DNA of 64,000 bases, from assembly GCA_003225315.1 (NCBI GenBank), contig QHZD01000017.1:248001-312000 (forward strand), read 5' to 3'. Source of the stretch: Acidobacteriota bacterium. GTDB taxonomy: Bacteria > Acidobacteriota > Terriglobia > Acidiferrales > UBA7541. The notes below the pieces were generated by a model. That model ran no database searches. It saw only the letters and a program-made list of their open reading frames with translations, and was not told the origin of the DNA. Both the position numbers and the translations under genes were made by a program. Positions 1 through 64,000 of this stretch are shown here, piece by piece (the stretch's first letter is position 1; each line of letters begins with the position of its first letter).

Positions 1-633
1 TTTTCGTGGGGTTCGGGAGACAAGGAAGAACCCGCTGCTGAGGGGGCGTATGAAGTCCGAGTCCTCGACGGCTACCAACGGTTCCGCCAATATCCCGATG
101 GCAAGAAAGAGTTCCAGGATGTGCCTTTGCCTCCCCTAAACCATGTAGTAGGCACGGGTGGCGAGTGGTCGGAATTGCCGAATATGGTAGGGACAGAACT
201 TGGATTGACAGTTCATCAAGCCGCCGACGTTGTAGTGAACGACCGGCGAATGAAGGTCTTTCAGTATCGAGCCGACATTGAGGATGGCGTGTGCAGTTTC
301 AAATCCACCAGCGACTTTGTATTCTTGGAAATCAACAAGGTTTTCACCGTCGCTTGTTACGGCGAAGTCTGGACCGACGAGGATACCAACATTCTTCGAA
401 TATCAGAGCACTACGAACTTCCCGGTAAGTGGAAAAACTACCAAGGTGTGGTCACTTACGGGTGGTTCCAAAAAAAGGACGAGCCGCCTCGGCTCATTCC
501 TCTCACCATCTATACTCAGGCTGAACGCAAAGGGAGGGTGTACTGGTGTCGCGGCCAGTTTACGAATTACCAAAGATTCGACAGTGAAGTGAGGATCATA
601 GCGAATGGGGTACAAAGCCTGCCACCGCGCTAG
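1..633 (+). CDS. conserved hypothetical protein, 5' end outside window
   Basis: The frame is open from base 1, so the gene begins before the window. A GTG at 121 is only an internal start candidate, because the codons before it read as ordinary protein (..YRQ..FRQYPDGKKEFQD). The visible part has alternating aromatic and charged residues typical of a soluble beta-rich protein (YEVRVLDG, GEVWTDED, YQGVVTYGWF). No signal peptide, membrane segment or catalytic motif is visible. I do not recognise the family. It stops just before a convergent gene at 652. Confidence 0.6.
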   Translation, partial: FSWGSGDKEEPAAEGAYEVRVLDGYQRFRQYPDGKKEFQDVPLPPLNHVVGTGGEWSELPNMVGTELGLTVHQAADVVVNDRRMKVFQYRADIEDGVCSFKSTSDFVFLEINKVFTVACYGEVWTDEDTNILRISEHYELPGKWKNYQGVVTYGWFQKKDEPPRLIPLTIYTQAERKGRVYWCRGQFTNYQRFDSEVRIIANGVQSLPPR

Positions 634-651
634 GAGTCGTCCCCAAATGAA

Positions 652-981
652 CTATGGCGTGCCACGCGTTGCAGGCGGACGACGGTTGGCTTCTTCGACT
701 AATACGCTCCATTCGACCAAGAACAGCCTGATCGCCTTCGTTGCCCCGGCGCAAATATCTAATGCAGTTTTTATGTAGGCTGCCCGCTCCGCCTCTTCCT
801 TTGTTAGTGCCAGTTGTAGCACACTTTCCACTAGACCGTAGACGCTCGCCATTTGATGGCATAAATCCTCAAGGTGTCGGTGCGTATTCTCGTCTACGTA
901 GATTCCGTTTTGCTTCCCAAGAAACTCTTCCAGGCGTTTCCGTAGGCTTTCGTTCGAGAGAATGTCTTCTGGTATCGCCAT
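652..981 (-). CDS. hypothetical protein, about 109 aa
   Basis: A mostly helical small protein beginning MAIPEDILSN with an RKRLEEFLGKQN helix and a hydrophobic helix near AYIKTALDICAG. I chose the ATG at 981 rather than the TTG at 1035 because a good promoter at 1041-1069 would start transcription at or inside the TTG codon. No Shine-Dalgarno is obvious before 981. Function unknown; there are no catalytic motifs. Confidence 0.5.
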   Translation of the reverse strand: MAIPEDILSNESLRKRLEEFLGKQNGIYVDENTHRHLEDLCHQMASVYGLVESVLQLALTKEEAERAAYIKTALDICAGATKAIRLFLVEWSVLVEEANRRPPATRGTP

Positions 982-1040
982 AAGGGGGCAGGGGACGACG
1001 GCGAGTGAGGATGCAATGAAACGACCCAGACGCAAACAGG

Positions 1041-1069
1041 TATATACTTTTGTTCTTAATTATTGTCAA
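1041..1069 (-). promoter_or_regulatory. sigma70-type promoter for the 652-981 gene
   Basis: On the minus strand TTGACA (1069-1064) is followed after exactly 17 bp by TATATA (1046-1041). The -35 is perfect and the -10 is close to consensus. Predicted transcription start is about 1034, which argues for the internal ATG at 981. Confidence 0.6.
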
Positions 1070-1102
1070 GCCGTGAATAGCCTTAGGCGGAGTCCTCACG
1101 AT

Positions 1103-1690
1103 TTAGCCTGTCCTTATGCCCATAGCCAGTAATTGTTGCCACTTCTGCTCAATCTCCGCTTTTCTAGCGGCTGGCACGCGGGCAAGGGGAGCTATCCCCC
1201 AGGTGGATAGCCGCTCAACGAGCAATCGTGCGTTTCCGAGCGCCCCATGCAAAGCGAACGGTCCGAAAATGAACACCGCTACTCGAACGACCTTCAAGAA
1301 CAGCAGCGCAACCAAAGCCGCGAATACAACCCCGGCCTCTTCTCGAAAAGTCACCTGCAAACCGTTTCGTACTAAAAAACGTCGGAACTTCCAAAGAGTG
1401 TGGACATCTTTCTTCAACTCGCCCAACCACAGCAGCACAATTCGGCGGCGATCCCGCCAAAACATCTGACGGACAGACTTCAGCTCCGGCCTAGTGCGAA
1501 GCTTTCGATAGTCGTCATTTCCAACGATAGCATCCGAAGGTGGAAGGAAGACAGCGGAGACGCCCACTATAGACACGTAGGCTTGGTTGTCGTTGAGGTG
1601 CTTGTCAGTCCCGTCATGTCTCAAAGAAAAGACAACCAACAAGCATAGGCCCAAGACTGCCACCAGAAAAGTAATGATGATTCCAACCAA
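1103..1690 (-). CDS. two-pass membrane protein of unknown function
   Basis: About 195 aa. An N-terminal hydrophobic segment (residues 3-22, GIIITFLVAVLGLCLLVVFS) and a second one around residues 118-145 (VVFAALVALLF.., AVFIFGPFALHGAL) flank a basic central region rich in Arg and Lys (FWRDRRRIVLLWLGELKK). The TTG start follows the TAA stop of the upstream membrane protein directly, so the two are almost certainly one transcript with coupled translation. No family recognised. It may work with the 1691-2452 product in the membrane. Confidence 0.55.
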   Translation of the reverse strand: MVGIIITFLVAVLGLCLLVVFSLRHDGTDKHLNDNQAYVSIVGVSAVFLPPSDAIVGNDDYRKLRTRPELKSVRQMFWRDRRRIVLLWLGELKKDVHTLWKFRRFLVRNGLQVTFREEAGVVFAALVALLFLKVVRVAVFIFGPFALHGALGNARLLVERLSTWGIAPLARVPAARKAEIEQKWQQLLAMGIRTG

Positions 1691-2452
1691 TTAAATACCT
1701 CGCCGCAGCAACGCCATCGTCCTACTCCAGAGATGCTGCCATTCTGTTTTCCATTGAGAATACTGATCGTCGCCTAGACTCGCTTGCTCTGGCGACGGAG
1801 CATATTGCCAAAAAGCCCACAGCCAAACAGCGATCATCCCAATGAACGTCGTGGGCGTTAGCAATCGCCAATAAGAAACGAAACCACGAAAAACTTGCAG
1901 GCTGGCAACATTGACGGAGCGCGCTAACACGTAGATGCCGAAACCGAGACAAAGTCCGCGAAGGTTCCGACCCAACGGCACGTGGTAGTACCACGCGATG
2001 GTTGCAGGCGTCAGCAGGAGAATAGCCTGAGCGAGGCACAGGTATTGCTCGACTACAGGAGACAGATGTAGATACAAATAGTGAACGGATGAAGCCTGAT
2101 TCCAACCGAGCAAAAGAACAGCGGGGAGTATGCCAAGTTCAACGATTAACAGCATTTTCCACGCGATATCGTGAAGGGCAGAGCGTCGAGGGAAGACGCC
2201 ACAAAAGAAGTCCCAGATGACAAGAAACTGCAAAGACAGCGCGACTGCTTCGAGTCGCCAGTATGCTACCGCGAACCAATCTGGTTTGTAACGATTGATG
2301 GGGAACAGAATTAGGTCGCCGAGGAACCTAAAGAGGACGAAAACAGTAAGATGCGGGTAGCGAGACGCCAACCCATGCTTTGAGAGACGCCAGAGAAGCA
2401 GACCTTCTAGGAAGAGTGCTGAGCAGGGAAATATATAAAGGAGCGGATGCAT
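1691..2452 (-). CDS. multi-pass membrane protein, about 7 TM segments
   Basis: 253 aa, strongly hydrophobic throughout, with roughly seven predicted membrane helices beginning at residue 3 (LLYIFPCSALFLEGLLLW) and ending near WLWAFWQYAP, then a short charged C-terminal tail. Polar residues within helices (FRFLGDLILF, PTTFIGM) suggest a sensor or transporter-like fold rather than a structural anchor, but I recognise no family. The ATG at 2452 has no clear Shine-Dalgarno; a tiny ORF with a perfect one lies just upstream in the same direction (2535-2627), so translation may depend on the shared transcript. Confidence 0.65.
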   Translation of the reverse strand: MHPLLYIFPCSALFLEGLLLWRLSKHGLASRYPHLTVFVLFRFLGDLILFPINRYKPDWFAVAYWRLEAVALSLQFLVIWDFFCGVFPRRSALHDIAWKMLLIVELGILPAVLLLGWNQASSVHYLYLHLSPVVEQYLCLAQAILLLTPATIAWYYHVPLGRNLRGLCLGFGIYVLARSVNVASLQVFRGFVSYWRLLTPTTFIGMIAVWLWAFWQYAPSPEQASLGDDQYSQWKTEWQHLWSRTMALLRRGI

Positions 2453-2534
2453 GGAATTATGGCAATTCTACTCGAATCGAAGGCGAATGGAAGGGGACAA
2501 CCATCTGTCCCCTTCCACCCATCACAAGGAAGAT

Positions 2535-2627
2535 TCAGTTACCGTCTGGAGGAGGAAGAGGAGGAGGAGAAGGAAGATGGGGCGGCGGGGGCCAGCCTTT
2601 GAAGCTGCTTCCATTGCTCAGGCTCAT
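2535..2627 (-). CDS. 30-residue proline-rich peptide ORF
   Basis: ATG at 2627 follows a perfect AAGGAGG (2640-2634) with 6 nt spacing, the best ribosome-binding site in this part of the window. The peptide starts MSLSNGSSFKGW and continues with PPPPHLPSPPPLPPPDGN, then TGA at 2535. Half of the residues are proline. It is codirectional with the two membrane protein genes that begin 83 bp downstream. It could be a leader peptide whose polyproline run stalls ribosomes, or a secreted or processed signal. The GA/CT-rich DNA could also be a chance tract, although the Shine-Dalgarno argues for translation. Confidence 0.5.
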   Translation of the reverse strand: MSLSNGSSFKGWPPPPHLPSPPPLPPPDGN

Positions 2628-2700
2628 GTTGAGCCTCCTTTCTTAAAAGATGGCCAGACCGTAGCACTCGCGGAGGCCGCGCACCGGAAATGCCCAAGAC

Positions 2701-2715
2701 GTTCAGTTTTCTGAA
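2701..2715. promoter_or_regulatory. putative operator, copy 1 (GTTCA-N5-CTGAA)
   Basis: GTTCAGTTTTCTGAA lies between the divergent 2535-2627 ORF and the 2798 gene. It is an inverted repeat (TTCAG/CTGAA) and matches the sequence at 4049-4063 at 14 of 15 positions. The position suggests control of one or both flanking transcripts by one of the XRE regulators encoded at 3159 and 4132. Confidence 0.5.
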
Positions 2716-2754
2716 TCGAAGAGCGGAGATATTTCGGGGCCGAGTCGCTTTGGC

Positions 2755-2783
2755 TTGTAATCGACGGGGAAAATCGCTATAAA
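2755..2783 (+). promoter_or_regulatory. promoter of the 2798 gene
   Basis: TTGTAA (2755-2760), a 17 bp spacer and TATAAA (2778-2783) place the start point about 8 nt before the ATG at 2798, so the leader is very short. Confidence 0.45.
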
Positions 2784-2797
2784 ACAACGCGACAGGT

Positions 2798-3277
2798 ATG
2801 CGTTCTCTCAAAAGCTATATCACGCAAGCTGTCCATTCGGCTGATACACCTCTTGCAGCCTTGGTGTTTTTTGGGTCACTGCGCGATGCGTATTCTGGAC
2901 ACTATCTGCATGAGGGGTGGGGACAAATGGCCTCGGCTGAGGAAATCCATTCTGTGCTGAGTGAAACGCATCAATCGTTATTCAATTCGGTTGTAAGGCT
3001 TTCGCTCATAGACTTGAGCAAACAACTGCGAATGCACTTTCAGTCGCTCAACCAACCTGAGCGAGAAACGTGTGTCAGGTGGTTAGAAGTCGAACCTTTC
3101 CGTGACCTAATTCCCCAAGGATGTTCAGTGGTGGTGCGCGAACTGTTCGTCTCAGAGGTTAAGACTGCGTTGGAAGTGCTGTGTCACGCGCCTGAGTGGT
3201 CCGAGCTTGCGGTGGCACCAGTCGCATTGCCACAGCGACAACTTGACCGATCACCTCTGCTTCAGTGGCTAAACTGA
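2798..3277 (+). CDS. conserved hypothetical protein overlapping a convergent regulator
   Basis: 159 aa beginning MRSLKSYITQAV, soluble and largely helical, with a conserved-looking core (LVFFGSLRDAYSGHY, HLHEGWGQM-like). Its last 119 bp overlap the 3' end of the convergent XRE/S24 gene at 3159-3974, so each transcript carries antisense to the other. Both reading frames keep protein-like composition through the overlap. Function unknown; the arrangement suggests a partner of the regulator. Confidence 0.6.
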   Translation: MRSLKSYITQAVHSADTPLAALVFFGSLRDAYSGHYLHEGWGQMASAEEIHSVLSETHQSLFNSVVRLSLIDLSKQLRMHFQSLNQPERETCVRWLEVEPFRDLIPQGCSVVVRELFVSEVKTALEVLCHAPEWSELAVAPVALPQRQLDRSPLLQWLN

Positions 3278-3974
3278 ATATTCGGGGGGGTGCTTTAGAG
3301 ATAGGATGCGGAAGGATCGTGATGTGCGATTCCGAGACGTGGCACCAGCCGCAAAGATATCCATCGCGCAATTCAACAAGATAGATTGGACGTTCGTATT
3401 CGTTGTTCCACCCGTCGCTGGCTACTTGGCGGCGTTCCCCATCAATCGTCACAAGCGATCCGGGTCTCAACAAAGGATACATCGTGTTGTCTTCAAGGCC
3501 GATGTAGGCATACGTATGCTGTTTAGGACTGCATTCGAGAAGGAAAGCGGCAGGAATTTCACCCCAAAATGCAACGACTCGGTTGATAAGTTGAGTGGTT
3601 TCCCACTTGAAAGTCGGATCGAGCCGCACAGGAATCGTCACTTTTGTGTTGAGGTTGTGAAGCTCGGCAGAAACAGGCCGCGTTGCGGACAGCTTAATTT
3701 CCTCACGATATCTGTGGGTTCGATCCGAATCTACTCCATAGCTGGTCAAAATCTCGTGAAACGAAAGTCCGTAAATCGCAGCCAGTGTGAATATCTTGAA
3801 CACACTCGGTATTGCGTTGTCGTTTTCGATTTGTGCCAGTCTCGCTGCTGAAATATGGAACCGTTTGTTTTTTTCTTTGACGGCGATTTTTGCGCTTAGT
3901 TTTTGAACGTCGCGCAGTCCAAGCTGAAGTCGAAGCCGCACTTCGCGTAGGAAACTGCCAGGCGATATTTCCAT
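3159..3974 (-). CDS. XRE-family regulator with degenerate S24 (LexA/CI-like) domain
   Basis: 271 aa. Residues about 5-70 form an XRE helix-turn-helix (GLRDVQKLSAKIA, ISAARLAQIENDNAIPS, FKIFTLAAIYGLSFHEIL). Residues about 145-255 resemble an S24/LexA-CI C-terminal domain (EDNTMYPLLRPGSLVTID, YLVELRDGYLCGWC). The usual catalytic serine position (SM) reads TM, and the expected lysine is not visible, so self-cleavage is unlikely; the domain may dimerise or sense instead. The promoter has a perfect TATAAT at 4016-4011. A dyad at 4049-4063 lies upstream, shared with the divergent XRE gene. Likely a local repressor or activator. Confidence 0.8.
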   Translation of the reverse strand: MEISPGSFLREVRLRLQLGLRDVQKLSAKIAVKEKNKRFHISAARLAQIENDNAIPSVFKIFTLAAIYGLSFHEILTSYGVDSDRTHRYREEIKLSATRPVSAELHNLNTKVTIPVRLDPTFKWETTQLINRVVAFWGEIPAAFLLECSPKQHTYAYIGLEDNTMYPLLRPGSLVTIDGERRQVASDGWNNEYERPIYLVELRDGYLCGWCHVSESHITILPHPISKAPPRIFSLATEAEVIGQVVAVAMRLVPPQARTTQARDTALPTQS

Positions 3975-4048
3975 AGGTGACGACCTAGACCTTTGACGGG
4001 TGAGACCGAGATTATACGGGGCTTCCAGCGAGCCATCTTACCGAACCT

Positions 4049-4063
4049 GTTCATTTTTCTGAA
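4049..4063. promoter_or_regulatory. putative operator, copy 2, between divergent XRE genes
   Basis: GTTCATTTTTCTGAA, extended to TGTTCA-N6-TGAACA, a perfect 6-bp arm dyad. It lies about 50 bp upstream of the TATAAT of the 3159-3974 gene and 33 bp upstream of the -35 of the 4132 gene. It differs from the copy at 2701-2715 by a single base. Confidence 0.55.
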
Positions 4064-4095
4064 CACGATTCTGCTTTTTCCGCAGGACACATAAC

Positions 4096-4124
4096 TTGCT
4101 TTCTAAACGTCTCGGTGGGATAAT
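4096..4124 (+). promoter_or_regulatory. promoter giving a leaderless XRE mRNA
   Basis: TTGCTT (4096-4101), 17 bp, GATAAT (4119-4124). The expected transcription start, about 4131, coincides with the ATG at 4132, so the message would have essentially no 5' leader. The paralogue at 58173 shows the same geometry. Confidence 0.5.
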
Positions 4125-4131
4125 GCCGCGC

Positions 4132-4500
4132 ATGATAATTGGCGACCGTCTGCGCGAAATGCGCGAGGAAAAGAAACTCTCCCAAGGCGACATCGAAAAG
4201 CGCACAGGTCTGCTTCGCTGTTACATTTCCCGGGTAGAGAATGGTCATACTGTCCCCGCCATCGAAACACTGGAAAAAATGGCTCGCGCTTTAGAGGTTC
4301 CACTCTATCAACTCTTCTACGACGGCAATGAGCCGCCTCAAGTACCGAACCTGCTCAAGCGCAAGTCTGACGAAAATGTATGGGGTAACTCAGGCAAGGA
4401 TGCGCGATTTCTGAGCAAGCTCCGTCGTCTGTTGGGCAAGTCAAGCGAAGAAGACCGGAAGCTCTTATTGCACATGACGCAGAAAATGGCTGGCCGCTAG
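4132..4500 (+). CDS. XRE-family transcriptional regulator (short type), copy 1
   Basis: 122 aa starting MIIGDRLREMREEKKL. Helix-turn-helix at residues about 5-60 with the core LSQGDIEKRTGLLRCYISR followed by VENGHTVPAIETLEKMARAL. The C-terminal part is charged and ends FLSKLRRLLGKSSEEDRKLL. It is a clear paralogue of the 57790-58173 gene, with a near-identical DNA-binding region and start MVISDRLRAIREQKDL, which supports this start over the upstream ATG at 4123 and TTG at 4096. It has no ligand or peptidase domain. Probably a DNA-binding repressor; target unknown. A strong terminator follows at 4525. Confidence 0.85.
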   Translation: MIIGDRLREMREEKKLSQGDIEKRTGLLRCYISRVENGHTVPAIETLEKMARALEVPLYQLFYDGNEPPQVPNLLKRKSDENVWGNSGKDARFLSKLRRLLGKSSEEDRKLLLHMTQKMAGR

Positions 4501-4524
4501 AACTGGAGGCGGCAGCAATGAAAG

Positions 4525-4563
4525 AAGGGCGACGCAGGATGAATCCCACGTCGCCCTTTTTAT
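4525..4563 (+). terminator. rho-independent terminator after the XRE gene
   Basis: Perfect 10-bp stem AAGGGCGACG (4525-4534) with CGTCGCCCTT (4549-4558), 14-nt loop, then a T tract (4557-4561). Confidence 0.85.
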
Positions 4564-5339
4564 TGGTGTGACCGCCTTCGTTGTCTCTATTATCTCTATT
4601 ATGGGTAAGAATCTTCAATTAGCTCCGACGCATGGAGTGCTGGCGCACCGGCAACTAAGACTCCGTACTGGAGGACTGGCTTAGGGGAAGTGCGGATGGT
4701 ACCTAAAAAATATCTGTTCCGGGGACTCGCCAGATGGTACCTACCGAATTTATTTTCGTGATTGCGCGATGCCCTCACCACATAACGCAACGCAAGGGAG
4801 AGGTAGGTCGAGGGGGCTTGGCGGCACGGCAAGGCCAATCGAAATAGAGTCTCCCGAAAAAGAAAAAGCTCAAGGGAAAACGCGACGAAAGCGAATTGAA
4901 ACTCCGCGATATTTAGGTGATTCACAATCACTTTTCACGACTCTTCATGCTGCCGGTGACTGCGTTTTCTTGCGAGGGCCGATAGAAGATTGCGGATTGC
5001 CGGTCGTGCTTCCCTGCCGGATCGCATGCGGCATCCTCTAATAAAATGTTTGCGCGCAGTGCTGCCTGACTTTCCAGATAGTTTGCGCACCCCTTCCTAA
5101 TAACTTTCCGTCGTTCAGTAATCGGTCGTCACTCTAACAATTTTTTCGGGCTGTGAGGTCCACTGAAACGACGGGAGTTGCGGCGATTTCTCGGTAGAGG
5201 TTTTTCTAACAGAGCGGGAACCAGCAGGATAGCAGTCCCACTGGTTCCCTGAGCGGACAATGAATAGGACATCGTTCGCCTGATTCGATTATCGCAAACT
5301 ACTGAAAACACTGGCCGACAATTATTTTTAAGAATTGTG
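4564..5339. other. stretch without a convincing gene; short repeats
   Basis: No reading frame here has protein-like composition and a plausible start. An 11-bp direct repeat GATGGTACCTA occurs at 4695-4705 and 4733-4743. A 9-bp inverted repeat GGGAACCAG/CTGGTTCCC lies at 5216-5224 and 5241-5249. This may be the junction between the regulator block and the phage-derived element, or its control region. No attachment core could be matched with the far side. Confidence 0.4.
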
Positions 5340-5400
5340 TTGACATGTGTTCGCGTGTGTGCCATTATGTTCTCACGATGGAAGTGCGGGATAGCAGTCC
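5227..5400. repeat. 12-bp direct repeats flanking the early promoter
   Basis: GGATAGCAGTCC occurs at 5227-5238 and again at 5389-5400, on either side of the promoter at 5340-5368. Placement upstream and just downstream of the promoter is typical of phage operators. Confidence 0.35.
5340..5368 (+). promoter_or_regulatory. promoter of the phage-type early cassette
   Basis: Perfect TTGACA (5340-5345), 17 bp spacer, CATTAT (5363-5368). Predicted start about 5375, leaving a leader of about 55 nt before the ATG at 5431. It drives at least seven coupled genes up to the terminator at 7517. Confidence 0.6.
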
Positions 5401-5430
5401 TGCCTTTCACAGTCTTAATAGGAGACGCCA

Positions 5431-5577
5431 ATGACCCGATTCTTAAAGCTCAGACTTGCCAGAAGAAAGTCAGTAGAAATTCGCCGTGCAGCACGGGAAT
5501 ATCAAACCTCCGGTCAGTTCGCCGCCATTGATACCGGAACTGTCTTCACCTATGGCACCAAGGCGGTGCAATCGTGA
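5431..5577 (+). CDS. 48-residue basic protein, first gene of early cassette
   Basis: ATG at 5431 has GGAG at 5421-5424 with 6 nt spacing. The peptide begins MTRFLKLRLARRKSVEIRRA, is strongly basic at the N terminus, and ends GTKAVQS. Its TGA overlaps the GTG of the next gene (GTGA, 5574-5577). The N-terminal basic helix could bind nucleic acid, but no family is recognised. Confidence 0.6.
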   Translation: MTRFLKLRLARRKSVEIRRAAREYQTSGQFAAIDTGTVFTYGTKAVQS

Positions 5578-5913
5578 GGATCACCCGCTCCGTGCTGGCT
5601 TCCCGCGTCCAGAGATTGAATACCGTCCTTAACCGTCCGATGCAAGCGTACACGCGCGAGGTAGGCGGGCACCGCATGCGCTCAAACGAAGGGCATTTCT
5701 GCTTGGAGTCGAACTCCCCTGGCGACGGCTGGACACGCTATACGCTCGCTCAAATTGTTGGCGAGAATGGAGGACAGTCTACAGTCTCTCCTACCGGCAA
5801 TGCTTCCGATATGTGGTACTACCTTCGCGGAGTGTTCGACGTTCTGGACTCCGAATACACGCATAACTTCGACAAGGCGAAACCCGCCACAAAGAAGGCG
5901 GTGCAATCGTGAG
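5560..5913 (+). repeat. 19-bp direct repeat at two gene junctions
   Basis: AAGGCGGTGCAATCGTGAG occurs identically at 5560-5578 and 5895-5913. In both places it encodes the C-terminal KAVQS of one gene, supplies a Shine-Dalgarno-like AAGGCGG, and contains the overlapping GTGA stop/start of the next gene. Confidence 0.75.
5574..5912 (+). CDS. small phage-type protein, 112 aa
   Basis: Starts at GTG 5574 inside the stop of the preceding gene and overlaps the next gene by 4 bp. The layout (VQRLNTVLNRPMQAYTRE, then GHFCLESNSPGDGWTRYTLAQI, GENGG, and a C-terminal MWYYLRGVFDVLDS) resembles small proteins common in phage early regions, whose pattern is NxLTGxPxxPY..., LxRMxNExGG, LxxFxxGI. That is family memory rather than a search. 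Their function is not known. It ends TKKAVQS. Confidence 0.7.
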   Translation: MRITRSVLASRVQRLNTVLNRPMQAYTREVGGHRMRSNEGHFCLESNSPGDGWTRYTLAQIVGENGGQSTVSPTGNASDMWYYLRGVFDVLDSEYTHNFDKAKPATKKAVQS

Positions 5914-6571
5914 CCTCTTTGACAATATGCCGGGCGCGCAAACCGCGATTGCGTTTCCTGCCAGTCTTGCAGAGAAGTACAGGCCGCATAGCTTCGCGGA
6001 GTTTGTTGGCTTGGATCGGCCTAAGAAAATCCTTGCCAAGTTTGCGGATGCTCCGTACCCCTCCGCGTGGCGATTCATCGGCCCCCCAGGAGTAGGCAAA
6101 ACGACAATGGCACTAGCACTGTGCGAGGCAATCAGGGGAGAACTGCATCATATCCCCTCGCAACGGTGCAACGTCGAAACCCTAGAGGATGTCATCCGAC
6201 AGTGCCACTACGCGACCGCGAAACCTAATGGTTTACACGTCGTTCTGATTGACGAAGCACACAAGATGTCTAAGGCAGCTCAATTGCACCTATTGAGCAA
6301 GCTAGACGCGACCGCGTTCCCGCCTGCCACTATCTTTATCTTCACCGCGAACGATGAAGAGGGGTTAGAGAAACCCTTCCTCTCCCGCACGCGCGAAATA
6401 GTTTTCCAGTCTCACGGCATGGCAGAGGATGCGGCCAGTTTGCTAGAGCGCATCTGGGAACGTGAGGCAGGCAACGCGGAGAAGCCTAACTTCCTGCGGA
6501 TCGTGCGCGACAGTCAGAACAATGTGCGGGATGCGCTAATGAGTCTGGAAACGGAGATACTCGCGGCATGA
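5909..6571 (+). CDS. AAA+ ATPase, clamp-loader (RFC/DnaX) small-subunit-like
   Basis: 220 aa. Walker A GPPGVGKTT (about residues 54-62), Walker B VVLIDEAHKM (about 110-119), sensor 1 FIFTAND (about 147), and an SRTREI segment in the place of the SRC arginine-finger motif of clamp loaders. The N-terminal LAEKYRPHSFAEFVGLDRPK is the classic RFC/DnaX opening. At 220 aa it lacks the C-terminal collar domain of cellular clamp loaders, as in phage versions. It would load a sliding clamp at phage replication forks, perhaps using a host partner. GTG start is coupled to the gene before, and the stop overlaps the next ATG. Confidence 0.85.
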   Translation: MSLFDNMPGAQTAIAFPASLAEKYRPHSFAEFVGLDRPKKILAKFADAPYPSAWRFIGPPGVGKTTMALALCEAIRGELHHIPSQRCNVETLEDVIRQCHYATAKPNGLHVVLIDEAHKMSKAAQLHLLSKLDATAFPPATIFIFTANDEEGLEKPFLSRTREIVFQSHGMAEDAASLLERIWEREAGNAEKPNFLRIVRDSQNNVRDALMSLETEILAA

Positions 6572-6705
6572 ACTACGTTGTCGAAGTACCTGGAGACAGG
6601 CCGGTCACTTTCAATGACTGGCAGGCCGTGGAAGCGTATCTGTACCTGCTTTGGCTTACGGATCGTCGCGCGTATCGCCAGTCAAACGTGCGCGAATGTT
6701 CCTAG
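6568..6705 (+). CDS. 45-residue hypothetical protein, coupled to clamp-loader gene
   Basis: ATG overlaps the clamp-loader stop as ATGA (6568-6571). The peptide MNYVVEVPGDRPVTFNDWQA continues into AVEAYLYLLWLTDRR and stops at 6705. The composition is convincing up to the last few codons. It overlaps the next short frame by 10 bp and may once have been continuous with it. Confidence 0.45.
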   Translation: MNYVVEVPGDRPVTFNDWQAVEAYLYLLWLTDRRAYRQSNVRECS

Positions 6706-6776
6706 ACGTTGCCCGTAGCGGTCTCGCGGGACTGCTACAGGATGCGCCTAGCATCGAAAAAATGATGGGAGGATAA
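6696..6776 (+). CDS. 26-residue ORF, possibly the shifted tail of the previous gene
   Basis: ATG at 6696, reading MFLDVARSGLAGLLQDAPSI and ending EKMMGG. It overlaps the end of the 45-aa ORF in another frame. Joined by a frameshift near 6690 the two would give one helical protein of about 68 residues, so this may be a frameshifted gene rather than two genes. Its 3' end contains the GGAGG that serves the next gene. Confidence 0.3.
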   Translation: MFLDVARSGLAGLLQDAPSIEKMMGG

Positions 6777-6779
6777 GCG

Positions 6780-6920
6780 GTGGCAAAAGACAAGCTCTTC
6801 TCTGTTCGATTGGAGGCGGAGACGTTGGAGAAACTCCAGAAGATTGCGAAGCGGGAAGACCGCAGCGTGAATTACGTTATCAACCAAGCATGCAAAGAGT
6901 ACGTCAAGGGGGCAAAATGA
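6780..6920 (+). CDS. ribbon-helix-helix (CopG/Arc-like) DNA-binding protein, 46 aa
   Basis: GTG at 6780 preceded by GGGAGG (6769-6772 region). The sequence begins with the beta-strand KDKLFSVRLEAETLEKLQKI and then KREDRSVNYVINQACKEYV, a canonical ribbon-helix-helix with FSVRLE as the strand and SVNYVINQA as the second helix. It overlaps the recombinase start (ATGA, 6917-6920). Likely autoregulator of the cassette or accessory factor of the recombinase. Confidence 0.7.
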   Translation: MAKDKLFSVRLEAETLEKLQKIAKREDRSVNYVINQACKEYVKGAK

Positions 6921-7498
6921 AGGTCGCTCTATATGGCCGCATTTCCACGCGCGATAAGGGACAGGACACGGAGAATCAGCTCGTACAGTTGAGAGAGTTT
7001 GCGGCGAAGTCGGGATGGGCTATCCACGGCGAGTACATTGATCGGGAGTCCGGCTCTACCGCAGACCGCGAGCAATTCCAAGCGATGTTCAAAGACGCGA
7101 GCCAGCGGAAATTCGATACCCTACTGTTTTGGTCCTTGGATCGCCTGAGCCGCGAAGGGGTGCTCGAAACATTGCAGCACCTAAACCGGCTTACGTCCTA
7201 CGGAGTAGGCTATCGGTCATTCACGGAGCAATACTTCGATTCCTGCGGTGTCTTTCGGGATGCCGTTATTGCGATTGTGGCAACCGTGGCGAAGCAGGAG
7301 AGGGTAAGAATATCGGAACGCACTAGGGCCGGGCTTGCGGTCGCACGCGCCAAAGGAAAGGTACTTGGCAGGCCGTCACTCAACGTCGATCCTGTCGAGG
7401 TTGCTCGCTTGCGTACTGAGGGTCATTCCTTCCGGGCTATCGCTGACAAACTGCGTATCAGCGTCGCAACCGCGCACGCTGCCAGTAAGACGGCGTAG
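6917..7498 (+). CDS. serine recombinase (resolvase/invertase family)
   Basis: 193 aa. The catalytic domain starts VALYGRISTRDKGQDTENQL with the nucleophile serine at residue 10. LFWSLDRLSREGVLETL carries the conserved DRLSR arginines, and the C-terminal helix-turn-helix is around PVEVARLRTEGHSFRAIADK. The length equals a small resolvase/DNA invertase rather than a large integrase, so it would resolve dimers or invert a segment rather than integrate by itself. The ATG at 6917 couples to the ribbon-helix-helix gene. It is the last gene before a strong terminator. Confidence 0.85.
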   Translation: MKVALYGRISTRDKGQDTENQLVQLREFAAKSGWAIHGEYIDRESGSTADREQFQAMFKDASQRKFDTLLFWSLDRLSREGVLETLQHLNRLTSYGVGYRSFTEQYFDSCGVFRDAVIAIVATVAKQERVRISERTRAGLAVARAKGKVLGRPSLNVDPVEVARLRTEGHSFRAIADKLRISVATAHAASKTA

Positions 7499-7516
7499 CA
7501 GTCCGCAGAAACGACG

Positions 7517-7559
7517 AATGGCCGGGCACCCGCGAAGGATGTCCGGCCATTTCTCTTTC
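7517..7559 (+). terminator. rho-independent terminator of the early cassette
   Basis: AATGGCCGG (7517-7525) pairs with CCGGCCATT (7543-7551), followed by TTCTCTTT. It separates the plus-strand cassette from the convergent HNH gene. Confidence 0.8.
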
Positions 7560-7612
7560 CCACCTAAAAATCCGCGTTCGATCTAATGGAATTTCCTGGG
7601 GGCCTCCGCGCC

Positions 7613-8170
7613 CTATGCTGCTTTCGGGAGCACCCAAGTCTCATTATGCACCACGCGCGCAATCGTCGTCTCGCCAACCTCATACCATCGCGCCAGCGTC
7701 TTGATGCTGACGCCGCCAATGCGATGCGACCATCGGATCGTGTCCGCCATTTCGTAACTCAACTTCGCGTCACGTTGGCGTTCCCCTCGGCCTGGACGAT
7801 GGCGGCCCTTCTGGATCATGTCGAGAGCATTGTCCCGCCGACTGCCTGCGAACAAGTGTGCTTCGTTCACGCACGGAGGATTGTCGCAGTGATGGAGGGC
7901 GCATTGTCCTTGAGGGAGTGTCCCGTTGACGTGCTCGAAAATAAATCTGTGCGCCTCTACCCATCGGCCCCGAAAGTAAAACTGTCCATATCGAAACTGC
8001 CCACGACGAAGTTTGCCGGTCCAAATATGACATGAGCCTAGCTCTGGCCGGATTGTGGGACCGTTGCGGTCTACTTTTTCGTTGAACCGTTCGAGTGGAT
8101 CGCGCTTTGGCCCGCGAGGATGGCGCATTCTGCGGAGCGATGACTGCGAGTGGCGAGAACCTTTTCTCAT
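7613..8170 (-). CDS. HNH endonuclease (HNH_3 type)
   Basis: 185 aa. SCHIWTGKLRRGQFRYGQF and AHRFIFEHVNGTLPQGQ lead into the HNH core LHHCDNPPCVNEAHLFAGS, with RRDNALDMIQKGRH. The C-terminal part (KLSYEMADTIRWSHRIGGVS...) is a helix-turn-helix seen in intron- or phage-associated HNH nucleases, for site recognition. Its ATG overlaps the stop of the previous gene (ATGA, 8167-8170), placing it as last gene of the minus-strand virion block. It may be a free-standing homing endonuclease. Confidence 0.85.
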   Translation of the reverse strand: MRKGSRHSQSSLRRMRHPRGPKRDPLERFNEKVDRNGPTIRPELGSCHIWTGKLRRGQFRYGQFYFRGRWVEAHRFIFEHVNGTLPQGQCALHHCDNPPCVNEAHLFAGSRRDNALDMIQKGRHRPGRGERQRDAKLSYEMADTIRWSHRIGGVSIKTLARWYEVGETTIARVVHNETWVLPKAA

Positions 8171-8463
8171 CCGTTTTCCATTTTGAATGCGGCGACTAAC
8201 CGCTGGATTTTCTCCGCTTGGTCTGGCGGGACTTTCCCCCGGCGAACATCCTTGCGAAAGCTAACGACTCGCCCAAAGAAATAATTTGCGAGTGCTGATT
8301 GCTCGCTAGGTTCAATGTGCCTGAAGATTTCCAACAGGGTTTCCAGTGGAAGATTACTGACTACCACGCGAAGCACTTGCAACGCGGATTCTGAAGAGCC
8401 GCTCCCACCGTGTTCTGGCAATCTCGCTTCTGGCATGTTTGATAATTTCTTTCTTATCGGCAT
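8167..8463 (-). CDS. small phage-type hypothetical protein, 98 aa
   Basis: Helical protein (LPLETLLEIFRHIEPSEQSA, then FFGRVVSFRKDVRRGKVPPDQ). It overlaps the 3' end of the 1095-residue gene by 110 bp if the ATG at 8463 is used, or 83 bp with the ATG at 8436. Neither has a strong Shine-Dalgarno. Coupled by ATGA to the HNH gene. No family recognised. Confidence 0.55.
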   Translation of the reverse strand: MPIRKKLSNMPEARLPEHGGSGSSESALQVLRVVVSNLPLETLLEIFRHIEPSEQSALANYFFGRVVSFRKDVRRGKVPPDQAEKIQRLVAAFKMENG

Positions 8464-11400
8464 CCTGCATGGTTCCCCATGCTTCGTTCTTCACCAGTTC
8501 GTTGAGGAATCCCGTGAGCATCTGGGCGTCCTGCGTCTGCAATGCGCGACTCTCTTCCGGTGATGTAACAGTGCTCGGTGCCTTCTCTCCGCGTCGCAAT
8601 CCTAGACCGGCTTTCGGCTGCGTGACTTTCTGTGGGGGGTTCTCGACCGAGTAACCCAAGCGCGCCATCTCTGACACGGCAGGATTATTTTTCTGCGTCG
8701 ATACAGGGAACGGGTTCATTCCACCAACCGCACTTGCAGGACGGCGGACAGGCTGGCCGCTGATGTCAGTCACGGCAGGAACATTTTGCGTGAGACCTGG
8801 GAGCTTCGCTTCAATGGCCTCGCCGATGCTTCCCGCCCTGCGCACAGTGGGATCGATTGCTTGCGCGGTCTGTGCGACGATTGCGGGCACGACTTCCGAT
8901 GCCTGATTGCGGACGAATCGTTGAATCCGGTTAGTGTTGCCCGGCTCCAACGCCTGCATCAAGTTCGATAGCGAATTGACGAATGGCAGATGTTCGATGT
9001 TCCTGGCGACAATTGCCTGGATGTGCTCTGCTTTCGACTTTACGCCTACACTTTCGGGGTCTTCGCCGTTATGAATCGCGTGCATCAAGTCGGCAGTCAG
9101 GCCCGCAACCATGCCCACGGGTTCCAGACGATTGTAGCTGTAGTATTTGCCGGCAATCTTGACTGAGTACGGCTGCCAGCCTGTCGCTTCGAGCGTCTGC
9201 TTCTTGCGGAAATCTAAGGGACCACCACCGCTTACGTTGCCTTGCATGGCGTGATAGGCAATGGCCGATGCGATGGCGCTCCCCACAATCCCGCGTGATG
9301 CAACGTCGATGTTCCCGCGCGCAACTCCCTTTGCGACACCGTATGGAGAATACTCCGCCGCTTGCTTGGCGATGTTCAGCGGAGTCTTGAAGAAAGGCGC
9401 GAGGTAGCGGAGTCCAGGGATTGTGCGGATGAATCTTTGCGTTGCTTTACCGTACTTTCCCAGGTCTGCCTGAAAGGTTTGGCGTTTCGCTTCGGCGTAT
9501 GCGGCCTGGCGCATTTCCGGCGTGGGATTCTCCGTCAAGAATGCCTGCCGTGATTCCAATGCTTGGCCCGTCAAACCCTCTTGTAGCGCCTTGCGGTACG
9601 CAAGTGATTCCAATTCACCGGCGTAGTTGATGACGTGCGCTGCGTCGCTGATCCTGCCAATGACAGTCATCGGAAAGCGGACGACCTTGCCCAGCGTACC
9701 CTTGATTGCGCCCACACGCTCACGCGAACCCTCGAAGCCAGGTCCGCTATCCTCGCCACCCAAAAGAATCCGGCCAGCGCGTCCGAGAGCGTTGGCGGCA
9801 CCTTTGGCGAATGACCATCCTTCAATTGCGGAACGGTCGCTGCTCAACGCACCGGCAACACTTTTGGAGATCGCATGGAGAAAAAGCATGGTCGCGTCGC
9901 TGGCCGCCTTGATGATTCCGGTCTTGGGCGACGAAAGCAGACTGTTCTGCCATGCCTCGAACAATTTATCCCAGTTCGAGGACGGCGTGAGTTCCGAGAC
10001 CAGTTTGTTGAGCGCGGCGGGATTGCTCGGGTCCGTCTTGGCGATTAGCTCGGCTGCGTGCTGTTGCTGGTCGGGCGATAGCTTCGACAGCAAGTCCGCG
10101 ATCTTTGCACTGGGCAAGTCCTCGTCCGCAATACGGAATGCACCAAGGGCACGGCCCGCCTCGCGGGCTACTTGCCCACGTACCACGTCTAGGGTTTCTC
10201 TGTGCTGCGACAAGGCGTTTGTCAGTTCGGAGTTCTCGACTTCTCCGCTGGCCGCTTTTCTTGCGAGGTCGAGCACACGCGCCTGACTTGCCTTGAGCAG
10301 GGATCGCGCGGCGGTTACTTCCTCGGCGTTGAACGGTGCGCCAGACTTGCGTGACAGGAGGTCTTCGACGCTCATGTTTAACTCGCTGGCGAGCTGGCGC
10401 TGCATGTCAAAAGTCAGCGTGTCCGTCACGCGGCTATCTAGGTTTTTCTTCAAGTGGTCGGCGGCACGTTCGAGTTGTGCTTGCACGTCATCGACGTTCT
10501 GGATTTTTGCCGGATCGATTCCGATCTTCTGCAGTTCCTCGCTGTTGTCCACCATGCGTTGGATACGCTCGGCTAGCACTTCGCTCTTCGTCACGACCGG
10601 CACATGCTCGTCCGCAACTACGCGATTCCCGTTCTGTCCTTCGAGGTTGGCGCGGTGCGCCTCGCGGATTTCCCCGGCCACGTCACGGCGATTCCCGCGC
10701 AGTCCTTCTTCGACATTACGCGCAGCTTCCGTGCGACGCCGGATGTCCGGCAACTCCGATTCGGAAACCGGACGGCCAAGCTGTTGCGAAACATCTTCGA
10801 GTTCCTGCGGATTCACGCGCTGCGGTGCAATGTCTTTCCATCCGGTCGCCTGCTCGCGGCGTTCCAATTCCGTGCGCTGTGCTTCCGTTTCGACCATGCG
10901 TACATCTGGCGCGGACTGTCCCTGGATGAGCGTGCCAACCGGCGACTGTGGATCGACCGCGTGTGTCTCGACGGGAACCTCGCTTGTCTTGCCGGTGATT
11001 GCTGCCTTCCCTCCTAGCGCGTGGCGTGCGCCCAGTGCGGCCATGCCGAGTTCAAGCCCCGCGTGGGTCAGAAGGTATTCAGCGCGGTTGGAATCGCCCG
11101 CCTTGAGCGCATTCCAAATGTCGGGACTCTTCTTTGCGGCATCGTAAATTTGTTGCGCCGCAAAGCCACCAGAGATTAGACGCGGGATTATTTTGGACGC
11201 AGCTCCACCGATTTCACCCAGCCCGCCACTGCCCGCAATCAGCGCAATGCTCTGGGGAGAAGTGAATCCCCCGGTTACTTCGCCGGTCGCAGTCAGTACG
11301 GGGTGGCGCTCCTGTTCGGCGGGCGTCATGGACTCTTCGGGCGAGAGTATTTGCGTGTTCCCGAATTTCGGGTTGTAGACAGTGCGGCTGGAAAGACTGG

Positions 11401-11641
11401 GAATGCCCTCCGTGAAAACGCGCGAGACTCTATCCCAGACCGTTGGCTTGTATGCGCCGATGCTTGCGTTCGATGGGAGCGAAAGGTTGGTCTGTAGCTC
11501 TGGTGGCGCGGGCTTGCTTGTCGGCGCTTCGCTCTTGTCGTCGAGCGGTTGGAAGGCAGACGGAGCGAACGAGACCTCTCCATCCACCGGATGAAAGTCT
11601 TCGGGCTTGAAAAACACTTCCGCGCTTTGACCGTTTGCCAT
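8354..11641 (-). CDS. large phage internal-virion/ejection-type protein, 1095 aa
   Basis: The N terminus carries two short related motifs (FFKPEDFHPVD and FAPSAFQPLD). Residues about 125-215 are Gly/Ala-rich and hydrophobic (SIALIAGSGGLGEIGGAASK, AGLELGMAALGARHALGG). A long helical centre follows (about 230-560). The region around residues 590-760 has NSLLSSPKTGIIKAASDATM and FFKTPLNIAKQAAEYSPYGV. Such proteins occur in podoviruses and in large polyvalent (LPD-type) proteins, and are thought to be ejected with DNA. No enzymatic motif is certain. It directly follows a second virion-type protein. Confidence 0.65.
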   Translation of the reverse strand: MANGQSAEVFFKPEDFHPVDGEVSFAPSAFQPLDDKSEAPTSKPAPPELQTNLSLPSNASIGAYKPTVWDRVSRVFTEGIPSLSSRTVYNPKFGNTQILSPEESMTPAEQERHPVLTATGEVTGGFTSPQSIALIAGSGGLGEIGGAASKIIPRLISGGFAAQQIYDAAKKSPDIWNALKAGDSNRAEYLLTHAGLELGMAALGARHALGGKAAITGKTSEVPVETHAVDPQSPVGTLIQGQSAPDVRMVETEAQRTELERREQATGWKDIAPQRVNPQELEDVSQQLGRPVSESELPDIRRRTEAARNVEEGLRGNRRDVAGEIREAHRANLEGQNGNRVVADEHVPVVTKSEVLAERIQRMVDNSEELQKIGIDPAKIQNVDDVQAQLERAADHLKKNLDSRVTDTLTFDMQRQLASELNMSVEDLLSRKSGAPFNAEEVTAARSLLKASQARVLDLARKAASGEVENSELTNALSQHRETLDVVRGQVAREAGRALGAFRIADEDLPSAKIADLLSKLSPDQQQHAAELIAKTDPSNPAALNKLVSELTPSSNWDKLFEAWQNSLLSSPKTGIIKAASDATMLFLHAISKSVAGALSSDRSAIEGWSFAKGAANALGRAGRILLGGEDSGPGFEGSRERVGAIKGTLGKVVRFPMTVIGRISDAAHVINYAGELESLAYRKALQEGLTGQALESRQAFLTENPTPEMRQAAYAEAKRQTFQADLGKYGKATQRFIRTIPGLRYLAPFFKTPLNIAKQAAEYSPYGVAKGVARGNIDVASRGIVGSAIASAIAYHAMQGNVSGGGPLDFRKKQTLEATGWQPYSVKIAGKYYSYNRLEPVGMVAGLTADLMHAIHNGEDPESVGVKSKAEHIQAIVARNIEHLPFVNSLSNLMQALEPGNTNRIQRFVRNQASEVVPAIVAQTAQAIDPTVRRAGSIGEAIEAKLPGLTQNVPAVTDISGQPVRRPASAVGGMNPFPVSTQKNNPAVSEMARLGYSVENPPQKVTQPKAGLGLRRGEKAPSTVTSPEESRALQTQDAQMLTGFLNELVKNEAWGTMQDADKKEIIKHARSEIARTRWERLFRIRVASASRGSQ

Positions 11642-11650
11642 TCGTCAACC

Positions 11651-12928
11651 CTATGGTGCTGGCACGCCAGCGATGGGACGCCCTTGGTCGTCGAGCTTGG
11701 TAATCATTTTGCGTTGGCCATTCACGATTCCGATGTCGCCGATCTTCACTGGCTTTTGCTGGTTTATTCTCTGGTCGGCGAGCTTGTTCTTGCGCGTCTG
11801 GTCAACGTCCTTGCGGTTTTGGTCGCGGTCTGACGTTTTCTTGAGCCGGTCTTCTCGAACCTTCTTTCGGTCTTCGTCCGCTTCCTTGCGGATTGTTTCG
11901 TGTTCATTGTGCGCGAGGCCAAGCACCTGTGACCACGGCATGCTGTAGCTTTGCTTTGGATCGGCGAGACCGCCAAGGGTCTTGGGGAATAGGTGGTTCA
12001 ACCTATCGCCGCCGATGGTAATGGGCTGAGGCTTTTGCGGGATGAAACTTACCCGCCATGTCGTCCGGTCTTCCAGGTTGACGGCATTCCCGTCGCCATC
12101 GATCCAGCCCTTGCCAGCGGGATCGTGCGTTAGACCGCTGGTGTCTATGTCGTGCGAGATAAGCCGGTCATAGCCCGATGGCGCGCGAAACTTGTTCGGA
12201 TCGCTGGTAAAAAGTTTCATCATCGCCTGGCCGTTGCGCAGTTCGCCATTACCCGGAATTGGCGCGACTATCCCACCGGCCTCGTGCGCCCACTTTTGAA
12301 TTTGCTGGGAGTTTTCGTTCTGTCGTTGGATGAATTCCGAATCGCGCAAGTTCGCATCGCGTTCGTGGAGTAATTGCTCTTTATTCCAATGCTCATGCGT
12401 CGCCGCTGACTGCAGCTTTTCCTGCGCGGCTCTGTCCAGCACTTGCTTGTTGGCGAAGTCCTGTTGCGCGCGCTGCTGCCGTTGCTGGTCGGCGGCCTGG
12501 TTTGCTTGGATGCTCGCAGCACCACCGCGAGAGAAGCCCGCGAGCACAGAGTTCGTTCCTTTGGCCGCAGCGCCACCGATCAAGGCCCCGGCCAATATGT
12601 GGCGAAATAAATCCCCTGGGCGCTGGGGCACTTCATACGCTTCTTGCTGGCCGGTTTGTGGATTCACGCGGTAGTCCACCTGCTTGCCAAGCAATGCTGC
12701 GGCCACGCGGCCCAGAAGTGAATGATGCGCATCTACGGCGTCTTTAGCGGATGGCTGCCGCGTGGGTCCGAGAGGGGGCGCTTGCTGTGGCGGTGCGGGA
12801 GCGCCGATGTTTGGAGGCGTCAAGTCCTGCTGCTGTGCGGGCGGCAGTCGCGGGTTCGCGGGCATCTGGCCGCCCGTGATGGCGAGAGAAGTTTGCGGAG
12901 AAACGGGGGAAGTATTTTCGTCTGGCAT
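11651..12928 (-). CDS. phage structural/internal virion protein, 425 aa
   Basis: A Pro/Gln-rich N terminus (PANPRLPPAQQQDLTPP, PAPPQQAPPLG) precedes a glycine-rich hydrophobic stretch (HILAGALIGGAAAKG), then a long Gln-rich coiled coil (residues about 140-215, QQRQQRAQQDFANKQ). A globular region with FIPQKPQPITIGGDRLNHLF follows, then a highly charged helical region (DEDRKKVREDRLKKTSDRDQ). This matches internal core or tail-associated virion proteins of podophages. It lies between the 83-aa and 1095-aa genes of one operon. Confidence 0.55.
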   Translation of the reverse strand: MPDENTSPVSPQTSLAITGGQMPANPRLPPAQQQDLTPPNIGAPAPPQQAPPLGPTRQPSAKDAVDAHHSLLGRVAAALLGKQVDYRVNPQTGQQEAYEVPQRPGDLFRHILAGALIGGAAAKGTNSVLAGFSRGGAASIQANQAADQQRQQRAQQDFANKQVLDRAAQEKLQSAATHEHWNKEQLLHERDANLRDSEFIQRQNENSQQIQKWAHEAGGIVAPIPGNGELRNGQAMMKLFTSDPNKFRAPSGYDRLISHDIDTSGLTHDPAGKGWIDGDGNAVNLEDRTTWRVSFIPQKPQPITIGGDRLNHLFPKTLGGLADPKQSYSMPWSQVLGLAHNEHETIRKEADEDRKKVREDRLKKTSDRDQNRKDVDQTRKNKLADQRINQQKPVKIGDIGIVNGQRKMITKLDDQGRPIAGVPAP

Positions 12929-12941
12929 GGTGGTTTCTTTC

Positions 12942-13193
12942 TTAAACGCCTTCGGCCTTATTCATTCCGGGCGTGCGTGGCGCACCGGCATCCGATGTTT
13001 CTGTGGCAGGCAAACGCGGCGCACCGAATTTCGACTTACCGTGCGTGTCTGTTTGCTTCAGAAGTTCGTCGCTGCGCTGGCCGTGGAAAATCTCGTCATC
13101 ATCGCGCATGATCTCGAAGTCTTCGGGCCTGGCCGTGTACGGGTTGGATTGCTGCTTGGTCTGGGATACGAGTTGGTCCTTCTCTGTTTTCAT
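12942..13193 (-). CDS. small hydrophilic phage-type protein, 83 aa
   Basis: Charged and probably disordered (SQTKQQSNPYTARPEDFEIM, DDDEIFHGQRSDELLKQ, ending PRTPGMNKAEGV). The ATG at 13193 starts 67 bp after the previous stop. Position in the virion block suggests a scaffold or minor structural role, but there is no direct evidence. Confidence 0.5.
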   Translation of the reverse strand: MKTEKDQLVSQTKQQSNPYTARPEDFEIMRDDDEIFHGQRSDELLKQTDTHGKSKFGAPRLPATETSDAGAPRTPGMNKAEGV

Positions 13194-13260
13194 GGTGAAT
13201 CCAATTTGATGGGATGGTGTACTGCGGAATACATGCGGCCTTGGGAGCGCCGCGAAAGAC

Positions 13261-13605
13261 TCAAAGAATGAGGTCGGGACGTGTATCGACTAACGACAAG
13301 ACACTACTTGCGCCAGTAACCACGGTGGCAATCGGAATTCCATCTGGACCTACGTTAGCGTTCGTTGTGACGGCGATAATCGGCGTTACTTGACCCGGGA
13401 CGGCTTGCGCTGTAAATGGGAGGGTGATGTCGCCGATTTGTAGAAATTGGATGTAGACGAAACTGGTGGAATTCGGCGCGAGCGGAATTATGGTCAAGGG
13501 CAACTTCGTAATGACGTTGCTGCAAAGGACAGTCCCCGGGCTTATGGTAACTTGCAAACCTGGACCGCCCAGGTAAGGCGCGAATGCACTGCTGCTTTGG
13601 TTCAT
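13261..13605 (-). CDS. phage structural-type beta-rich protein, 114 aa
   Basis: Strongly beta-rich and poor in charged residues (GGPGLQVTISPGTVLCSNVI, NSTSFVYIQFLQIGDITL, PIATVVTGASSVLSLVDTRP). This resembles N-terminal parts of tail spikes or decoration proteins. It starts 11 bp after the upstream gene. Function unproven. Confidence 0.5.
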   Translation of the reverse strand: MNQSSSAFAPYLGGPGLQVTISPGTVLCSNVITKLPLTIIPLAPNSTSFVYIQFLQIGDITLPFTAQAVPGQVTPIIAVTTNANVGPDGIPIATVVTGASSVLSLVDTRPDLIL

Positions 13606-13616
13606 GGAATCTTTTC

Positions 13617-14465
13617 CTATCGGCGGGCGACTGCTTTGGCCACGGCCTTATATTGCGCGTCAACTTGGGAATCCGACATGGCCTCAAAATCCGCCGCTTC
13701 TGGCTGGCGTTCGGGCTGTGCTGCAAAGAGTGCGTCGCGTTCTGCCTTCTTGACTTCATCCTGATAACTCTGAAAAGCGGAGTCGCAAAGTGTGAGCGTC
13801 AATCTTTTGTGGCGGGCGTAGCGCATGAGGAATTTCGGAAATTCGCGGTCACTCAACGAATAGGCGTCAGTGGCCCGCGACCAAGCAAAGAACACGGCCT
13901 TGTCAACGGTCGCCGCAAACTTTGGCTCCGTGAGAACGCGCTCGCCAAGCTCGCCCGCCCGTGGGATCGCCAAAGCGATGTATTTCTCTGCCGCCTCGAC
14001 TGGTTTCCCTGATTGCGCCAGCCATGTGCAGAGCTGTTCCTCTTCGGCGTCAAGTTCCCGAATGTCTGGCCTACGATTGAACACAAACCGCGACGCCTGC
14101 ATTACGCAATCATCGTGCGCGGCTGCCTTCGTTCGATAGGGCTTGCCCCCGATGGTGAAGTCACAGACGTATTCCTTGCCGTTGTGGACAACCTTGCCGA
14201 TGACGTTCTTTCCCAAGTTCACCTGGCCGGGGCCTTGCACGCGGTTGGCTTCATGTTCAAGGAAGGCGCGCAGCTCTTTGGCGTCGGAGCTACCACTGCC
14301 GGATAGCGGGGCGAAACGCTCATCCTCGAACGTGGCATCCTCGATAGGCTGAAGGCTCGGGGAGCCACGCAAGTCTACGCGGTCCACGTCGCCGCCCTGC
14401 AAAAATGGATCGCGCTCGATGGCTTCCAGTAACTTCTTTGCTGCTTTTTGCGCTGCTTGACTCAT
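13617..14465 (-). CDS. phage hypothetical protein, 282 aa
   Basis: An N-terminal Ala/Lys-rich helix (QAAQKAAKKLLEAIERDPF), then a beta-containing part (NLGKNVIGKVVHNGKEYVCD) and a helical C-terminal half (EFPKFLMRYARHKRLTLTL). Its ATG overlaps the SSB stop (14462-14465). Coupling to SSB suggests a replication or packaging-related role, but no motif identifies it. Confidence 0.55.
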   Translation of the reverse strand: MSQAAQKAAKKLLEAIERDPFLQGGDVDRVDLRGSPSLQPIEDATFEDERFAPLSGSGSSDAKELRAFLEHEANRVQGPGQVNLGKNVIGKVVHNGKEYVCDFTIGGKPYRTKAAAHDDCVMQASRFVFNRRPDIRELDAEEEQLCTWLAQSGKPVEAAEKYIALAIPRAGELGERVLTEPKFAATVDKAVFFAWSRATDAYSLSDREFPKFLMRYARHKRLTLTLCDSAFQSYQDEVKKAERDALFAAQPERQPEAADFEAMSDSQVDAQYKAVAKAVARR

Positions 14466-14755
14466 TCGCTTTTCTCCGTCGTTTGGATTTCTTCCGTTAG
14501 GATTTCGATGGCGTTCACCACAACAGTCATTTTCTTCGTCGCGGCGTTCGTGGTGAGCTTGCCGGACAAAAGGACTTCATCACCTTCAACGATCTTGCTG
14601 GCCCGCTCCGCGCTGGACCCGAATGCGATGCAGTTAAAACGCAGGGGCAATTCCGCGTCCGTTTCCACGGTGAAGATTGTTTTCGGCGTGCCTTGTTCGT
14701 TTGTGCGTGCGACGGCGTTTCCGAGCGCGAAGGCGTTCATCGTTAGGACGTTCAT
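14462..14755 (-). CDS. single-stranded DNA-binding protein, phage type
   Basis: 97 aa, OB-fold pattern: MNVLTMNAFALGNAVARTNE, then TIFTVETDAELPLRFNCIAFG with SSAERASKIVEGDEVLLSGK and MTVVVNAIEILTEE. It is shorter than host SSB (about 160-180 aa) and has no acidic DDDIPF-type tail, as in minimal phage versions. Coupled by ATGA overlaps on both sides. It would protect single-stranded DNA during element replication, alongside the clamp-loader-like ATPase at 5909. Confidence 0.75.
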   Translation of the reverse strand: MNVLTMNAFALGNAVARTNEQGTPKTIFTVETDAELPLRFNCIAFGSSAERASKIVEGDEVLLSGKLTTNAATKKMTVVVNAIEILTEEIQTTEKSE

Positions 14756-15108
14756 ACTTCATCCGATTCTTGTGGGGTATCAAGCTGGGGATCGACAGGG
14801 GCTACCAGCTCTGGCGGCAGCGGGGCTACATGCGGGGCATCATGCAGGCCAATTAGCTTGGCAACTGCCGGGTCAATTTGCTCCGACTCACGAAAAAATA
14901 ATTCCTTCATGGCGGCCAGACGCGCGTGCGCAGCCCTCTTCTTGTCGCTTGCTAGCCTGCGGAGTAGCCATTCCTTGGAGCCAGGTGCATACGTTGGGAA
15001 GTGGGCCGGGATCGGGAGATCGAGCAACCTCAACGCTTCTAACTGCGTGGCAGCCGAACCGTGGGATGCGAGATAAGACAGGATTGTACGTGGCAGTGGA
15101 TACTTCAT
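14752..15108 (-). CDS. phage-type hypothetical protein, 118 aa
   Basis: Helical, MKYPLPRTILSYLASHGSAA followed by QLEALRLLDLPIPAHFP and a Lys/Arg-rich middle, with an acidic Pro-rich tail (APVDPQLDTPQESDEV). Its stop overlaps the SSB ATG. First gene of the replication/virion block after a 183-bp spacer at 15109-15291 in which I see no gene. Confidence 0.55.
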   Translation of the reverse strand: MKYPLPRTILSYLASHGSAATQLEALRLLDLPIPAHFPTYAPGSKEWLLRRLASDKKRAAHARLAAMKELFFRESEQIDPAVAKLIGLHDAPHVAPLPPELVAPVDPQLDTPQESDEV

Positions 15109-15291
15109 GTCGAGTTCATGGTGAAGTAGTCGGGCAGTCGTCGAAAATGGTGGCGCGAAAACGGCTAACCGCTGTGGTTTTCAAGGTGATGTGCGGAAAT
15201 GCGAGCTAGTTATGCGGCAAATTGCCCGGCAAAATAACAAATACGATGGCAGTGCCACAACGCGAGGTAACAACCGCGCCCATTACAGGTA

Positions 15292-16032
15292 TCAAACGAC
15301 CTTCGCAAGCTGCCCCATGAAAATGTGAACCTGACGAATAAGGTTGTCCGCCTCTTCCAGCGTATATGTGTCGTTGGGATGCATGACTTCGTTCCGCCAT
15401 GCAAGTTTTACGCTGTAGAGATTTGCTGATGCAGCGGCAAATTCCTTTGTGGTCTGGGCCCTTTGGTCCAACGCTTTGATGGCCTTGTTGATCTCATCCA
15501 ATATGTTTTGCCAGTTCTTCTCATTGGTGAGCGTCACACCAAGTTTTGTTCCGAATTGCTGAACCCCAACTTCCATGATGCGCATGAGGTGAAAGACTAC
15601 AGCAGTGCTTCTTCCCGCCGCATAGCAGTTGCCAGCTTCCGCTACATCATATTGAATTGTGGGAAATTTCTTGTTGACCTCCTCTCCAAGAAGTTCGGGC
15701 CTGTTATAGCGACTCGCCCGGTCTGGCGGGATGAACATAAATAAGTTTTGCTCCATTTCATCCTGGATTCGAGATTGAATTTCAGGGATGATTCCCTGCC
15801 ATTCGCTGACAGTTTCCGTCCCCCGATCTATACGGTCAATTCCGCGAGTGATGAGCTTTGACGCAAGCCGGAGGTTCAGCGCATCGCACTTGGCTTTCAG
15901 ATCGGGTAGCCAGCTCGTAAAAATAATACTGTCCTTCTTTATGACTTCTTTTGGATTCTCGACCTGTACTCCGCGCAATCTCTCCAGCACCCGCGCGATG
16001 GCAAAGAACGTGTGAGCATTGAATTTTTCCAT
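15292..16032 (-). CDS. HEPN-like protein with C-terminal RX4H motif
   Basis: 246 aa from ATG 16032 (MEKFNAHTFFAIARVLERL), which has GGTGG just upstream; a TTG at 16128 is possible but adds an unconvincing N terminus. The protein is helical. Near the C terminus it has HLMRIMEVGVQQFG, NWQNILDEINKAIK and LAWRNEVMHPNDTYTLEEA. RNEVMH fits the RX4-6H signature of HEPN ribonucleases, and the spacing to MEVGV and the terminal helix fits a four-helix HEPN bundle. HEPN proteins often act in abortive infection or toxin-antitoxin systems. No cognate antitoxin is evident. The gene lies downstream of the inverted repeat at 16367. Confidence 0.65.
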   Translation of the reverse strand: MEKFNAHTFFAIARVLERLRGVQVENPKEVIKKDSIIFTSWLPDLKAKCDALNLRLASKLITRGIDRIDRGTETVSEWQGIIPEIQSRIQDEMEQNLFMFIPPDRASRYNRPELLGEEVNKKFPTIQYDVAEAGNCYAAGRSTAVVFHLMRIMEVGVQQFGTKLGVTLTNEKNWQNILDEINKAIKALDQRAQTTKEFAAASANLYSVKLAWRNEVMHPNDTYTLEEADNLIRQVHIFMGQLAKVV

Positions 16033-16270
16033 GTTCCACCAGCTAAAAAGAGAATAGGGAGCATCTCCCCACGGGGGAAGTGTGCTCCGTTCGCTCCTAC
16101 TGGTAAGGCATTCAATCTTTGTGGTCAAGGGGTAATCGCCTTAGATGCTCGCGGGGCCTTTCATGGGAACAGACAGAGTGGATGTTCCTTTTCATTAGAA
16201 GCAATTCCAGAAGACGATCCGAGTCAAGAGGGAGGGAGGCGGTCCAGGTCGTAGCGCCTCCCCATAATTT

Positions 16271-16305
16271 CCCGATTAGCCACACGGAGAGAGTGGGTAA
16301 TCGGG
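16271..16305 (-). other. hairpin in the leader region of the HEPN-like gene
   Basis: CCCGATTA (16271-16278) pairs with TAATCGGG (16298-16305), and an inner CCAC (16280-16283) pairs with GTGG (16293-16296). There is no T tract, so it is not a terminator. The rest of 16033-16366 holds no convincing gene. Confidence 0.45.
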
Positions 16306-16366
16306 CTGTATAGCTATCAGACTCCGCAAACGGGGATACGGTTACAAAAAAATGTTTGACTAGGGA

Positions 16367-16381
16367 GTCCGCAAAACGGAC
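16367..16381 (-). promoter_or_regulatory. inverted-repeat operator GTCCG-CAAAA-CGGAC, site 1
   Basis: Perfect dyad upstream of the HEPN-like gene. A degenerate copy (CTCCGCAAACGGGG) lies at 16322-16335. On its far side GAATCCGAAAAAGCATT (16398-16414) matches the sequence beside site 2 (17123-17140). Confidence 0.6.
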
Positions 16382-16483
16382 GGCTACGTTACTTGTTGAA
16401 TCCGAAAAAGCATTCCATCTACACTGCCTTCGTGACTTTCCTCCTAAAAATGCGAGTACTCGTCAAAAGGCAGATTCTCGCGT

Positions 16484-17050
16484 TCAGCGCGGGTTGATGA
16501 GGGGTGTGGGTCTTACGAGAGGGGAATCGTCTGGCCCTTGGATGGCCTCTCTAACCGCGATGAAGTCCCTAACAACAAGCAGCGTCTTCGAGGAGTCTAT
16601 GCCAATACCGAACAACGCTTGCTGAAGGCGGCTTGCCAAACCAGCGTTGCTCGTTCCCGTTCTACGCATCACTTCGACAATGCACTCTCGCATCGCTGTT
16701 GTCTGGGCAATGTTCGGTTGCTTGCCGATCAACTCTCGTGTGAGTTTGTCCGTAAAGCTCACTACAACGGGCCACGGTGGTCGGTCACTATCCTCTGCAA
16801 ATCTCATCATTACGTGCGCAAGCCCCTGGCTTAGATGATTCTGCCAAGTCCGCACTTCCTTCAACGTCAGCAGTGTCGAGTCCAGTGCTTGCTCCGGCGT
16901 TGATGAGTCTCGCTTCACCCACCCTCTGCCTGTCGGTTTAAGTTCGTCCTGGCGAACGGACTGAGGACTGGCGGGATTGAACTGAGCTGCTGTTGGACGT
17001 GGGGAGTAAATCAGGAGGAGCAAAACAGAGAGAGAGGTTCCGATGCGCAT
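16484..17050 (-). CDS. secreted protein of unknown function, 188 aa
   Basis: ATG at 17050 with CAGGAG 7 nt upstream. A signal peptide is clear (MRIGTSLSVLLLLIYSPRPT, cleavage likely after TAA before QF). The mature part is helical and charged (TLLTLKEVRTWQNHLSQGLA, MRECIVEVMRRTGTSNAGLA, SKTLLVVRDFIAVREAI). No lipobox or catalytic motif is seen. It is transcribed from an extended -10 promoter (17070-17075) overlapped by the dyad at 17096-17110. An exported protein between phage-type genes is unusual and suggests an accessory (moron-like) role. Confidence 0.6.
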   Translation of the reverse strand: MRIGTSLSVLLLLIYSPRPTAAQFNPASPQSVRQDELKPTGRGWVKRDSSTPEQALDSTLLTLKEVRTWQNHLSQGLAHVMMRFAEDSDRPPWPVVVSFTDKLTRELIGKQPNIAQTTAMRECIVEVMRRTGTSNAGLASRLQQALFGIGIDSSKTLLVVRDFIAVREAIQGPDDSPLVRPTPLINPR

Positions 17051-17069
17051 ACCCTATCTCCTGTGGCGG

Positions 17070-17110
17070 AGTATAGCACAACCAAGAGATGGCGCGTCCG
17101 CAAAACGGAT
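17070..17110 (-). promoter_or_regulatory. extended -10 promoter with inverted-repeat operator, site 2
   Basis: On the minus strand TGCTATACT gives an extended -10 (TATACT at 17075-17070). ATCCGTTTTGCGGAC (17110-17096) covers the -35 position, as expected for a repressor site. Farther upstream GAATCCCGAAAAAGAATT (17123-17140, plus strand) repeats the flank of site 1. Confidence 0.6.
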
Positions 17111-17227
17111 GCAAACAATACTGAATCCCGAAAAAGAATTGCCGGGAAATTGCCTTCTAGCGTCCAGAGTGAGGTTCAGGCTATGGGGATAGCAGGAGCC
17201 GAATTTTGCGTCTGCAAGTTATTCATT

Positions 17228-17482
17228 CTACGCCGCTAATTTTGGGGTTTCGTAACACTCAGAAGCCTTCGGGGGTTCATGTAGCCTTTGCCGGTATGCC
17301 CGCTGTTTCGCAGCGTTATTCCTATGCTTCTTTGGCCTTCCGCCCAGATGTTCTGGTGCGCTCTCGACCGGCTCGAAAGTTATGGAACGGCGCATGTTCC
17401 GCTGTAGATTTTCGTAGCGACGCGGATCAGTGCGCTCTAATTCGCGCATGAACGCGGCGTCCGCTTTCTTGCTAACATTCAT
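17228..17482 (-). CDS. small basic phage-type protein, 84 aa
   Basis: ATG at 17482 with a perfect AAGGAGG 4 nt upstream. Highly charged (MNVSKKADAAFMRELERTDP, NLQRNMRRSITFEPVE, GGRPKKHRNNAAKQRAYRQR). The C-terminal basic helix could bind DNA or RNA. It starts 12 bp after the replication-initiator-like gene. Confidence 0.6.
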   Translation of the reverse strand: MNVSKKADAAFMRELERTDPRRYENLQRNMRRSITFEPVESAPEHLGGRPKKHRNNAAKQRAYRQRLHEPPKASECYETPKLAA

Positions 17483-17494
17483 GCGGCCTCCTTC

Positions 17495-18424
17495 TCAAGC
17501 CACGGCAGACCGTCCCGCAAATTGCTGCGCTTTTTCTTTAAGCCAGGCCAGCAGGTCTGGACTCTTGGCTTCCACCAAGCGGTAGGCGTGCTTGTTGAAT
17601 TTATCCTCGGCGCTGTCCGTGATTGCTTCCCAATCGTGGTCATGCTGACCGATAAGGTTATCTTTTGCTTCTCTGTAGTACTCGACGGATTGGGGAATCT
17701 GCGCGCCACTCTTAATACTGGCTGCTCGGTATAAAATCCACAGCACCAAATCGAATGCGCTCCTCTCTTCCATCTCCTGACAGAAGGAATTAAAGGCTTG
17801 CACAGCAGCCAGCGGTGCAGCGTCCTTTTGCTGCAACGCGGTATCAGTATCTCTAACCTTGTCGGTTAAAGAATGATCGGTTCGGCACTCACCATGAGTG
17901 GGTTTTGACATTCCGCTCGCTGGTATGAGTGGGTTTGCATTCTCGGATGAGTGGGTTTCTGCGCTAATCTGCCCCCCCTCGTCACCGTTGGTCGCCCTTC
18001 CAACCTGAGATGATTGGGTTTCTTCAATCGCTTCCCACCACTTTTGCTGCTGAAAGATGTCGAAAATCTTGCGGTCCTTGATAAAGTATTGGACCGTGCA
18101 GTTCTTGCCCCGCCCGCCCTTCTTTCCCTGCCGCGTTGAAATATCCACAACGAGCCGATCCTTGTATTCCAACTCGCGGAGCACACGCCGAGCCTGGGCC
18201 GTGCTGCAACTCGCTTTCGCGGCTATGTCATTGAGTCCCGGCCAGACGTTGGGATAGCGGTCACAGAGGGCGCGGAGCACGGCTTTCTTCACTTTGTCCG
18301 GGCGGTGTTGTCCGCGAAGGTTAGGTCTGATGAAAACCAGATGGGAGGCGATATGCGAGAGCCTGTATGCGGACAGGCCGACGATGGGATTTATTTCAAT
18401 TCGCTGCATTGGCGGCGGCCACAC
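17495..18424 (-). CDS. phage replication-initiator-like protein with winged helix
   Basis: 309 aa. Residues about 25-110 form a helix-turn-helix/winged helix like RepA or phage O-type initiators (KVKKAVLRALCDRYPNVWPG, NDIAAKASCSTAQARRVLRE, KDRLVVDISTRQGKKGGRGK). A Ser/Thr-rich linker follows, then a helical C-terminal part (NSFCQEMEERSAFDLVLWIL) that would contact helicase or clamp loader. The GTG at 18424 is used; the ATG at 18409 is an alternative. It overlaps the previous small gene by 34 bp. With the SSB and clamp-loader-like genes it completes a small replication set. Confidence 0.6.
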   Translation of the reverse strand: MWPPPMQRIEINPIVGLSAYRLSHIASHLVFIRPNLRGQHRPDKVKKAVLRALCDRYPNVWPGLNDIAAKASCSTAQARRVLRELEYKDRLVVDISTRQGKKGGRGKNCTVQYFIKDRKIFDIFQQQKWWEAIEETQSSQVGRATNGDEGGQISAETHSSENANPLIPASGMSKPTHGECRTDHSLTDKVRDTDTALQQKDAAPLAAVQAFNSFCQEMEERSAFDLVLWILYRAASIKSGAQIPQSVEYYREAKDNLIGQHDHDWEAITDSAEDKFNKHAYRLVEAKSPDLLAWLKEKAQQFAGRSAVA

Positions 18425-18594
18425 ATTCTCTGCACGAATATCCTGTCGCGGCGTTGAAAATAAATACCCTCTGCGTGGGCCTTGCGCGCGGCCTGGCGAT
18501 CCTCACGCCTGCCAATCCTCCGCAGGTCAATGGGGTATCGCTCGCCCTCGTATCCCGCTGCGTAAAACCGATAAAGCACGTCGCTCATATCCAT
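18391..18594 (-). CDS. small phage-type protein, 67 aa
   Basis: ATG at 18594 with GGAGG 5-6 nt upstream, giving MDMSDVLYRFYAAGYEGERY followed by IDLRRIGRREDRQAARKAHA. Short proteins of this sort, with a tyrosine-rich N terminus and an Arg-rich helix, are common in phage early regions. The 3' end overlaps the initiator-like gene. Confidence 0.5.
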   Translation of the reverse strand: MDMSDVLYRFYAAGYEGERYPIDLRRIGRREDRQAARKAHAEGIYFQRRDRIFVQRMCGRRQCSELK

Positions 18595-18674
18595 GTCGGC
18601 CTCCAGTGATGAAAAATGTCGTGAGGGCAAAATGCCCCATAAGAGCCATTTTATCACCGGCCCGTCAACCTTTT

Positions 18675-19053
18675 TCAGCCAGCCGCAACCGTTTCCGGTT
18701 CCACGTCCGACGTGTACTCATCGGCACCCTCATTGGCAGGGTCACGATCCGCGTCCGTTTTGCGGATTTTCTGCGTGTCGCTGCGCGCTTGCACGCAGAG
18801 GATTCCTGGCCGCCCCTGGTCGCTTTCGGGATACGTCCTGAAAATGAACGCAAGCCGGGCCGGATCGGTCACGATGCAATCCGCCACCGGCGAGCGCCAG
18901 CGGTCCAACGCAGGGCGCGGCATGGTTCCAATTCGTGATGCGCGATTGCTCAAGGTTCTCCTCGCACTCGTACCACACCAGCTCGTCGCCGCTAATGGGG
19001 CAGCGGGGCGGGAGATGTTGCTCGCGTGCTTCGCGTTCAGAAAGTTCATGCAC
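18675..19053 (-). pseudogene. small phage-type gene, apparently frameshifted
   Basis: From a GTG at 19053 the frame reads convincingly (HELSEREAREQHLPPRCPIS, GDELVWYECEENLEQSRITN) until about 18920, after which this frame becomes Arg-rich nonsense ending at 18742. From there another frame reads well (SPVADCIVTDPARLAFIFRT, YPESDQGRPGILCVQ) to 18675. Either one gene carries a single frameshift near 18915-18925, or the second part is a separate ORF from ATG 18923 (82 aa) with a poor ribosome site. A CPIS...WYEC pair could bind zinc. Confidence 0.45.
18753..18767. promoter_or_regulatory. copy of the GTCCG/CGGAC-type dyad inside a gene, site 3
   Basis: GTCCGTTTTGCGGAT, matching sites 1, 2 and 4 at 14 of 15 positions or better, but within the coding frame (IRKTDAD) and without the conserved flank. 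It could be a silencing/loop site or chance. Confidence 0.3.
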
Positions 19054-19066
19054 TAACACCTGCCAG

Positions 19067-19108
19067 AATAAAAAAAGGCCGAGATCGTGTTTGAGCACGA
19101 TCCCGGCC
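19067..19108 (-). terminator. strong rho-independent terminator on the minus strand
   Basis: GGCCGAGATCGTG (19077-19089) pairs with CACGATCCCGGCC (19096-19108) with one mismatch and a 6-nt loop. On the minus strand it is followed by seven T (19076-19070), then ATT. There is no minus-strand gene upstream, so it ends a short RNA or acts as an attenuator for the gene at 19053. Confidence 0.85.
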
Positions 19109-19251
19109 TGGCGGGGTCCACTTTTAGTGGGGTTTTGCTCGGCGCTACCGAGCAAGATCAATTTGTTTTCCCGCCAGGGACTAAACCAGATTCCATCCGT
19201 TCGTACTTCGGGATGGTCGTGCCGCATCACAGGGATCGCATTCGCGCGTCC
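19067..19251 (-). ncRNA. candidate structured RNA or attenuator leader, about 185 nt
   Basis: Read on the minus strand: a hairpin (CCATCC 19216-19211 with GGATGG 19198-19193), then a three-way junction closed by CCTGGCGGG (19178-19170) and CCCGCCAGG (19115-19107). It encloses an 8-bp hairpin TTGCTCGG/CCGAGCAA (19155-19148, 19142-19135) and a 5-bp hairpin CCACT/AGTGG (19130-19118), and ends in the terminator at 19108-19067. The outer stem shares two bases with the terminator stem, so the two may compete. A TATATA -10-like box at 19264-19259 would start transcription near 19251; no good -35 is seen. Confidence 0.45.
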
Positions 19252-19308
19252 CTCTACTTATATATGTGTGCTTTTCGCGGGCTTCTTGTTCAATTTATTT
19301 GGGCGTCA

Positions 19309-19323
19309 GTCCGTTTTGCGGAC
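19309..19323 (+). promoter_or_regulatory. inverted-repeat operator GTCCG-TTTTG-CGGAC, site 4
   Basis: Perfect dyad 91 bp before the ATG of the AlbA_2-like gene and 45 bp upstream of the candidate -10 of the minus-strand RNA, so it could control both divergent transcripts. A weaker version of the flank (GCTTTTCGCGGGCTTC, 19270-19285) precedes it in the same relative orientation as at sites 1 and 2. Confidence 0.6.
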
Positions 19324-19413
19324 GAGGGACTTTCTATTTCTGCGTATACGTTTGTCGATTTCCCTGAACAATCGTGCTATGTGACAATCGAGAAAGAATC
19401 GAGCAGATTCCCT

Positions 19414-21201
19414 ATGGCCCAATCCCAGCAACCCGAAAACAAAAACCGTTCGACTCCGAGCCTGCCAGAACGAGCCACCGGGTATAAGCAAGAAGTTGAG
19501 AAGGTCGTGCGTGAAGTGGGGGAACACCCGCTGTATGAACTGAAACGCTCCTGCTCGTTCCGAAATCTTGCAGAGAAAATCGAGTTCGTGAAAGACATAC
19601 AGTCCATAGCCACTTCACACATCCAAACAGAGAAATTCTTGGTTATAGGCGCTGATGGCGCGACCAAGACTTTTCATGCAGTCCACAATATGAACGAGTT
19701 CGACGAAGCCGCCGTTAGACAATTGCTGGAGAAGTACCTCAGCCCAGTGCCGGACTTTGAGTTATTTCAAATGACTTCATCGGACGGATGCCCTTTTGTC
19801 CTCTTCGTTGTTCCGAAGCAGAAAAGGCGAAGAATCCTCGCGAAAGTCACGGTAGAGGATTCGACGGATGCGAAATCGAAAATCGTGCTCCGGGAGGGCG
19901 ACCTTTGGACGAAGGGTACATCCACTGGAAAGAGACTCGCCAAGCCCGAGGATTGGGACGAAATCTATGAGGAAGTAATTGAGACGGAGACAGAGCGACG
20001 GACAAGGCAGAGGACGGCCCATGCGCTCGAAATGGCAACCGCCCGAGAAAAAGTGCGTCTGAGCTATGGGCAGTCGTCCCTGCCCAGTTTTTTTACCGAC
20101 GAAGAATTTCCGGCTTTGATGGAAAATTTGTGTAGTGCGCAAGATGGACCTCGGTTCAATGTGCTCTTGGAGCGATTGCGTGATGACCTGGTTGAAGGAT
20201 GGCACCAAATAGGAGCCTACGAAGAATCGCCAGCACTGTTGGCTAATCCCGCCGCTTCTCTACTCGGGTTAAGAGAAAGAGTACGCGAGAATATTAAGAA
20301 TGTGTTTCGCCCCGCGATGCACTGGTTGACTCTTGCCGGAATATACGTCGTAAAAAACAGCGGGCCGGTTGCGTTCTTGGATGCGGTTGCCGATTTGTTG
20401 AAGGAAGTATTTGACACGTCCCACCAGTTGGTGATGGCTCGCTCATTGACGCCTCTCGGAGCTACCTCCCCTAGCGCAGACGAGCATGTGAGCCATACCG
20501 TCCCGGCCCTTGAGAGTCTGGTTTCGCTTCATCTAATCGGTGCTTATCTGACTAAGCGGAAACGGTTTCAGTATTTGAGAAGTCTCTTTCGACCTGATGT
20601 GTATCCCGCTGGGCAGCGATTAAGCGAGCAAGAAAGGAAAACCCTGATGGCTTTTTGGCCGCTCGGTTTGGGGTGCGGGGAACCAGCAGAACTTCAGTAT
20701 CGGGCCGGGAAAATCAATCATTGTGCCAAAAGGATTGAAACGGATTTGTCATACCTTCACCTGTTTGGCTCAGGAACAACCGCGACGGGGGCACTCTGTC
20801 AGTATGAGTTGTGCCTAGAGCTAAACTCCCATGTCGCTATGCCTAGTGACGACACCCAAGAATCGTCAGCTTACGTTGCAAAGATGTATCCCGAGATGTA
20901 CTTCACCTTCTGGCCCAGCCTAATAGCATTCCCTCTTGAGTATATTCATGGCTTGGCGCTGACACTATTTTCCGAGATTAAGAAAGCGAAGCCCGATCTT
21001 CTCAAACTCATCCTTTTCGACTCGGCGTTCGTTGGCTTTTTGACGAGGCCGGGGTCAGACATGGTATTCGCAAGATTTCTGAGCGGTCTCGCAAGCAACC
21101 AAGCGCAGTTGCACATGGAGATGCGCCGGTTCCCTTCCATGCAATTTTGGCCGAAAGAACTGGATGCCGCGATTAAACAGTCGCGGAGGAACAAGACATA
21201 G
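19414..21201 (+). CDS. AlbA_2/Schlafen-type N-terminal domain protein, 595 aa
   Basis: Start at ATG 19414 (MAQSQQPENKNRSTPSLPER); the open frame upstream to 19087 runs through RNA structures and is not protein-like. Residues about 30-200 fit a divergent AlbA_2 domain: LYELKRSCSFRNLAEKIEFV, KDIQSIATSHI, KFLVIGADGATKTFHAV, FVLFVVPKQKRR and REGDLWTKGTSTGKRLA (the usual R-x-G-s-s element). The remaining 400 residues are helical with no recognised motif (RERVRENIKNVFRPAMHWLT, SSAYVAKMYPEMYFTFWPS). AlbA_2 proteins bind nucleic acid or nucleotides and recur in phage-defence contexts. It is preceded by dyad site 4. Confidence 0.65.
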   Translation: MAQSQQPENKNRSTPSLPERATGYKQEVEKVVREVGEHPLYELKRSCSFRNLAEKIEFVKDIQSIATSHIQTEKFLVIGADGATKTFHAVHNMNEFDEAAVRQLLEKYLSPVPDFELFQMTSSDGCPFVLFVVPKQKRRRILAKVTVEDSTDAKSKIVLREGDLWTKGTSTGKRLAKPEDWDEIYEEVIETETERRTRQRTAHALEMATAREKVRLSYGQSSLPSFFTDEEFPALMENLCSAQDGPRFNVLLERLRDDLVEGWHQIGAYEESPALLANPAASLLGLRERVRENIKNVFRPAMHWLTLAGIYVVKNSGPVAFLDAVADLLKEVFDTSHQLVMARSLTPLGATSPSADEHVSHTVPALESLVSLHLIGAYLTKRKRFQYLRSLFRPDVYPAGQRLSEQERKTLMAFWPLGLGCGEPAELQYRAGKINHCAKRIETDLSYLHLFGSGTTATGALCQYELCLELNSHVAMPSDDTQESSAYVAKMYPEMYFTFWPSLIAFPLEYIHGLALTLFSEIKKAKPDLLKLILFDSAFVGFLTRPGSDMVFARFLSGLASNQAQLHMEMRRFPSMQFWPKELDAAIKQSRRNKT

Positions 21202-21689
21202 CCCCAAATCCTGAGCGTCTGGCAGAGCGCCAGCGGGAACTGTAAGAAGTGGTGCGCGAAGTTACATGCTGGAAGGAAGCGCATGCAACGACGATGAAAG
21301 CGATCCTGCGCGAGTACCTGCAAGAAGAGGTAGACACGCTTCGACCGCGCACCTTGGAGGTAGTCAACGGCAGTGCCCAGCCGAGTTTACAGGCAACGAG
21401 TTTACAGAGCGATTCGAGTTTACGGTAAACTCTGGCCCGCACACGCCGCAGATAGGAGCCTACGCGGGAATTGGAACCGGAATCGTTGCGACGGCCCCAC
21501 CGTGCGTTTCTCGCCCCCGGCACCACCCGTTCGCGCCATCGCTTCGTCCTTGAAGAAATCTGCTTTGGCGTGAGCAAGATGCGTCGTTTTCCCACGTGAA
21601 CTCGCCTTTTTCGAACGCGCCAGCAAGCGAATGTACTCGTGCGCGACGCGGCATTCTGCGGCCTTCCGGAGTACGCGCATAAACACAAG
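21202..21689. other. boundary region with decayed coding traces
   Basis: No full gene. From 21249 a frame of about 60 codons reads MKAILREYLQEEVDTLRPRT and ends SLQATSLQSDSSLR at 21426; the 17 codons before its upstream TAA (21243) also look coding (APNPERLAERQREL). This looks like the tail of a lost gene. The region marks the change from phage-type to chromosomal genes. Confidence 0.35.
21383..21432. repeat. GAGTTTAC repeats ending in a 17-bp palindrome
   Basis: GAGTTTAC occurs at 21383-21390, 21398-21405 and 21416-21423. The last copy continues as G-GTAAACTC (21424-21432), giving an 8+1+8 palindrome. Part of this is coding repetition (SLQ..SLQ..SSLR) in the decayed frame. Confidence 0.5.
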
Positions 21690-22085
21690 TCAAGGGAGTT
21701 CGAAGCCGTGTAGACGCGCCGCCTTGTGATCGAATGTCAGGGTGCAAGAGCAACCCGCTCTGGCACCGAGCGCAGCGATGACGGAATCGGAGAACGAGCC
21801 CTCCCCCTGTTTGAGTGCGATCATGGCGGTGAATACTTCTTGCTCGTTTTCTATTAGAAGCACGTCCGTCTGAAGCATACGCTCGATAGCTGCGGCAATT
21901 TTTTGCGCCGGTAACCCGTAGGCGCGGTCTAGGACCCACACAGTCTCAACCATCGCTACAATGCTCACAAAACCAGGAACTTCTTCGGTGAGTCGCCGTT
22001 CGATGATCTCAGTCGCCTTTGCCGACTGAAGCGGATCGTCTTGGGTAAGGTAACGAACGAGGATGTTGGTGTCGAGCCCGATCAT
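21690..22085 (-). CDS. vapC: PIN-domain ribonuclease toxin, VapC type
   Basis: 131 aa. PIN signature MIGLDTNILVRYLTQDD (Asp5), the second acidic residue in VAMVETVWVLDRAYGL, and the C-terminal acids in GSFSDSVIAALGARAG and TFDHKAARL. All four PIN acidic positions are present, so it is probably an active Mg-dependent RNase. Start ATG overlaps the antitoxin stop (ATGA, 22082-22085), the usual coupled order antitoxin-toxin. Confidence 0.9.
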   Translation of the reverse strand: MIGLDTNILVRYLTQDDPLQSAKATEIIERRLTEEVPGFVSIVAMVETVWVLDRAYGLPAQKIAAAIERMLQTDVLLIENEQEVFTAMIALKQGEGSFSDSVIAALGARAGCSCTLTFDHKAARLHGFELP

Positions 22086-22339
22086 CGACGCGTCGTGGGC
22101 CTCGCGGCACGGGCAGCACCTTCAACAGCAGCCTCAGTCATCTCCGCGATCGTCACTGGCCGCCGACGCCGGGATTTGATGATGCCCCGTAAGGATGATG
22201 CAGAGAGTTTCGGGAGGAGCACAACGCTGCCATCAGGATGCACGAAGAACTTGACCCGATCTCCCGGTTTCAACCCAAGATGCTCACGAATGGCCTTCGG
22301 GATCGTCGCCTGACCTTTGACAGTGATCGTGGACTCCAC
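22082..22339 (-). CDS. vapB: AbrB/SpoVT-fold antitoxin, VapB type
   Basis: 85 aa from GTG 22339, preceded by GGAGG. The N-terminal swapped-hairpin domain is ESTITVKGQATIPKAIREHL with GLKPGDRVKFFVHPDGSVVL. The C-terminal part is Arg/Ala-rich (KSRRRRPVTIAEMTEAAVEG) and would wrap the toxin. The promoter at 22366-22394 puts the transcription start at about 22359, which excludes longer starts. It neutralises the PIN toxin and represses the operon. Confidence 0.85.
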   Translation of the reverse strand: MESTITVKGQATIPKAIREHLGLKPGDRVKFFVHPDGSVVLLPKLSASSLRGIIKSRRRRPVTIAEMTEAAVEGAARAARPTTRR

Positions 22340-22365
22340 AGGACCTCCATTACAACTATGTAAAA

Positions 22366-22394
22366 GTAATACCATAGCTCGCAATTCGCGTCAA
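22366..22394 (-). promoter_or_regulatory. promoter of the vapBC-type operon
   Basis: TTGACG (22394-22389), 17 bp, TATTAC (22371-22366) on the minus strand; start about 22359. Confidence 0.5.
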
Positions 22395-22442
22395 GGAGGA
22401 GCCGTGAACTAGCCATCCCTGCCTCTTCCCTCGGACGCACCT

Positions 22443-24146
22443 TCAGTGAGACAGGGGAGGCGCAGGCAGGGCGAAGGCATAGAGAGTGTCCTGCACAGCG
22501 AGGATGACGTATTGCCGGCCGTCGAGCTCGTAGGTCATTGGAGAGGCCGCCATGTGTCCGCCGGCGTTCAGGTGCCACAGCGTTTTGCCCGTGGCGGGAT
22601 CGAGAGCCAGCAGATTGCCGGAATTATCGGCGCTGAAGAGGAGATGCCCGGCCGTGGTAAGAATCCCTGCGATGCTTTCGCCGTTTCCGATTTCGTGATT
22701 CCACACGACCTTGCCGGTACGGTAGTCCAGCGCGCGAAGCGTCGCATTGGACCAGAGGTTGCGGTCGCGGCCTCCCCACCCTTCAGCCTTCCCAGTTGCT
22801 GTGCGGTAATAGATGCTGAAGACTCGGCGCGCATTCACGTAGAACAGGCCCGTCTGGGGATCAAAGCTGGGCGCCATCCAATTCGTGGATCCGTCTGAAC
22901 CAGGCTCGACCAGCGCGCCGTCCGGGCTGGGAGCGGCCTCCGGTTTAGCGATGGGGCGGCCGCGAGAGTCGACGCCGGAAGCCCAGGTCTGGTCGATGAA
23001 CGGAGCTGTGACCAGATGCTGGCCATTCGCTCGATCGAGCAAAAAGAAAAAACCATTACGGCTGGCTTGCGCGAGAAGCTTGCGTTTCTGGCCTTTGAAC
23101 TGCGCGTCGAACAGGACGGGCGTTTCGACGGCGTCCCAGTCGTGCACGTCGTGTGGCGAAGGCTGAAAATACCAAGCCAGCTTCCCGGTGTCAGGATTCA
23201 GAGCCACGATGGAACAAGTGTAGAGATTGTCGCCGGGGCGCCCCTCGCCTACGAGCACCGGATTAGGATTGCCCGTGCCCCAATAGAGCAGATTCAGCTC
23301 AGGATCGTACGTGCCGGTCATCCACGTCATACCGCCACCGTGGAGGAGAGCGTCGGGGTCTTTGGGCCATGTTTCGGAACCCGGTTGTCCCGGGTCTGGC
23401 TCGGTGTACCAGCGCCATTGAACGGCTCCGGTTTCCGGATCCCGCGACTCGAGGAAACCGCGAACATCGGTAACATCCCCCGAGACGCCCACGATAACGT
23501 GATCGCGTACAACGAGCGGCGCCATCGTCGCAAAGTAGCCGAGTTTTAAATCGGCGAGCTCAACGTTCCAGCGAACCGTGCCATCCTTCGCATCGAGGCA
23601 GACCAAGTGTGCGTCAGGCGTAGTAAAGTACAGCCAATTCTTGTACATGCCCAATCCGCGATTGCCAATGTGGTCGCCTTCGGAAACACGCTGGTAATGC
23701 CAGATTTCCCGCCCGTAGCGCGCATCTACGGCCCAAACGTTGTCGGGCACCGTGAAGTAGAGAACGCCGTTCACTTCCAGAGGCGTAGATTTGATGGTGG
23801 ACAAATGAGGCTGGAAGATCCAGGCGAGCGTAAGCGAGCCGATGTTTCCAGCATTGATCTGGTCGAGCGTGCTGAAGCGACGGCCCGAATAGTCGCCGTT
23901 ATAGGTCGGCCAGGTATCAGTTGCAGGTTTGAGCAGAGCCGCTGCGTCAAGCCCTTGCGCAGTGAGTAACGGTACATGCGGTCCCAGTGCAAGCAGCAAG
24001 AAGACTACAATCATTGCTCGCAGGCACAAAGAAGGGGCCGTCTTATTCTGAAAACGATTCTCGCAAGAGCGCCTGCACTCGACCATTCGACGCAGCAGTT
24101 GAGAAAGCATTTTGACTCCCATCTCCTGATTCTGTGGCTTCGCCAT
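22443..24146 (-). CDS. PQQ-dependent alcohol/glucose-type dehydrogenase
   Basis: 567 aa. An N-terminal signal anchor lies around residues 43-64 (AMIVVFLLLALGPHVPLL, then TAQG). The eight-bladed propeller is recognised by repeated W-motifs (TLAWIFQPHLSTIKSTPLEV, LLYWGTGNPNPVLVGEGRPG, DLDPATGKTLWHLN-type) and the catalytic-region string RPGDNLYTCSIVALNPDTG. No adjacent-cysteine pair is seen, so the disulfide typical of methanol dehydrogenases is missing. It lies 3 bp after the diheme cytochrome c gene, which is presumably its electron acceptor in the periplasm. Substrate cannot be told. Starts at 24110 or 24122 are alternatives. Confidence 0.85.
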   Translation of the reverse strand: MAKPQNQEMGVKMLSQLLRRMVECRRSCENRFQNKTAPSLCLRAMIVVFLLLALGPHVPLLTAQGLDAAALLKPATDTWPTYNGDYSGRRFSTLDQINAGNIGSLTLAWIFQPHLSTIKSTPLEVNGVLYFTVPDNVWAVDARYGREIWHYQRVSEGDHIGNRGLGMYKNWLYFTTPDAHLVCLDAKDGTVRWNVELADLKLGYFATMAPLVVRDHVIVGVSGDVTDVRGFLESRDPETGAVQWRWYTEPDPGQPGSETWPKDPDALLHGGGMTWMTGTYDPELNLLYWGTGNPNPVLVGEGRPGDNLYTCSIVALNPDTGKLAWYFQPSPHDVHDWDAVETPVLFDAQFKGQKRKLLAQASRNGFFFLLDRANGQHLVTAPFIDQTWASGVDSRGRPIAKPEAAPSPDGALVEPGSDGSTNWMAPSFDPQTGLFYVNARRVFSIYYRTATGKAEGWGGRDRNLWSNATLRALDYRTGKVVWNHEIGNGESIAGILTTAGHLLFSADNSGNLLALDPATGKTLWHLNAGGHMAASPMTYELDGRQYVILAVQDTLYAFALPAPPLSH

Positions 24147-24149
24147 TCC

Positions 24150-24953
24150 CTATTTCAGACTTTCCAGATACGCAAAGACGTTGTGAACATCCGCCTGCGT
24201 GAGCTTATCGAGCAGTTCGCGATGCGCAGCCAGGGGATCCTGCAGTTCGACCTTCACGCGATCGCGCGAGAATGACCGGTACCAGCCGGAGTCATCACGC
24301 AGTGCAATCACAAAATCATCCGCGTGCACCATTGGACCCTTGATTTGCTCGCCGGAGGGCAGCGTCACTATCGCGATGGTGCGCTTGCCACGGGGATAAA
24401 GCATGCGGGCTTCAAGATCAATGGGAGAGTACTTGGCAGCGATGGCCGCCAGATCACCCGTGGGCGAATGACAGCTTTTGCAGCCACCGGTTCCATTGAA
24501 ATAAGTCTTTCCGGCCTCCGGGTCACCGGTGAGCAGCTTCTCGACGGGATACTCACTTGGGACGCGCGCGGATCTTAGTGCTTCGTCCGCGCGCGCGTGC
24601 AGATACGCGGCGATGTCGAGCACCTGCGGATCGGTCAGCGGCATCGGCGGCATGCCTTTGTCGGGGCGACCGAGACGAATGACTTCGCCAATCTTGTCGC
24701 CCTTCACGTCATGCGCCACAAGCGGCGAGCGAACAAGGTCAGGCCCTCGAGCGCCCGTAGCATCCGGGCCGTGACAGAATCCGCAGGATTGCTGGAACTG
24801 TTTGTGCCCGCGCTCAATCGCAGGGTCTTGGGGAGCAGCCTGTGGCCAAGCCGCGGAATTCCATAGGCCAAGGAAAAGAAAGATCGCCCCGCAAAGAATT
24901 GCGCCTTTGCCAAGCGGTCCTCGCCATGCAATCCGGTTCTTACGCATCTTCAC
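24150..24953 (-). CDS. diheme cytochrome c, partner of the PQQ dehydrogenase
   Basis: 267 aa. Signal peptide (GAILCGAIFLFLGLWNSAAW, PQA), first heme site CGFCH (about residue 57) with downstream MPPMPL as methionine ligand, and second site CKSCH (about residue 158). A C-terminal domain of about 70 residues without heme follows (YPRGKRTIAIVTLPSGEQIK), ending VFAYLESLK. Start ATG 24953 (an ATG at 24947 is possible). First gene of a two-gene transcript with the dehydrogenase, spacing 3 bp. Confidence 0.85.
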   Translation of the reverse strand: MKMRKNRIAWRGPLGKGAILCGAIFLFLGLWNSAAWPQAAPQDPAIERGHKQFQQSCGFCHGPDATGARGPDLVRSPLVAHDVKGDKIGEVIRLGRPDKGMPPMPLTDPQVLDIAAYLHARADEALRSARVPSEYPVEKLLTGDPEAGKTYFNGTGGCKSCHSPTGDLAAIAAKYSPIDLEARMLYPRGKRTIAIVTLPSGEQIKGPMVHADDFVIALRDDSGWYRSFSRDRVKVELQDPLAAHRELLDKLTQADVHNVFAYLESLK

Positions 24954-25141
24954 TCCTCATTCCTCTGGTTCCCAGACATGCCCGGCGCATTTTCTCACGC
25001 AACGGCCAATCACTCAAACCTAAACCGCGGAGCAATTCCCCTGCACTTTATCCTTGAAACAAGAAATATCTCGTTTGCACCGGGAATCGCAAAGAGTTGG
25101 GAGATCACACTGTCAGTCCCTTGAAGGCTAACTAGAAATTC

Positions 25142-26047
25142 CTACCTTTCGAGCGCAGCGCGGTCCCAATTACCAAGCGTTGCCGCGGCTTCGTAAGTGC
25201 TCTGGCAAAACTCAAGTAACGAGGCCGTGGGCGACTCCGCCTTGCGCACGTCGTCGTACATCAGGAGAAATTCGTTGAGTTGCCGGTCGTAAAATGCAGC
25301 ATCCGGACGGACACGCTTGTCTTTGAATCCCTGCGGCTCCGGAGCTGCGTACGAATAGAACGCCGCACCCTGGACGGTTCCGCCGCCAGGCCAAAATCCA
25401 ACACTGCTCACTTCGTGGGAATAGGCTTCTCGAGTCATAGCGTCGGCGCCGGGTCGCTCCGGTGCCCGGCGGCTTGAAAACCGTGTCACCGCAAGATCGA
25501 AACTTCCCCAGAAGAAGTGTACCGGGCTGGACTTGCCGATGAACCTAGCCCTGAAGTGGTGGAAAACCGTATCCACGGATAACAGGATGCGCCAGAGCTT
25601 CTCGACCGACGCGCGGTCGTACGAGGCGTGCACGCGATCCTGATCAAAAGCAATCGGATTAGGTATTTCGACCGGCATCCTCCAGATTTTGACTTCAATT
25701 TCGGCCGACCGAAGCAATTCCATGAATTGCTCGTAGAACTCGGCGACTGAGCGTGGCTCCAATGGGAGTGTCTTCACCAGTCCGTCATTCGTCTCCAGCA
25801 CAAGCTGATGGCGTATGAAGTCAAACCACAGCTCGAACGCTCTCCTGCCATAGGGAATGCGAGTTGTCGTCAGACCGCGAGCCGTTACGTACAACGGAAC
25901 ATTCCACCAGTGGTTCACAAGCGGCGTCAGACGCAGGCGGACCTTGCCAACGATTTGCGTCCACATGTGCAGCGTCGCGTAGGTTTCTTTCCATGAATCA
26001 AGCGGAAGAGCGGGCCAGCATTCCGGCTGATCGGTAGCGTGAACCAT
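25142..26047 (-). CDS. DUF5996 family protein
   Basis: 301 aa from ATG 26047 with GAGGTG upstream. The family pattern is visible: LPLDSWKETYATLHMWTQIV, GKVRLRLTPLVNHWWNVPLY, GLTTTRIPYGRRAFELWFDF, SPVHFFWGSFDLAVTRFSSR and GFWPGGGTVQGAAFYSYAAP. Members are soluble and have no established function. Transcribed alone. Confidence 0.75.
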   Translation of the reverse strand: MVHATDQPECWPALPLDSWKETYATLHMWTQIVGKVRLRLTPLVNHWWNVPLYVTARGLTTTRIPYGRRAFELWFDFIRHQLVLETNDGLVKTLPLEPRSVAEFYEQFMELLRSAEIEVKIWRMPVEIPNPIAFDQDRVHASYDRASVEKLWRILLSVDTVFHHFRARFIGKSSPVHFFWGSFDLAVTRFSSRRAPERPGADAMTREAYSHEVSSVGFWPGGGTVQGAAFYSYAAPEPQGFKDKRVRPDAAFYDRQLNEFLLMYDDVRKAESPTASLLEFCQSTYEAAATLGNWDRAALER

Positions 26048-26186
26048 GGTCACCTCATCGATGTTGCAGTCGCGATTTGCCCAGTGGTCACAGTAAGGCG
26101 GTGCCGAAGGAGCGTAATCGATGAGCCGGAGTTGCTCCGGCTGGCATGGAGGGTACAAACAATCCTCCACAGATGATCTCGCCTGG

Positions 26187-26675
26187 TCAGCCAGCGTGGG
26201 CCGCTTCCACCGGGAAGCGCTTGGCCGCGACAACGCCAAGCACAATAAAAATCAACATCACTACGACCTGCGTCCCGAGGAACGGCGGTTCTGATTGCGT
26301 TGGCGCCTGCGCTTTCAGCGCGGGAACCTTCATGAAAAGCTGGGCGATCAAAACAAAGACGTTGAGATAAAGAGCGATGACCCCGCCGATGACATATGTG
26401 AGACGCCACGGGCCTGCCAGATGAAAAACATATAGCGCAGGAATCGCCACCGCCAAAACGAGCAAGGAGACGATGCCGGTGGCGTGCGAAGGCAAGAATT
26501 TATGGAACGGAAATAGGAATCCGGTCAGGCTCGTTAAAACCGTGGTCGTTAGAAAAAGCGCGGTCCAGCCGTTGCTCCGTTTCGCGCTCATGAATCCGGC
26601 CACCACAACGAATCCCGAAAGGATTCCCACCAAGCTCAACAGGACATGAAAGACAGTAAATGCTGTTAAGATCAT
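26187..26675 (-). CDS. small multi-pass membrane protein, 162 aa
   Basis: ATG at 26675 with AAGGA upstream. Four to five hydrophobic helices (LTAFTVFHVLLSLVGILSGF, WTALFLTTTVLTSLTGFLFP, GIVSLLVLAVAIPALYVFHL, VVVMLIFIVLGVVAAKRFPV). No family name recalled with confidence. Between the hydrolase gene and the DUF5996 gene on the same strand, perhaps cotranscribed with the hydrolase (145 bp gap). Confidence 0.65.
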   Translation of the reverse strand: MILTAFTVFHVLLSLVGILSGFVVVAGFMSAKRSNGWTALFLTTTVLTSLTGFLFPFHKFLPSHATGIVSLLVLAVAIPALYVFHLAGPWRLTYVIGGVIALYLNVFVLIAQLFMKVPALKAQAPTQSEPPFLGTQVVVMLIFIVLGVVAAKRFPVEAAHAG

Positions 26676-26820
26676 AGCGTTTTCCTTTTCTCCGCTCTGC
26701 TGATTCCCCGGACCAGGGATCCTGATCCTACTAACTAAGTGGACGACCCGCTGCGAACAGAACGAGCACCCTGTCCACTCGTAAACCGGCGAGTCGTCTT
26801 TAGGCTGGCGCAATCCTAAA

Positions 26821-27666
26821 TCACGCCGCCGCTGTGGTCGCTGCACCTTTCAGGAACCTCAGTAAGTCGGCGTTAATCGTGTCGGCCTCCGTCGTGGGCA
26901 TGCCGTGCGGAAAGCCCTTGTAGGTTTTCAACGTGCTATTCCTCAGCAACTTTGCCGACAGCGGTCCAGAATCGGCATAAGGCACGATCTGGTCGTCATC
27001 GCCGTGCATCACCAGGACCGGCACAGTGATCTTCTTCAGGTCTTCGGTGAAATCCGTCTGGGAGAAGGCGACGATGCCGTCATAATGGGCTTTGGCGCCT
27101 CCCATCATGGCCTGGCGCCACCAATTCCAGATCACCGCCTGAGAGGGTTTCGCACCAGGCCGGTTGTAGCCATAGAACGGTCCAGCCGGCAAATCGTAAT
27201 AGAACTGAGCTCGGTTGGCGGCGAGCTGCACCTGAAGCCCATCGAACAGCTCTTTCGGCAGCCCGCCCGGATTAGCTGCCGTCTTCACCATCAACGGCGG
27301 CACCGCGCTGATGATCGCCGCTTTTGCGACCCGGCTTTCGCCGTGCCGTGCCAGGTAGTGCACCACTTCGCCGCCGCCGGTCGAGTGGCCAACGTGCACC
27401 GCTTCCTTGAGGTCGAGATGTGCGGTCAGCGCCGCTAGGTCGTCGGCGTAATGATCCATGTCATGGCCGTCAGCGGTCTGGGAGGAACGGCCATGTCCGC
27501 GACGGTCGTGGGCTATGACGCGATACCCATGATTGAGGAAGAAAAGCATCTGCGTGTCCCAGTCGTCCGCGCTCAGCGGCCAACCGTGTGAGAAGACAAT
27601 CGGCTGACCGGTTCCCCAATCCTTGTAGTAAATCTGCGTCCCATCTTTCGTCGTAATCGTCGCCAT
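26821..27666 (-). CDS. alpha/beta hydrolase, non-heme chloroperoxidase-like
   Basis: 281 aa. Oxyanion HGWP (residue about 28), nucleophile elbow GHSTGGG, acid in [20 protein letters not shown], and catalytic histidine in [23 protein letters not shown].. start with [16 protein letters not shown] is typical of the perhydrolase/chloroperoxidase group, whose in vivo role is mostly ester hydrolysis. Ends in an Ala/Thr-rich tail. Promoter region 27667-27844 holds no gene. Confidence 0.85.
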
Positions 27667-27844
27667 GGTGTGTCCTCCTTGATTGCTGCCTTAACCCCTG
27701 GAAAGAAATGCGCGAATATTCCCGGGAACAGATTTCGAGACGGAATGGTCCTTCAGCTGCCGCTCTTGGGGTGGCTCATACTACCACTTTTGGTTGGTGG
27801 AGACGTTGATAGACAAACTGAAGCAGCACTCGAACCGATTGAGT

Positions 27845-28282
27845 CTATCGCCCCTTGGCGCGCTCACCCCGGAGGGCCATGCAGGTCGATGACGCCTTGG
27901 CGACCAAGTGGCCGCCTTCATCCGTGATTTCACACTCCGTGTAACCAATGGTCTTGCCCCGTCGCACGACTTTACCCTCGGCCTTCAGATTAGCCTTCCA
28001 CACGGGCCGGAAGAAATTGATCTTCAATTCCACCGTTGTGAAGGATTCCTCCGGCCCCAGCGTGCTCGCGAACGCCATTCCCATCGCGGCGTCGGCAATG
28101 TCACAAAGAATTCCGCCGTGCAGTGTCCCCATAGGATTGGCGTGTTGTGGTCCGGCTGCCAACGTGACCGTAGCTCGCCCATCAGCAATTTCTTTCGCCT
28201 CGAATCCAATCAGACGTGCCACCGGCACGTCATTCGTCTTCGCACGTGTCCTGAAGTCGGGCTTCAACTCCGAAGTACTCAT
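27845..28282 (-). CDS. PaaI-family hotdog thioesterase
   Basis: 145 aa. Hotdog core: PVARLIGFEAKEIADGRATV, HANPMGTLHGGILCDIADAA (the HGG loop and Asp in DIAD are catalytic), SFTTVELKINFFRPVWKANL, EGKVVRRGKTIGYTECEI. It would hydrolyse acyl- or aryl-CoA esters in the cytoplasm. The ATG overlaps the stop of a 44-codon gene (ATGA, 28279-28282), itself coupled to the NDH-2 gene. Confidence 0.85.
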   Translation of the reverse strand: MSTSELKPDFRTRAKTNDVPVARLIGFEAKEIADGRATVTLAAGPQHANPMGTLHGGILCDIADAAMGMAFASTLGPEESFTTVELKINFFRPVWKANLKAEGKVVRRGKTIGYTECEITDEGGHLVAKASSTCMALRGERAKGR

Positions 28283-28413
28283 GACTTTTTCACCCTAGCC
28301 TTGGATTCCCTTGCGCGGACGTTCGTTTCCAGATATTCCGTAAGATGACGCCAGGCAAGATCCAGCGTAGCGCCGTTCCGATGCGGCCGGCTTGCCATTT
28401 CTTGAACCTTCAT
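28279..28413 (-). CDS. 44-residue coupled protein between NDH-2 and thioesterase
   Basis: ATG 28413 overlaps the NDH-2 stop (ATGA, 28410-28413), and its own TGA overlaps the thioesterase start (28279-28282). Sequence MKVQEMASRPHRNGATLDLA then WRHLTEYLETNVRARE, ending RVKKS. It has one amphipathic helix and a basic tail. Exact double coupling makes it a real gene or a translational bridge; no family recognised. Confidence 0.6.
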   Translation of the reverse strand: MKVQEMASRPHRNGATLDLAWRHLTEYLETNVRARESKARVKKS

Positions 28414-29750
28414 CGTTCATCCGTCCCGCTGGCGGCACGATTCTTACTCGCACCTGCCTGATGAATGGACTCTGTTGCAGCTTCGCCGGTGATCAGGCGC
28501 GCGCCACGGCTGAAGGTTAGGTATTCAAATCCCCACTGGATGAAAACGATGATGCGGCTCTGAAACTCCACAATGTAAATCAAGTGGATGAACAGCCACA
28601 TCAGCCAGGCCAACAGGCCGGAAACGTGGATGCCGAAAATGTTTGCAACCGCCGCCGCGCGCCCGATCACTGCCATCTCGCCTTTATTGAAGTAATGAAA
28701 TGGCGGCGGTTCGCGCTTCCCTTCCACGCGCGCACGGATGACTCTTGCGGCGTACCTTCCACCCTGCATCGCCACTTGCGCGACACCGGGCAGGGGCGCT
28801 CCGTTCTCGTCGACAGCGTGAGCGAGATCGCCAATGATGAAAATGTCCGGGAAATTCGGAATGGTCAGGTCGCGATTCACCTTGATTCGGCCGCTGCGGT
28901 CCGACTCCGACTTAGTGCGCTCGGCAAGTTTCCTGCCAAAAGGCGTGGCCATGACTCCGCCGGCCCAGAGCACCGTCCTCGCCGCCAGCTTCTCACTCGA
29001 ATCACCCCGCTTGAACGTAACCCCCGCATCGTCAATGTTCGTCACCATCACGCCTTTGATCACTTCCACGCCGAGGCGTGTGACCAATTTTTCCGCTTTG
29101 GCCGACAGATCTTCCGGGAAAGGGCCCAGAACTCTAGGAGCTCCTTCCATCAAAATGATTCGCGCTTTCTGCGGATCGATTCTGCGAAAATCGTGCCGCA
29201 GCGTCTCGCGAGCGATCTCCGCCAGAGCTCCGGAGAGCTCAAGCCCCGTGGCGCCGGCTCCAACGATGACGAACGTGAGCCATGCGCGCGCTTCTTCCGG
29301 TGTAGCGGCACGCTCGGCCCGTTCGAACGCGTACAGAATCTTGTGGCGGATTGCCGTGGCTTCCTCGACGGACTTCAGGCTCGGCGCCCACTGCCGCCAG
29401 GAATCATTCCCGTAGTAGGAGGTCTGCGTTCCCGTGGCCACAACCAGCGAGTCATATTCGAAGGAAGCGCCGTCACGCAACATAACTCGCTTTGCCTGTG
29501 GATCAACGTCCACGGCTTCGCCCAGAAGAACTTGGGTATTTTTCTGCTTGCTCAAAACGCCGCGCAGTGGCGCCGCAATTTCTCCAGGAGACAGTGAACC
29601 CGTGGCCACTTGGTACAGCAGCGGCTGAAAAAGATGAAAATTCCGGCGATCAATCAGCGTGACTTCGACCGGCGCGCGCTTCAGCTTTTGCGCGGCAGCC
29701 AGTCCCCCGAATCCGCCGCCGAGAATGACGACTCGATGCTTTTTGTCCAT
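28410..29750 (-). CDS. ndh: type II NADH dehydrogenase (NDH-2)
   Basis: 446 aa. FAD-binding RVVILGGGFGGLAAAQKL at the N terminus, quinone-region motif LLYQVATGSLSPGEIAAPLR, NAD-binding FVIVGAGATGLELSGALAEI, and second FAD contact FIIGDLAHAVDENGAPLPGV with VAQVAMQGGRYAA. C-terminal hydrophobic/amphipathic helices (LAWLMWLFIHLIYIVEFQSR) anchor it to the membrane. It oxidises NADH with quinone without pumping protons. First gene of an operon with the 44-aa protein and the thioesterase. Confidence 0.9.
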   Translation of the reverse strand: MDKKHRVVILGGGFGGLAAAQKLKRAPVEVTLIDRRNFHLFQPLLYQVATGSLSPGEIAAPLRGVLSKQKNTQVLLGEAVDVDPQAKRVMLRDGASFEYDSLVVATGTQTSYYGNDSWRQWAPSLKSVEEATAIRHKILYAFERAERAATPEEARAWLTFVIVGAGATGLELSGALAEIARETLRHDFRRIDPQKARIILMEGAPRVLGPFPEDLSAKAEKLVTRLGVEVIKGVMVTNIDDAGVTFKRGDSSEKLAARTVLWAGGVMATPFGRKLAERTKSESDRSGRIKVNRDLTIPNFPDIFIIGDLAHAVDENGAPLPGVAQVAMQGGRYAARVIRARVEGKREPPPFHYFNKGEMAVIGRAAAVANIFGIHVSGLLAWLMWLFIHLIYIVEFQSRIIVFIQWGFEYLTFSRGARLITGEAATESIHQAGASKNRAASGTDER

Positions 29751-29895
29751 GCGCGCCGCTCCCCCGAACGCAACCTCACCCGCTCCGGTATCATCTCATT
29801 TACTGTGATTTTCTCGCGAGTGATGCGCGGGGTTGGCCTGCGAATTCCCGGTCTTTTCGTTGCTTGCTCCGTGCTCTTCGCGAAAGCGTGGCCAA

Positions 29896-30258
29896 ATGCG
29901 TATTCAAAATCCTAACGCCAGATTTCAGCTTCAGAAAAACACGCTGCGCTTTCTGTGCTCGGTGCTGATCAAGAGCGGAACGCGCATTGAGATTTGCAAA
30001 TTGCTCGACCCCGGCGTCTTTGACGATCCGCTGCAACGCGTGATGTTTGAAGAAATCCGCGAGCTGGGATCGATCGATTCCCGCCGCTTGCGGGAACTCT
30101 TGCCGGCGCGCGTGACCAACCGCGGCTTTCCAGACTTCGACCTGAACGAATTCCTCGCTCCACACGAAGTCGGCGAAAAAGAGATCGACCAGCTTTTTGA
30201 GAGCGCGTTGCAGCTCCTCGATCTCAGTCATCCGGACGAAGGGCTTTCCGTGGAATAA
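29896..30258 (+). CDS. conserved hypothetical protein, 120 aa
   Basis: ATG 29896 chosen because the protein-like sequence begins MRIQNPNARFQLQKNTLRFL; an upstream in-frame start at 29833 adds unconvincing residues. Helical, acidic, with RIEICKLLDPGVFDDPLQRV and FDLNEFLAPHEVGEKEIDQL. Followed 15 bp later by the CPBP-like gene, probably one transcript. Family unknown. Confidence 0.55.
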   Translation: MRIQNPNARFQLQKNTLRFLCSVLIKSGTRIEICKLLDPGVFDDPLQRVMFEEIRELGSIDSRRLRELLPARVTNRGFPDFDLNEFLAPHEVGEKEIDQLFESALQLLDLSHPDEGLSVE

Positions 30259-30273
30259 TGGACCAACTTCGCC

Positions 30274-30918
30274 ATGACTACGGCCGCCCGGCGTTCCCTC
30301 ATTCTGATTGAAGCTCTCGCTTTCTCCGCTTACGTTGCTTGGTACATCTGGCAGCTTCAGGCGTTGGCCCGGTCGTCGTGGCTGGTGTTCCCGGTCTGGA
30401 TGCTTGCCAGTTTCATTGTGCACCGCGATACGCCGAAGACCCTTGGATGGCGAGCCGACAATTTGTGGCACGCTACTAAGCGCTCGGCGTTGGTCTTTCT
30501 GCCATGTATCGCCGCACTCTGCCTTGTCGGGATTCTCCTGGGCGCCATGCACAGCCCGGCTCACCGCCTCCTAATGCCGAATCGTTTTTTTGGCTACATG
30601 GCGTTTTGCCTGCTCCAGCAGGTGGGGTTGAATTCCTATTCCACGAACCGGCTCCTCGGCGCAATCGATAGCCCTGCGCTTGCTTCGCTGCTCGCAGGCG
30701 CAATTTTTGCGGCGCTCCATTGGCCGAATCCCGTGCTGGTGCCGCTCACTTTTATCGGCGGAGTCGCCATGGCGTGGCTCTTTGCGCGCGAGCGCAACAT
30801 CATCCCGCTCGCCATCTGCCAAGGAATTCTGGGCACTTTAGTTTGGTGGGCGTTTCCGATCGCGTGGCATCATGCCATGCGTGTAGGCCCGGGTTTCTAT
30901 CACTTTCACCCGCGATAA
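30274..30918 (+). CDS. CPBP-family membrane protein with altered catalytic residues
   Basis: 214 aa, about six membrane helices. Fold matches CPBP (CAAX protease/bacteriocin-processing) proteins: FGYMAFCLLQQVGLNSYSTN aligns with the motif normally EExxxR, ALHWPNPVLVPLTFIGGVAM carries the second histidine motif, and ICQGILGTLVWW aligns with the third HxxxN-type motif. Here EE reads QQ and the third His reads Gln, so the metal/glutamate-dependent peptidase chemistry is probably lost. May be a structural pseudoprotease. Confidence 0.7.
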   Translation: MTTAARRSLILIEALAFSAYVAWYIWQLQALARSSWLVFPVWMLASFIVHRDTPKTLGWRADNLWHATKRSALVFLPCIAALCLVGILLGAMHSPAHRLLMPNRFFGYMAFCLLQQVGLNSYSTNRLLGAIDSPALASLLAGAIFAALHWPNPVLVPLTFIGGVAMAWLFARERNIIPLAICQGILGTLVWWAFPIAWHHAMRVGPGFYHFHPR

Positions 30919-30933
30919 GTGGAGCGGCAGGGC

Positions 30934-32052
30934 CTACAAATTCAAATGGCCGTAGGCTTTCGTGGTCGCTATTACGCTTTGCCTTGGCCCGCGCTTCCCT
31001 CTCGCATCGTTCGTCCAAACACCAGGAATTCCGAGCCCACACTTCGGGCAAGCGCCATTCCTGATTTGATTCTCCAGCACGTCGTGCCAAGACCGACGGA
31101 CCAACAATTCCTCGCAATGTGGACAATAGGTGTTCGCGCCATCGCTGTAAATGTTTCCTTCATAGACGTAGCGAAGGCCGGCGTCGACCGCGATTTCCCG
31201 GGCATGATCCAGCGTCTTCGCCGGTGTGCGCGGCTTGTCCTGCAGTTTGAAGTCAGGGTGAAACGCGGTGAAGTGCAGAGGCACGTCCGGCCCGAGATGA
31301 GTCAGAATCCAATCGGCCAGCTTTCGCGTTTCGGCGGGATCATCATTCAACGTCGGAATCATCAGGTTGGTGATCTCGAACCAAACCGGCGTTTCCTTCT
31401 TCAGCCACGCCAATGTCTCCAGCACCGGCTGAAGATGCGTCAGGGTAATCTTCCCGTAGAAATTCTCGGTAAACGCCTTCAGGTCCACGTTTGCCGCGTC
31501 GATGTGATCGTAGATATCGTGGAACGCGTCGTAGGTGATGTAGCCGTTCGTCACCATCACCGTTTTCAGTCCATAGCTCCTGGCCGCCGCACAAATGTCT
31601 ATGATGTATTCGCCCCAAATCGTCGGCTCGTTGTAAGTGAACGCGATGGAATCACATCCGTACTTCAAAGCCAGCAGCGGCACATCTTCCGGCGGAACAT
31701 TCTGCGAACGCACTTGATCGGACCGCGACTTGGAGATGTCCCAGTTTTGGCAGAAGAAACAGCCCATGTTGCAGCCCGCCGTGCCCATGCTGAACACGCG
31801 CGTGCCCGGCAAAAAATGATTTAGCGGCTTTTTTTCGATGGGATCGACTTGCAGTGCGGCCGGGGAGCCATAACCGAGGCTATACAATTTTCCGCCTTGA
31901 TTGATGCGGATGAAGCAGAAGCCCGCTTGACCTGCCCCGATGTGGCAATGCCGCGGACAAAGATAGCAGTGAACTCGCCCGTTGGGCTCCGCTTCCCACC
32001 AGCGCGCTTCGTGCAGTTGTTCCGTCTTCTGGAGGATCTTCAGCTCTTCCAT
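30934..32052 (-). CDS. amrS: radical SAM enzyme AmrS (AmmeMemoRadiSam system)
   Basis: 372 aa. The N-terminal Cys cluster CYLCPRHCHIGAGQAGFC, the radical SAM motif GTAGCNMGCFFCQNW (CxxxCxxC), then FTYNEPTIWGEYIIDICAAA, NVDLKAFTENFYGKI and LMIPTLNDDPAETRKLADWI match the AmrS family. The C-terminal CPHC..CPKCG pair suggests a zinc site. The usual AMMECR1 and MEMO1 partners are not in the window. The family has been linked to protein-based modification chemistry; the exact substrate here is unknown. It ends 15 bp from the convergent CPBP gene. Confidence 0.85.
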   Translation of the reverse strand: MEELKILQKTEQLHEARWWEAEPNGRVHCYLCPRHCHIGAGQAGFCFIRINQGGKLYSLGYGSPAALQVDPIEKKPLNHFLPGTRVFSMGTAGCNMGCFFCQNWDISKSRSDQVRSQNVPPEDVPLLALKYGCDSIAFTYNEPTIWGEYIIDICAAARSYGLKTVMVTNGYITYDAFHDIYDHIDAANVDLKAFTENFYGKITLTHLQPVLETLAWLKKETPVWFEITNLMIPTLNDDPAETRKLADWILTHLGPDVPLHFTAFHPDFKLQDKPRTPAKTLDHAREIAVDAGLRYVYEGNIYSDGANTYCPHCEELLVRRSWHDVLENQIRNGACPKCGLGIPGVWTNDARGKRGPRQSVIATTKAYGHLNL

Positions 32053-32136
32053 GGATCCTCCTCCCCAAAAGTATTATACCTCCGGCAAAGAACCCCGCGC
32101 GAGTCATTCCAACTTGTTGAGGAGTACGTTCGACCT

Positions 32137-32376
32137 TCAGGCGTGGCGCCGGCGCTGGATGCGATTTCTTTCCGCGGCCCAATCCACAAACCGTTCCATG
32201 TGTTCGCGGTATTTCCAGGCAAGATGAAAAAATTTGCTGGCCGTCAAATTGGCGGCCTCTTTCCCGAGGAACGTCTCAAAGCGCCAGCGGATGTAAGGAC
32301 TTTCCCAAGGCCTGAATCGATAGCCCCGAGCTGCATTCCAGTAGTACTGCACCGTCTTGAACATTTCTTGCGCCAT
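32137..32376 (-). CDS. small hypothetical protein, 79 aa
   Basis: Aromatic, basic protein (MAQEMFKTVQYYWNAARGYR, RPWESPYIRWRFETFLG, ASKFFHLAWKYREHMERFVD). Composition favours a real protein, and it is codirectional with amrS, 84 bp upstream of it. No family recognised. Confidence 0.5.
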   Translation of the reverse strand: MAQEMFKTVQYYWNAARGYRFRPWESPYIRWRFETFLGKEAANLTASKFFHLAWKYREHMERFVDWAAERNRIQRRRHA

Positions 32377-32408
32377 GGGCGAATCGCCCAGCCCTCTTGG
32401 TCAAGACT

Positions 32409-32942
32409 CTAGCTTCCAGCCGCCGGAGTCGAAAGATGCTCGTGGACGAGCACCCAGCTCGCGCCGCGCTTCTCCCAAATCCCGGTATACCGGAGTTCCA
32501 TCTCCGTAGTCTTACCGTCTTTTTTCGATTTTTCCATCAAATGCATGGGCACTGTCATCCACGCGATCGTCCCGCGGCGGTTCACTTTCAAATCCTTGCC
32601 CGCAGTCAGTTTGATCTCCGCCGCGCCCTCAAGGAATTCCTTCTGCACGCCCTCGTGGTATTCCTTCCAACTGTGATACGAAAAGGGCGCCACATCATAA
32701 AATACAAGTCCATCTTCCTTGGCATAGAACTTCGCCGGCGCATCCGCATTTCCCGTGCTCCAGGCAGCACAATAGCTGTCGATGAGCTTGCGAAACGTGG
32801 CATCGTCCGTAGCCTTCTGCTGCGCCCGCGCCCCAACAAATGTCAGCAACGCGCCAACGATCGCCATCACAACATACAGCAGCCAGCGCCATCGCTCGGC
32901 ATGATTACGTGCAGCACCGCCCATGGAAACAGAAGCCGTCAT
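32409..32942 (-). CDS. SnoaL/NTF2-like protein (DUF4440 type), exported
   Basis: ATG 32942 with CAGGAG 7 nt upstream. 177 aa with an N-terminal anchor (RWRWLLYVVMAIVGALLTFV, GARAQ). NTF2-like cone: ATFRKLIDSYCAAWSTGNAD, FYAKEDGLVFYDVAPFSYHS, DLKVNRRGTIAWMTVPMHLM, MELRYTGIWEKRGASWVLVH, EHLS. Small ligand-binding or isomerase fold in the periplasm; ligand unknown. Confidence 0.75.
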   Translation of the reverse strand: MTASVSMGGAARNHAERWRWLLYVVMAIVGALLTFVGARAQQKATDDATFRKLIDSYCAAWSTGNADAPAKFYAKEDGLVFYDVAPFSYHSWKEYHEGVQKEFLEGAAEIKLTAGKDLKVNRRGTIAWMTVPMHLMEKSKKDGKTTEMELRYTGIWEKRGASWVLVHEHLSTPAAGS

Positions 32943-33202
32943 TCCATATCTCCTGGCAACCTGGAACAAGACTCTTCAGGTGGAGGTCCCAAAGCGTGCC
33001 GCCTACCGTATTGCGAATTTGCTCATTTTGCAAGCGTTCATATTCGTTCAGCCCGAATTGATGGATTCTTGGCTGCTACTGCCCCTCTCCCACCCACTGT
33101 TCGCCGGTAAATCCCGCCACTTGGCCGAATCTAGGATGCGTTCCCCTGGAGGGGCCCCTATTCTCGCGTTGGGGCAAGGAAATGGCCCTTCAGGAGGCGA
33201 AC

Positions 33203-33571
33203 ATGGCGGCGCGGCAAGTATCCTCAAACAGCCTGAAATCCATCGCCGGAGCGCTTCTCCTCGCGCTCGGCCTGGCCTTCCTCTTCGGCAATCTAGAGGG
33301 GATAGCCGCCTGCATCAACAACTTCGCTGGCATTTCCGCGCACGATGCTGTCGGAATCGTCCCGGCGCTCGGCCTCGCCGGAATGCACGCCGTGCAGGCG
33401 TATGCCTTGGATCGCGACGCCTTCCTGTCGGGTCTTCGCCAGAACTTGGTATCATTCTGGCCACTCCTAGTTGTCGCCATCGGAGCAGGATTACTGAAAA
33501 GCGGACTCGACCGCCGGCTTACAAGGCCCCGCGCCTCGGCGGCTTCCTCCGCAGCGGAATCGCACTCATGA
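33203..33571 (+). CDS. small membrane protein, 122 aa
   Basis: ATG 33203 has AGGAGG 5 nt upstream, which is better than the ATG at 33182. Two or three hydrophobic helices (SIAGALLLALGLAFLFGNLE, GIVPALGLAGMHAVQAYAL, FWPLLVVAIGAGLLKSGLDR). It precedes the LiaF-like gene by 43 bp and may belong to the same envelope-stress locus. Confidence 0.6.
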   Translation: MAARQVSSNSLKSIAGALLLALGLAFLFGNLEGIAACINNFAGISAHDAVGIVPALGLAGMHAVQAYALDRDAFLSGLRQNLVSFWPLLVVAIGAGLLKSGLDRRLTRPRASAASSAAESHS

Positions 33572-33614
33572 GCGCGAGAGATTACGGGCGCCACCGGAAC
33601 TACAGGAGAAGCAT

Positions 33615-34454
33615 GTGAGCGACGAAAAAAGTTTTGACCCGAAAAAGTTCAAGGATGAACTTCACGACCAGATTCATCGCACCATTCATTCCCGCTTCCA
33701 GAGCGATGACCCGAAACAGGGATCGCGGCGTAGCCCCATGATTGTCGGCATAGATCTTCGGGGTCGGGGCCGCGGCGGCATCGTTATGGGCGGCATCTTC
33801 ATTTTGATCGGCCTTGCCTTCCTTCTCGATCACCTGGGAGTCATTTCCATCGGCAGTCTATGGCGGTTCTGGCCCTTGCTCATCGTCTTCGCTGGCGTCA
33901 TGAACGTTCTGTCCCAACGCCGTGCCTGGGGAGTTCTTCTGATGTTTGCGGGCGTCGTTCTGGAGCTCAACGAACTGGGCCTCACTCACTTTGGCTGGGC
34001 TGCCTTTTGGCCCATGATGCTCATTGCCCTCGGACTTTTTATCATGTGGGGCTCATCTCAATGGAGCTCGAGAACCCCTGCTCCCACTTCGGGAACCGGG
34101 GATCCCCGCACCACGCTGAACGAGGCCGTCGTCTTCGGCGGCCTGGAGCGCCGCATGACCAGCCAGGATTTTCAAGGTGGCGATATCACCGCCATTTTTG
34201 GCGGCGTCGAGCTCGATCTCACTGAAGCCAACATCCAAGGGACCGAAGCCACTTTGGCAATCACCGCCATTTTCGGCGGCGTGGAAGTGCGCATCCCCCC
34301 CACCTGGCAGGTGGCCTTTCGCGGCGCGCCCATTTTCGGTGGTATCGAAGATAAGACGCGCACCGCCCGCGTGAACGATCCCACAAACTCCAACCTCAAA
34401 GTCCTGGTGATCACCGGCGCCGTCATCTTCGGCGGCTTGGAAATCAAGAACTGA
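33615..34454 (+). CDS. LiaF-like envelope-stress protein with LiaI/LiaF-type TM region
   Basis: 279 aa; GTG start with AGGAG upstream. Hydrophilic N terminus, then three to four helices (GGIVMGGIFILIGLAFLLDH, FWPLLIVFAGVMNVLSQRRA, WAAFWPMMLIALGLFIMWG). The C-terminal LiaF-type beta domain has repeated FGG elements (AVVFGGLERRM, AIFGGVELDL, AIFGGVEVRI, PIFGGIEDK, VIFGGLEIKN). Such proteins sense or damp cell-envelope stress together with a two-component system, and a LytS/LytTR pair follows 9 bp later. Confidence 0.8.
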   Translation: MSDEKSFDPKKFKDELHDQIHRTIHSRFQSDDPKQGSRRSPMIVGIDLRGRGRGGIVMGGIFILIGLAFLLDHLGVISIGSLWRFWPLLIVFAGVMNVLSQRRAWGVLLMFAGVVLELNELGLTHFGWAAFWPMMLIALGLFIMWGSSQWSSRTPAPTSGTGDPRTTLNEAVVFGGLERRMTSQDFQGGDITAIFGGVELDLTEANIQGTEATLAITAIFGGVEVRIPPTWQVAFRGAPIFGGIEDKTRTARVNDPTNSNLKVLVITGAVIFGGLEIKN

Positions 34455-34463
34455 GCTCTCTTA

Positions 34464-35528
34464 ATGCACCCGCTGCTCACGCGCAACCGCCTGGGACTCT
34501 ACCTGCTCGCTTGGGTCCCGCTCACTGCCACGTCGGCCTACGTCCTCGCCACTCGCGGGACGCTCGGCTGGCTGCCAGCAACTGTTCTCGCTGTGGCGGT
34601 GTTTCTGTTCTACGCTTTTCTCTGTCTCTCGGCCTGGTACCCCTGTCGCGCCACTCCCTTGGGAAGAGTCAGCTTCCTCCGCTTGCTGCTGACGCATTTG
34701 AGCGCCGCGGTGCTAATCAGTTTCGTTTGGACTCAAGCCGGCGCGGCGCTCGCCTACGCCATTCTCAGCCCCGAAAAATTCGAGGCCATCAGGACCCAGT
34801 TCCGGCCCCAACTCAACTCCATCTTCACCATCGGCGTCCTCCTCTACCTGCTTTCGGTCGCTTTCCACTACGTCCTCATCGCCATGGAAGACTCGCGCCA
34901 CGCGGAAGCGCAAGCAGTCGAAGCACGCGTCCTTGCTCGCGATGCTGAATTGAAAGCCCTCAAGGCCCAGGTGAATCCTCACTTTCTTTTCAATAGCCTC
35001 AACTCCATCAGCGCGCTGACGAGCATTGATCCGGCTCGCGCGCGCGATATGTGCGTTCTGCTCGGTGACTTCTTGCGCTTGACGCTGGGCCTCGGCGAAA
35101 AGACGTCGGTTCGGTTTTCGGAGGAGCTCGACTTGCTTCAAAAATATATGGCCATTGAGAAGGTCCGCTTTGGCACGCGACTGACCATGCTCGAGGAAAT
35201 TCAGGAAGAGTCCAAGCCCTGCCTGCTCCCGCCGTTGCTTCTCCAACCGCTCGTGGAGAACGCTGTCAAGCATGGCATCGCCAGTCTTCCCGAGGGCGGC
35301 CAGGTGCGTGTGGCGGCGCAGCGCCAAAACGGACGATTGGCCATTCTCGTTGAGAATTCCTGGGATCCGGACTCCCCGCCGCGCCGTTCGGGCGGCCGTG
35401 GGCTGAAAAATGTGCAACTCCGTTTGGAGGCGCGCTACGGAAAGGACGCCAGCCTTCACATAAACAACGAGGGCGACCTCTTTCAGGTTAGCTTGTCCCT
35501 CCCCGCGGAAACCGAGGAGCAACCGTGA
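34464..35528 (+). CDS. LytS-type sensor histidine kinase
   Basis: 354 aa. Four membrane helices in the first 145 residues, then a coiled-coil linker (HAEAQAVEARVLARDAELKA) and the His_kinase domain with phospho-acceptor box AQVNPHFLFNSLNSISALTS. The ATPase has N-box PLVENAVKHGIASLPEGGQV and G-box SGGRGLKNVQLRLEARYGKD. No separate HisKA domain, as in the LytS/YehU class. It overlaps the response regulator by 4 bp (GTGA), so the two form a cognate pair. Confidence 0.9.
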   Translation: MHPLLTRNRLGLYLLAWVPLTATSAYVLATRGTLGWLPATVLAVAVFLFYAFLCLSAWYPCRATPLGRVSFLRLLLTHLSAAVLISFVWTQAGAALAYAILSPEKFEAIRTQFRPQLNSIFTIGVLLYLLSVAFHYVLIAMEDSRHAEAQAVEARVLARDAELKALKAQVNPHFLFNSLNSISALTSIDPARARDMCVLLGDFLRLTLGLGEKTSVRFSEELDLLQKYMAIEKVRFGTRLTMLEEIQEESKPCLLPPLLLQPLVENAVKHGIASLPEGGQVRVAAQRQNGRLAILVENSWDPDSPPRRSGGRGLKNVQLRLEARYGKDASLHINNEGDLFQVSLSLPAETEEQP

Positions 35529-36295
35529 GTCCTGCCCGCGACAAAAAATGGAAGGCCATCATTGTCGATGATGAAGAACTCGCGCGCCATGTGATTGGCG
35601 AATTTCTGGAACCTCATTCTGAGATTGCAATCGCCGCTGAGTGCGCCAATGGTATGGAAGCTGTGAAGGCCGTCGCGCAGTACCAACCCGACTTGATCTT
35701 CCTCGACGTGCAGATGCCCAAGCTGACGGGTTTTGATGTATTGGAGTTAATTGGCACCGAAACGCCTGTCATCTTTGTGACCGCCTACGACCAATACGCG
35801 ATGCGCGCGTTCGAGGTCCATGCAGTTGATTATCTGTTGAAGCCCATCGGACGCGAGCGCTTTGAAGCTGCATTGGAAAGAGCGAAAAGCCGATTGGGTG
35901 CGAAAATGCCCGCCGCCCATGAACTCGCGGCCACCGCCCGGCCACCGCAGCAATTTCTCGAACGTCTCGTGGTGAAGGACGGCACCAAGGTCACGTTGAT
36001 TCCCGTTGCTAAGCTCGACTACGCCGAAGCGCAGGACGACTACGTGGCGCTGGCCACTCAAGGCAAGAAGCATCTCAAGCAGCAAACCATCGCTGGCCTG
36101 GAGGCAGGCCTCAATCCGGAGAGCTTCGTGCGCATTCACCGCTCTTACATCGTGAATCTCGAACGCGTCGTTCGCATCGAACCTTACGGCAAGGACAGCC
36201 GCCTGGCCATTCTCACCGACGGCACGCGCTTGCCCGTCAGCCGCGCCGGCTACGCCCGCCTCAAAGCTCTCCTCGACGAGCGCCCTTCGCGATGA
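35525..36295 (+). CDS. LytTR-family response regulator
   Basis: 256 aa. Receiver domain with acidic pair IIVDDEELARHVI, phospho-accepting Asp in LIFLDVQMPKLTGFDVLELI, Thr/Lys switch residues in IFVTAYDQYAMRAF and YLLKPIGRERFEAAL. The LytTR DNA-binding domain spans residues about 148-250 (LVVKDGTKVTLIPVAKLDYA, VRIHRSYIVNLERVVRIEPY, LPVSRAGYARLKALL). GTG start overlaps the kinase stop. Probably regulates the LiaF-like locus or other envelope genes. Confidence 0.9.
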   Translation: MSPARDKKWKAIIVDDEELARHVIGEFLEPHSEIAIAAECANGMEAVKAVAQYQPDLIFLDVQMPKLTGFDVLELIGTETPVIFVTAYDQYAMRAFEVHAVDYLLKPIGRERFEAALERAKSRLGAKMPAAHELAATARPPQQFLERLVVKDGTKVTLIPVAKLDYAEAQDDYVALATQGKKHLKQQTIAGLEAGLNPESFVRIHRSYIVNLERVVRIEPYGKDSRLAILTDGTRLPVSRAGYARLKALLDERPSR

Positions 36296-36389
36296 ACGTC
36301 CTTCTCGATGAAAGAGGGTATCTTCTTTCCGTAAGCAGGCGAACAGCCTATATTGGTCCGTGAACACACTTGGACAATCGGATGCAGCG

Positions 36390-36575
36390 ATGAAAACCGA
36401 AGCGCAAAAGATCGTGCAGGCAATGACGCCGGCCCAGAAATTGAGGGCCGCCGAACGCTTGTATTATTCCGCCCGGGAACTAAAGGCGGCTGCGTTGCGC
36501 GCGGAACACCCAGATTGGACCGACGAAGCCATCCATCAGGCTGTTCGCGCGATCTTCTTGTATGCCCGAACCTAA
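36390..36575 (+). CDS. small helical partner of the nucleotidyltransferase
   Basis: 61 aa from ATG 36390 (an ATG at 36360 adds ten residues). TPAQKLRAAERLYYSARELK and HPDWTDEAIHQAVRAIFLYA. The 3' end overlaps the nucleotidyltransferase start by 14 bp. This two-gene order recalls type IV-like toxin-antitoxin or HEPN/MNT-type pairs, but the small protein has no HEPN RX4-6H motif. Confidence 0.6.
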   Translation: MKTEAQKIVQAMTPAQKLRAAERLYYSARELKAAALRAEHPDWTDEAIHQAVRAIFLYART

Positions 36576-37125
36576 CCTCTTTCTGATGTTCACACAGCGG
36601 CTGAACACGCTGGGCGTAGCCTACATGGTTAGCGGGAGCGTGGCGGTCATCATATATGGAGAGCCGCGCCTGACGCACGACGTGGATTTGATCGTGGTGC
36701 TGGATCGGGGGCACATTGCCCGGCTGCCCGAGTTATTTCCGCCAGCGGAGTTCTATTGTCCACCGTCAGAGGTCATCGCGGTGGAAGCGGCGCGCGAACA
36801 ACGCGGACACTTCAATATCATTCATCATCAGACCGGTTTCAAAGCGGACGTGTATCTGAGTGGGCGAGATCCGCTGCACGCCTGGGGATTGGCCCGCGCG
36901 CGCCAGTTGGAAGTCGAAGGCCAAGTGCTCGTCGTTGCGCCTCCCGAGTACGTCATCGTGCGCAAGCTCGAATATTACGGGGAAGGTGGCTCGGAGAAGC
37001 ACTTGCGGGACATTCGCTCCATGCTCAACACATCCCCGCAGGCCATCCAAATCGCCGAACTTGAACAACAGATCGCCGCTCGGGGCCTCCAGGAAGCTTG
37101 GCGGCAAGTTCAAAAGCGCAACTGA
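36562..37125 (+). CDS. MNT-like nucleotidyltransferase (DUF6036 type)
   Basis: 187 aa. Pol-beta nucleotidyltransferase signature MVSGSVAVIIYGEPRLTHDV followed by DLIVVLD, with the GS and the DxD-type acidic pair (HDVDLIV). A third acid is in GFKADVYLSGRDPLHAWG. C-terminal helical part includes PPEYVIVRKLEYYGEGGSEK. Such enzymes transfer NMP to a partner protein, often in toxin-antitoxin modules. Coupled to the preceding small gene. Confidence 0.8.
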   Translation: MPEPNLFLMFTQRLNTLGVAYMVSGSVAVIIYGEPRLTHDVDLIVVLDRGHIARLPELFPPAEFYCPPSEVIAVEAAREQRGHFNIIHHQTGFKADVYLSGRDPLHAWGLARARQLEVEGQVLVVAPPEYVIVRKLEYYGEGGSEKHLRDIRSMLNTSPQAIQIAELEQQIAARGLQEAWRQVQKRN

Positions 37126-37210
37126 CCAGCCCGCAGCCTCTGATGCCAAAGGCTGTGACACCCGGCGTGGTACACTGCCGGAACGCGATTGCCCGCCCAG
37201 CGAGGTCACC

Positions 37211-37870
37211 ATGGAGTCTATGCCAACCAATCGCCCAGAAACCTCCATTCCACTCGGCTTTTCGCAGCTCGGTACGAAAATTGAGGACTTGTTCATCCAA
37301 CAATACGACAGAATCGCCTTTCACCATAATGATGAAGCAAATGACTATCGAATTCAGGAAAGGCGTTTGTCTGCGCTGGTGTTGAATAGATCGATGTCCA
37401 ACGAGGAACGGCTAGAAAATGCCCACGCAATAATCAAGTTATCTGACAAATATCAGCAAACCTTTGTTCGACGACTCCTCGACCTCAACAAAAAAATCGA
37501 CCACGAACTACTCGGTTTCATGGAGTTACTAAACGCCCTGCCCGAACAAACCGGCGATTCAGGGAACGAGATTTCACACCTGAAACGATGGCTGTCCCTT
37601 TCACAGGACCTGCACCAGGCTCGTATGATAGCTACGACGAGCGGCGTCGTTAATAACGTCGGTGGCGACAGATGGATTCCGAACATAATTATCCAGAATA
37701 ATGGACGCGAAGACATGATGCTGAACGCATCAGATCATGAACAACTCAAGATGCAAGCAGCCGATTCCGCTTTAGTGAAAGATGCGATTGAAAAAGATAG
37801 GCAGATCCAATTGGAACGAGAGCCTCTGACGAGGGGATTATTCCCTGCCTATGGGAACGAAATGAAATGA
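37211..37870 (+). CDS. hypothetical protein, 219 aa, possibly continued past a TGA
   Basis: ATG 37211 (MESMPTNRPETSIPLGFSQL). Helical: IEDLFIQQYDRIAFHHNDEA, NAHAIIKLSDKYQQTFVRRL, then a charged tail ending AYGNEMK. The same frame continues without break for 82 codons after the TGA, through a Pro/Thr linker and two membrane helices (annotated at 37952), as if this were a 317-residue protein with a C-terminal membrane anchor. No family recognised. Confidence 0.5.
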   Translation: MESMPTNRPETSIPLGFSQLGTKIEDLFIQQYDRIAFHHNDEANDYRIQERRLSALVLNRSMSNEERLENAHAIIKLSDKYQQTFVRRLLDLNKKIDHELLGFMELLNALPEQTGDSGNEISHLKRWLSLSQDLHQARMIATTSGVVNNVGGDRWIPNIIIQNNGREDMMLNASDHEQLKMQAADSALVKDAIEKDRQIQLEREPLTRGLFPAYGNEMK

Positions 37871-37951
37871 ACTCAACCCACTGTAACGCCACAACCGACT
37901 CCCAAATCTACTCATCCCCTTGAGGGCAGAGCGTGGTTCAGGCTAGTTAAG

Positions 37952-38164
37952 GTGGCTTACATCGGGTCGTGGATCGTTGGCCTGGGAATAGCAATACTCA
38001 TCGGCTTAAGTGGAAACGACATGTGGCTGCCTGTTGGCCTAGCCGGTGCCCTGGCGGTTGGTCTAATCCTCCTGAAAAGGGTTCTATTACGTAATCCTAG
38101 GTCGGACAACCGCAACCGAAAAGCCCGGTCGAGGTTTCATGGATCTCGAAGACTTGCAAAATGA
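37952..38164 (+). CDS. small two-helix membrane protein, in frame with preceding gene
   Basis: 70 aa from GTG 37952, with helices IGSWIVGLGIAILIGLSGND and WLPVGLAGALAVGLILLKRV and a basic tail. Codons 37871-37951, before the GTG, read TQPTVTPQPTPKSTHPLEGR then AWFRLVKV, a typical coding linker that lacks a start codon. The product may depend on TGA readthrough, or the gene may be a fragment. It overlaps the next gene by 26 bp. Confidence 0.45.
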   Translation: MAYIGSWIVGLGIAILIGLSGNDMWLPVGLAGALAVGLILLKRVLLRNPRSDNRNRKARSRFHGSRRLAK

Positions 38165-39308
38165 CCTTGCCGCGGTGAGAGCCAGTTCCCCCGACGTTTA
38201 TCAGCGGCTGGTCGCTCCATTTTTCGATTCTTGGAAGCAACAATACGGACGTCGAATTCCGCTTCATGCAGTGGACCTTTTTAAGAGACGTATCGACGAG
38301 GAGATGAGTGAGATCAAAAGAGAGAAGCAGAGAATTCTGGATAAAGCTACAGAAAAGGGAGCAACGATTGATGTTGCGCAGCTCCGTGCGAAGATGGAAA
38401 AGGCCAAGGCTCAGTATCTGGGAGACGACCGAGCAGCGTTTAATCGAGGAATCGATCAGTTCGTTATGTCACTGGAGGCGAAGTACGGTACTGCTATACC
38501 GGTTGCCGAAGCTTCTGAATTGGCAGATCAACTCGAGGAGGATATCCGCAAAAATAAAGAAGTAGCGCGATCCGGTGAGCAGACTGTCTCGTCCTCTTCA
38601 CTCGAACCCAAGCAACAAGACTTTTATGCGGGCACGAAAAGCCACTGGTCATCTTCCCCGGGCTCTTTTGAGCGCCAGCTACAACGGCGCGAAGGGAATC
38701 CTATGTTCCCGAAAGCGTTGAGAGAGCCAACGAATGAGGACATTCAGAAAGCACGAGCAAATGATGAAAGGGATTTCAACGCAGCCGAAGAAGCAGCGAC
38801 AAGTTGGATAAAAGGCGTAGAAGCCCTGCTAGAGAATGGAGCAACTATCGGCACAATGGCGCCGCACCACAAGTCATCTTCCGAAGTGATGCAACTCTGC
38901 GCTATAGCCGGCGCGCCAGCGGAAAGTTACAGACTCAAAGTCAAAGGTATCGACAGTTCGATCGCTGCGCAGATTATAGAAGCAATGGAGAAACGTTCTC
39001 CGGAAGACGCTGCGAAAGTGCGGGAAGCAGATAAGAGCTGGGTGGCTTTAGGGAGCATTAGCTCCCACCCGCTTTTTGCTCAACTTGCCCGAAAGGACGG
39101 CCCAATCGGTGAGGATGAACAGGTGTCGACAATTCTTTGTGAAACCGTTCAAACAGTGAATGAAATCGTCGGAATCGTCAGCACGGCCCAAATGCAAGAC
39201 GCAAAATCCTGGTATCGACAAGCCCTGGACCTGATGAAGCAAGCAAAGGAAGCCAGGTTTAGCATCCCCGCAATTGAAGAAAAACTTGCTCTCTTAAAGA
39301 AGATATAG
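38139..39308 (+). CDS. hypothetical helical protein, 389 aa
   Basis: ATG 38139, overlapping the previous gene. Long, charged and helical (DLEDLQNDLAAVRASSPDVY, KREKQRILDKATEKGATIDV, AKYGTAIPVAEASELADQLE), with a polar central linker (SSSSLEPKQQDFYAGTKSHW) and a C-terminal helical part ending AIEEKLALLKKI. No membrane segment or catalytic motif. Last gene of an accessory three-gene run whose codon choice is less GC-rich at third positions than the flanking pdx and Lia genes. Confidence 0.5.
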   Translation: MDLEDLQNDLAAVRASSPDVYQRLVAPFFDSWKQQYGRRIPLHAVDLFKRRIDEEMSEIKREKQRILDKATEKGATIDVAQLRAKMEKAKAQYLGDDRAAFNRGIDQFVMSLEAKYGTAIPVAEASELADQLEEDIRKNKEVARSGEQTVSSSSLEPKQQDFYAGTKSHWSSSPGSFERQLQRREGNPMFPKALREPTNEDIQKARANDERDFNAAEEAATSWIKGVEALLENGATIGTMAPHHKSSSEVMQLCAIAGAPAESYRLKVKGIDSSIAAQIIEAMEKRSPEDAAKVREADKSWVALGSISSHPLFAQLARKDGPIGEDEQVSTILCETVQTVNEIVGIVSTAQMQDAKSWYRQALDLMKQAKEARFSIPAIEEKLALLKKI

Positions 39309-39451
39309 ACATCGGATTACTCTTGGGGATCACGGCTGCCCCGTCCCTTGCGTTTCAGTCCCAAGCAAAAGGTAAGGGTCTAGATTCAGTTCCATCGCGA
39401 CACAAACCGGAGTCATTCCACACGGCCACTGACCAGTAACCAGCATTTTCC

Positions 39452-39481
39452 TTGCCTGGTTCCCCATCATTCCGATATAAT
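39452..39481 (+). promoter_or_regulatory. promoter with perfect TATAAT ahead of the 39553 gene
   Basis: TTGCCT (39452-39457), 18 bp, TATAAT (39476-39481); start about 39488, only about 12 nt before a terminator hairpin. Confidence 0.45.
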
Positions 39482-39499
39482 GGTTCTGGTCAGAATTGC

Positions 39500-39525
39500 G
39501 CCCCGGTTTCGCCGGGGCTTTTTTA
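39500..39525 (+). terminator. rho-independent terminator or leader attenuator
   Basis: GCCCCGG (39500-39506) pairs with CCGGGGC (39512-39518) with a 5-nt loop, followed by six T and ATTTT. It may end the 37211-39308 transcript, or act as an attenuator in the leader of the 39553 gene, 28 bp ahead of its ATG. Confidence 0.8.
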
Positions 39526-39552
39526 TTTTCCAACTCAACTTAGGAGCCACCT

Positions 39553-40530
39553 ATGTCCTCTCTTCGCTTACAGGACCGCAAGTCCTTGTGTCGTTTCACG
39601 CTCGCCGACGGCCGCCGTTGCCGCACTCCTCGCCTCCGCGATAATCCCCATTTCTGCTTCTACCACGCCCAAAAAGAAGCCCGCGCCCGCACCACGCAAA
39701 AACTCGGCAAAGACCTGGCCTACTTCTTCTCCGGCGACTACCTCTCCGCCTGCGATCTCGGCACTGCCCTGGCGCGCCTCATCCCCGCCGTTGTCCGCGG
39801 CGATGTAAAACCCAGAGCTGCTCGCACCGTCGCCTACCTCGCCCAAACTCTCATGCAGTCCCTCCACATCTCCGAGCACGAATACATCAACGCCTTCGGC
39901 ACCGACGGCTGGCGCAAATCCATCCGCAATTCCGTCAAAGGTAATTACGACTATCGCTTCCCGCTCGCCCCCAAACCCGAACAACCCCAACCCCTACAAC
40001 CCGACTCCGTCCCCTCCGCACCGCCGGTAACTTGTCATTCCGACGCTGTAACTCAGGCCGGAATTCATCCCGACCGGGTCGGAGGGCCTGAGGAATCTGC
40101 TTTTTCTTCAAACTCGTCACCCGCCACTCACCACTCGCCACCTCCCCAAACTCTGGCCCCGTCGCCGCACACTCCCTTGCTCTCCACGAGCGCCGAATTC
40201 GCTCAACATGTAGTGGCCGGTCTTGCACGTTCTGTGTGTCCCGATTCGACCGGGGAGACCGGTGAGAGTCAGGCTCCACAACCCGCACAGGCCGCTCAAC
40301 CAGCAGCCCCATCACAGACCCGCTCGCCAATCCCAACACAAACCACTCCCCCTCCAACTCCGGCCCCCGCCCCATCTCCCGCCTCATCCCAGGAATCTTC
40401 TCTTTCTTCAAACTCGTCACTCGCCACTCACCACTCGCCACTTGCTCAAACTCCCGCCCCAAACAGGAACGCCTACGCGCTCCATTTCGACCACACCTGC
40501 CGCCTCCTCATCGACGGCAAACCCGTTTAG
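39553..40530 (+). CDS. zinc-finger-like protein with Pro/Ser-rich repeat tail
   Basis: 325 aa; ATG 39553 with AGGAG 6 nt upstream. Residues about 13-42 contain CRFTLADGRRCRTPR and HFCFYHAQKEARA, a C-x8-C-x10-C-x3-H arrangement that probably binds zinc. A helical domain follows (LAYFFSGDYLSACDLGTALA, ARTVAYLAQTLMQSLHISEH). Residues about 140-310 are Pro/Gln/Ser-rich and low in complexity, with a duplicated 63-bp unit. The C terminus returns to ordinary sequence (AYALHFDHTCRLLIDGKPV). Role unknown; nucleic-acid binding is plausible. Confidence 0.65.
   Translation: MSSLRLQDRKSLCRFTLADGRRCRTPRLRDNPHFCFYHAQKEARARTTQKLGKDLAYFFSGDYLSACDLGTALARLIPAVVRGDVKPRAARTVAYLAQTLMQSLHISEHEYINAFGTDGWRKSIRNSVKGNYDYRFPLAPKPEQPQPLQPDSVPSAPPVTCHSDAVTQAGIHPDRVGGPEESAFSSNSSPATHHSPPPQTLAPSPHTPLLSTSAEFAQHVVAGLARSVCPDSTGETGESQAPQPAQAAQPAAPSQTRSPIPTQTTPPPTPAPAPSPASSQESSLSSNSSLATHHSPLAQTPAPNRNAYALHFDHTCRLLIDGKPV
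40091..40453 (+). repeat. 63-bp intragenic direct repeat, 300 bp apart
   Basis: 40091-40153 and 40391-40453 are near-identical (e.g. TTCTTCAAACTCGTCAC and CGCCACTCACCACTCGCCAC in both) and encode ES-x-x-SSNSS-x-ATHHSP. The offset is exactly 300 bp, preserving frame. The unit looks like an intergenic repeat captured in coding sequence. Confidence 0.75.
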
Positions 40531-40570
40531 AATCAACACTTACACACGCCTCCCGTAACTGTTGATTCTA
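40528..40570. repeat. 11-bp perfect inverted repeat spanning a stop codon
   Basis: TAGAATCAACA (40528-40538, starting with the stop codon TAG) pairs with TGTTGATTCTA (40560-40570). No T tract follows. It could be an mRNA-stabilising hairpin. The rest of 40571-40704 has no gene. Confidence 0.6.
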
Positions 40571-40704
40571 AACCATTTACACAAATACTAAGTCCTTTAA
40601 ATGCAACATTTACAAGAAACACGGGGGGTGCTTAGAACCTCAGGCTAACAGGAAATCTTCGGCGCTGAGAACCAAAAACTTAGAACTAACAGCCTACAAC
40701 TCCC

Positions 40705-41379
40705 TCAGGCGCTGAGACGTCGCACCCAAATGCGACTCGTGGCAGGCTTGCCCAGGTGCATCGTCTTCCCGTTGGATCGCAGCGTCATCGTCTCGTCGTA
40801 CTCGCGTTTCAGCACTTCTACCGTCGTCGAAGGCCGCAGGTGCAGTCCTTCGAGGAATTCCAAAAACTCCGCATCCTTCTCGTATACGCAGAGAATTTCG
40901 CCCGCTTCCTTGGCCCGCAAATCGGAAAGCAGCACCGCGCCTTGCTTCCGAAGCTGCGGGATTCCCCCCCGCATCGGGACCCCATGCGGACAGCTCTTCT
41001 TGTCGCCAAATCGCTTGAGCAGTAACGCTTCTACTTCCGGAGAAATCGCGTGTTCCAGCCGCTCGGCCTCGTCGTGAGCCTTCGCCCACGACAGCCCGAT
41101 CACTTCTGTTAATAGCATCTCCGCGAGCTGGTGTCTCAGCGCAAGATGTTCTGCTTTCTTGCGGCCTTTCTTTGTCAGATCGATTCGCCCGCTGCGCTCT
41201 ACGCGCACGTGGCCGTCGCGCGTCATCCGCTTCAATGCAGCAGTCACCGCGGGAGGAGTCACTTTCAATTCCTCGGCGAGCCGCGCGCTGATGGGCGTCT
41301 GGTTCTCTTCCAGCATCTCCCAGATGGCCTTCAGATAGTCTTCTTGCGATACGCTTGTTTTTTCTCGCTGCAACGCCAC
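40705..41379 (-). CDS. DtxR/MntR-family metal-dependent regulator
   Basis: 224 aa. N-terminal winged helix (VSQEDYLKAIWEMLEENQTP, ISARLAEELKVTPPAVTAAL, KRMTRDGHVRVERSGRIDLT), dimer/metal domain with GLSWAKAHDEAERLEHAISP and CPHGVPM (Cys/His ligands), and a C-terminal SH3-like FeoA domain (LSDLRAKEAGEILCVYEKDA). It would repress iron or manganese uptake genes when the metal is bound. It is the last gene of the pdx run, 2 bp from the phosphatase gene, so its operon position is unusual. Confidence 0.9.
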   Translation of the reverse strand: MALQREKTSVSQEDYLKAIWEMLEENQTPISARLAEELKVTPPAVTAALKRMTRDGHVRVERSGRIDLTKKGRKKAEHLALRHQLAEMLLTEVIGLSWAKAHDEAERLEHAISPEVEALLLKRFGDKKSCPHGVPMRGGIPQLRKQGAVLLSDLRAKEAGEILCVYEKDAEFLEFLEGLHLRPSTTVEVLKREYDETMTLRSNGKTMHLGKPATSRIWVRRLSA

Positions 41380-41381
41380 TC

Positions 41382-41849
41382 CTATCTGGTCGTGGTCTTC
41401 TGCTGCCGTTTCTCACGCAAGCCCTCGGCCAGCTGGTTCACGCGCCGTCGGATGCCTTCGAAGACGCGCTGATATGTTTCCGCCGGGCGGCCGTACGGAT
41501 CTTGCACCATCCAGTCTTCAACTTTTTCGTGACGCCTAAAGGCTTCTTCGCTTGGCTGTCCAGTCATGTTGATGATAACGTCTGCGGCTTCGGCGGCTTC
41601 TCGCGTGAACGCATCGGAAGTCAATCCATTTGTGGAGTAGCCATTCTGCACCAGTGTTTGCTTGGTTTGTTCGGCAATGAATCCCAGAGGGCTCAGCCCC
41701 GCGCTGGAGGGTTCGATCACGTCGGCGGCGTCATAGCGGGCAATCGCTTCGGCCATCGGACTCCGGCACGAGTTGCCAATGCACACGAAGAGCACCCTCG
41801 TCCGGCTGGAGTGCCGGGCACTGGAATCTGCGTTCTTTTCTTTTTCCAC
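41382..41849 (-). CDS. low-molecular-weight protein tyrosine phosphatase/arsenate reductase-like
   Basis: 155 aa. Catalytic loop VLFVCIGNSCRSPMAEAIAR (CX5R with S), and later DVIINMTGQPSEEAFRRHEK and the general-acid motif VEDWMVQDPYGRPAETYQRV (DPYG). Either dephosphorylates protein tyrosine or reduces arsenate; the DPYG and Cys spacing resemble both families. 2-bp gaps link it to pdxT upstream and the DtxR gene downstream. Confidence 0.8.
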   Translation of the reverse strand: MEKEKNADSSARHSSRTRVLFVCIGNSCRSPMAEAIARYDAADVIEPSSAGLSPLGFIAEQTKQTLVQNGYSTNGLTSDAFTREAAEAADVIINMTGQPSEEAFRRHEKVEDWMVQDPYGRPAETYQRVFEGIRRRVNQLAEGLREKRQQKTTTR

Positions 41850-41851
41850 AA

Positions 41852-42451
41852 TTAGGACTTTGCGCTGCCCGCCGCTTGACTCGCCCCGGCCGCGACAAGG
41901 CTGAGGAAATGTTCATGCACAGTGGTGTCGTCTGTCAATTCAGGATGAAAGGTGGCGGCCATGATCTGGTCCCGCTGCACCAGCGCAGGCTTCCCGGCGT
42001 ACTCCGCAAGAACTCTTACACCCGGCCCGGCGCGCTCAATGATGGGTCCGCGGATAAAAACCATTTCGAGCGGTTCGCTTTTCAGTTTCGTGGGCCCGCT
42101 GACCACGTCGCTCGCGATCTGCCGCCCATACGCATTTCGCAGCACGGTCATGTCCAAAAGTTTCAAGGAATCCTGTTTGGGATTCTGCACTTCTGTTGCG
42201 AGAAGGATTGCTCCGGCGCACGTTCCGAAAATAGCTCCTCCCTGCTTCGCGAATTTTTCGATCGCATCCGCCAGGCCTTCTTCCCGCAGAAATTGCAACT
42301 GCGTTGTGCTCTCCCCGCCCGGCAGAATTAAACCGTCGCAGCCTTCGAGCTGCGCAGGAGTCCGCACCTCCGCCGTTTCCGCGCCCAGCCGCTCCAGCAT
42401 CGCGGCGTGCGCTTCAAAATCACCTTGAACGGCGAGAATTCCAATTTTCAC
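41852..42451 (-). CDS. pdxT: pyridoxal 5'-phosphate synthase glutaminase subunit
   Basis: 199 aa. Class I glutaminase: IGILAVQGDFEAHAAMLERL, DGLILPGGESTTQLQFL, nucleophile Cys in GAIFGTCAGAILLATEVQNP, and His/Glu of the triad in MAATFHPELTDDTTVHEHFL. Supplies ammonia to PdxS in the R5P/G3P-dependent PLP pathway. It lies 76 bp after pdxS and 2 bp before the phosphatase gene. Confidence 0.95.
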   Translation of the reverse strand: MKIGILAVQGDFEAHAAMLERLGAETAEVRTPAQLEGCDGLILPGGESTTQLQFLREEGLADAIEKFAKQGGAIFGTCAGAILLATEVQNPKQDSLKLLDMTVLRNAYGRQIASDVVSGPTKLKSEPLEMVFIRGPIIERAGPGVRVLAEYAGKPALVQRDQIMAATFHPELTDDTTVHEHFLSLVAAGASQAAGSAKS

Positions 42452-42527
42452 TCACGTACTCCACGTTTTCTTTGCAGGGTCAGCATGCTGCGCCCTTGCG
42501 CCCAGGAGAAAAACTCTTGACGGACGC

Positions 42528-43448
42528 TTACCATCCGCGCGTCGAGAGCATGTCCTTCTCTTCCATCTGCCGCACGTCGAGTCCGCGCATGGCTTCGCCC
42601 AGTTCTTCGTGCGCTTCGAGAACAGCTTTCGCATCCTCGAAATGCGTCGCCGCTTTCACCACTGCCTTCGCACGCGTCTCAGGATCGCTGGACTTGAAGA
42701 TGCCCGATCCAACGAAAACCGCTTCCGCGCCCAGGCGACGCACCAGGACCGCATCGGCTGGAGTGGCGATGCCACCTGCTGAAAAATTCGGCACCGGCAG
42801 CTTGCCGGTCTTGGCAATTTGGCAAATCAGTTCGAGCGGCGCGCCAAGCTCTTTTGCCTGGTGCATCAATTCGTCGTCGCGCATTGTGGTGAGCTTCTTC
42901 ATTTGGCTGACGATCGCGCGCATGTGCCGGACCGCTTCCACGACGTTTCCGGAACCCGCTTCGCCCTTGGTGCGAATCATGGCCGCGCCTTCCGCGATGC
43001 GCCGCAACGCTTCACCCAAATTGCGCGCGCCGCAAACAAACGGCACGCGGTAATCGTGCTTCCAAATATGATTCTCTTCGTCGGCAGGCGTGAGCACTTC
43101 GCTCTCGTCGATGAAGTCCACTTCCAGCGCCTGCAACACTTCCGCTTCCGCAAAATGGCCGATGCGCACTTTGGCCATCACCGGAATCGTCACCGTGGCC
43201 ATAATTTCGCGAATCACTTTGATCGACGCCATGCGCGCCACGCCGCCCTCTTTGCGAATGTCCGAGGGCACGCGCTCCAGCGCCATAACGGCGCACGCGC
43301 CGGCTTTTTCGGCGATTTTGGCCTGCTCGGCGTTCGTGACGTCCATGATCACGCCGCCCTTGAGCATTTCCGCCAGGCCGACTTTCACGCGCCACTCATT
43401 CGACCCTTTCGTTCCGTTACCGCTTCCATTTGGTTTCTTCGCGTCCAT
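42528..43448 (-). CDS. pdxS: pyridoxal 5'-phosphate synthase subunit PdxS
   Basis: 306 aa from ATG 43448 with AGGAG 7 nt upstream. Family-specific stretches: [40 protein letters not shown], Lys in [18 protein letters not shown], the lid [20 protein letters not shown], and the phosphate-binding loop [20 protein letters not shown]. Condenses ribose 5-phosphate, glyceraldehyde 3-phosphate and ammonia from PdxT to PLP. 41 bp after the MocR gene. Confidence 0.95.
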
Positions 43449-43489
43449 TGCACTTCTCCTCTCGGTGCCGAAATGTTTTCTGATTTCCT

Positions 43490-45034
43490 TCAAACTAACG
43501 CCACGCGGCTGCGCTCTGCTCTGCGCACTCCGCGCTGCCGTTTGCGCATTTCAATCTTCAGCAAATCCGCGAGCGTCGCCACTCCGCGCGCAATTTGCTT
43601 TTCATCCAGACTTGCAAAGCCCAACCGCAGCGTGTTTGGCAACGGCGCTTGCACGTAGAAATATCGTCCGGGAGCAAACAACACGCCGCGTTCTTTCACG
43701 TGAATTAGCAATTCGCTGGCGTCGAATCCCAGCGGCAGTTCCAGCCACAAGCACATACCGCCTTCCGGCTTGGTCCAGCGCGTTCCTTCGGGCATGTGCT
43801 TTCGTAGCGCTTCGTCCAACGCCACCAAGCGCGAAGTGTAAACCTTGCGCATCTTCGCGAGATGCTTGCTGAAAAGTCCGCGGCGCAAAAATTCCGCGAG
43901 CGTGGCTTGCGCAAGTTGATCGGTATGCAGATCGGTCGTCTGCTTGACCACGCGCAATCGTTCAATCGCGGCTGGTGGAGCGACAATCCATCCGACACGC
44001 AAACCGGGAAAGGCCACTTTTGCAAAGCTGTCGATGTGAATGACCAGGTTGGAGCGGTCGAGCTGTTTTAATGAAGGAATGCGCTCCTCGCGCGCATGCA
44101 ACCGCGCGTAAATGTGATCTTCCACCACGGGAACCTGGTGACGCGAGGCCAACTCCAGTAATTTGCGCCGTGACGCGAGTGGCATCGATGTTCCGGTTGG
44201 ATTGTGAAAGTCCGGCGTAAGCAGGATGAGCTTTACGCGATTCGCCGCCAGCGTCGCTTCCAACGCTTCCAGATCGAGTCCCAACGGCGTGCCCGGCTCG
44301 GCATGCGTCCGCATCGGAACGCTCAGGCAGCGCGCCCGCGCACCGTGGAAAATTGCCACCGCACCCGGATATGTCGGATTTTCCATAATCACGGAATCGC
44401 CGGGGCGCACAAACGCTTTGCTGATCAAATCGAACGACTGCTGGCATCCATCGGTGATGAGCAGGTTTTCGTCTTTGGCCGCGATGCCGTCGTGATGCAG
44501 CATCTCGAGCAGTGCCGCTTTCAACGGGGGGTAGCCGTCTGACGGACCAAGATTCAGCACTTCCGCGCCTTCGCGCCGCAGCACGGCGTTCACGCAAGTT
44601 TGCAATTCTTCAATTGGAAAAAATTCTTCAGCCGGACATGCCATCACAAACGAAAGCGCACCCTCCGGCACATTGGCGGTGAGGCGGCTAAGGATTTCTT
44701 CCCCGCGTTCATCAGCGAAGAGCAGTTCCCATCGGATTCCGCCGTTGCCGTTCAGGACCGGAGGCGCGGGCGGCGTAATCTTTAGTCCATTGCCGTTGCC
44801 CTTGATGAACGTGCCGCGCCCCACGTGGCCTTGAATCAAACCTTCCGATTCCAGCTCGGCGTAGGCATTCGCCACCGTGGTGCGGTGAACGCCGAGCATG
44901 GTGGCGAGCTCACGGCTGGCGGGAATGCGGTCGCCCTGGCGCAAATCGCCTGCGTGCACGAGGGCGCGCAGTTGGTCGCGAAGCTGGATGTACAGCGGAA
45001 CGTGACTCTGTGGCTGGAGATGAAGTGGAAGCAT
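43490..45034 (-). CDS. pdxR: MocR/PdxR-type PLP-binding transcriptional regulator
   Basis: 514 aa. GntR-type winged helix at residues 12-78 ([40 protein letters not shown]), then an aminotransferase-fold domain: [37 protein letters not shown], and the PLP-lysine motif [20 protein letters not shown]. MocR proteins sense PLP, and PdxR members control pdxST. Direct adjacency to pdxS on the same strand supports that here. Three regularly spaced half-sites cover its promoter (45049-45088), implying autoregulation of the whole transcript. Confidence 0.9.
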
Positions 45035-45048
45035 TGTCTCTCACCTTC

Positions 45049-45088
45049 GGCCAATTCTACCAGATATTGGCCTGTTGCAAGAGCCAAT
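45049..45088 (-). promoter_or_regulatory. three regularly spaced half-sites over the pdxR promoter
   Basis: GGCCAAT (45049-45055), ATTGGCC (45066-45072) and GCCAAT (45083-45088) are separated by 10 bp each, a 17-bp period. The -10 box TAGAAT (45058-45053) overlaps the first. Regular multi-half-site operators are known for MocR regulators. Confidence 0.6.
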
Positions 45089-45185
45089 TTGTCTTTTGCC
45101 GAGGGCTTCGCCCAGCCGGTCGCTTGGGGTGACGCCCGGTCAAGGAAAAGAACCTCTCGCCGATTTTTGTTCATTTGCGGACACG

Positions 45186-45205
45186 GGTGTTCGAGCTCGA
45201 ACACC
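45186..45205. promoter_or_regulatory. 20-bp perfect palindrome in a divergent intergenic region
   Basis: GGTGTTCGAGCTCGAACACC is exactly self-complementary. It lies between pdxR (-) and the secreted protein gene at 45360 (+), about 155 bp before the latter. Likely binding site of a dimeric regulator. Nothing else is visible in 45089-45359. Confidence 0.5.
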
Positions 45206-45359
45206 GGTGTGGGCCCTGTCCGAACGCATCCATTTCATTTTATGGAGCTTAAGTGAATTCTTCTTTGGCCTGCGAAGTGCGTGCGAGTCCTCTAACCTGG
45301 CGGTCAGTGAGGATTCCTACTGTGCCAGGAATTTCAGGGAAGAATGAGGTGATCATCGA

Positions 45360-46448
45360 ATGAGAACCTGCACGCTTTCCTCTACGAGGCTTGACAAGAC
45401 TATTGATGTATCCCGCTTTTTGCGCGCCACGGGAGCCGTACTGGTTGGTGTTTCTGCGTCCCTTTCCGCGAACGCACAGGTCTCTCGTACGCCGGAGCCA
45501 ACTACGCAGGAGGCGCGGAGCTTCACGCTGACGGATCTGAACGACCTGATCGTAACCGCCGGCGGGAAGGCAGAGACAGTCGAATACCAAGGACGCAAAG
45601 CGGTTCGCCTGACCACACAATCCGATAAAGATATCTTCGCCTTTCTCAAGGGAGTCCAGATTCAGGACGGAACGATTGAGAGCGATATCGCCCTGAAGAT
45701 CACTACGCCTCCGGGTGTCCGGATGCCCGGCTTCGTTGGCATCGCCTTCCGGGCCAGGACGGATGCTTCGCATTACGATTTATTTTACCTACGGCCTGGG
45801 AATTCCCGCACCGAAGATCAGGCGATGCGAAACCACTCTGTGCAATACGTCGCTGCGCCGGGATTCGATTGGTACAAGCTGCGCAGAGAATGGCCGTGGA
45901 TTTACGAATCCTATGCCGATCTACAGCCTGAAGTATGGATCAGAGTAAAGATCGAAATTCACGGAAGGACTGCGAAGTTGTATGTCGGCGGATCAGAGAA
46001 TCCGAGCTTGATCGTGAATGGCTTGAAAGGCGAGGACCTGCAGGGCGGTGTTGCTTTATGGGGTTATCCTGGGGAGGAAGCCTATTTTTCCAACGTGAAG
46101 GTGATTCCTGCCAGAGCGGAGGCCGTAACGAATGAGGGCGAAGCCTCCGGAACATGGGAAGTAAAATTCGCCAGCGATTACGGCCGTTACGAAGGATCGA
46201 TGAACCTCCATCGTGAGGGCAACGCAGTGAGAGGCATATGGTCCGGCGCGTTTGGCCAGGAGCAGCCGGTCAGCGGCACGTGGCGCAGCGGGTATGTCGA
46301 GCTTACGTTCAGCGGAACGTGGCCGAGTGAAAAGCCAGCACCCATGACGGCGACCCTGGCCGGATGGATTGATGGAGATTCGGCGAAGGGCCGAATGAAA
46401 GTGGAAGGCCGAGCCGATGGACAATGGACCGCTCAACGGAAGAAGTGA
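45360..46448 (+). CDS. secreted LamG/DUF1080-like protein, 362 aa
   Basis: Signal region with hydrophobic stretch ATGAVLVGVSASLSANAQ ending at AQ. Residues about 50-250 read as a concanavalin-like sandwich (QDGTIESDIALKI, GFVGIAFRARTDASHYDLFY, LRPGN, VWIRVKIEIHGRTAKLYVGG, GGVALWGYPGEEAYFSNVKV). A second beta domain follows (GTWEVKFASDYGRYEGSMNL, GSGTW-type repeats). It fits proteins that bind or hydrolyse carbohydrates in the periplasm. No catalytic residues can be assigned. Confidence 0.65.
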   Translation: MRTCTLSSTRLDKTIDVSRFLRATGAVLVGVSASLSANAQVSRTPEPTTQEARSFTLTDLNDLIVTAGGKAETVEYQGRKAVRLTTQSDKDIFAFLKGVQIQDGTIESDIALKITTPPGVRMPGFVGIAFRARTDASHYDLFYLRPGNSRTEDQAMRNHSVQYVAAPGFDWYKLRREWPWIYESYADLQPEVWIRVKIEIHGRTAKLYVGGSENPSLIVNGLKGEDLQGGVALWGYPGEEAYFSNVKVIPARAEAVTNEGEASGTWEVKFASDYGRYEGSMNLHREGNAVRGIWSGAFGQEQPVSGTWRSGYVELTFSGTWPSEKPAPMTATLAGWIDGDSAKGRMKVEGRADGQWTAQRKK

Positions 46449-46493
46449 GCGTAGCACGAGACGGTCCACGCCGCGGCTCATGTCCTGCCCGCG

Positions 46494-46775
46494 CTAGTCA
46501 TCCGGCGAGACCGGGATGTCCGGCAGCTGGTCCGATTTCTTGGCACCGAAATGGTCGGCAAGTTCCTCACCACTAAAGCTGTGAGTAAAGCTCTCTTTGA
46601 TCTCGGGCAGCATCGAACTATTCCAGTCGTACCACTCCCGCGCGAGCCGCTGATAAATGTCCTTCTTGCGTTCCTTTAGGTTGGCGCGTTCCAGCGGGTC
46701 TTCGACCACGTTGAAAAGGAACGTGTTGTCCAGGATTTTGAGAAACTTGTAGTCACCGTCGCGCGCATCCGCCAA
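46494..46775 (-). pseudogene. C-terminal remnant of a sulfatase
   Basis: 93 codons that match the end of arylsulfatases (RDGDYKFLKILDNTFLFNVV, EDPLERANLKERKKDIYQRL, REWYDWNSSMLPEI). The catalytic N-terminal four-fifths, with the CxPxR formylglycine site, is missing. Upstream the frame ends at a TAG near 46815 within unrelated sequence, and the TTG at 46775 is only a fortuitous start. Confidence 0.75.
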
Positions 46776-46868
46776 AGACCCCCTCGGCGGCGTCGCCGTG
46801 AGTCCTTTCTATGTAGCGACCGATTGAGGAGTTTGGACGCGCCAAAAATACAGGTTTGAATAGAGTTG

Positions 46869-47684
46869 TTATTGGGAACTAGCCGTGGGCATCTTGCGAG
46901 GAGCGTTTCCGAAATTCACGAGAACGGCCGATTCATCTTTACCAGGTTCTACCGCAATCAATGCAAAAAATGGTCCTATCCCTTTCGCGCGCCGTTCTAG
47001 TTCTTTCCATTTGCGGGCCAAGAACCAGGCTGCCCCGGAAGTGCCAAACTCGCCCATGCCGGCGCAAGCGATCCACGTCCTCTCAGGAAATTGCCCTGGG
47101 TGAATCTTTAAAATGATCCCATAGTCTAAATGCCCGTGATGTTCAGTAATCGTGGGCTCACCAGTCCACTTCCACACCATGAAATCAGGGTTCGGAGCAA
47201 TGATTACAAGATCATTCCCCTCGTTGTTGAATACGTCGATCGTTTTTAGATTGGAGATCAGCCCAAACGAAATGAAGTCAATATCAAGCTTGCCTGCGAG
47301 CGAGTTGCAATCGATGAACGTTGATTCACGGGCACCATCCTTACCGAGTGCAGATGCAACGTAGGATGCGGCCCTTATTTCGCAACTACTCGTGATTTGC
47401 GAGGCCGAAAACCTTGCGTTATCGCTGTCACTTCGGACAAAAACAAAAGGCTCTCCGAGTGGACGCAAGAATGTTGCCGGAAGCGACACTTTTACATCGG
47501 GATGCAGCTTGAGAGGGGCGTAGACCAACTGATAGCGCCCACCTTCGCTGCCAAACACTCGCTGGAACCGGCGGCGGCGCCAGCGTTTGGACGTCCAGGC
47601 ATACAATCCTGTCGCAACGATCGTTAGAATGCCACCGACCACGTTGTATGTGATGTTTAGTGCTGGCGATTCGAGAAAAGCCAT
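46869..47684 (-). CDS. single-pass membrane protein of unknown function, 271 aa
   Basis: ATG 47684 (MAFLESPALNITYNVVGGIL); upstream residues to 47774 are basic and unconvincing. One membrane helix (residues about 10-32, ITYNVVGGILTIVATGLYAW), then a cytoplasmic alpha/beta domain with IRAASYVASALG, DIDFISFGLISNLKTIDVFN, HLDYGIILKIHPGQFPERTW, IACAGMGEFGTSGAAWFLAR. The CAG-GT-GAAW.L pattern recalls an uncharacterised family in which DYG..k is conserved; this is memory, not a search. Transcribed alone between a sulfatase remnant and a 440-bp gap. Confidence 0.55.
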   Translation of the reverse strand: MAFLESPALNITYNVVGGILTIVATGLYAWTSKRWRRRRFQRVFGSEGGRYQLVYAPLKLHPDVKVSLPATFLRPLGEPFVFVRSDSDNARFSASQITSSCEIRAASYVASALGKDGARESTFIDCNSLAGKLDIDFISFGLISNLKTIDVFNNEGNDLVIIAPNPDFMVWKWTGEPTITEHHGHLDYGIILKIHPGQFPERTWIACAGMGEFGTSGAAWFLARKWKELERRAKGIGPFFALIAVEPGKDESAVLVNFGNAPRKMPTASSQ

Positions 47685-48126
47685 GTCGTCGATGATAGCG
47701 AAGACGGGTTTGCGAAAACAGGTGGGGAGCTTTCTGGGACCAGTGCGTCTGCGGAGACACTTACCGCTGCGCAACGATCTCCAAGCGCAAGTCCCTCACC
47801 TCGTGGAATTATGCTTTCACGTTTCCTGCCTTACTGCAGCGCGTCGGAACGGAAAGGGGCGATCCGTTCGGAGCCGTGTTGAGCGCAATCGAATGGCTTT
47901 TCGGCACCCCTTAGAACGCAACACTTCACGCGTTCTGTTGCCTTTCCACAGCGACTCGGCCGCTTAAGGGCAATAGAGTCATCTGAGCGGGCGATGGGAA
48001 TCGAACAAATACAACCGGCCAAAACAAGGTGTTTTCTTGGAAAAACGCTTTTCAATGGCGCGTAGTCTAACACGTAGCGAGGAACCGTGCTGAAGCCAGA
48101 CCAGATTCTGAACGCGATTGCTGACC
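47685..48126. other. 440-bp stretch without a recognised gene
   Basis: No convincing frame. It contains scattered short frames of Arg-rich composition only, and no terminator with a T tract. It separates the unknown membrane protein from the sugar-isomerase operon, perhaps as residue of a deleted gene. Confidence 0.4.
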
Positions 48127-49074
48127 TTACGTCCGGCCCAGGACCAGGCGGTCGACGCGGCGGCTGACGTCGCGGAGGTAGGCCTCGTCGCCGGCTTTCA
48201 GCTCGGTAATGGCGCTTCCCGCGTAGCCGATTTCGCGAAAGGCCGCGCGCACGGCTTCCCAGTCCACATCGCCATCGCCGAGGTTCACCCACTCGTAGCC
48301 GTTTTCTTTGCGCTTGAAGTCCTTCAGATGGACTTTGACGATGCTCTTCCCCAGCGCGCGAATCCAGTCCTGGGGATAGCCGTACAGCAGCACATTCCCG
48401 ACGTCGAACCATGCTTGAATCCACGGATTCTGAAATTCCTTGATGTACGCGGCCATCTCCAGCGGGCTAAGCAGGAACTTGTTCCAGACTTCTTCAATGG
48501 CGATCACAATCTTCAGCTCTTCGGCGAGGGGCAACAGCTTGCGAATTTCCTTCTGCGAACGGCTCCAGGCATCGCGGTAGGAAGTCTGAGGATTCACGAC
48601 CGCAGGCACGAGCAACACAGCGTCCGATCCCCAAAGCTTGGCGTTCTGCAGCGACGTGCGCATTCCCGCCATGCTCTTCTCCACGACCGCGGGATCGCTG
48701 GACGAGAGCGGATACTGCCAATGGTCCATGTTCATCACCGAATCGATGCGAACGCTCGCGCCGTCGGCGGCTTTCTTGATCTCTTCGGCTTCATGTTCAT
48801 CAGGTGTGGTCGGCGCCTGGATCACTTCGAAGCCAACGTCGCGCGCCATTTTCATGCGATCAGCGTGGCTCAGCTTGGCTGGCAGCATGTCGAGGAGCAC
48901 TCCCTTCTTGATTGGCAAAGGTGCGGGAGATGGCGTCGTGGCGACGAGGTTCGGCCTGGGTGAAGGTGCAAAGATTTCGCCAGCTCCGGATGCGCCAATT
49001 GCCGCCGAACAGGCTGTCGTCACCGTGGTTTTCAGAAATTCACGACGCGAAGGATTTTCAATCGACATAGACAC
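48127..49074 (-). CDS. Tat-exported sugar phosphate isomerase/epimerase (TIM barrel)
   Basis: 315 aa. Twin-arginine signal SRREFLKTTVTTACSAAIGA. AP_endonuc_2-type barrel: GFEVIQAPTTPDEHEAEEIK, SDAVLLVPAVVNPQTSYRDA, KIVIAIEEVWNKFLLSPLEM, AWFDVGNVLLYGYPQDWI (metal-binding Asp), KVHLKDFKRKENGYEWVNLG, and GYAGSAITELKAGDEAYLRD (Glu). Metal ligands E, D, H and E are in place. Probably acts on an exported sugar derivative with the Gfo/Idh/MocA enzyme next to it. Confidence 0.85.
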   Translation of the reverse strand: MSMSIENPSRREFLKTTVTTACSAAIGASGAGEIFAPSPRPNLVATTPSPAPLPIKKGVLLDMLPAKLSHADRMKMARDVGFEVIQAPTTPDEHEAEEIKKAADGASVRIDSVMNMDHWQYPLSSSDPAVVEKSMAGMRTSLQNAKLWGSDAVLLVPAVVNPQTSYRDAWSRSQKEIRKLLPLAEELKIVIAIEEVWNKFLLSPLEMAAYIKEFQNPWIQAWFDVGNVLLYGYPQDWIRALGKSIVKVHLKDFKRKENGYEWVNLGDGDVDWEAVRAAFREIGYAGSAITELKAGDEAYLRDVSRRVDRLVLGRT

Positions 49075-49178
49075 CTCGGAAGAGCTCTTGAGACTTCCTA
49101 ACGCAAAGCGGATTAGTTTCCGACAGATTCGCCGCCGGAATCAGTTCGGAGAAAAAACCGAGATCCAGAATTGCCGCT

Positions 49179-50483
49179 TCAGCGCAATTTGTTCAAGTCG
49201 ATCTTGGGGTCCCACGCTTCGCGGGACTTCAGCGTTTCTTCCCAGCTGACCTCGCGTCCTGTATACGCAGCCGTCCGCGCCATCATGCAGGAAAGCGCGG
49301 ATTCCGCGCCTTTATCGGCTTGATTGTGGAAATTTCCGCTGGTAATGCTTTCCACAAACGCTTTTTTCTTTTCGCGGTCCGCAAATTCCAGGTTCGAGGT
49401 GAACTTCCCTGTTGCGGAAAACGCCTGCCCAGCGTCTTTCGCCGGAGTAGCTTCAGGCTGCCACGGCTCGTCTCCCCAGATTCCGAGCGGCCCGGTGTAG
49501 GGAGACTGCGAAGTTCCTTTCGTGCCAAAAAAGCGCTCCGTCACTTCCCACCAGCCCTTGGCAAACTGCGTCGAACTGAAAGTAACGTCGACGCCATCTG
49601 GATAATGGAACAGCACGTCGTAGTTTCCAAAGACGTCGCCATCGATGGGACGCCCGGCGCGTCCGCCGCTTGCCGAAGCTTTCAGCGGATGGGCCTTCAA
49701 CACCCAATTGCAAATATCAATCACGTGAATGTTTTGCTCCACGATGATGTCGCCGGAAAGAGCGCGGTCATACACCCAATTGCGGAGGCGGCGCTCGACG
49801 GGCGTAGCGTCCGGCCAAGCCGGACGGTCCAGGTATCCGGCAAAATAGTGCGATTCGCCGCAAATGATTTTACCCAGCGCTCCGCCGTGAATGCGCTTCA
49901 CCATTTCCACGAACGGAGGGCAGTCGCGAATCTGAAAGCCCACGTCCAGGCTCAGTTTCCCCTGGGCGCGTTTTCCGATTTCGATCACCTTCAATGCACC
50001 GTGCACATCCACGGCCACGGGCTTTTCGACATATACGTGTTTGCCTGCCGCGACGGCGGCCTCCAAATGCTGCGGGTGATAATACGGCGGAGTGGCGATG
50101 ACGATGGCATCCACTTCCTTCGAAGCGGCGATCTCGTGAAATGCGTGCGGCCCCACAAAAAGCTGGGAAGCGTCCAACGCCGCATAGTTTTTGGCCTGTT
50201 GAATTTTGTTGAAGTTATCACGCGCTTTGTCGAGTTGGTCCTGGAACAAGTCGCCCAGCGCTACGACGCGCGCTCCGCCGGTATCGATCATGTTGGTGGC
50301 ATCTTCGGTGCCGCGGCCCCCACACCCGAGCAGCGCAACACGCACTGTAGAGTTCGCGGCCGTCCCGCGCACCAGCTCCGGCTTGAGGAGCAGCATCCCG
50401 GCGGTTGTTGCCGCAGCGCCGATGAATTTCCGGCGGTCGACCTTGGCTGAAAAACTCATTCCCTGTTTCGTGTTTTCTGGCAT
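49179..50483 (-). CDS. Tat-exported Gfo/Idh/MocA-family oxidoreductase
   Basis: 434 aa. Tat signal DRRKFIGAAATTAGMLLLKP. Rossmann motif VRVALLGCGGRGTEDATNMI, the family signature KHVYVEKPVAVDVHGALKVI, then GFQIRDCPPFVEMVKRIHGG and DIIVEQNIHVIDICNWVLKA (conserved His). It uses NAD(P) to oxidise or reduce a sugar derivative, and is clustered with two TIM-barrel isomerases and a DUF1080 protein, a grouping typical of 3-keto-sugar metabolism. ATGs at 50483 and 50459 are both possible. Confidence 0.88.
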   Translation of the reverse strand: MPENTKQGMSFSAKVDRRKFIGAAATTAGMLLLKPELVRGTAANSTVRVALLGCGGRGTEDATNMIDTGGARVVALGDLFQDQLDKARDNFNKIQQAKNYAALDASQLFVGPHAFHEIAASKEVDAIVIATPPYYHPQHLEAAVAAGKHVYVEKPVAVDVHGALKVIEIGKRAQGKLSLDVGFQIRDCPPFVEMVKRIHGGALGKIICGESHYFAGYLDRPAWPDATPVERRLRNWVYDRALSGDIIVEQNIHVIDICNWVLKAHPLKASASGGRAGRPIDGDVFGNYDVLFHYPDGVDVTFSSTQFAKGWWEVTERFFGTKGTSQSPYTGPLGIWGDEPWQPEATPAKDAGQAFSATGKFTSNLEFADREKKKAFVESITSGNFHNQADKGAESALSCMMARTAAYTGREVSWEETLKSREAWDPKIDLNKLR

Positions 50484-50531
50484 AGCTCCTCTGTCCTCCT
50501 CGCGATGCGCACTTCCCTTTTGTTGCGAAAA

Positions 50532-51509
50532 CTATCCGATCAACTTTTCGAGATAAGCCTTCGCGGCTCGCACGTCTTCGACTTGCTGCGGACCAGAAAT
50601 TTCCCGCTCGATGGTGACCGCGCCGCGATAGTTTATCTCTTTCATCCGCGCGATGATCCGCGGAAAATCCACCTTACCTTTGCCAATGGGAACCTCCTCG
50701 CCCAGCTTCCGCGGGTTCGTGGGCCACAATCCGTCCTTGGCGTGAATCCCCTGCACGTACGGGGCGAGCAATTCGATGGCGTCCACCGGATTGGCTTTGC
50801 CATAGAGAATCAGGTTGGCGAGATCGAAATTCACGCCTTGATTGTCCAGCCCCACATCCTGAATCGCGCGCACGAGCGTAATGGGCGTCTCCTGGCCGGT
50901 TTCGTAACGGAAATTCTGGCCGTTGCGCTTGCAGTAGGCCGCCACTTCGTGCATCGCAGTGATAGTTTCCTTGTAAACCGGGTCATTCGGATTTTCAGGG
51001 ATGAAGCCGCAGTGCGTTTGCACGGCATCGATGCCGCAGTGTTTGGCGAAGTCCGACGCTTTCTTGATGTGAGCGATGCGCAGTTCTCGCGTTTCGCGCG
51101 GCACTAATCCGATGGTCAGCGGGCCGTCGTAAAAGTCCCACACTTCCCGCCCGGGTCCGCCCACAACGAGCGAAGTCGCCTCAACCTGGTATTTGTCGAG
51201 CGCTTGACGCAAGCGGCCCGCCAACACGGAATCGATTTCGTCCACGAATACCTGGCACGTCGGCAGGCCAAGATCGTGAACCTTGGAAATGGCATCGTTG
51301 GGATCTCTTCCGATGCCGAGAATCAGGCCAAGGCGCAACGGTTTCTTGCCTTCGTTACTTGTGACCATCGGAGCGGACTGCGTTACGGTAAGATTCCTCG
51401 CGAGACTAGTAGAAACGTCATCCTTTAGTGCGGCGCCGATGGGGCTCAGCCCGGCCGCCAAAGCCGCAGTGGAAGTTTGAAGAAAGGTTCGACGATTCCG
51501 CTTAGTCAT
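50532..51509 (-). CDS. second Tat-exported sugar isomerase/epimerase
   Basis: 325 aa. Signal NRRTFLQTSTAALAAGLSPI. Barrel motifs: LRLGLILGIGRDPNDAISKV, VDAIELLAPYVQGIHAKDGL, GVNFDLANLILYGKANPVDA, VPIGKGKVDFPRIIARMKEI, GAVTIEREISGPQQVEDVRA. Metal residues E (RYETGQET), D (NFDLAN), H (GIHAKD) and E (TIERE) are present. Divergent from the first isomerase (about 48127), so it is a paralogue with another substrate, not a tandem duplicate. It lies 48 bp upstream of the oxidoreductase gene on the same strand. Confidence 0.85.
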   Translation of the reverse strand: MTKRNRRTFLQTSTAALAAGLSPIGAALKDDVSTSLARNLTVTQSAPMVTSNEGKKPLRLGLILGIGRDPNDAISKVHDLGLPTCQVFVDEIDSVLAGRLRQALDKYQVEATSLVVGGPGREVWDFYDGPLTIGLVPRETRELRIAHIKKASDFAKHCGIDAVQTHCGFIPENPNDPVYKETITAMHEVAAYCKRNGQNFRYETGQETPITLVRAIQDVGLDNQGVNFDLANLILYGKANPVDAIELLAPYVQGIHAKDGLWPTNPRKLGEEVPIGKGKVDFPRIIARMKEINYRGAVTIEREISGPQQVEDVRAAKAYLEKLIG

Positions 51510-51560
51510 GAATGTGCCTCAGGAGGGCGACTCCGGCATTGGCCAGGAAACCGATGCTCT

Positions 51561-52196
51561 CTATTTCCCCTGAATGAAAATATCCTTCCACCGCATCCTC
51601 ACGCCGCCGCCGGTGTGAATCTGCAAGCCAATCACGCCATCGGTGAATTTCGGCGCGTCGTCGATGAAGTCCACGATCTTCACGCCATTGAGCTGCGTCA
51701 CGATGTGATTTCCCTGCACGGATACTTCGAGGTCGTTCCATTCGCCCGGTTTCAGCGCCTGCTCGCCTTCCGGCGTGGGCATCTTCACCCAGCCGCGCCC
51801 ACCGCTTTCGTAGAGTCCGCCGGTATGCTTGCCAACGCTGGGGTCCACTTCCACTTGCATCCCTTCGATGTCCGGGCCATGCTCGGGATTGATTCCCGTA
51901 ATGCGCGAATGGAAAAAGACGCCGCTGTTGCCAGCGGCTTCGCCCTTGAACTTGAGGCGCAGGTTGAAATCGCGATAGGTCTTTTCGGTCGTCAGGTAGC
52001 CATATTTGTTGGCGGCGCTTTCGCACAGGATGGCGCTCTGCTCGACTACCCATTTTTCCGCGCCATTATTTTTCCAGCCTGTCAAATCCTTGCCGTTGAA
52101 AAGAGATACCCAAGCGTTTTCCGACTGCAAAGGACGGGCAACAAGCGCAGCTCCGAGCAACGCCGCTGATGCGAGAATCGCTCCCATTCTGCTCAC
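51561..52196 (-). CDS. 3-keto-disaccharide hydrolase-like protein (DUF1080)
   Basis: 211 aa with signal MSRMGAILASAALLGAALVA. DUF1080 sandwich: VSLFNGKDLTGWKNNGAEKW, KTYRDFNLRLKFKGEAAGNS, GVFFHSRITGINPEHGPDIE, MQVEVDPSVGKHTGGLYESG, KPGEWNDLEVSVQGNHIVTQ, LNGVKIVDFID. Members hydrolyse 3-keto-glycosides. It is the first gene of the run followed by the isomerases and oxidoreductase (52-bp spacing), which would supply or use the 3-keto sugar. Confidence 0.88.
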   Translation of the reverse strand: MSRMGAILASAALLGAALVARPLQSENAWVSLFNGKDLTGWKNNGAEKWVVEQSAILCESAANKYGYLTTEKTYRDFNLRLKFKGEAAGNSGVFFHSRITGINPEHGPDIEGMQVEVDPSVGKHTGGLYESGGRGWVKMPTPEGEQALKPGEWNDLEVSVQGNHIVTQLNGVKIVDFIDDAPKFTDGVIGLQIHTGGGVRMRWKDIFIQGK

Positions 52197-52304
52197 AGTA
52201 AGACCTCCACGTCCGCTTGGGTGAGAATCAGAGGGCTTGGTCGAAAGAAACTTACCACAAATTCGGTGGAGACCGAGTTTGCTTCCTTCCTGTCGTTGGC
52301 GGTC

Positions 52305-53804
52305 TCAGCGACCGCGTGGCTTCAACCCCATTCGCCCGTTGATTTCTCCTGCTTCGAGGTCGCGAATGCAAAGTTTCGTCAAATCTTTCGCATCGCACTG
52401 ATAAATCTGCTTCAAAGGAAGGTCCGTGTCATCTACTTCGTACTCCCCCGACGCCATGTCTTCCGCATCATCCGTCGAGGAAGTGACGACCGGGCTTCCC
52501 TTTCGAACGCGCACGCGGAATTCCTGCGAGGCCGGCTCATAATTCGCGTAGCTGAAACAATGGCCGATGCAGGCGCGCTCGACCGAATGCCCAATAAATG
52601 AAATCCGTGACTCCACTGGAGCCTGCACCGTCACGATCACGCGCGTCCCCGGAGGCAAATTGCTTACCAACTTTTCTGCATTCGCTTCCAGGCGGTTCAA
52701 CCAGCCCGTGTCCTGGTACAGAAACGCAAAGAAAACGATCGCGCAGATGCCGAAGCCGGCGAGATGCCACCGCCTCGGCTTCAGGCACCCAAGAAAGCAA
52801 AGGCCGAGAATCGCAGAAATAGTGGTAAGCCTTGAACCGATTACACCAATCCAGCCGCCGTAAATGGAAGGCCGCAGGTTTTCAGGGAGCAGCGCCGTCC
52901 CGCAAAACGTCACCGCGTACAATTCAAAGGGCAATTCGAATGGTTTCCAAGAAGAGCTTTCGGGGCGCCGCGCATAGAAATCCAGCACCACACAAATCAA
53001 GCCGAACAAAAACGCAGCTCCCGCGAGAAAGAAATAGCGCTTTCCGTACAGCGCAAGTTGATCTGCGCCGTTGTAAAAATAAAACGGCCCGCGATCCCAA
53101 TCGGCAAAGAGTGTCGGCCGATGCGACGTATACCAATAAACCGCGGCGAACGCACACGTCGCTACTGCAGGCAGTACCAATTTCCACCAGCCCGTTAATT
53201 TCCCTCTGACCTTGCTATACGCGAGCGTGCAGACCAGCCATAGAAAACCGATGGGGTGAGCGAGCAGCGTCAGTACAGCGAAGGGGATTACCGCCATCCA
53301 CTCGAATCGGCGCGTTCGCCAGACAACCGCGAGCCCGAAGCAGGCCAGTCCGAGCGACAAATAATAGTTCATAAAGCCCATGCTGAAGGAATAGCCGTAG
53401 GCCAGCATGGCGATGCACGGGACGAGGAACCACGGCGGGCGTTCCGTAACCGTTCGAATGAATACGAAGACTCCCCAGAAAACAATCAGCACGCAGGCGG
53501 AAACAACGATTTTCTCGGCTGCCGCAAGCCCGAATAAATTCGCAACTCGCAGCAGCGTGACGTCGAATAAAATATTGTTCCACTGCCTAGCGATGTACAG
53601 TCCAGGCGCTTGTCCTTTTTCAATCAGTTGCGCCAGCCACGCATTGTATACGTGGCTCGCCAAATCCCCCGCCTCGATGCGCCGGTGCCACCAACATGGA
53701 ACAACCAGCAGCGCGGAAATCGCGAACCCCGCAATAATCTGCGGCCTGAAACGCCCCCAGATCGCGGAGAATAAGCTTTCGCCCTCGATGAGTTCCTCAG
53801 CCAA
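52305..53804 (-). CDS. multi-pass membrane protein, GT-C glycosyltransferase-like
   Basis: 499 aa with ten or more helices. The first extracytoplasmic loop carries the acid in EAGDLASHVYNAWLAQLIEK, as in GT-C enzymes (Asp-His near the end of helix 1). The C-terminal 120 residues form a soluble domain (TRVIVTVQAPVESRISFIGH, CIGHCFSYANYEPASQEFRV). It may transfer a sugar from a lipid carrier, but the acceptor is unknown. Codirectional with the 3-keto-sugar genes, 108 bp upstream of the DUF1080 gene. Confidence 0.6.
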   Translation of the reverse strand: MAEELIEGESLFSAIWGRFRPQIIAGFAISALLVVPCWWHRRIEAGDLASHVYNAWLAQLIEKGQAPGLYIARQWNNILFDVTLLRVANLFGLAAAEKIVVSACVLIVFWGVFVFIRTVTERPPWFLVPCIAMLAYGYSFSMGFMNYYLSLGLACFGLAVVWRTRRFEWMAVIPFAVLTLLAHPIGFLWLVCTLAYSKVRGKLTGWWKLVLPAVATCAFAAVYWYTSHRPTLFADWDRGPFYFYNGADQLALYGKRYFFLAGAAFLFGLICVVLDFYARRPESSSWKPFELPFELYAVTFCGTALLPENLRPSIYGGWIGVIGSRLTTISAILGLCFLGCLKPRRWHLAGFGICAIVFFAFLYQDTGWLNRLEANAEKLVSNLPPGTRVIVTVQAPVESRISFIGHSVERACIGHCFSYANYEPASQEFRVRVRKGSPVVTSSTDDAEDMASGEYEVDDTDLPLKQIYQCDAKDLTKLCIRDLEAGEINGRMGLKPRGR

Positions 53805-53965
53805 AAGCAGACCCTCCTAACCGCACTACATCGCGCGGCATTCTACTATCTTCTGCGCGCGGCACACGCACACAACCTGATTGCCCGCATGATCATGCGG
53901 AGAGACACACTGAGAGCGCTTGAAACTCGAATTCAAGAACTAAAGAAAGAGACTCAGGGGGAACT

Positions 53966-54532
53966 TTACTTGGAAGCTTGGTTTTCGCCCAGACGCTTCA
54001 GGCGATCGCGCAAGCGCCGTTGCAGCGGCGTGGGCGTGTTGGGATTGAACGCCACCAGATACCACAAGGGCTGGCTGCGGTCGTGGCTCAGCCACGTCAG
54101 AGTATTGGCGTCGGCGTTGGGATGCCGGGCGACATTTTCGCGAATCGCCCCGTACGGATGTTTCGCCAGCTTGTTCAGCGTCTTCGCATTGGCGCGGGGG
54201 TGCTCGCTAATCAGACGCAGGAGGTAATAATCTTCTTCCGGCGCCTGCTTCACCAGCTTTTCCAGCATTTCCGGTTTGGCGTCGGAGCTCAGCACAAGCC
54301 CAATTTTTTCGTCCCACGCCGTATTGATGTGGTTCAAATCGCGGGTCCGCGCATGAATTAATTCTTCGAGAATGCGCCGCTCCTGCTGCATCCGGGCGAT
54401 CGGAAGATCCGTGCCCTCGAGGGAATCGAGTACGCGAAGAAGGTGCTGCCTCTCGCCAAAAACAATCTGAGAGGTGCGCGTGTTTGCGCCCTTTTCCTTC
54501 TCCTTATGCTGAACCAGGTCGGAACGTCGCAT
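53966..54532 (-). CDS. protein with leucine-rich-variant/HEAT-type repeats
   Basis: 188 aa. An N-terminal charged helix region (QHLLRVLDSLEGTDLPIARM) is followed by three related units of about 25 residues: KPEMLEKLVKQAPEEDYYLL, NAKTLNKLAKHPYGAIRENV and DANTLTWLSHDRSQPLWYLV. This is typical of the LRV repeat. No Cys-rich FeS section is seen. Interaction scaffold; partner unknown. Confidence 0.7.
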   Translation of the reverse strand: MRRSDLVQHKEKEKGANTRTSQIVFGERQHLLRVLDSLEGTDLPIARMQQERRILEELIHARTRDLNHINTAWDEKIGLVLSSDAKPEMLEKLVKQAPEEDYYLLRLISEHPRANAKTLNKLAKHPYGAIRENVARHPNADANTLTWLSHDRSQPLWYLVAFNPNTPTPLQRRLRDRLKRLGENQASK

Positions 54533-54767
54533 TTTCTTGGTTGCTCCGGCCCAATCCCTTCACGAGCTCGTTGAGGAAGTGGGCGTATACCGCCGCATTC
54601 AAAATCACGCCACATGAAGGACTCAAATCACTTCTTTGCGGCTTCACGAATTATGTTCCGGGTGCGCGATGCGGTAAAGTTTGGAGCGAGCCGGGTGTGC
54701 CCGAAAATGCAACTCCGGTCCCGCGTTTCGCGGCGTTCGTCTGGCTGGTCAACGAGGGTAGGAAACG

Positions 54768-55037
54768 ATGTCGGCATTCGAAGAGCACAAAGATGAACTG
54801 GAAAAGTTCGAGCAGATGTTTGGCCGTGAGCGCGGCCGGCTGGCGGTGTCACTCGACCGCTTGACCAATGCGCTGGTGCTGGTGGGCCAGCATGGAGTCT
54901 ACTGCACCAGCCAGCGCAATCCGACGGTGCCGGCGATGGACCTGCGCATCATCAATCAAGAGCTAGTGCACGCCAAGGAGTTGGTCCAATCAGTGATGGA
55001 AGACATGCGCCAGTCAAAGCAGAAACCCCAGAATTAA
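54768..55037 (+). CDS. conserved hypothetical protein, 89 aa
   Basis: Helical and acidic, MSAFEEHKDELEKFEQMFGR with NQELVHAKELVQSVMEDMRQ at the end and a middle DRLTNALVLVGQHGVYCTSQ. Convergent with the MBL gene 10 bp away. No motif for a function. Confidence 0.5.
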   Translation: MSAFEEHKDELEKFEQMFGRERGRLAVSLDRLTNALVLVGQHGVYCTSQRNPTVPAMDLRIINQELVHAKELVQSVMEDMRQSKQKPQN

Positions 55038-55047
55038 TCTCGCGTTC

Positions 55048-55881
55048 CTATTCCGGCTGCAAAAAGGGATTCAAATGGCGCTCGTTGCCAATGGTTGTGA
55101 CCGGGCCGTGGCCCGGGTGAACGATGGTATCGTCCGGCAGGTGCATCAATTTTGTGCGGAGTGACTCCATAATTTGCTCCATCGAGCCGCCCCACAGGTC
55201 GGTGCGTCCGATGCTGCCGGCAAAGAGCGTATCTCCGGAAAAAAGCTGAGGCGCGTGAGGCGCAGGTTGCTCGGGCTCGTCGGATGCCGTAGTTTCCTCA
55301 AAATCATCCCGAGGAACTGCTTTTTTCAAGAGATCCTCGATGGCGATTTCATCGCCGGCCTCATCTTTGACGCTGATCTTCTTCGGCCCAGCGGCCGTGA
55401 CTTTCCCTGCGTCATGCGGGAGATACAGCGAAACGCTGCCTGGCGTATGGCCCGGCGTATGAATCACCTGGGCTTCAAACGGTCCCCAGCGAAGAACGTC
55501 GCCCTCTTTCAGCAATTGATCCACATCCGTGAGATCCGGCGGGTGAACGCCCATGAACGCGGCCTGCTCGTCCATCGCTTGATAGAGGGGCAAGTCGTCC
55601 CGATGCATCAGCACTGGGGCGCCCGTGTATTGATGAAGTCTGCTCAAGCCGCCGACATGATCGATGTGCGCGTGCGTGCTGACGATAGCTTTCACAATCA
55701 GCCGGTGGCGTCCGATCAAGTCCAAGATGCGCGTGACTTCGTCACCCGGATCGACCACCAACGCTTCGCGAGTGGCGGGATCGCCAATGATCGAGCAATT
55801 GCACTGCAGCATCCCTACAGGGATGGTGATGTGAATCAGTCCGTCAGTAACGGCACTGAGTGCGCGTCGGCCGTCGCTCAT
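55048..55881 (-). CDS. MBL-fold hydrolase, glyoxalase II-like, with insertion
   Basis: 277 aa. Zinc motif IVSTHAHIDHVGGLSRLHQY (HxHxDH), later HTPGHTPGSVSLYLPHDAGK, GDTLFAGSIGRTDLWGGSME and HPGHGPVTTIGNERHLNPFL. Compared with glyoxalase II-like enzymes (about 210 aa) it has an acidic insertion of roughly 50 residues between the PGH and GDTLF motifs (KDEAGDEIAIEDLLKKAVPR, then EETTASDEPEQPAP). Probably hydrolyses a thioester; substrate not evident. Confidence 0.85.
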   Translation of the reverse strand: MSDGRRALSAVTDGLIHITIPVGMLQCNCSIIGDPATREALVVDPGDEVTRILDLIGRHRLIVKAIVSTHAHIDHVGGLSRLHQYTGAPVLMHRDDLPLYQAMDEQAAFMGVHPPDLTDVDQLLKEGDVLRWGPFEAQVIHTPGHTPGSVSLYLPHDAGKVTAAGPKKISVKDEAGDEIAIEDLLKKAVPRDDFEETTASDEPEQPAPHAPQLFSGDTLFAGSIGRTDLWGGSMEQIMESLRTKLMHLPDDTIVHPGHGPVTTIGNERHLNPFLQPE

Positions 55882-56013
55882 AGTCGGAAGTATATCACTG
55901 GAGGTGAAGCAGGATGCGGCACTGAGTTGGCAGCCCGATTTTCGACAAACTCTTTGCTAGACTAACCTTGGAGGGTTCGCGAACTCGTGGAAACGGCCGC
56001 GACAGGCACGGCG

Positions 56014-57066
56014 ATGAACACTCCGCTTGCGGCAACGCACCTTGCTGCGGGCGCGAAGATGGGCGTTTGGTTCGGATGCGCGCTGCCGGACTACTTTGGG
56101 GACCCGGCTGCCGAGTATCGTTCCGCGCGGGAGACCGTGGCGCTGATCGACAAGAATTACCGAGCCTATCTCTCCTTCACAGGTCCTGACCGCGTGCGCT
56201 ACTTGAACGCAATTCTGACGAATAACATCAAGGACCTCCCCGAAAACCACGGGGTTATTTCTCTGCTGCTGAATCCGCAGGGGCACATTCTCGCGGAGAT
56301 TGAGACGTACGCGTTTGCCGACCGGCTCCTCAGTCAGTCGTACGCTATGATTCGCCAACAGCTCATCGAATGGCTCGATAAATACATCATCATGGATGAC
56401 GTTACGCTCACCGATGAGACGCCGCGCTACGGCACGCTGGCACTGGAGGGCCCTAAGGCGGCGGCGATCGTCAAGGAGCTTTCTGGCACCGACCTCGCCA
56501 ACTTTGACGAACTTTCCTGTCGCGACGGAGCTGTCGGTTCTATTCCCTGCCGGATTACGAGGCGTTCTCCGGGAGGAGTTCCCGGAGCGGAATTTTCCAC
56601 GGCCAGCGAAAAGCTGGCTGAACTTTGGCAGGTTCTCTTAGATGCTGCTCGCTGGCACGGCGGCGGGCCAGCAGGCTACACCGCGGTCAGCGGGTTGCGA
56701 TTGGCAATGGGAGCGCCGTGGTTCAGTTACGACTTCGGCGAGAAACAAATCCCCCACGAAGCCGGCTTGCAGGACAGCCACATCAGCTACACGAAAGGCT
56801 GCTACACCGGCCAGGAAATCGTGGAGCGCGTGCGCTCCCGCGGCCAGGTCAACCGCCAGCGCGTGCGCCTAAACTTTTCCGGCGATGTCGTGCCTGAAAC
56901 GGGCATGGCGCTGACGTTGGACGGGAACGAAGTAGGCTACCTCACGCGCGCCGCAAGGACCTGGGACCCGCCGCGCATCCTCGGAATGGCGTACGTCCGC
57001 AAAGAAGCCGCCACGCCGGACACTGTGCTGCGATGGGCTGGTGGGACCGCGACGGTCATCAAGTAA
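56014..57066 (+). CDS. ygfZ: YgfZ/GcvT-family folate-binding protein
   Basis: 350 aa from ATG 56014 (a GTG at 55987 would add nine residues). GcvT fold with DPAAEYRSARETVALIDKNY, RVRYLNAILTNNIKDLPENH and the diagnostic YgfZ string KGCYTGQEIVERVRSRGQVN. It lacks the aminomethyltransferase catalytic Asp pattern of true GcvT in what can be read. Such proteins aid iron-sulfur cluster assembly with tetrahydrofolate. Transcribed alone, divergent from the MBL gene. Confidence 0.85.
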   Translation: MNTPLAATHLAAGAKMGVWFGCALPDYFGDPAAEYRSARETVALIDKNYRAYLSFTGPDRVRYLNAILTNNIKDLPENHGVISLLLNPQGHILAEIETYAFADRLLSQSYAMIRQQLIEWLDKYIIMDDVTLTDETPRYGTLALEGPKAAAIVKELSGTDLANFDELSCRDGAVGSIPCRITRRSPGGVPGAEFSTASEKLAELWQVLLDAARWHGGGPAGYTAVSGLRLAMGAPWFSYDFGEKQIPHEAGLQDSHISYTKGCYTGQEIVERVRSRGQVNRQRVRLNFSGDVVPETGMALTLDGNEVGYLTRAARTWDPPRILGMAYVRKEAATPDTVLRWAGGTATVIK

Positions 57067-57110
57067 GGGTGAAAAACGAATCGTCACACTTGCGTTGTTT
57101 ACTATCAGCC

Positions 57111-57677
57111 TTATCGGTGCCTGCGGCGCGAACTCCAAAGCTCCAGGCCGACGGCTCTGAGGAAGTCACGTCCCCAAATGCCGATTAATAGAGCGGCTCC
57201 GAAGAGGATCACAGCATCTATGCTAGCCAGGTCCCGCCGGGTCCAATAGACCCCCTCCTGGACATTCAGCCAAAGGGCAAACTCGTCGAGAGTGAGAGCA
57301 GAGCCCACACCGTAGAGCAAGGACATCAAACGGCTCGCCAAGAGGGACGACGAGCTGGCTCCCGTCCCCACCTCGATTAGCCAACAAAACCCAACCATGA
57401 GCAAGAGCAGTATCCCCCAAACAAGATGATGGATATGCGTCCCGCCGATATACACATAGTGAAATGGACCAGCATTACGGTGAGCGGCGTAAGCCATTGC
57501 GCGCGCCACTGCAAACGTGACGAAGAATCCGATAGCCGCCAGGAGAAGCCGGCGCTTGGGCCGATCACGGACATGTGCGTGAAAAAGTTCGCCCACTCTC
57601 GGATTGTGAAGAAGCAAAAGGACGGCGGCGATAGTCACGAGAATTGACAGACCGAGCAGCCAAGTCTTGGCCAGCAT
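57111..57677 (-). CDS. multi-pass membrane protein, 188 aa
   Basis: Five hydrophobic helices (LLGLSILVTIAAVLLLLHNP, LLLAAIGFFVTFAVARAMAY, HIHHLVWGILLLLMVGFCWL). The loop YVYIGGTHIHHLVWGI has a HIHH cluster that could bind metal, and the C-terminal part has LTLDEFALWLNVQEGVYWTR. I do not recognise the family. Convergent with ygfZ. Confidence 0.6.
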   Translation of the reverse strand: MLAKTWLLGLSILVTIAAVLLLLHNPRVGELFHAHVRDRPKRRLLLAAIGFFVTFAVARAMAYAAHRNAGPFHYVYIGGTHIHHLVWGILLLLMVGFCWLIEVGTGASSSSLLASRLMSLLYGVGSALTLDEFALWLNVQEGVYWTRRDLASIDAVILFGAALLIGIWGRDFLRAVGLELWSSRRRHR

Positions 57678-57789
57678 GATCGAGTTTCTCCGCGTCTTGA
57701 ACGGTTAGTTGAACGTAGGCCGAACCCGGGAAGTATATATTTCTAGGACGAGGAGTCCCATAGGAATACCGGCGTCGTAAGGATCGCAC

Positions 57790-58173
57790 TTAGGTTTTTG
57801 ATTTCCGCCGGGCCAACTGGAAGGTCATGTGGAGGATGAGCTTGCGGTCCTCCTTGGAGAGACGGCCGAGAAGCTGACGCAAGCGCTTCAAAAAGTCCGC
57901 CGACTCGCCATCGCTTCCCCATTCCACGCCGTCGGAGGAGAGGCCTTTTGGAAGCGTTGGGACCTCGGGCGGCGTTTCTCCATCGTAAAAGAGCTGGTAC
58001 ATGGGAACTTCGAGAGCGCGGGCCATTTTTTCCAGCGTCTCGATGCTGGGGACCGTGTGGCCGTTCTCAACACGCGAGACGTAGCAGCGCAGCAGGCCAG
58101 TGCGCTTCTCGATATCACCCTGTGAGAGGTCTTTCTGTTCCCGGATAGCGCGTAGACGATCAGAGATAACCAT
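57790..58173 (-). CDS. XRE-family transcriptional regulator (short type), copy 2
   Basis: 127 aa, ATG 58173 (MVISDRLRAIREQKDLSQGD). HTH core nearly identical to the 4132-4500 gene (GLLRCYVSRVENGHTVPSIE, then MARALEVPMYQLFYDGE). The tail is charged and ends RKLILHMTFQLARRKSKT. The promoter at 58183-58211 puts the start point 2-4 nt before the ATG, as for copy 1. No other domain. Located away from the first copy, with no shared neighbour genes. Confidence 0.85.
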   Translation of the reverse strand: MVISDRLRAIREQKDLSQGDIEKRTGLLRCYVSRVENGHTVPSIETLEKMARALEVPMYQLFYDGETPPEVPTLPKGLSSDGVEWGSDGESADFLKRLRQLLGRLSKEDRKLILHMTFQLARRKSKT

Positions 58174-58182
58174 AATGTACGC

Positions 58183-58211
58183 ACTATATCACATATCTCA
58201 TCGGTAGTTAA
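58183..58211 (-). promoter_or_regulatory. promoter giving a nearly leaderless XRE mRNA
   Basis: Minus strand TTAACT (58211-58206), 17 bp, TATAGT (58188-58183) with TGA in front (extended -10). Predicted start 58176, 3 nt before the ATG. Confidence 0.5.
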
Positions 58212-58234
58212 ATAATTTAAACATTGCCGTGAGC

Positions 58235-58723
58235 TTACTCGAATTCGCGGCGAGGAGCGGATTGCTCCGGGCCAACACGGCCAGCGGTGATTTCGGCCTT
58301 GAAATAGTTTTCGCCGAGGATGGGTGACCCCGCGAGGCGGCGGAGCATGGCGATCTGGCCGACGTGATTGAGGGCGTCGGCAACCGGGCCTTGGAAAATT
58401 CCTTCTACTGATCCGTGCACGGGCTCGCCGGAAGCCAGGAAGTCATCAAACTTTTTTATGGCCGCAAAAAACCGCTCGATTTCGGCGTTCCAGGGCAGCG
58501 GCGTGGAATCGTGCCAGGTCTGCTGACCTTTGGCGATGGAAAGCGCCCAGTCAAACAAATCGCCCATGTGCGCAAGGATCTGCGCGGGTGTGCGCGTCTT
58601 GTCCCCGATGTGAAAGCTGTCGAAATGGGCCGGAGCGCCGCGCAGTGTTTTGCCGCCGCGGTACGCCACGGTAGCCAGGGTATGGCGGAGAAATTGACGG
58701 GCAGATTCGGATGACTGGTCCAT
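58235..58723 (-). CDS. DinB-family protein
   Basis: 162 aa from ATG 58723 with GGAGC upstream. DinB four-helix pattern: MDQSSESARQFLRHTLATVA, KTRTPAQILAHMGDLFDWAL, NAEIERFFAAIKKFDDFLAS, GPVADALNHVGQIAMLRRLA. Metal histidines are at H (ILAHMGDL) and H (ALNHVGQI). DinB-fold proteins are usually thiol transferases or of unknown role. A start at 58780 would add residues unlike the family. Confidence 0.8.
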   Translation of the reverse strand: MDQSSESARQFLRHTLATVAYRGGKTLRGAPAHFDSFHIGDKTRTPAQILAHMGDLFDWALSIAKGQQTWHDSTPLPWNAEIERFFAAIKKFDDFLASGEPVHGSVEGIFQGPVADALNHVGQIAMLRRLAGSPILGENYFKAEITAGRVGPEQSAPRREFE

Positions 58724-59002
58724 CGAAAAGCTCCCGAACGCAGCTTCCAAAGCAGGACGGTTACGAAAACACGATAGCAAAGAGTTTTAACACAGAGTAC
58801 TCCGAGAACACAGGGGGACACAGCGAAAACGAGACAGAGGGGAAAGGGAGTAATCGTTCAATTCGGGACGATGAAAAAAGGATGATCGAAGCTCCAAGAG
58901 GCTCTGACGCAGCTTAGTGATACGATGAAATACCGGTATTCTACCCAGGAATACCGAGGAGTTGAGACTCGGGCTATCGTCCTCCTTCTTGGGGAGCGCA
59001 AA

Positions 59003-60565
59003 ATGTCGATGATCAGTTTGGGAAATTCCCGTTTCGTTTTCCGTGGTGGTTTCCTTCTCGCGGTCCTTTTCTTGTTTTTGGCTGGGGCAGGCCAAGCCAA
59101 TGCACAGGCAAGTGCGCAATGCACCAATCAAGGCGTCGGCAATTCAACATCCGGCAGTGTCACTTGGACACCACAATTCTGCCAGGAATTTAACGACGTG
59201 GCGCTGACTGCCATTGATACCACGGTGTGGAGTTTTGACGTTGGTGGTGGCGGCTGGGGAAACAACGAGGTGGAAGTCTACTGCGGACCTCCGGGTTATG
59301 TGGGCAACGACTCTAAATGTCCCAATAGCCTGACTACATCTAACAACGCCTACATTGACGGCGGCGGCAATCTGGTGATTCAAGCCATCAACAATGGGGG
59401 CACGTGGCTTTCAACGAGAATGAAAACGCAAGGCCTCGAGAATTTCACGTACGGGCGAATCGAAGCCAACATTCAGGTCCCCGATACGACAAACCAAGGG
59501 CTGTGGCCAGCTTTTTGGTCGCTGGGAACCAACATCACCACCGTAGGTTGGCCGACCTGCGGGGAAGATGACTTCATGGAAGTCTGGTCCCCTCAGGTAT
59601 TGAACGGACCCGGTACTGGCGGAAACATATCTACGATTCACACCAAGAGTACCGATGGCGCCGGCGTTCAGACGAATAAACACACCTTTAAGTTTCCAAC
59701 TGGAATGGCGAACAATACGGCCTTGCACAAATACGGCGTGATTTGGTCGGCAAACATGGTGCAGCATTACGTGGACGACCCTACCCATCCCTTCTATATC
59801 GCCACGATCAGCGACCTCGGTGCCGGCGATTTGTGGCCGTTTAATGCCAGCAGCTTTATTCTTTTGAATCTGGCCGTTGGAGGTACTTTGGGTGGCAGCC
59901 CCAGCGGGCTTGCTAGTCCGACCCAGCCTTATTTGGTGGACTACGTTCGCCAGTACAAAGCGTCGGCAGTGCCGCGCCCGGTATTGCCCGCTCCTCCTCC
60001 GATCACGGTTAAAGCGGGTGATAGCGGCGGGGTTGCAAACACCAGTAAATTTACTCCAGGGTTGACCAGCGGAGCAGGTTTTGTATTTTTCAGTTGCTCA
60101 ACGAACGCCCCCAAGTCCTCATGCTCGGTCAGCACGAGTGACCCCATCAGCCCGTTTGTGGCCAATTCCAGCCCATCGGGTGCAGCGGAAACCGTGACGG
60201 TCACGGTGACCACCACGGCCAACTCGATCTTGCCACCCTTCTTCGTCAATCCGCGGGTGCGCTTCTGGGCGCCGATTGTACTCGCGCAACTTATGGTCTC
60301 GGTTGTAGCATTCCTCCTTGCCCTGCGAACGCAGCGCCGCGCTTGGTGCCACCTCTGTGGCATGGCCGCGATACTGATTCTTGTGAGTGGGGCTCTTACC
60401 AGCTGTGGGGGCAATTCACCTCCACCGCCCCCTCCCCCTGGCAACAATGGAACGCCTCCGGGATCCTACACAGTAACCGTTTACGCGTTCACCGAAAGCA
60501 ACACCAGCGACGGAAGCAATGCCAATGCTGACGCAAACGTCGCTATTCCTTTGACCGTGAACTGA
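59003..60565 (+). CDS. GH16 glycosidase with C-terminal membrane and Ig-like-type region
   Basis: 520 aa from ATG 59003 with GGGAG 7 nt upstream. Signal peptide (FLLAVLFLFLAGAGQANAQA). GH16 beta-glucanase core with catalytic motif GEDDFMEVW (ExDxxE), preceded by TYGRIEANIQVPDTTNQGLW and followed by NLAVGGTLGGSP. After residue 335 a hydrophobic segment (APIVLAQLMVSVVAFLLALR) and a second one (MAAILILVSGALTSCGG) are followed by a run of seven Pro and a short beta domain (YTVTVYAFTESNTSD). Likely degrades beta-1,3-type glucans outside the cell while tethered. Confidence 0.85.
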   Translation: MSMISLGNSRFVFRGGFLLAVLFLFLAGAGQANAQASAQCTNQGVGNSTSGSVTWTPQFCQEFNDVALTAIDTTVWSFDVGGGGWGNNEVEVYCGPPGYVGNDSKCPNSLTTSNNAYIDGGGNLVIQAINNGGTWLSTRMKTQGLENFTYGRIEANIQVPDTTNQGLWPAFWSLGTNITTVGWPTCGEDDFMEVWSPQVLNGPGTGGNISTIHTKSTDGAGVQTNKHTFKFPTGMANNTALHKYGVIWSANMVQHYVDDPTHPFYIATISDLGAGDLWPFNASSFILLNLAVGGTLGGSPSGLASPTQPYLVDYVRQYKASAVPRPVLPAPPPITVKAGDSGGVANTSKFTPGLTSGAGFVFFSCSTNAPKSSCSVSTSDPISPFVANSSPSGAAETVTVTVTTTANSILPPFFVNPRVRFWAPIVLAQLMVSVVAFLLALRTQRRAWCHLCGMAAILILVSGALTSCGGNSPPPPPPPGNNGTPPGSYTVTVYAFTESNTSDGSNANADANVAIPLTVN

Positions 60566-60660
60566 ACTGCACTCTCTTCCCGAGAAAGACGCATCAACGA
60601 CTAAGGGAGCACGACTAGCTTTATCCATGTAAATGAGATTTGCGGAAACGACGGCGCGAA

Positions 60661-61200
60661 TCAGGCGAGATTCAAGGCGCGCTTGAAGGAGCCCTTCTCG
60701 GCGTCGATTTTCTTCTGGAGCTGGAGGATGGCGTACAGAAGCGCTTCGGGGCGCGGCGGGCAGCCGGGAACGTAAACATCGACGGGAATAACCTGATTGC
60801 AGCCTTGCACGATGGCGTAATTGTTGAACACACCGCCGGAAGTGGCGCAAGCGCCCATTGAGATAACCCACTTGGGCTCGGGCATTTGGTCGTAAAGCAG
60901 GCGGATCACTGGGGCCATTTTTTGCGAGAGGCGGCCGGCAACGATCATCAGGTCGGCCTGGCGAGGCGACGGGCGGAAAACTTCTGCGCCGAAGCGCGCG
61001 ACGTCAAAGCGCGCGGCAGCCATGGACATCATTTCGATGGCACAACAGGCCAATCCGAAGCCGAGTGGCCAGATGGAGCTTTTGCGCGCCCAGTTCACGG
61101 CCTTATCGAGCGTGGTGAAGATAATGCCTTCGTCTTCTAGAAGCTTGCCGAAGTCGTCGGGCTTGGTGAGCGTGACGTGTTTGCCGAGTGATGTGCTCAT
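60661..61200 (-). CDS. nuoB: NADH-quinone oxidoreductase subunit B, orphan
   Basis: 179 aa. 4Fe-4S cluster N2 ligands in [20 protein letters not shown] (CC), [20 protein letters not shown] and [20 protein letters not shown]. All four cysteines are present, so it should be functional. No nuoA, nuoC or nuoD is next to it in the window, so it is separated from the rest of complex I. Confidence 0.9.
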
Positions 61201-61346
61201 GGTGTTTCTTCTACGTTATTTTCGCATAGGGGGCGGTTAGAGACAAATTGCTATCTCAGTTTCCGGAGCCGGTACCCAGCTCGGCACGAAGGCTTGAGGA
61301 CAAGTTAAATCACTGCAATTATGGGTGGAGAGGACCACCTGCTTCT

Positions 61347-61823
61347 ATGTCTAGATTCTCATTCCCTTGGCGCTCGAAGACATACTTCGGTGGCGCGATG
61401 TGCGCAATTCTGGTTTTGACTCTCATTGGAGACCGTGTTCTTAACGGCTCGCGCGGTGAACAGATTCATCGGCAGCTTGTCGCGGAATCCCGTTCACTGG
61501 AACAAATGCCCAATTCGACCTTGCTCGCGTCGGTTGACAGTTTTAGCGTATGGAATTCCCACAAGGCGTTAGTGGACGCGAAGTACGCCACTGCCGCTGA
61601 CTATAAGTCGATTCAGGAGTTCTACGATCGGGAATTGGCTACTCGTGGGTGGAAGTCCGTTGGTACGCAATACCTTAAAGTATGGGGGCGGGATTACGGC
61701 GGTAAAGAAGTTGACTACTGCAAGGGTCCGTGGTCTGCTTCGCTTGAATTCCCCGGACAAAAACCGGGCTATCACTACACATACTCTATCAATTTTTCTT
61801 GGGGACTAAGGTCCTGCGAATAG
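61347..61823 (+). CDS. membrane-anchored hypothetical protein, 158 aa
   Basis: ATG 61347 (MSRFSFPWRSKTYFGGAMCA) followed by a helix ILVLTLIGDRVLN, then a soluble part (KALVDAKYATAADYKSIQEF, WKSVGTQYLKVWGRDYGGKE) with two conserved-looking Cys (DYCKGPW and LRSCE). An upstream in-frame start at 61248 gives a less plausible N terminus. Family unknown. Confidence 0.55.
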   Translation: MSRFSFPWRSKTYFGGAMCAILVLTLIGDRVLNGSRGEQIHRQLVAESRSLEQMPNSTLLASVDSFSVWNSHKALVDAKYATAADYKSIQEFYDRELATRGWKSVGTQYLKVWGRDYGGKEVDYCKGPWSASLEFPGQKPGYHYTYSINFSWGLRSCE

Positions 61824-61859
61824 GCGCAGCTGACGTTGCGCAGCGGCCTGAGCCAAGGT

Positions 61860-63356
61860 TCAAGAGGTCAGTAAATAGTCGGATGCGGAGACGGAGCGCA
61901 TGCGGCGAAGATAGGAGACGACGGAACCGGGCCAGAGGGTGGTGATTTCGCCGGTTTGCTGGTCTTGATACCAACTGTGGCAGCCGCCGGACTGCCAGAC
62001 GGTGCCGGACATCCGGCGATAGATTTCATCGACGAATGACTGCTGGATTTCGGGGCGGACTTCCAGGACGCGCTGCTTCCGGCTCTTCATAAGTTTCAGG
62101 CAATTTATGGTGTAGCGGACCTGAGCTTCGATCATCAGCACGACGGAATTGTGGCCCAAGCCAGTGTTCGGACCGAGCAGTATAAACAGATTGGGAAATC
62201 CGCTTACGGTGACGCCGAGATAGGCGGTCATGCGCTTTCCCCAGGCGTCGTGAATTTCGACGCCGCTCTTCCCCACCACGCGGCAGCCGATCAGCGGTTC
62301 GGTGGCGCGGAAGCCAGTGCCGTAAATCAGAACATCGATAGGGCGTTCAACGCCGTCGCGCGTGACGATGCTGTGCTCGCAGACTTCAGCGATTCCATCC
62401 GTGACGAACTCGACGTTTGCGCGATTAAGAGTCGGATAGTAATCGTCGGAAACGAGGACACGTTTGCAGCCCAACTGATACTTCGGGGTGAGCGCCTCGC
62501 GGAGCTTGGGATCCTTGATCCTACGGGCCATGTGCCGGAGAGCGATGGCCTCGGCTTTTTTGCGGATGGATTCGTTGCCGAGAAATCCGAGAACGCGAAA
62601 CTCCTGGCGCCAGAAAATATATTGCCGAAAAGCCCAACGGGTTAACGGTATGCGGCGAAAGCGGTGCTTCCATTTTTCGGAGATGGCGAAGTCCATCCGC
62701 GGAACGATCCAGGGCGGCGTTCGCTGGAAAAGATAAAGTTTGCCGACGCGGGGCGCGATTTGCGGAACGAATTGAATGGCGCTTGCGCCGGTGCCAACGA
62801 CGGCGACGTTTTTTGCGTCCAGATTCACGCCATAGTCCCACGCTGAGGAATGAAACGCCGGACCTGAAAACCGTTCAAGGCCGGGTAATTCCGGATAGTG
62901 CGGGACGTGCAACGCGCCCATGCCGGAGACAAGCACGCGCGCCCGAATGCGCACTCCATCAGCGGCGGTTATGTTCCACACACTCTCGGATTCATCCCAA
63001 GCTGCTTCCTGGAAACGCGTATTCAAGCGGAGATGCGGCGCCAGCCCGTAGCGCTCGACACAACGTTTCAGGTAGTCGTGGATTTCCTGCTGGCCCGGAT
63101 ACATGCGTGTCCACTCCGTGGATGGAGCGAACGAAAACGAATAAAGATGCGATGGGATGTCGCAGGCGCAGCCGGGGTAGCGATTCTCCCACCACGTGCC
63201 GCCAATTTCTTCGCTCTTTTCGAAGATGAGAAATGATTGCATGCCGGCTTCGAGAAGCTTGATGCCCATGCAGATTCCGGAAAAACCGGCACCGACGATT
63301 AGCACGTCGACATTGGTGACACGCGAGTTGGAAGAAAAAGCACCGGATGCGGTCAT
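61860..63356 (-). CDS. flavin-dependent monooxygenase, Baeyer-Villiger type
   Basis: 498 aa, ATG 63356 overlapping the esterase stop (ATGA). FAD-binding VDVLIVGAGFSGICMGIKLL, GGTWWENRYPGCACDIPSHL, and the fingerprint FSGPAFHSSAWD (FxGxxxHxxxW). NADP-binding KNVAVVGTGASAIQFVPQIA. C-terminal SGTVWQSGGCHSWYQDQQTG and ITTLWPGSVVSYLRR fit the class I BVMO family. It inserts oxygen into ketones to give esters, which the coupled esterase would hydrolyse. That functional link follows from family knowledge and coupling. Confidence 0.9.
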   Translation of the reverse strand: MTASGAFSSNSRVTNVDVLIVGAGFSGICMGIKLLEAGMQSFLIFEKSEEIGGTWWENRYPGCACDIPSHLYSFSFAPSTEWTRMYPGQQEIHDYLKRCVERYGLAPHLRLNTRFQEAAWDESESVWNITAADGVRIRARVLVSGMGALHVPHYPELPGLERFSGPAFHSSAWDYGVNLDAKNVAVVGTGASAIQFVPQIAPRVGKLYLFQRTPPWIVPRMDFAISEKWKHRFRRIPLTRWAFRQYIFWRQEFRVLGFLGNESIRKKAEAIALRHMARRIKDPKLREALTPKYQLGCKRVLVSDDYYPTLNRANVEFVTDGIAEVCEHSIVTRDGVERPIDVLIYGTGFRATEPLIGCRVVGKSGVEIHDAWGKRMTAYLGVTVSGFPNLFILLGPNTGLGHNSVVLMIEAQVRYTINCLKLMKSRKQRVLEVRPEIQQSFVDEIYRRMSGTVWQSGGCHSWYQDQQTGEITTLWPGSVVSYLRRMRSVSASDYLLTS

Positions 63357-64000
63357 GCGCGGGCCACTACTTCCCTGTTCCACTCCGCTGGCGCAACGTG
63401 CGCGCGGAAAAAGTCAGCGCTTTCTCGAAGCGATTGACGGGCTTCGGGAATCAGATGCGGGGCGAGTTGCCAGGCATGGGGAACGACGGACCAGATTTTT
63501 AGTTCGACGGAGACGCCGGCGGCGCGGGCACGCTCGGCGAGGCGCGTGGAATCATCGCGCAAGACTTCATCGGCGCCGACGTGAATCAGAAGCGGCGGAA
63601 GTCCGACGAGATCGGCGTACAGAGGAGACGCCAGCGGATTGCGCGGATCGGTGTCACCGAGATAGTAGTGCGCCGAAGCCGCGACATCGAGCCCGTTGAA
63701 GATAGCGCAGCGATCGCTGTTGGTTCGAATGGAATCGCCGGTAGCGGCGAGGTCGGTCCAGGGGGAAAAGACAGCAGCCGCCGCTGGAAGCGGATCACCC
63801 GCGTTGCGAAGAGCGACCATGAGCGAGAGTGCCAGCCCACCTCCTGCCGATTCGCCCGCCACGACGATGCACTGCGACGGATAACCGGCGCTCAGAAGTG
63901 CACGGTAGAACGCCACGGCGTCCTCCACGGCGGCAGGAAACCGATGCTCGGGCGCAAGACGATAGTCCGGAGCGAAAACGCAAAACCCATGGAGCGCATA
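63353..64000 (-). CDS. alpha/beta hydrolase of the HSL family, 5' end outside window
   Basis: At least 215 codons; the frame continues to base 64000 with FAPDYRLAPEHRFPAAVEDA, the standard HSL stretch after the HGGG motif, which is beyond the end. Catalytic Ser in VVAGESAGGGLALSL, Asp in HVGADEVLRDDSTRL, His in VVPHAWQLAPHL. Translationally coupled to the BVMO gene. The GTG at 63928 is internal. Confidence 0.85.
   Translation of the reverse strand, partial: YALHGFCVFAPDYRLAPEHRFPAAVEDAVAFYRALLSAGYPSQCIVVAGESAGGGLALSLMVALRNAGDPLPAAAAVFSPWTDLAATGDSIRTNSDRCAIFNGLDVAASAHYYLGDTDPRNPLASPLYADLVGLPPLLIHVGADEVLRDDSTRLAERARAAGVSVELKIWSVVPHAWQLAPHLIPEARQSLRESADFFRAHVAPAEWNREVVARA

Follow-up and report, generated by a model that had tools for sequence, protein, structure and literature searches.

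A short palindrome dispersed through uncultured phages recurs in an integrated acidobacterial element and has a predicted ParB/Noc-like phage protein as its candidate reader

A palindrome of the form GTCCG-N5-CGGAC, found near accessory genes of an integrated and partly phage-derived element, belongs to a set of palindromic marks that are enriched in, and specific to the lineage of, a group of uncultured phages; the element carries six such marks together with virion genes common with two of the phages that have the same GTCCG palindrome. The best explanation, to which we give an even chance, is that these are dispersed phage-genome marks read by a ParB-like protein of the phages, which would read the element in trans and tune promoters there. 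A more specific version, in which the lineage marks its genome with palindromes read by its own co-diverging ParB/Noc-like protein and an element that lost or never had this reader has kept the marks, so that the protein of the phage would treat it as phage DNA and drive its accessory promoters, is possible and is offered tentatively.

The element spans about 28 kb and is integrated at tRNA-Phe. A repeat of the 3′ end of tRNA-Phe, CGCCCCCGGCACCA, at positions 21512–21525 (plus strand) of the window, the whole 64,000-nucleotide stretch of DNA that was analysed, is likely its right end, and its left end (L006:13376–13389) lies outside the window. Four sites in the window hold an exact 13-mer, TCCGCAAAACGGA, on one strand. 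Site A (16367–16381, minus strand, GTCCGTTTTGCGGAC) lies ~335 bp upstream of the ATG at 16032, site B (17096–17110, minus strand, ATCCGTTTTGCGGAC) ~46 bp upstream of the ATG at 17050 and site C (19309–19323, plus strand, GTCCGTTTTGCGGAC) ~90 bp upstream of the ATG at 19414. Site D (18753–18767, plus strand, GTCCGTTTTGCGGAT) falls within a small minus-strand ORF (18675–19049) whose status is doubtful. An earlier note on this DNA had listed these as four copies of one 15-bp repeat, three preceding genes and one inside a gene. The placement is borne out, and the repeat itself is perfect at A and C, while B and D end in CGGAT and are thus one outer base off. A degenerate copy that the note placed at 16322 does not appear among the places scoring at least 11 bits with a weight matrix trained solely on sites of the uncultured phage G451. 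Two more sites lie outside the interval of the note or outside the window. A fifth exact copy (C1:243243–243257) lies ~4.7 kb to the left of the window, upstream of a large serine recombinase. The sixth site, GTCCGCAATACGGAA, at 10124–10138 (plus strand) within a virion-protein gene, was added by the G451 matrix, and a one-mismatch search of the genome gave, among 10 places listed, the same additional place in the element (C1:258125, window 10125). Its spacer, CAATA, is a common one in G451. Two of the six copies are in reading frames and three are intergenic with a shared spacing to a −10-like hexamer.

The exact 13-mer occurs five times in the 4.98-Mb genome, every time within the element (C1 243244–267322), against about 0.15 copies expected by chance per genome and 0.0008 per element; read backwards as a control it has no copy genome-wide. 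The whole-genome count that the note called for therefore stands at five exact copies and not at hundreds. With zero exact copies outside the element we rejected a host-wide repeat, and the abundance across the host chromosome that characterizes REP- or HIP1-like sequences is not seen. What makes the repeat stand out is its fixed spacer. With any spacer, GTCCG-N5-CGGAC at up to one mismatch is mildly unusual in the window, with six matches against a shuffle mean of 2.97 and 7 of 100 shuffles reaching six; with as many as two mismatches allowed, the genome holds 233 places versus 159 for the backward control, too unspecific for use. With the G451 matrix the six element sites score 19.9–23.4 bits, and at 14 bits or more there are six sites in the element versus one in 75.9 kb of flanks. 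What the element copies conserve is the inner 13 bases of the phage consensus. Scanned by itself for palindromes without bias, the element gave two exact 15-mers and nothing striking, and generic counting of palindromes with 6-bp arms by gap was uninformative.

Each of the three intergenic copies has a −10-like hexamer 20–21 bp downstream (TATACT at 20 bp from B, TATACG at 21 bp from C), a coincidence with P = 0.0045 against randomly drawn positions in the intergenic DNA of the element, with the choice of the best offset allowed for. This common spacing makes a promoter effect at these copies plausible, and the extended −10 reported earlier near site B does follow it (TGC-TATACT). A sigma-70 scan of 15000–21500 gave no promoter, with 3.8 expected in shuffles. 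Sites A and B also share a second flank, as had been noticed before: GAATCCGAAAAAGCATT (16398–16414) adjoins A and GAATCCCGAAAAAGAATT (17123–17140) adjoins B, both read on the plus strand, and their common GAATCC(C)GAAAAAG has no other match in the element and one further match in phage G454. The shared flanks suggest an old duplicated upstream region.

An element-specific palindrome has one dimeric DNA-binding protein as its natural reading, so that the single regulator envisaged in the earlier note survives in this respect, and the −10 spacing agrees with it; such a regulator would probably not be private to the element, though, given the scattered occurrence of this palindrome in phages. 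The suggestion that nearby XRE proteins recognize it through a related half-site style finds no support: the GTTCA..TGAA(C/T) sites beside the XRE genes are spaced by 6 bp and not 5, and it is improbable that the palindrome serves these genes as a private operator. Nor did Pfam, NCBIfam or PADLOC support the names HEPN-like and AlbA_2-like, which we retain as labels; the HEPN-like protein matches phrog_32483 (PHROG, unknown function; E 8.6e-12). Upstream of six HEPN-like and one AlbA-like homologues elsewhere we found no palindrome with this spacer. One of these upstream regions has TCCG-CCCGC-CGGA.

The ties between the element and the phages lie in its virion genes, all on the minus strand. 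A 425-aa virion-module protein (11651–12928) is homologous to the G451 protein at 76342–78069 (34% identity) and to a protein of G457; the 1095-aa internal virion protein beside it (8354–11641, PHROG 6651) has its homologue in the next gene of G451; and a 114-aa protein (13261–13605) is homologous to part of one protein in each of G451 and G457. Among nine phage contigs, these two alone cluster with the 425-aa and 114-aa proteins, and they share nothing else with the element apart from, weakly, SSB. In four other genomes, host regions with a homologue of the 425-aa protein have no dispersed palindrome of this kind.

In G451 the GTCCG-N5-CGGAC palindrome was observed 28 times with 0.19 expected, and in G457 14 times with 0.10 expected. 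G454 and G456 carry GTTCAC-N3-GTGAAC in the same frame (23 and 19 copies; 0.22 and 0.19 expected), in G461 a third sequence forms eight palindromes (0.17 expected), and G452 has 12 TCCG-N5-CGGA, four of them with the CAAAA spacer, and no top-ranked palindrome. The consensus in G451 and G454 consists of two 7-bp arms around a 3-bp A/T-rich centre, with outer TTG/CAA at 42–80% per position. The letters thus differ in step with phage lineage and the frame stays constant. In G451, G454, G456 and G457 these dozens of palindromes are a dispersed set of the type known from Cluster O mycobacteriophages. Across five phages, 54 of 89 sites lie in ORFs of at least 80 aa and 35 lie outside them, versus 15.2 expected outside. 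In G451, genes of one direction contain the site in either orientation, so the palindrome is not tied to the RNA strand. A match of at least 4/6 to the −10 hexamer accompanies 10 of 76 site orientations versus 7.5 expected, no clear excess over the matched null, and a promoter mark in the phages was rejected. Among 35 pairwise protein alignments at sites just one has a clean five-residue insertion, which argues that the marks arise by substitution; eight more have gaps of 1–3 residues. An inserted, mobile palindrome was rejected, since 34 of the 35 comparisons lack a clean whole-site insertion. At one G451 site the letters TGTCCGTTTTGCGGA encode the zinc-ribbon motif CPFCG, a source of coincidental matches.

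Elsewhere the motif is mostly solitary. By raw counts it occurs in 13 of 60 other genomes and in 48 of 395 in the phylum, in one to three copies and never two per contig. A genome collection holds at least 118 stretches with the motif; among those listed, 116 have one copy and two (L174 and L239) have two, L239 with a repeated longer flank. A viral collection holds at least 120, and among the matches listed three contigs have more than one copy. In doubled-motif searches, the records listed hold at most four places of the GTCCG word for sequenced phages and at most two for plasmids, and at most two places of the GTTCAC word for sequenced phages. No isolated phage was found to have the candidate reader gene described below, and the exact palindrome words had no match in the literature searched.

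The best candidate for a protein that would read the palindrome is a phage protein of ~220 aa with a predicted ParB/Noc/KorB DNA-binding fold. For the G451 protein, a model with pLDDT 81.0 aligns with Spo0J over 114 residues (Z 8.0), and rows 1–9 of the comparison are all ParB, Spo0J or Noc; the G454 model aligns with the Noc domain over 113 of its 116 residues (Z 8.2), with rows 1–11 all ParB, Noc or KorB. Helical models can reach a Z of about 8 through a common arrangement, and in the same G451 comparison Raf1, an unrelated protein, has Z 6.3. Foldseek matches are weak (best ParB-like E 2.5), as are those in a viral structure library, which are to uncharacterised phage proteins, one of them named ParB (E 2.0). 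At E 1 Pfam detects no ParB HTH in the family, sequence profiles alone missing the fold, and no ParB N-terminal (CTPase) domain among the hits for seven members. Noc and KorB dimers act on scattered sites with one helix-turn-helix per half-site, Noc sites being dispersed, and the TTCAC half-site of G454 is the core half of parS. The DNA-contact stretch of ParB is reported as G170-K171-S172-R173 (PMC7383237). With residue correspondence judged by eye, the phage proteins of six contigs in the branch with palindromes have GKGR, RGR or RGK at this position, where the modelled recognition helix begins; in the branch poor in palindromes, those of 10 contigs have TPGQL-like letters. The association of contact motif and palindrome represents one deep lineage split, 6 versus 10 contigs; G452 has a GKGR protein despite few palindromes, and no family member was detected in G461 despite its eight.

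The explanation we favor would combine these observations as follows. The palindrome would belong to a class of dispersed phage-genome marks of 15–19 bp, with half-sites of ~7 bases and three mostly A/T central bases, reading TTG-TCCGC-WWW-GCGGA-CAA in the GTCCG phages and re-tuned to TTG-TTCAC-NNN-GTGAA-CAA in relatives, at a density of roughly one per 2–4 kb, inside as well as outside coding DNA, in one lineage of uncultured phages. Its reader would be the phages' own 220-aa protein, a dimer placing one helix-turn-helix on each half-site. The element may have its marks by descent from such a phage or by living off one. A profile search of the element detected no member of the reader family, and with its marks coming from a phage the protein would act in trans, during phage infection. 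The weakest step concerns the three intergenic copies, whose centres lie near −40 relative to a putative promoter: there the bound protein may also tune accessory-gene transcription, as modelled on KorB at operators just upstream of −35. The lineage offers mark variants, matching gene variants and relatives without contact motif and marks, so the question of the reader can be tested with few proteins and oligonucleotides, and an integrated element bearing another phage's marks is a handle on element–phage dependence.

Dispersed operators of the stoperator type, at which a lysogeny repressor, either CI-like or, as with MrpR of SPbeta, tyrosine-recombinase-like, silences the whole prophage and sequence variants correspond to immunity types, would share the dispersal and copy number seen here and would fit the surplus of phage sites outside ORFs and the tyrosine integrase encoded by G451, G452 and G457; MrpR, moreover, recognises a 15-bp repeat (PMC10516654). 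We nevertheless consider this reading unlikely, as most phage sites lie inside ORFs, in both orientations and without a clear −10 link, stoperators are described as asymmetric and oriented with transcription (PMC4351075) whereas the sites here are palindromic, and no classical repressor HTH is among the 25 listed of 43 Pfam families hit by 72 G451 proteins. Quite unlikely is a regulon private to the element, in which one of its own DNA-binding proteins (HTH_19 at 3159–3974, XRE at 4135–4500, RHH at 6780–6920) would bind the palindromes and control the recombinase, HEPN-like, secreted and AlbA-like genes. Confinement of the exact word to the element within the host genome and the single spacing at three intergenic copies favor it, but the palindrome is also dispersed in phages that share just virion genes and weakly SSB, two of the six copies sit in reading frames and the palindromes beside the XRE genes have a different spacer. 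Near the regulator genes (3159–4500) the G451 matrix finds a single 13.4-bit place (3676).

A passive or mobile repeat with no reader, be it an over-represented word like HIP1 or a small palindrome that was inserted, would suit copies that occur in both orientations within genes, yet it is very unlikely in view of a host without an exact copy outside the element, 34 of 35 alignments without a clean whole-site insertion and a sequence that varies with phage lineage in a constant frame. Least probable of all is a host protein as reader, for example the distant ParB-like relative at C27:44589–44882. The family profile at E ≤ 0.01 matches 3 of 396 phylum genomes, this one most strongly (E 2.4e-9), but the neighbours of that gene do not seem phage-like, its contig has no top palindrome of this frame and the host genome beyond the element has no exact copies.

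Among known systems, Cluster A stoperators and the SPBRE sites of MrpR in SPbeta likewise consist of a short word repeated at many places across a phage genome. SPBRE peaks are located at promoter regions (PMC10516654), whereas the phage sites here are mostly within predicted genes. Noc/NBS and ParB/parS are palindromes read by the same DNA-binding fold as is predicted for the phage protein; they differ in that the half-sites here are three bases apart and that in the 220-aa phage protein Pfam found no N-terminal CTP-binding domain. KorB of plasmid RK2 acts at O_B, the palindrome TTTAGC-S-GCTAAA, one of which lies just upstream of −35 at korAp (PMC2680271). A ParB-family protein on palindromes near −35 resembles the three intergenic sites of the element, although no such gene was found there and regulation in the element is putative. 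The closest described case is the 17-bp palindromic repeat of the Cluster O mycobacteriophages Corndog and Catdawg, for which PMC4351075 gives no reader and an unknown function; Corndog has 34 copies, in and between genes, without orientation and absent from the host tested, and Cluster O phages encode a ParB-like gp90 (PMC4351075). Like the marks of the phages here, this repeat (TGTTCGG-NNN-CCGAACA) follows a 7-3-7 frame around an A/T centre, and our scan applied to 32 kb of Catdawg recovers it (29 observed, 0.14 expected). The half-site letters are different and the phages unrelated; here the sequence varies between relatives and, unlike in Cluster O, an integrated element carries marks without a detected candidate gene. 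The candidate reader is small, and comparison with Catdawg gp90 detected no likeness between the two (hhalign probability 0.2). If the more specific version offered at the outset is true, the phage ParB-like protein would represent the missing reader class for Corndog-type repeats.

The palindrome GTCCG-N5-CGGAC, which the earlier note had placed at window positions 16367–16381, 17096–17110, 19309–19323 and 18753–18767 (sites A, B, C and D; A and B read on the minus strand, C and D on the plus strand), is present at each of these places, as two perfect 15-mers and two copies matching at 14 of 15 positions. Counted across the genome (4,975,678 bases), as that note had proposed, its core 13-mer TCCGCAAAACGGA occurs five times against about 0.15 expected, and a backward-sequence control of the 13-mer gave no copy in the same 4,975,678 bases. 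All five genomic copies found by this whole-genome search lie on the contig carrying the window (QHZD01000017.1), spanning 243244–267322, with the fifth exact copy left of the window, upstream of a serine recombinase gene. The matches listed with one mismatch allowed include ten further places in the genome, one of them in the element (TCCGCAATACGGA at window position 10125; plus-strand site 10124–10138). A weight matrix built from sites of the viral contig G451, and so blind to the element, found six element sites of at least 14 bits (scoring 19.9–23.4), against a single such site in the 75.9 kb of host sequence on either side. The palindrome is real and element-specific.

Left of the window, a large serine recombinase of 579 aa (Pfam Recombinase, Resolvase and zinc ribbon) adjoins tRNA-Phe, the 3′ end of which is repeated at window positions 21502–21525 with 21 of 24 bases matching and the final 14 exact; this repeat suggests an element length of about 28.1 kb. 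The element contains genes for a clamp-loader-like AAA ATPase, an RHH protein, a small resolvase, an HNH protein, virion proteins and an SSB-like protein slightly below the Pfam cut-off, as well as genes without family matches, while no terminase, portal or capsid gene was seen among the element proteins scanned (a subset of frames). Within 18675–19230, two minus-strand frames overlap and resemble a single frameshift-split gene, with site D in the downstream part, and a terminator-like hairpin cluster (19076–19159) lies between the frame at 18.7 kb and the putative AlbA-like gene.

The promoter association suggested by the earlier note finds support at A, B and C in a −10-like hexamer (TGTAAC, TATACT and TATACG, respectively) located 20–21 bp downstream, a common spacing with P = 0.0045 allowing for free choice of offset, but a consensus promoter scan of the stretch containing the three sites found nothing there. 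All three are in the TTTTG orientation and would be centred near −40, overlapping a poor −35. Since A and B have a second flank in common they may represent one old duplication, which would leave fewer independent sites for the −10 spacing. The corresponding palindromes dispersed in phage genomes, here called marks, display no clear −10 excess: matches of at least 4/6 occur in 10 of 76 orientations (7.5 expected) and 5/6 matches in two (1.0 expected). For the element, we infer that the marks may control promoters. Two further palindromes, GTTCA-N6-TGAA(C/T) at window positions 2701–2716 and 4049–4064, have a spacer of 6 rather than 5, lie near HTH_19 and XRE genes and are probably operators of these regulators.

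In other genomes (the earlier note had also called for a count in related ones), the word was seen only as scattered copies among the matches listed. Scanning IMG/VR returned at least 120 stretches, and three contigs had more than one copy among the matches listed. In G451 (IMGVR_UViG_3300050016_000047, 96 kb) 14 copies are exact and 18 have one mismatch; the corresponding numbers are four and two in G452 (91 kb) and two and none in G453 (19 kb). The G453 copies (locus L155, 2799 and 15567) have a longer flank in common, GATCCGTTTTGCGGACCCACACTGA, and in a contig of the hot-spring bacterium HR30 two 15-mers lie 168 bp apart inside a repeated longer flank (L239, 4566 and 4734). G451 is a phage: it encodes a DNA polymerase, a primase-helicase, a UvsX-like recombinase, an integrase and a ribonucleotide reductase, and has a match to a portal or head-tail adaptor; its 47 TCCG-N5-CGGA sites (main spacers CAAAA, CAAAG, CAATA and CATTA) are mostly inside predicted genes, in both orientations. 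Homologues of the element's 425-aa, 1095-aa and 114-aa proteins exist in G451, and of nine phage contigs, G451 and G457 alone cluster with the 425-aa and 114-aa proteins. When all 129 families common to at least two of these sources were used as profiles, the element gave no further match except a weak one to SSB.

A search for UvsX relatives yielded 78 loci. Unbiased counting of inverted repeats of 5 bases revealed other palindrome words with the same frame. Observed over expected counts, computed for nine contigs, were 28/0.19 (G451) and 14/0.10 (G457) for GTCCG-5-CGGAC, 23/0.22 for GTTCA-5-TGAAC (G454), 19/0.19 for TTCAC-3-GTGAA (G456) and 8/0.17 for GCACA-1-TGTGC (G461); G452, G458, G459 and G462 have no top word of this frame, and an AT repeat dominates G458. 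The mark consensus is TTG-TCCGC-WWW-GCGGA-CAA in G451 and TTG-TTCAC-NNN-GTGAA-CAA in G454. With a simple ORF caller, 35 of 89 marks fall outside ORFs of at least 80 aa (15.2 expected). Protein comparisons at marks gave a clean five-residue insertion in one of 35 cases and smaller gaps at the site in eight; judged from these alignments, substitution gave rise to most of the marks, an argument that selection acts on the DNA. Marks inside genes can code for SQSE-type linker peptides; those in the SSB tail, for instance, occupy corresponding positions in G454 and G456 (L356, L366). G454 also carries ten copies of CCTAG-N11-CTAGG (L352–L356; 0.03 expected). Another UvsX-related viral locus (L313, 3592–13976) has six TTAAA-N5-TTTAA palindromes, several right behind a TTGAC-like word, a set that resembles promoter operators, unlike the in-gene marks.

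A protein family of about 220 aa, found in seven of the nine phage contigs, is a candidate reader of the marks. It has no convincing Pfam match, and a PDB sequence search gave unrelated weak matches only. AlphaFold2 models of the G451 and G454 members (pLDDT 81.0 and 77.9) rest on the same eleven sequences and are thus not independent. Foldseek against solved structures gave weak matches. With VIA-align 2, Spo0J topped the G451 list (Z 8.0, rmsd 4.0, 114 aligned), rows 1–9 all being ParB/Spo0J/Noc before Raf1 in row 10 (Z 6.3); the G454 list was topped by Noc with its DNA site (Z 8.2, rmsd 3.7, 113/116 aligned), rows 1–11 all being ParB/Noc/KorB and Raf1 next (Z 5.6). Such Z scores can be reached by chance in helical models, but a single family topping both lists goes beyond chance. 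The parS-contacting residues of ParB include G170, K171, S172 and R173, R173 being among those that set specificity (PMC7383237). By eye, the modelled recognition helix starts with GKGR in G451, G452 and G457, RGR in G454 as well as in a near copy, and RGK in G456; a palindrome-poor branch has TPGQL-like letters there in ten contigs, some of them near copies and eight checked for palindromes on one or two loci of at most 21 kb. The association of motif and palindrome is a single lineage contrast rather than repeated co-variation, and G452 fits poorly, having the GKGR motif and few palindromes. Two marks lie inside the reader gene of G454 and one near its start in G456. A profile search found no member in the element, and we infer that the element would be read in trans. 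This genome has one distant ParB-like relative of the phage protein in a different context (contig C27, near 43,800–45,400; L430, 717–2321), beside HNH-like and nuclease-like frames (both by eye) and without obvious phage genes around it. That a ParB-like protein reads the marks is a solid lead rather than a result.

The palindrome is part of a phage-wide marking system of a kind with one clear precedent among those we found, and no reader was described for it. The repeat TGTTCGG-NNN-CCGAACA occurs in Corndog and other Cluster O mycobacteriophages, with 34 copies in Corndog, an AAA/TTT centre in 29 and about one-third in genes; its function is described there as unknown, a dimeric protein is predicted to act on it, and a ParB-like gp90 is encoded (PMC4351075). 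A doubled-word search found the Cluster O repeat in 31 records and, among the records listed, no arrays of the GTCCG or GTTCAC words in phages and none of the GTCCG word in plasmids. Our palindrome scan, run on 32 kb of Catdawg, recovers the Cluster O repeat (29/0.14), and the 7-3-7 frame of this repeat is that of the marks in the phages analysed here.
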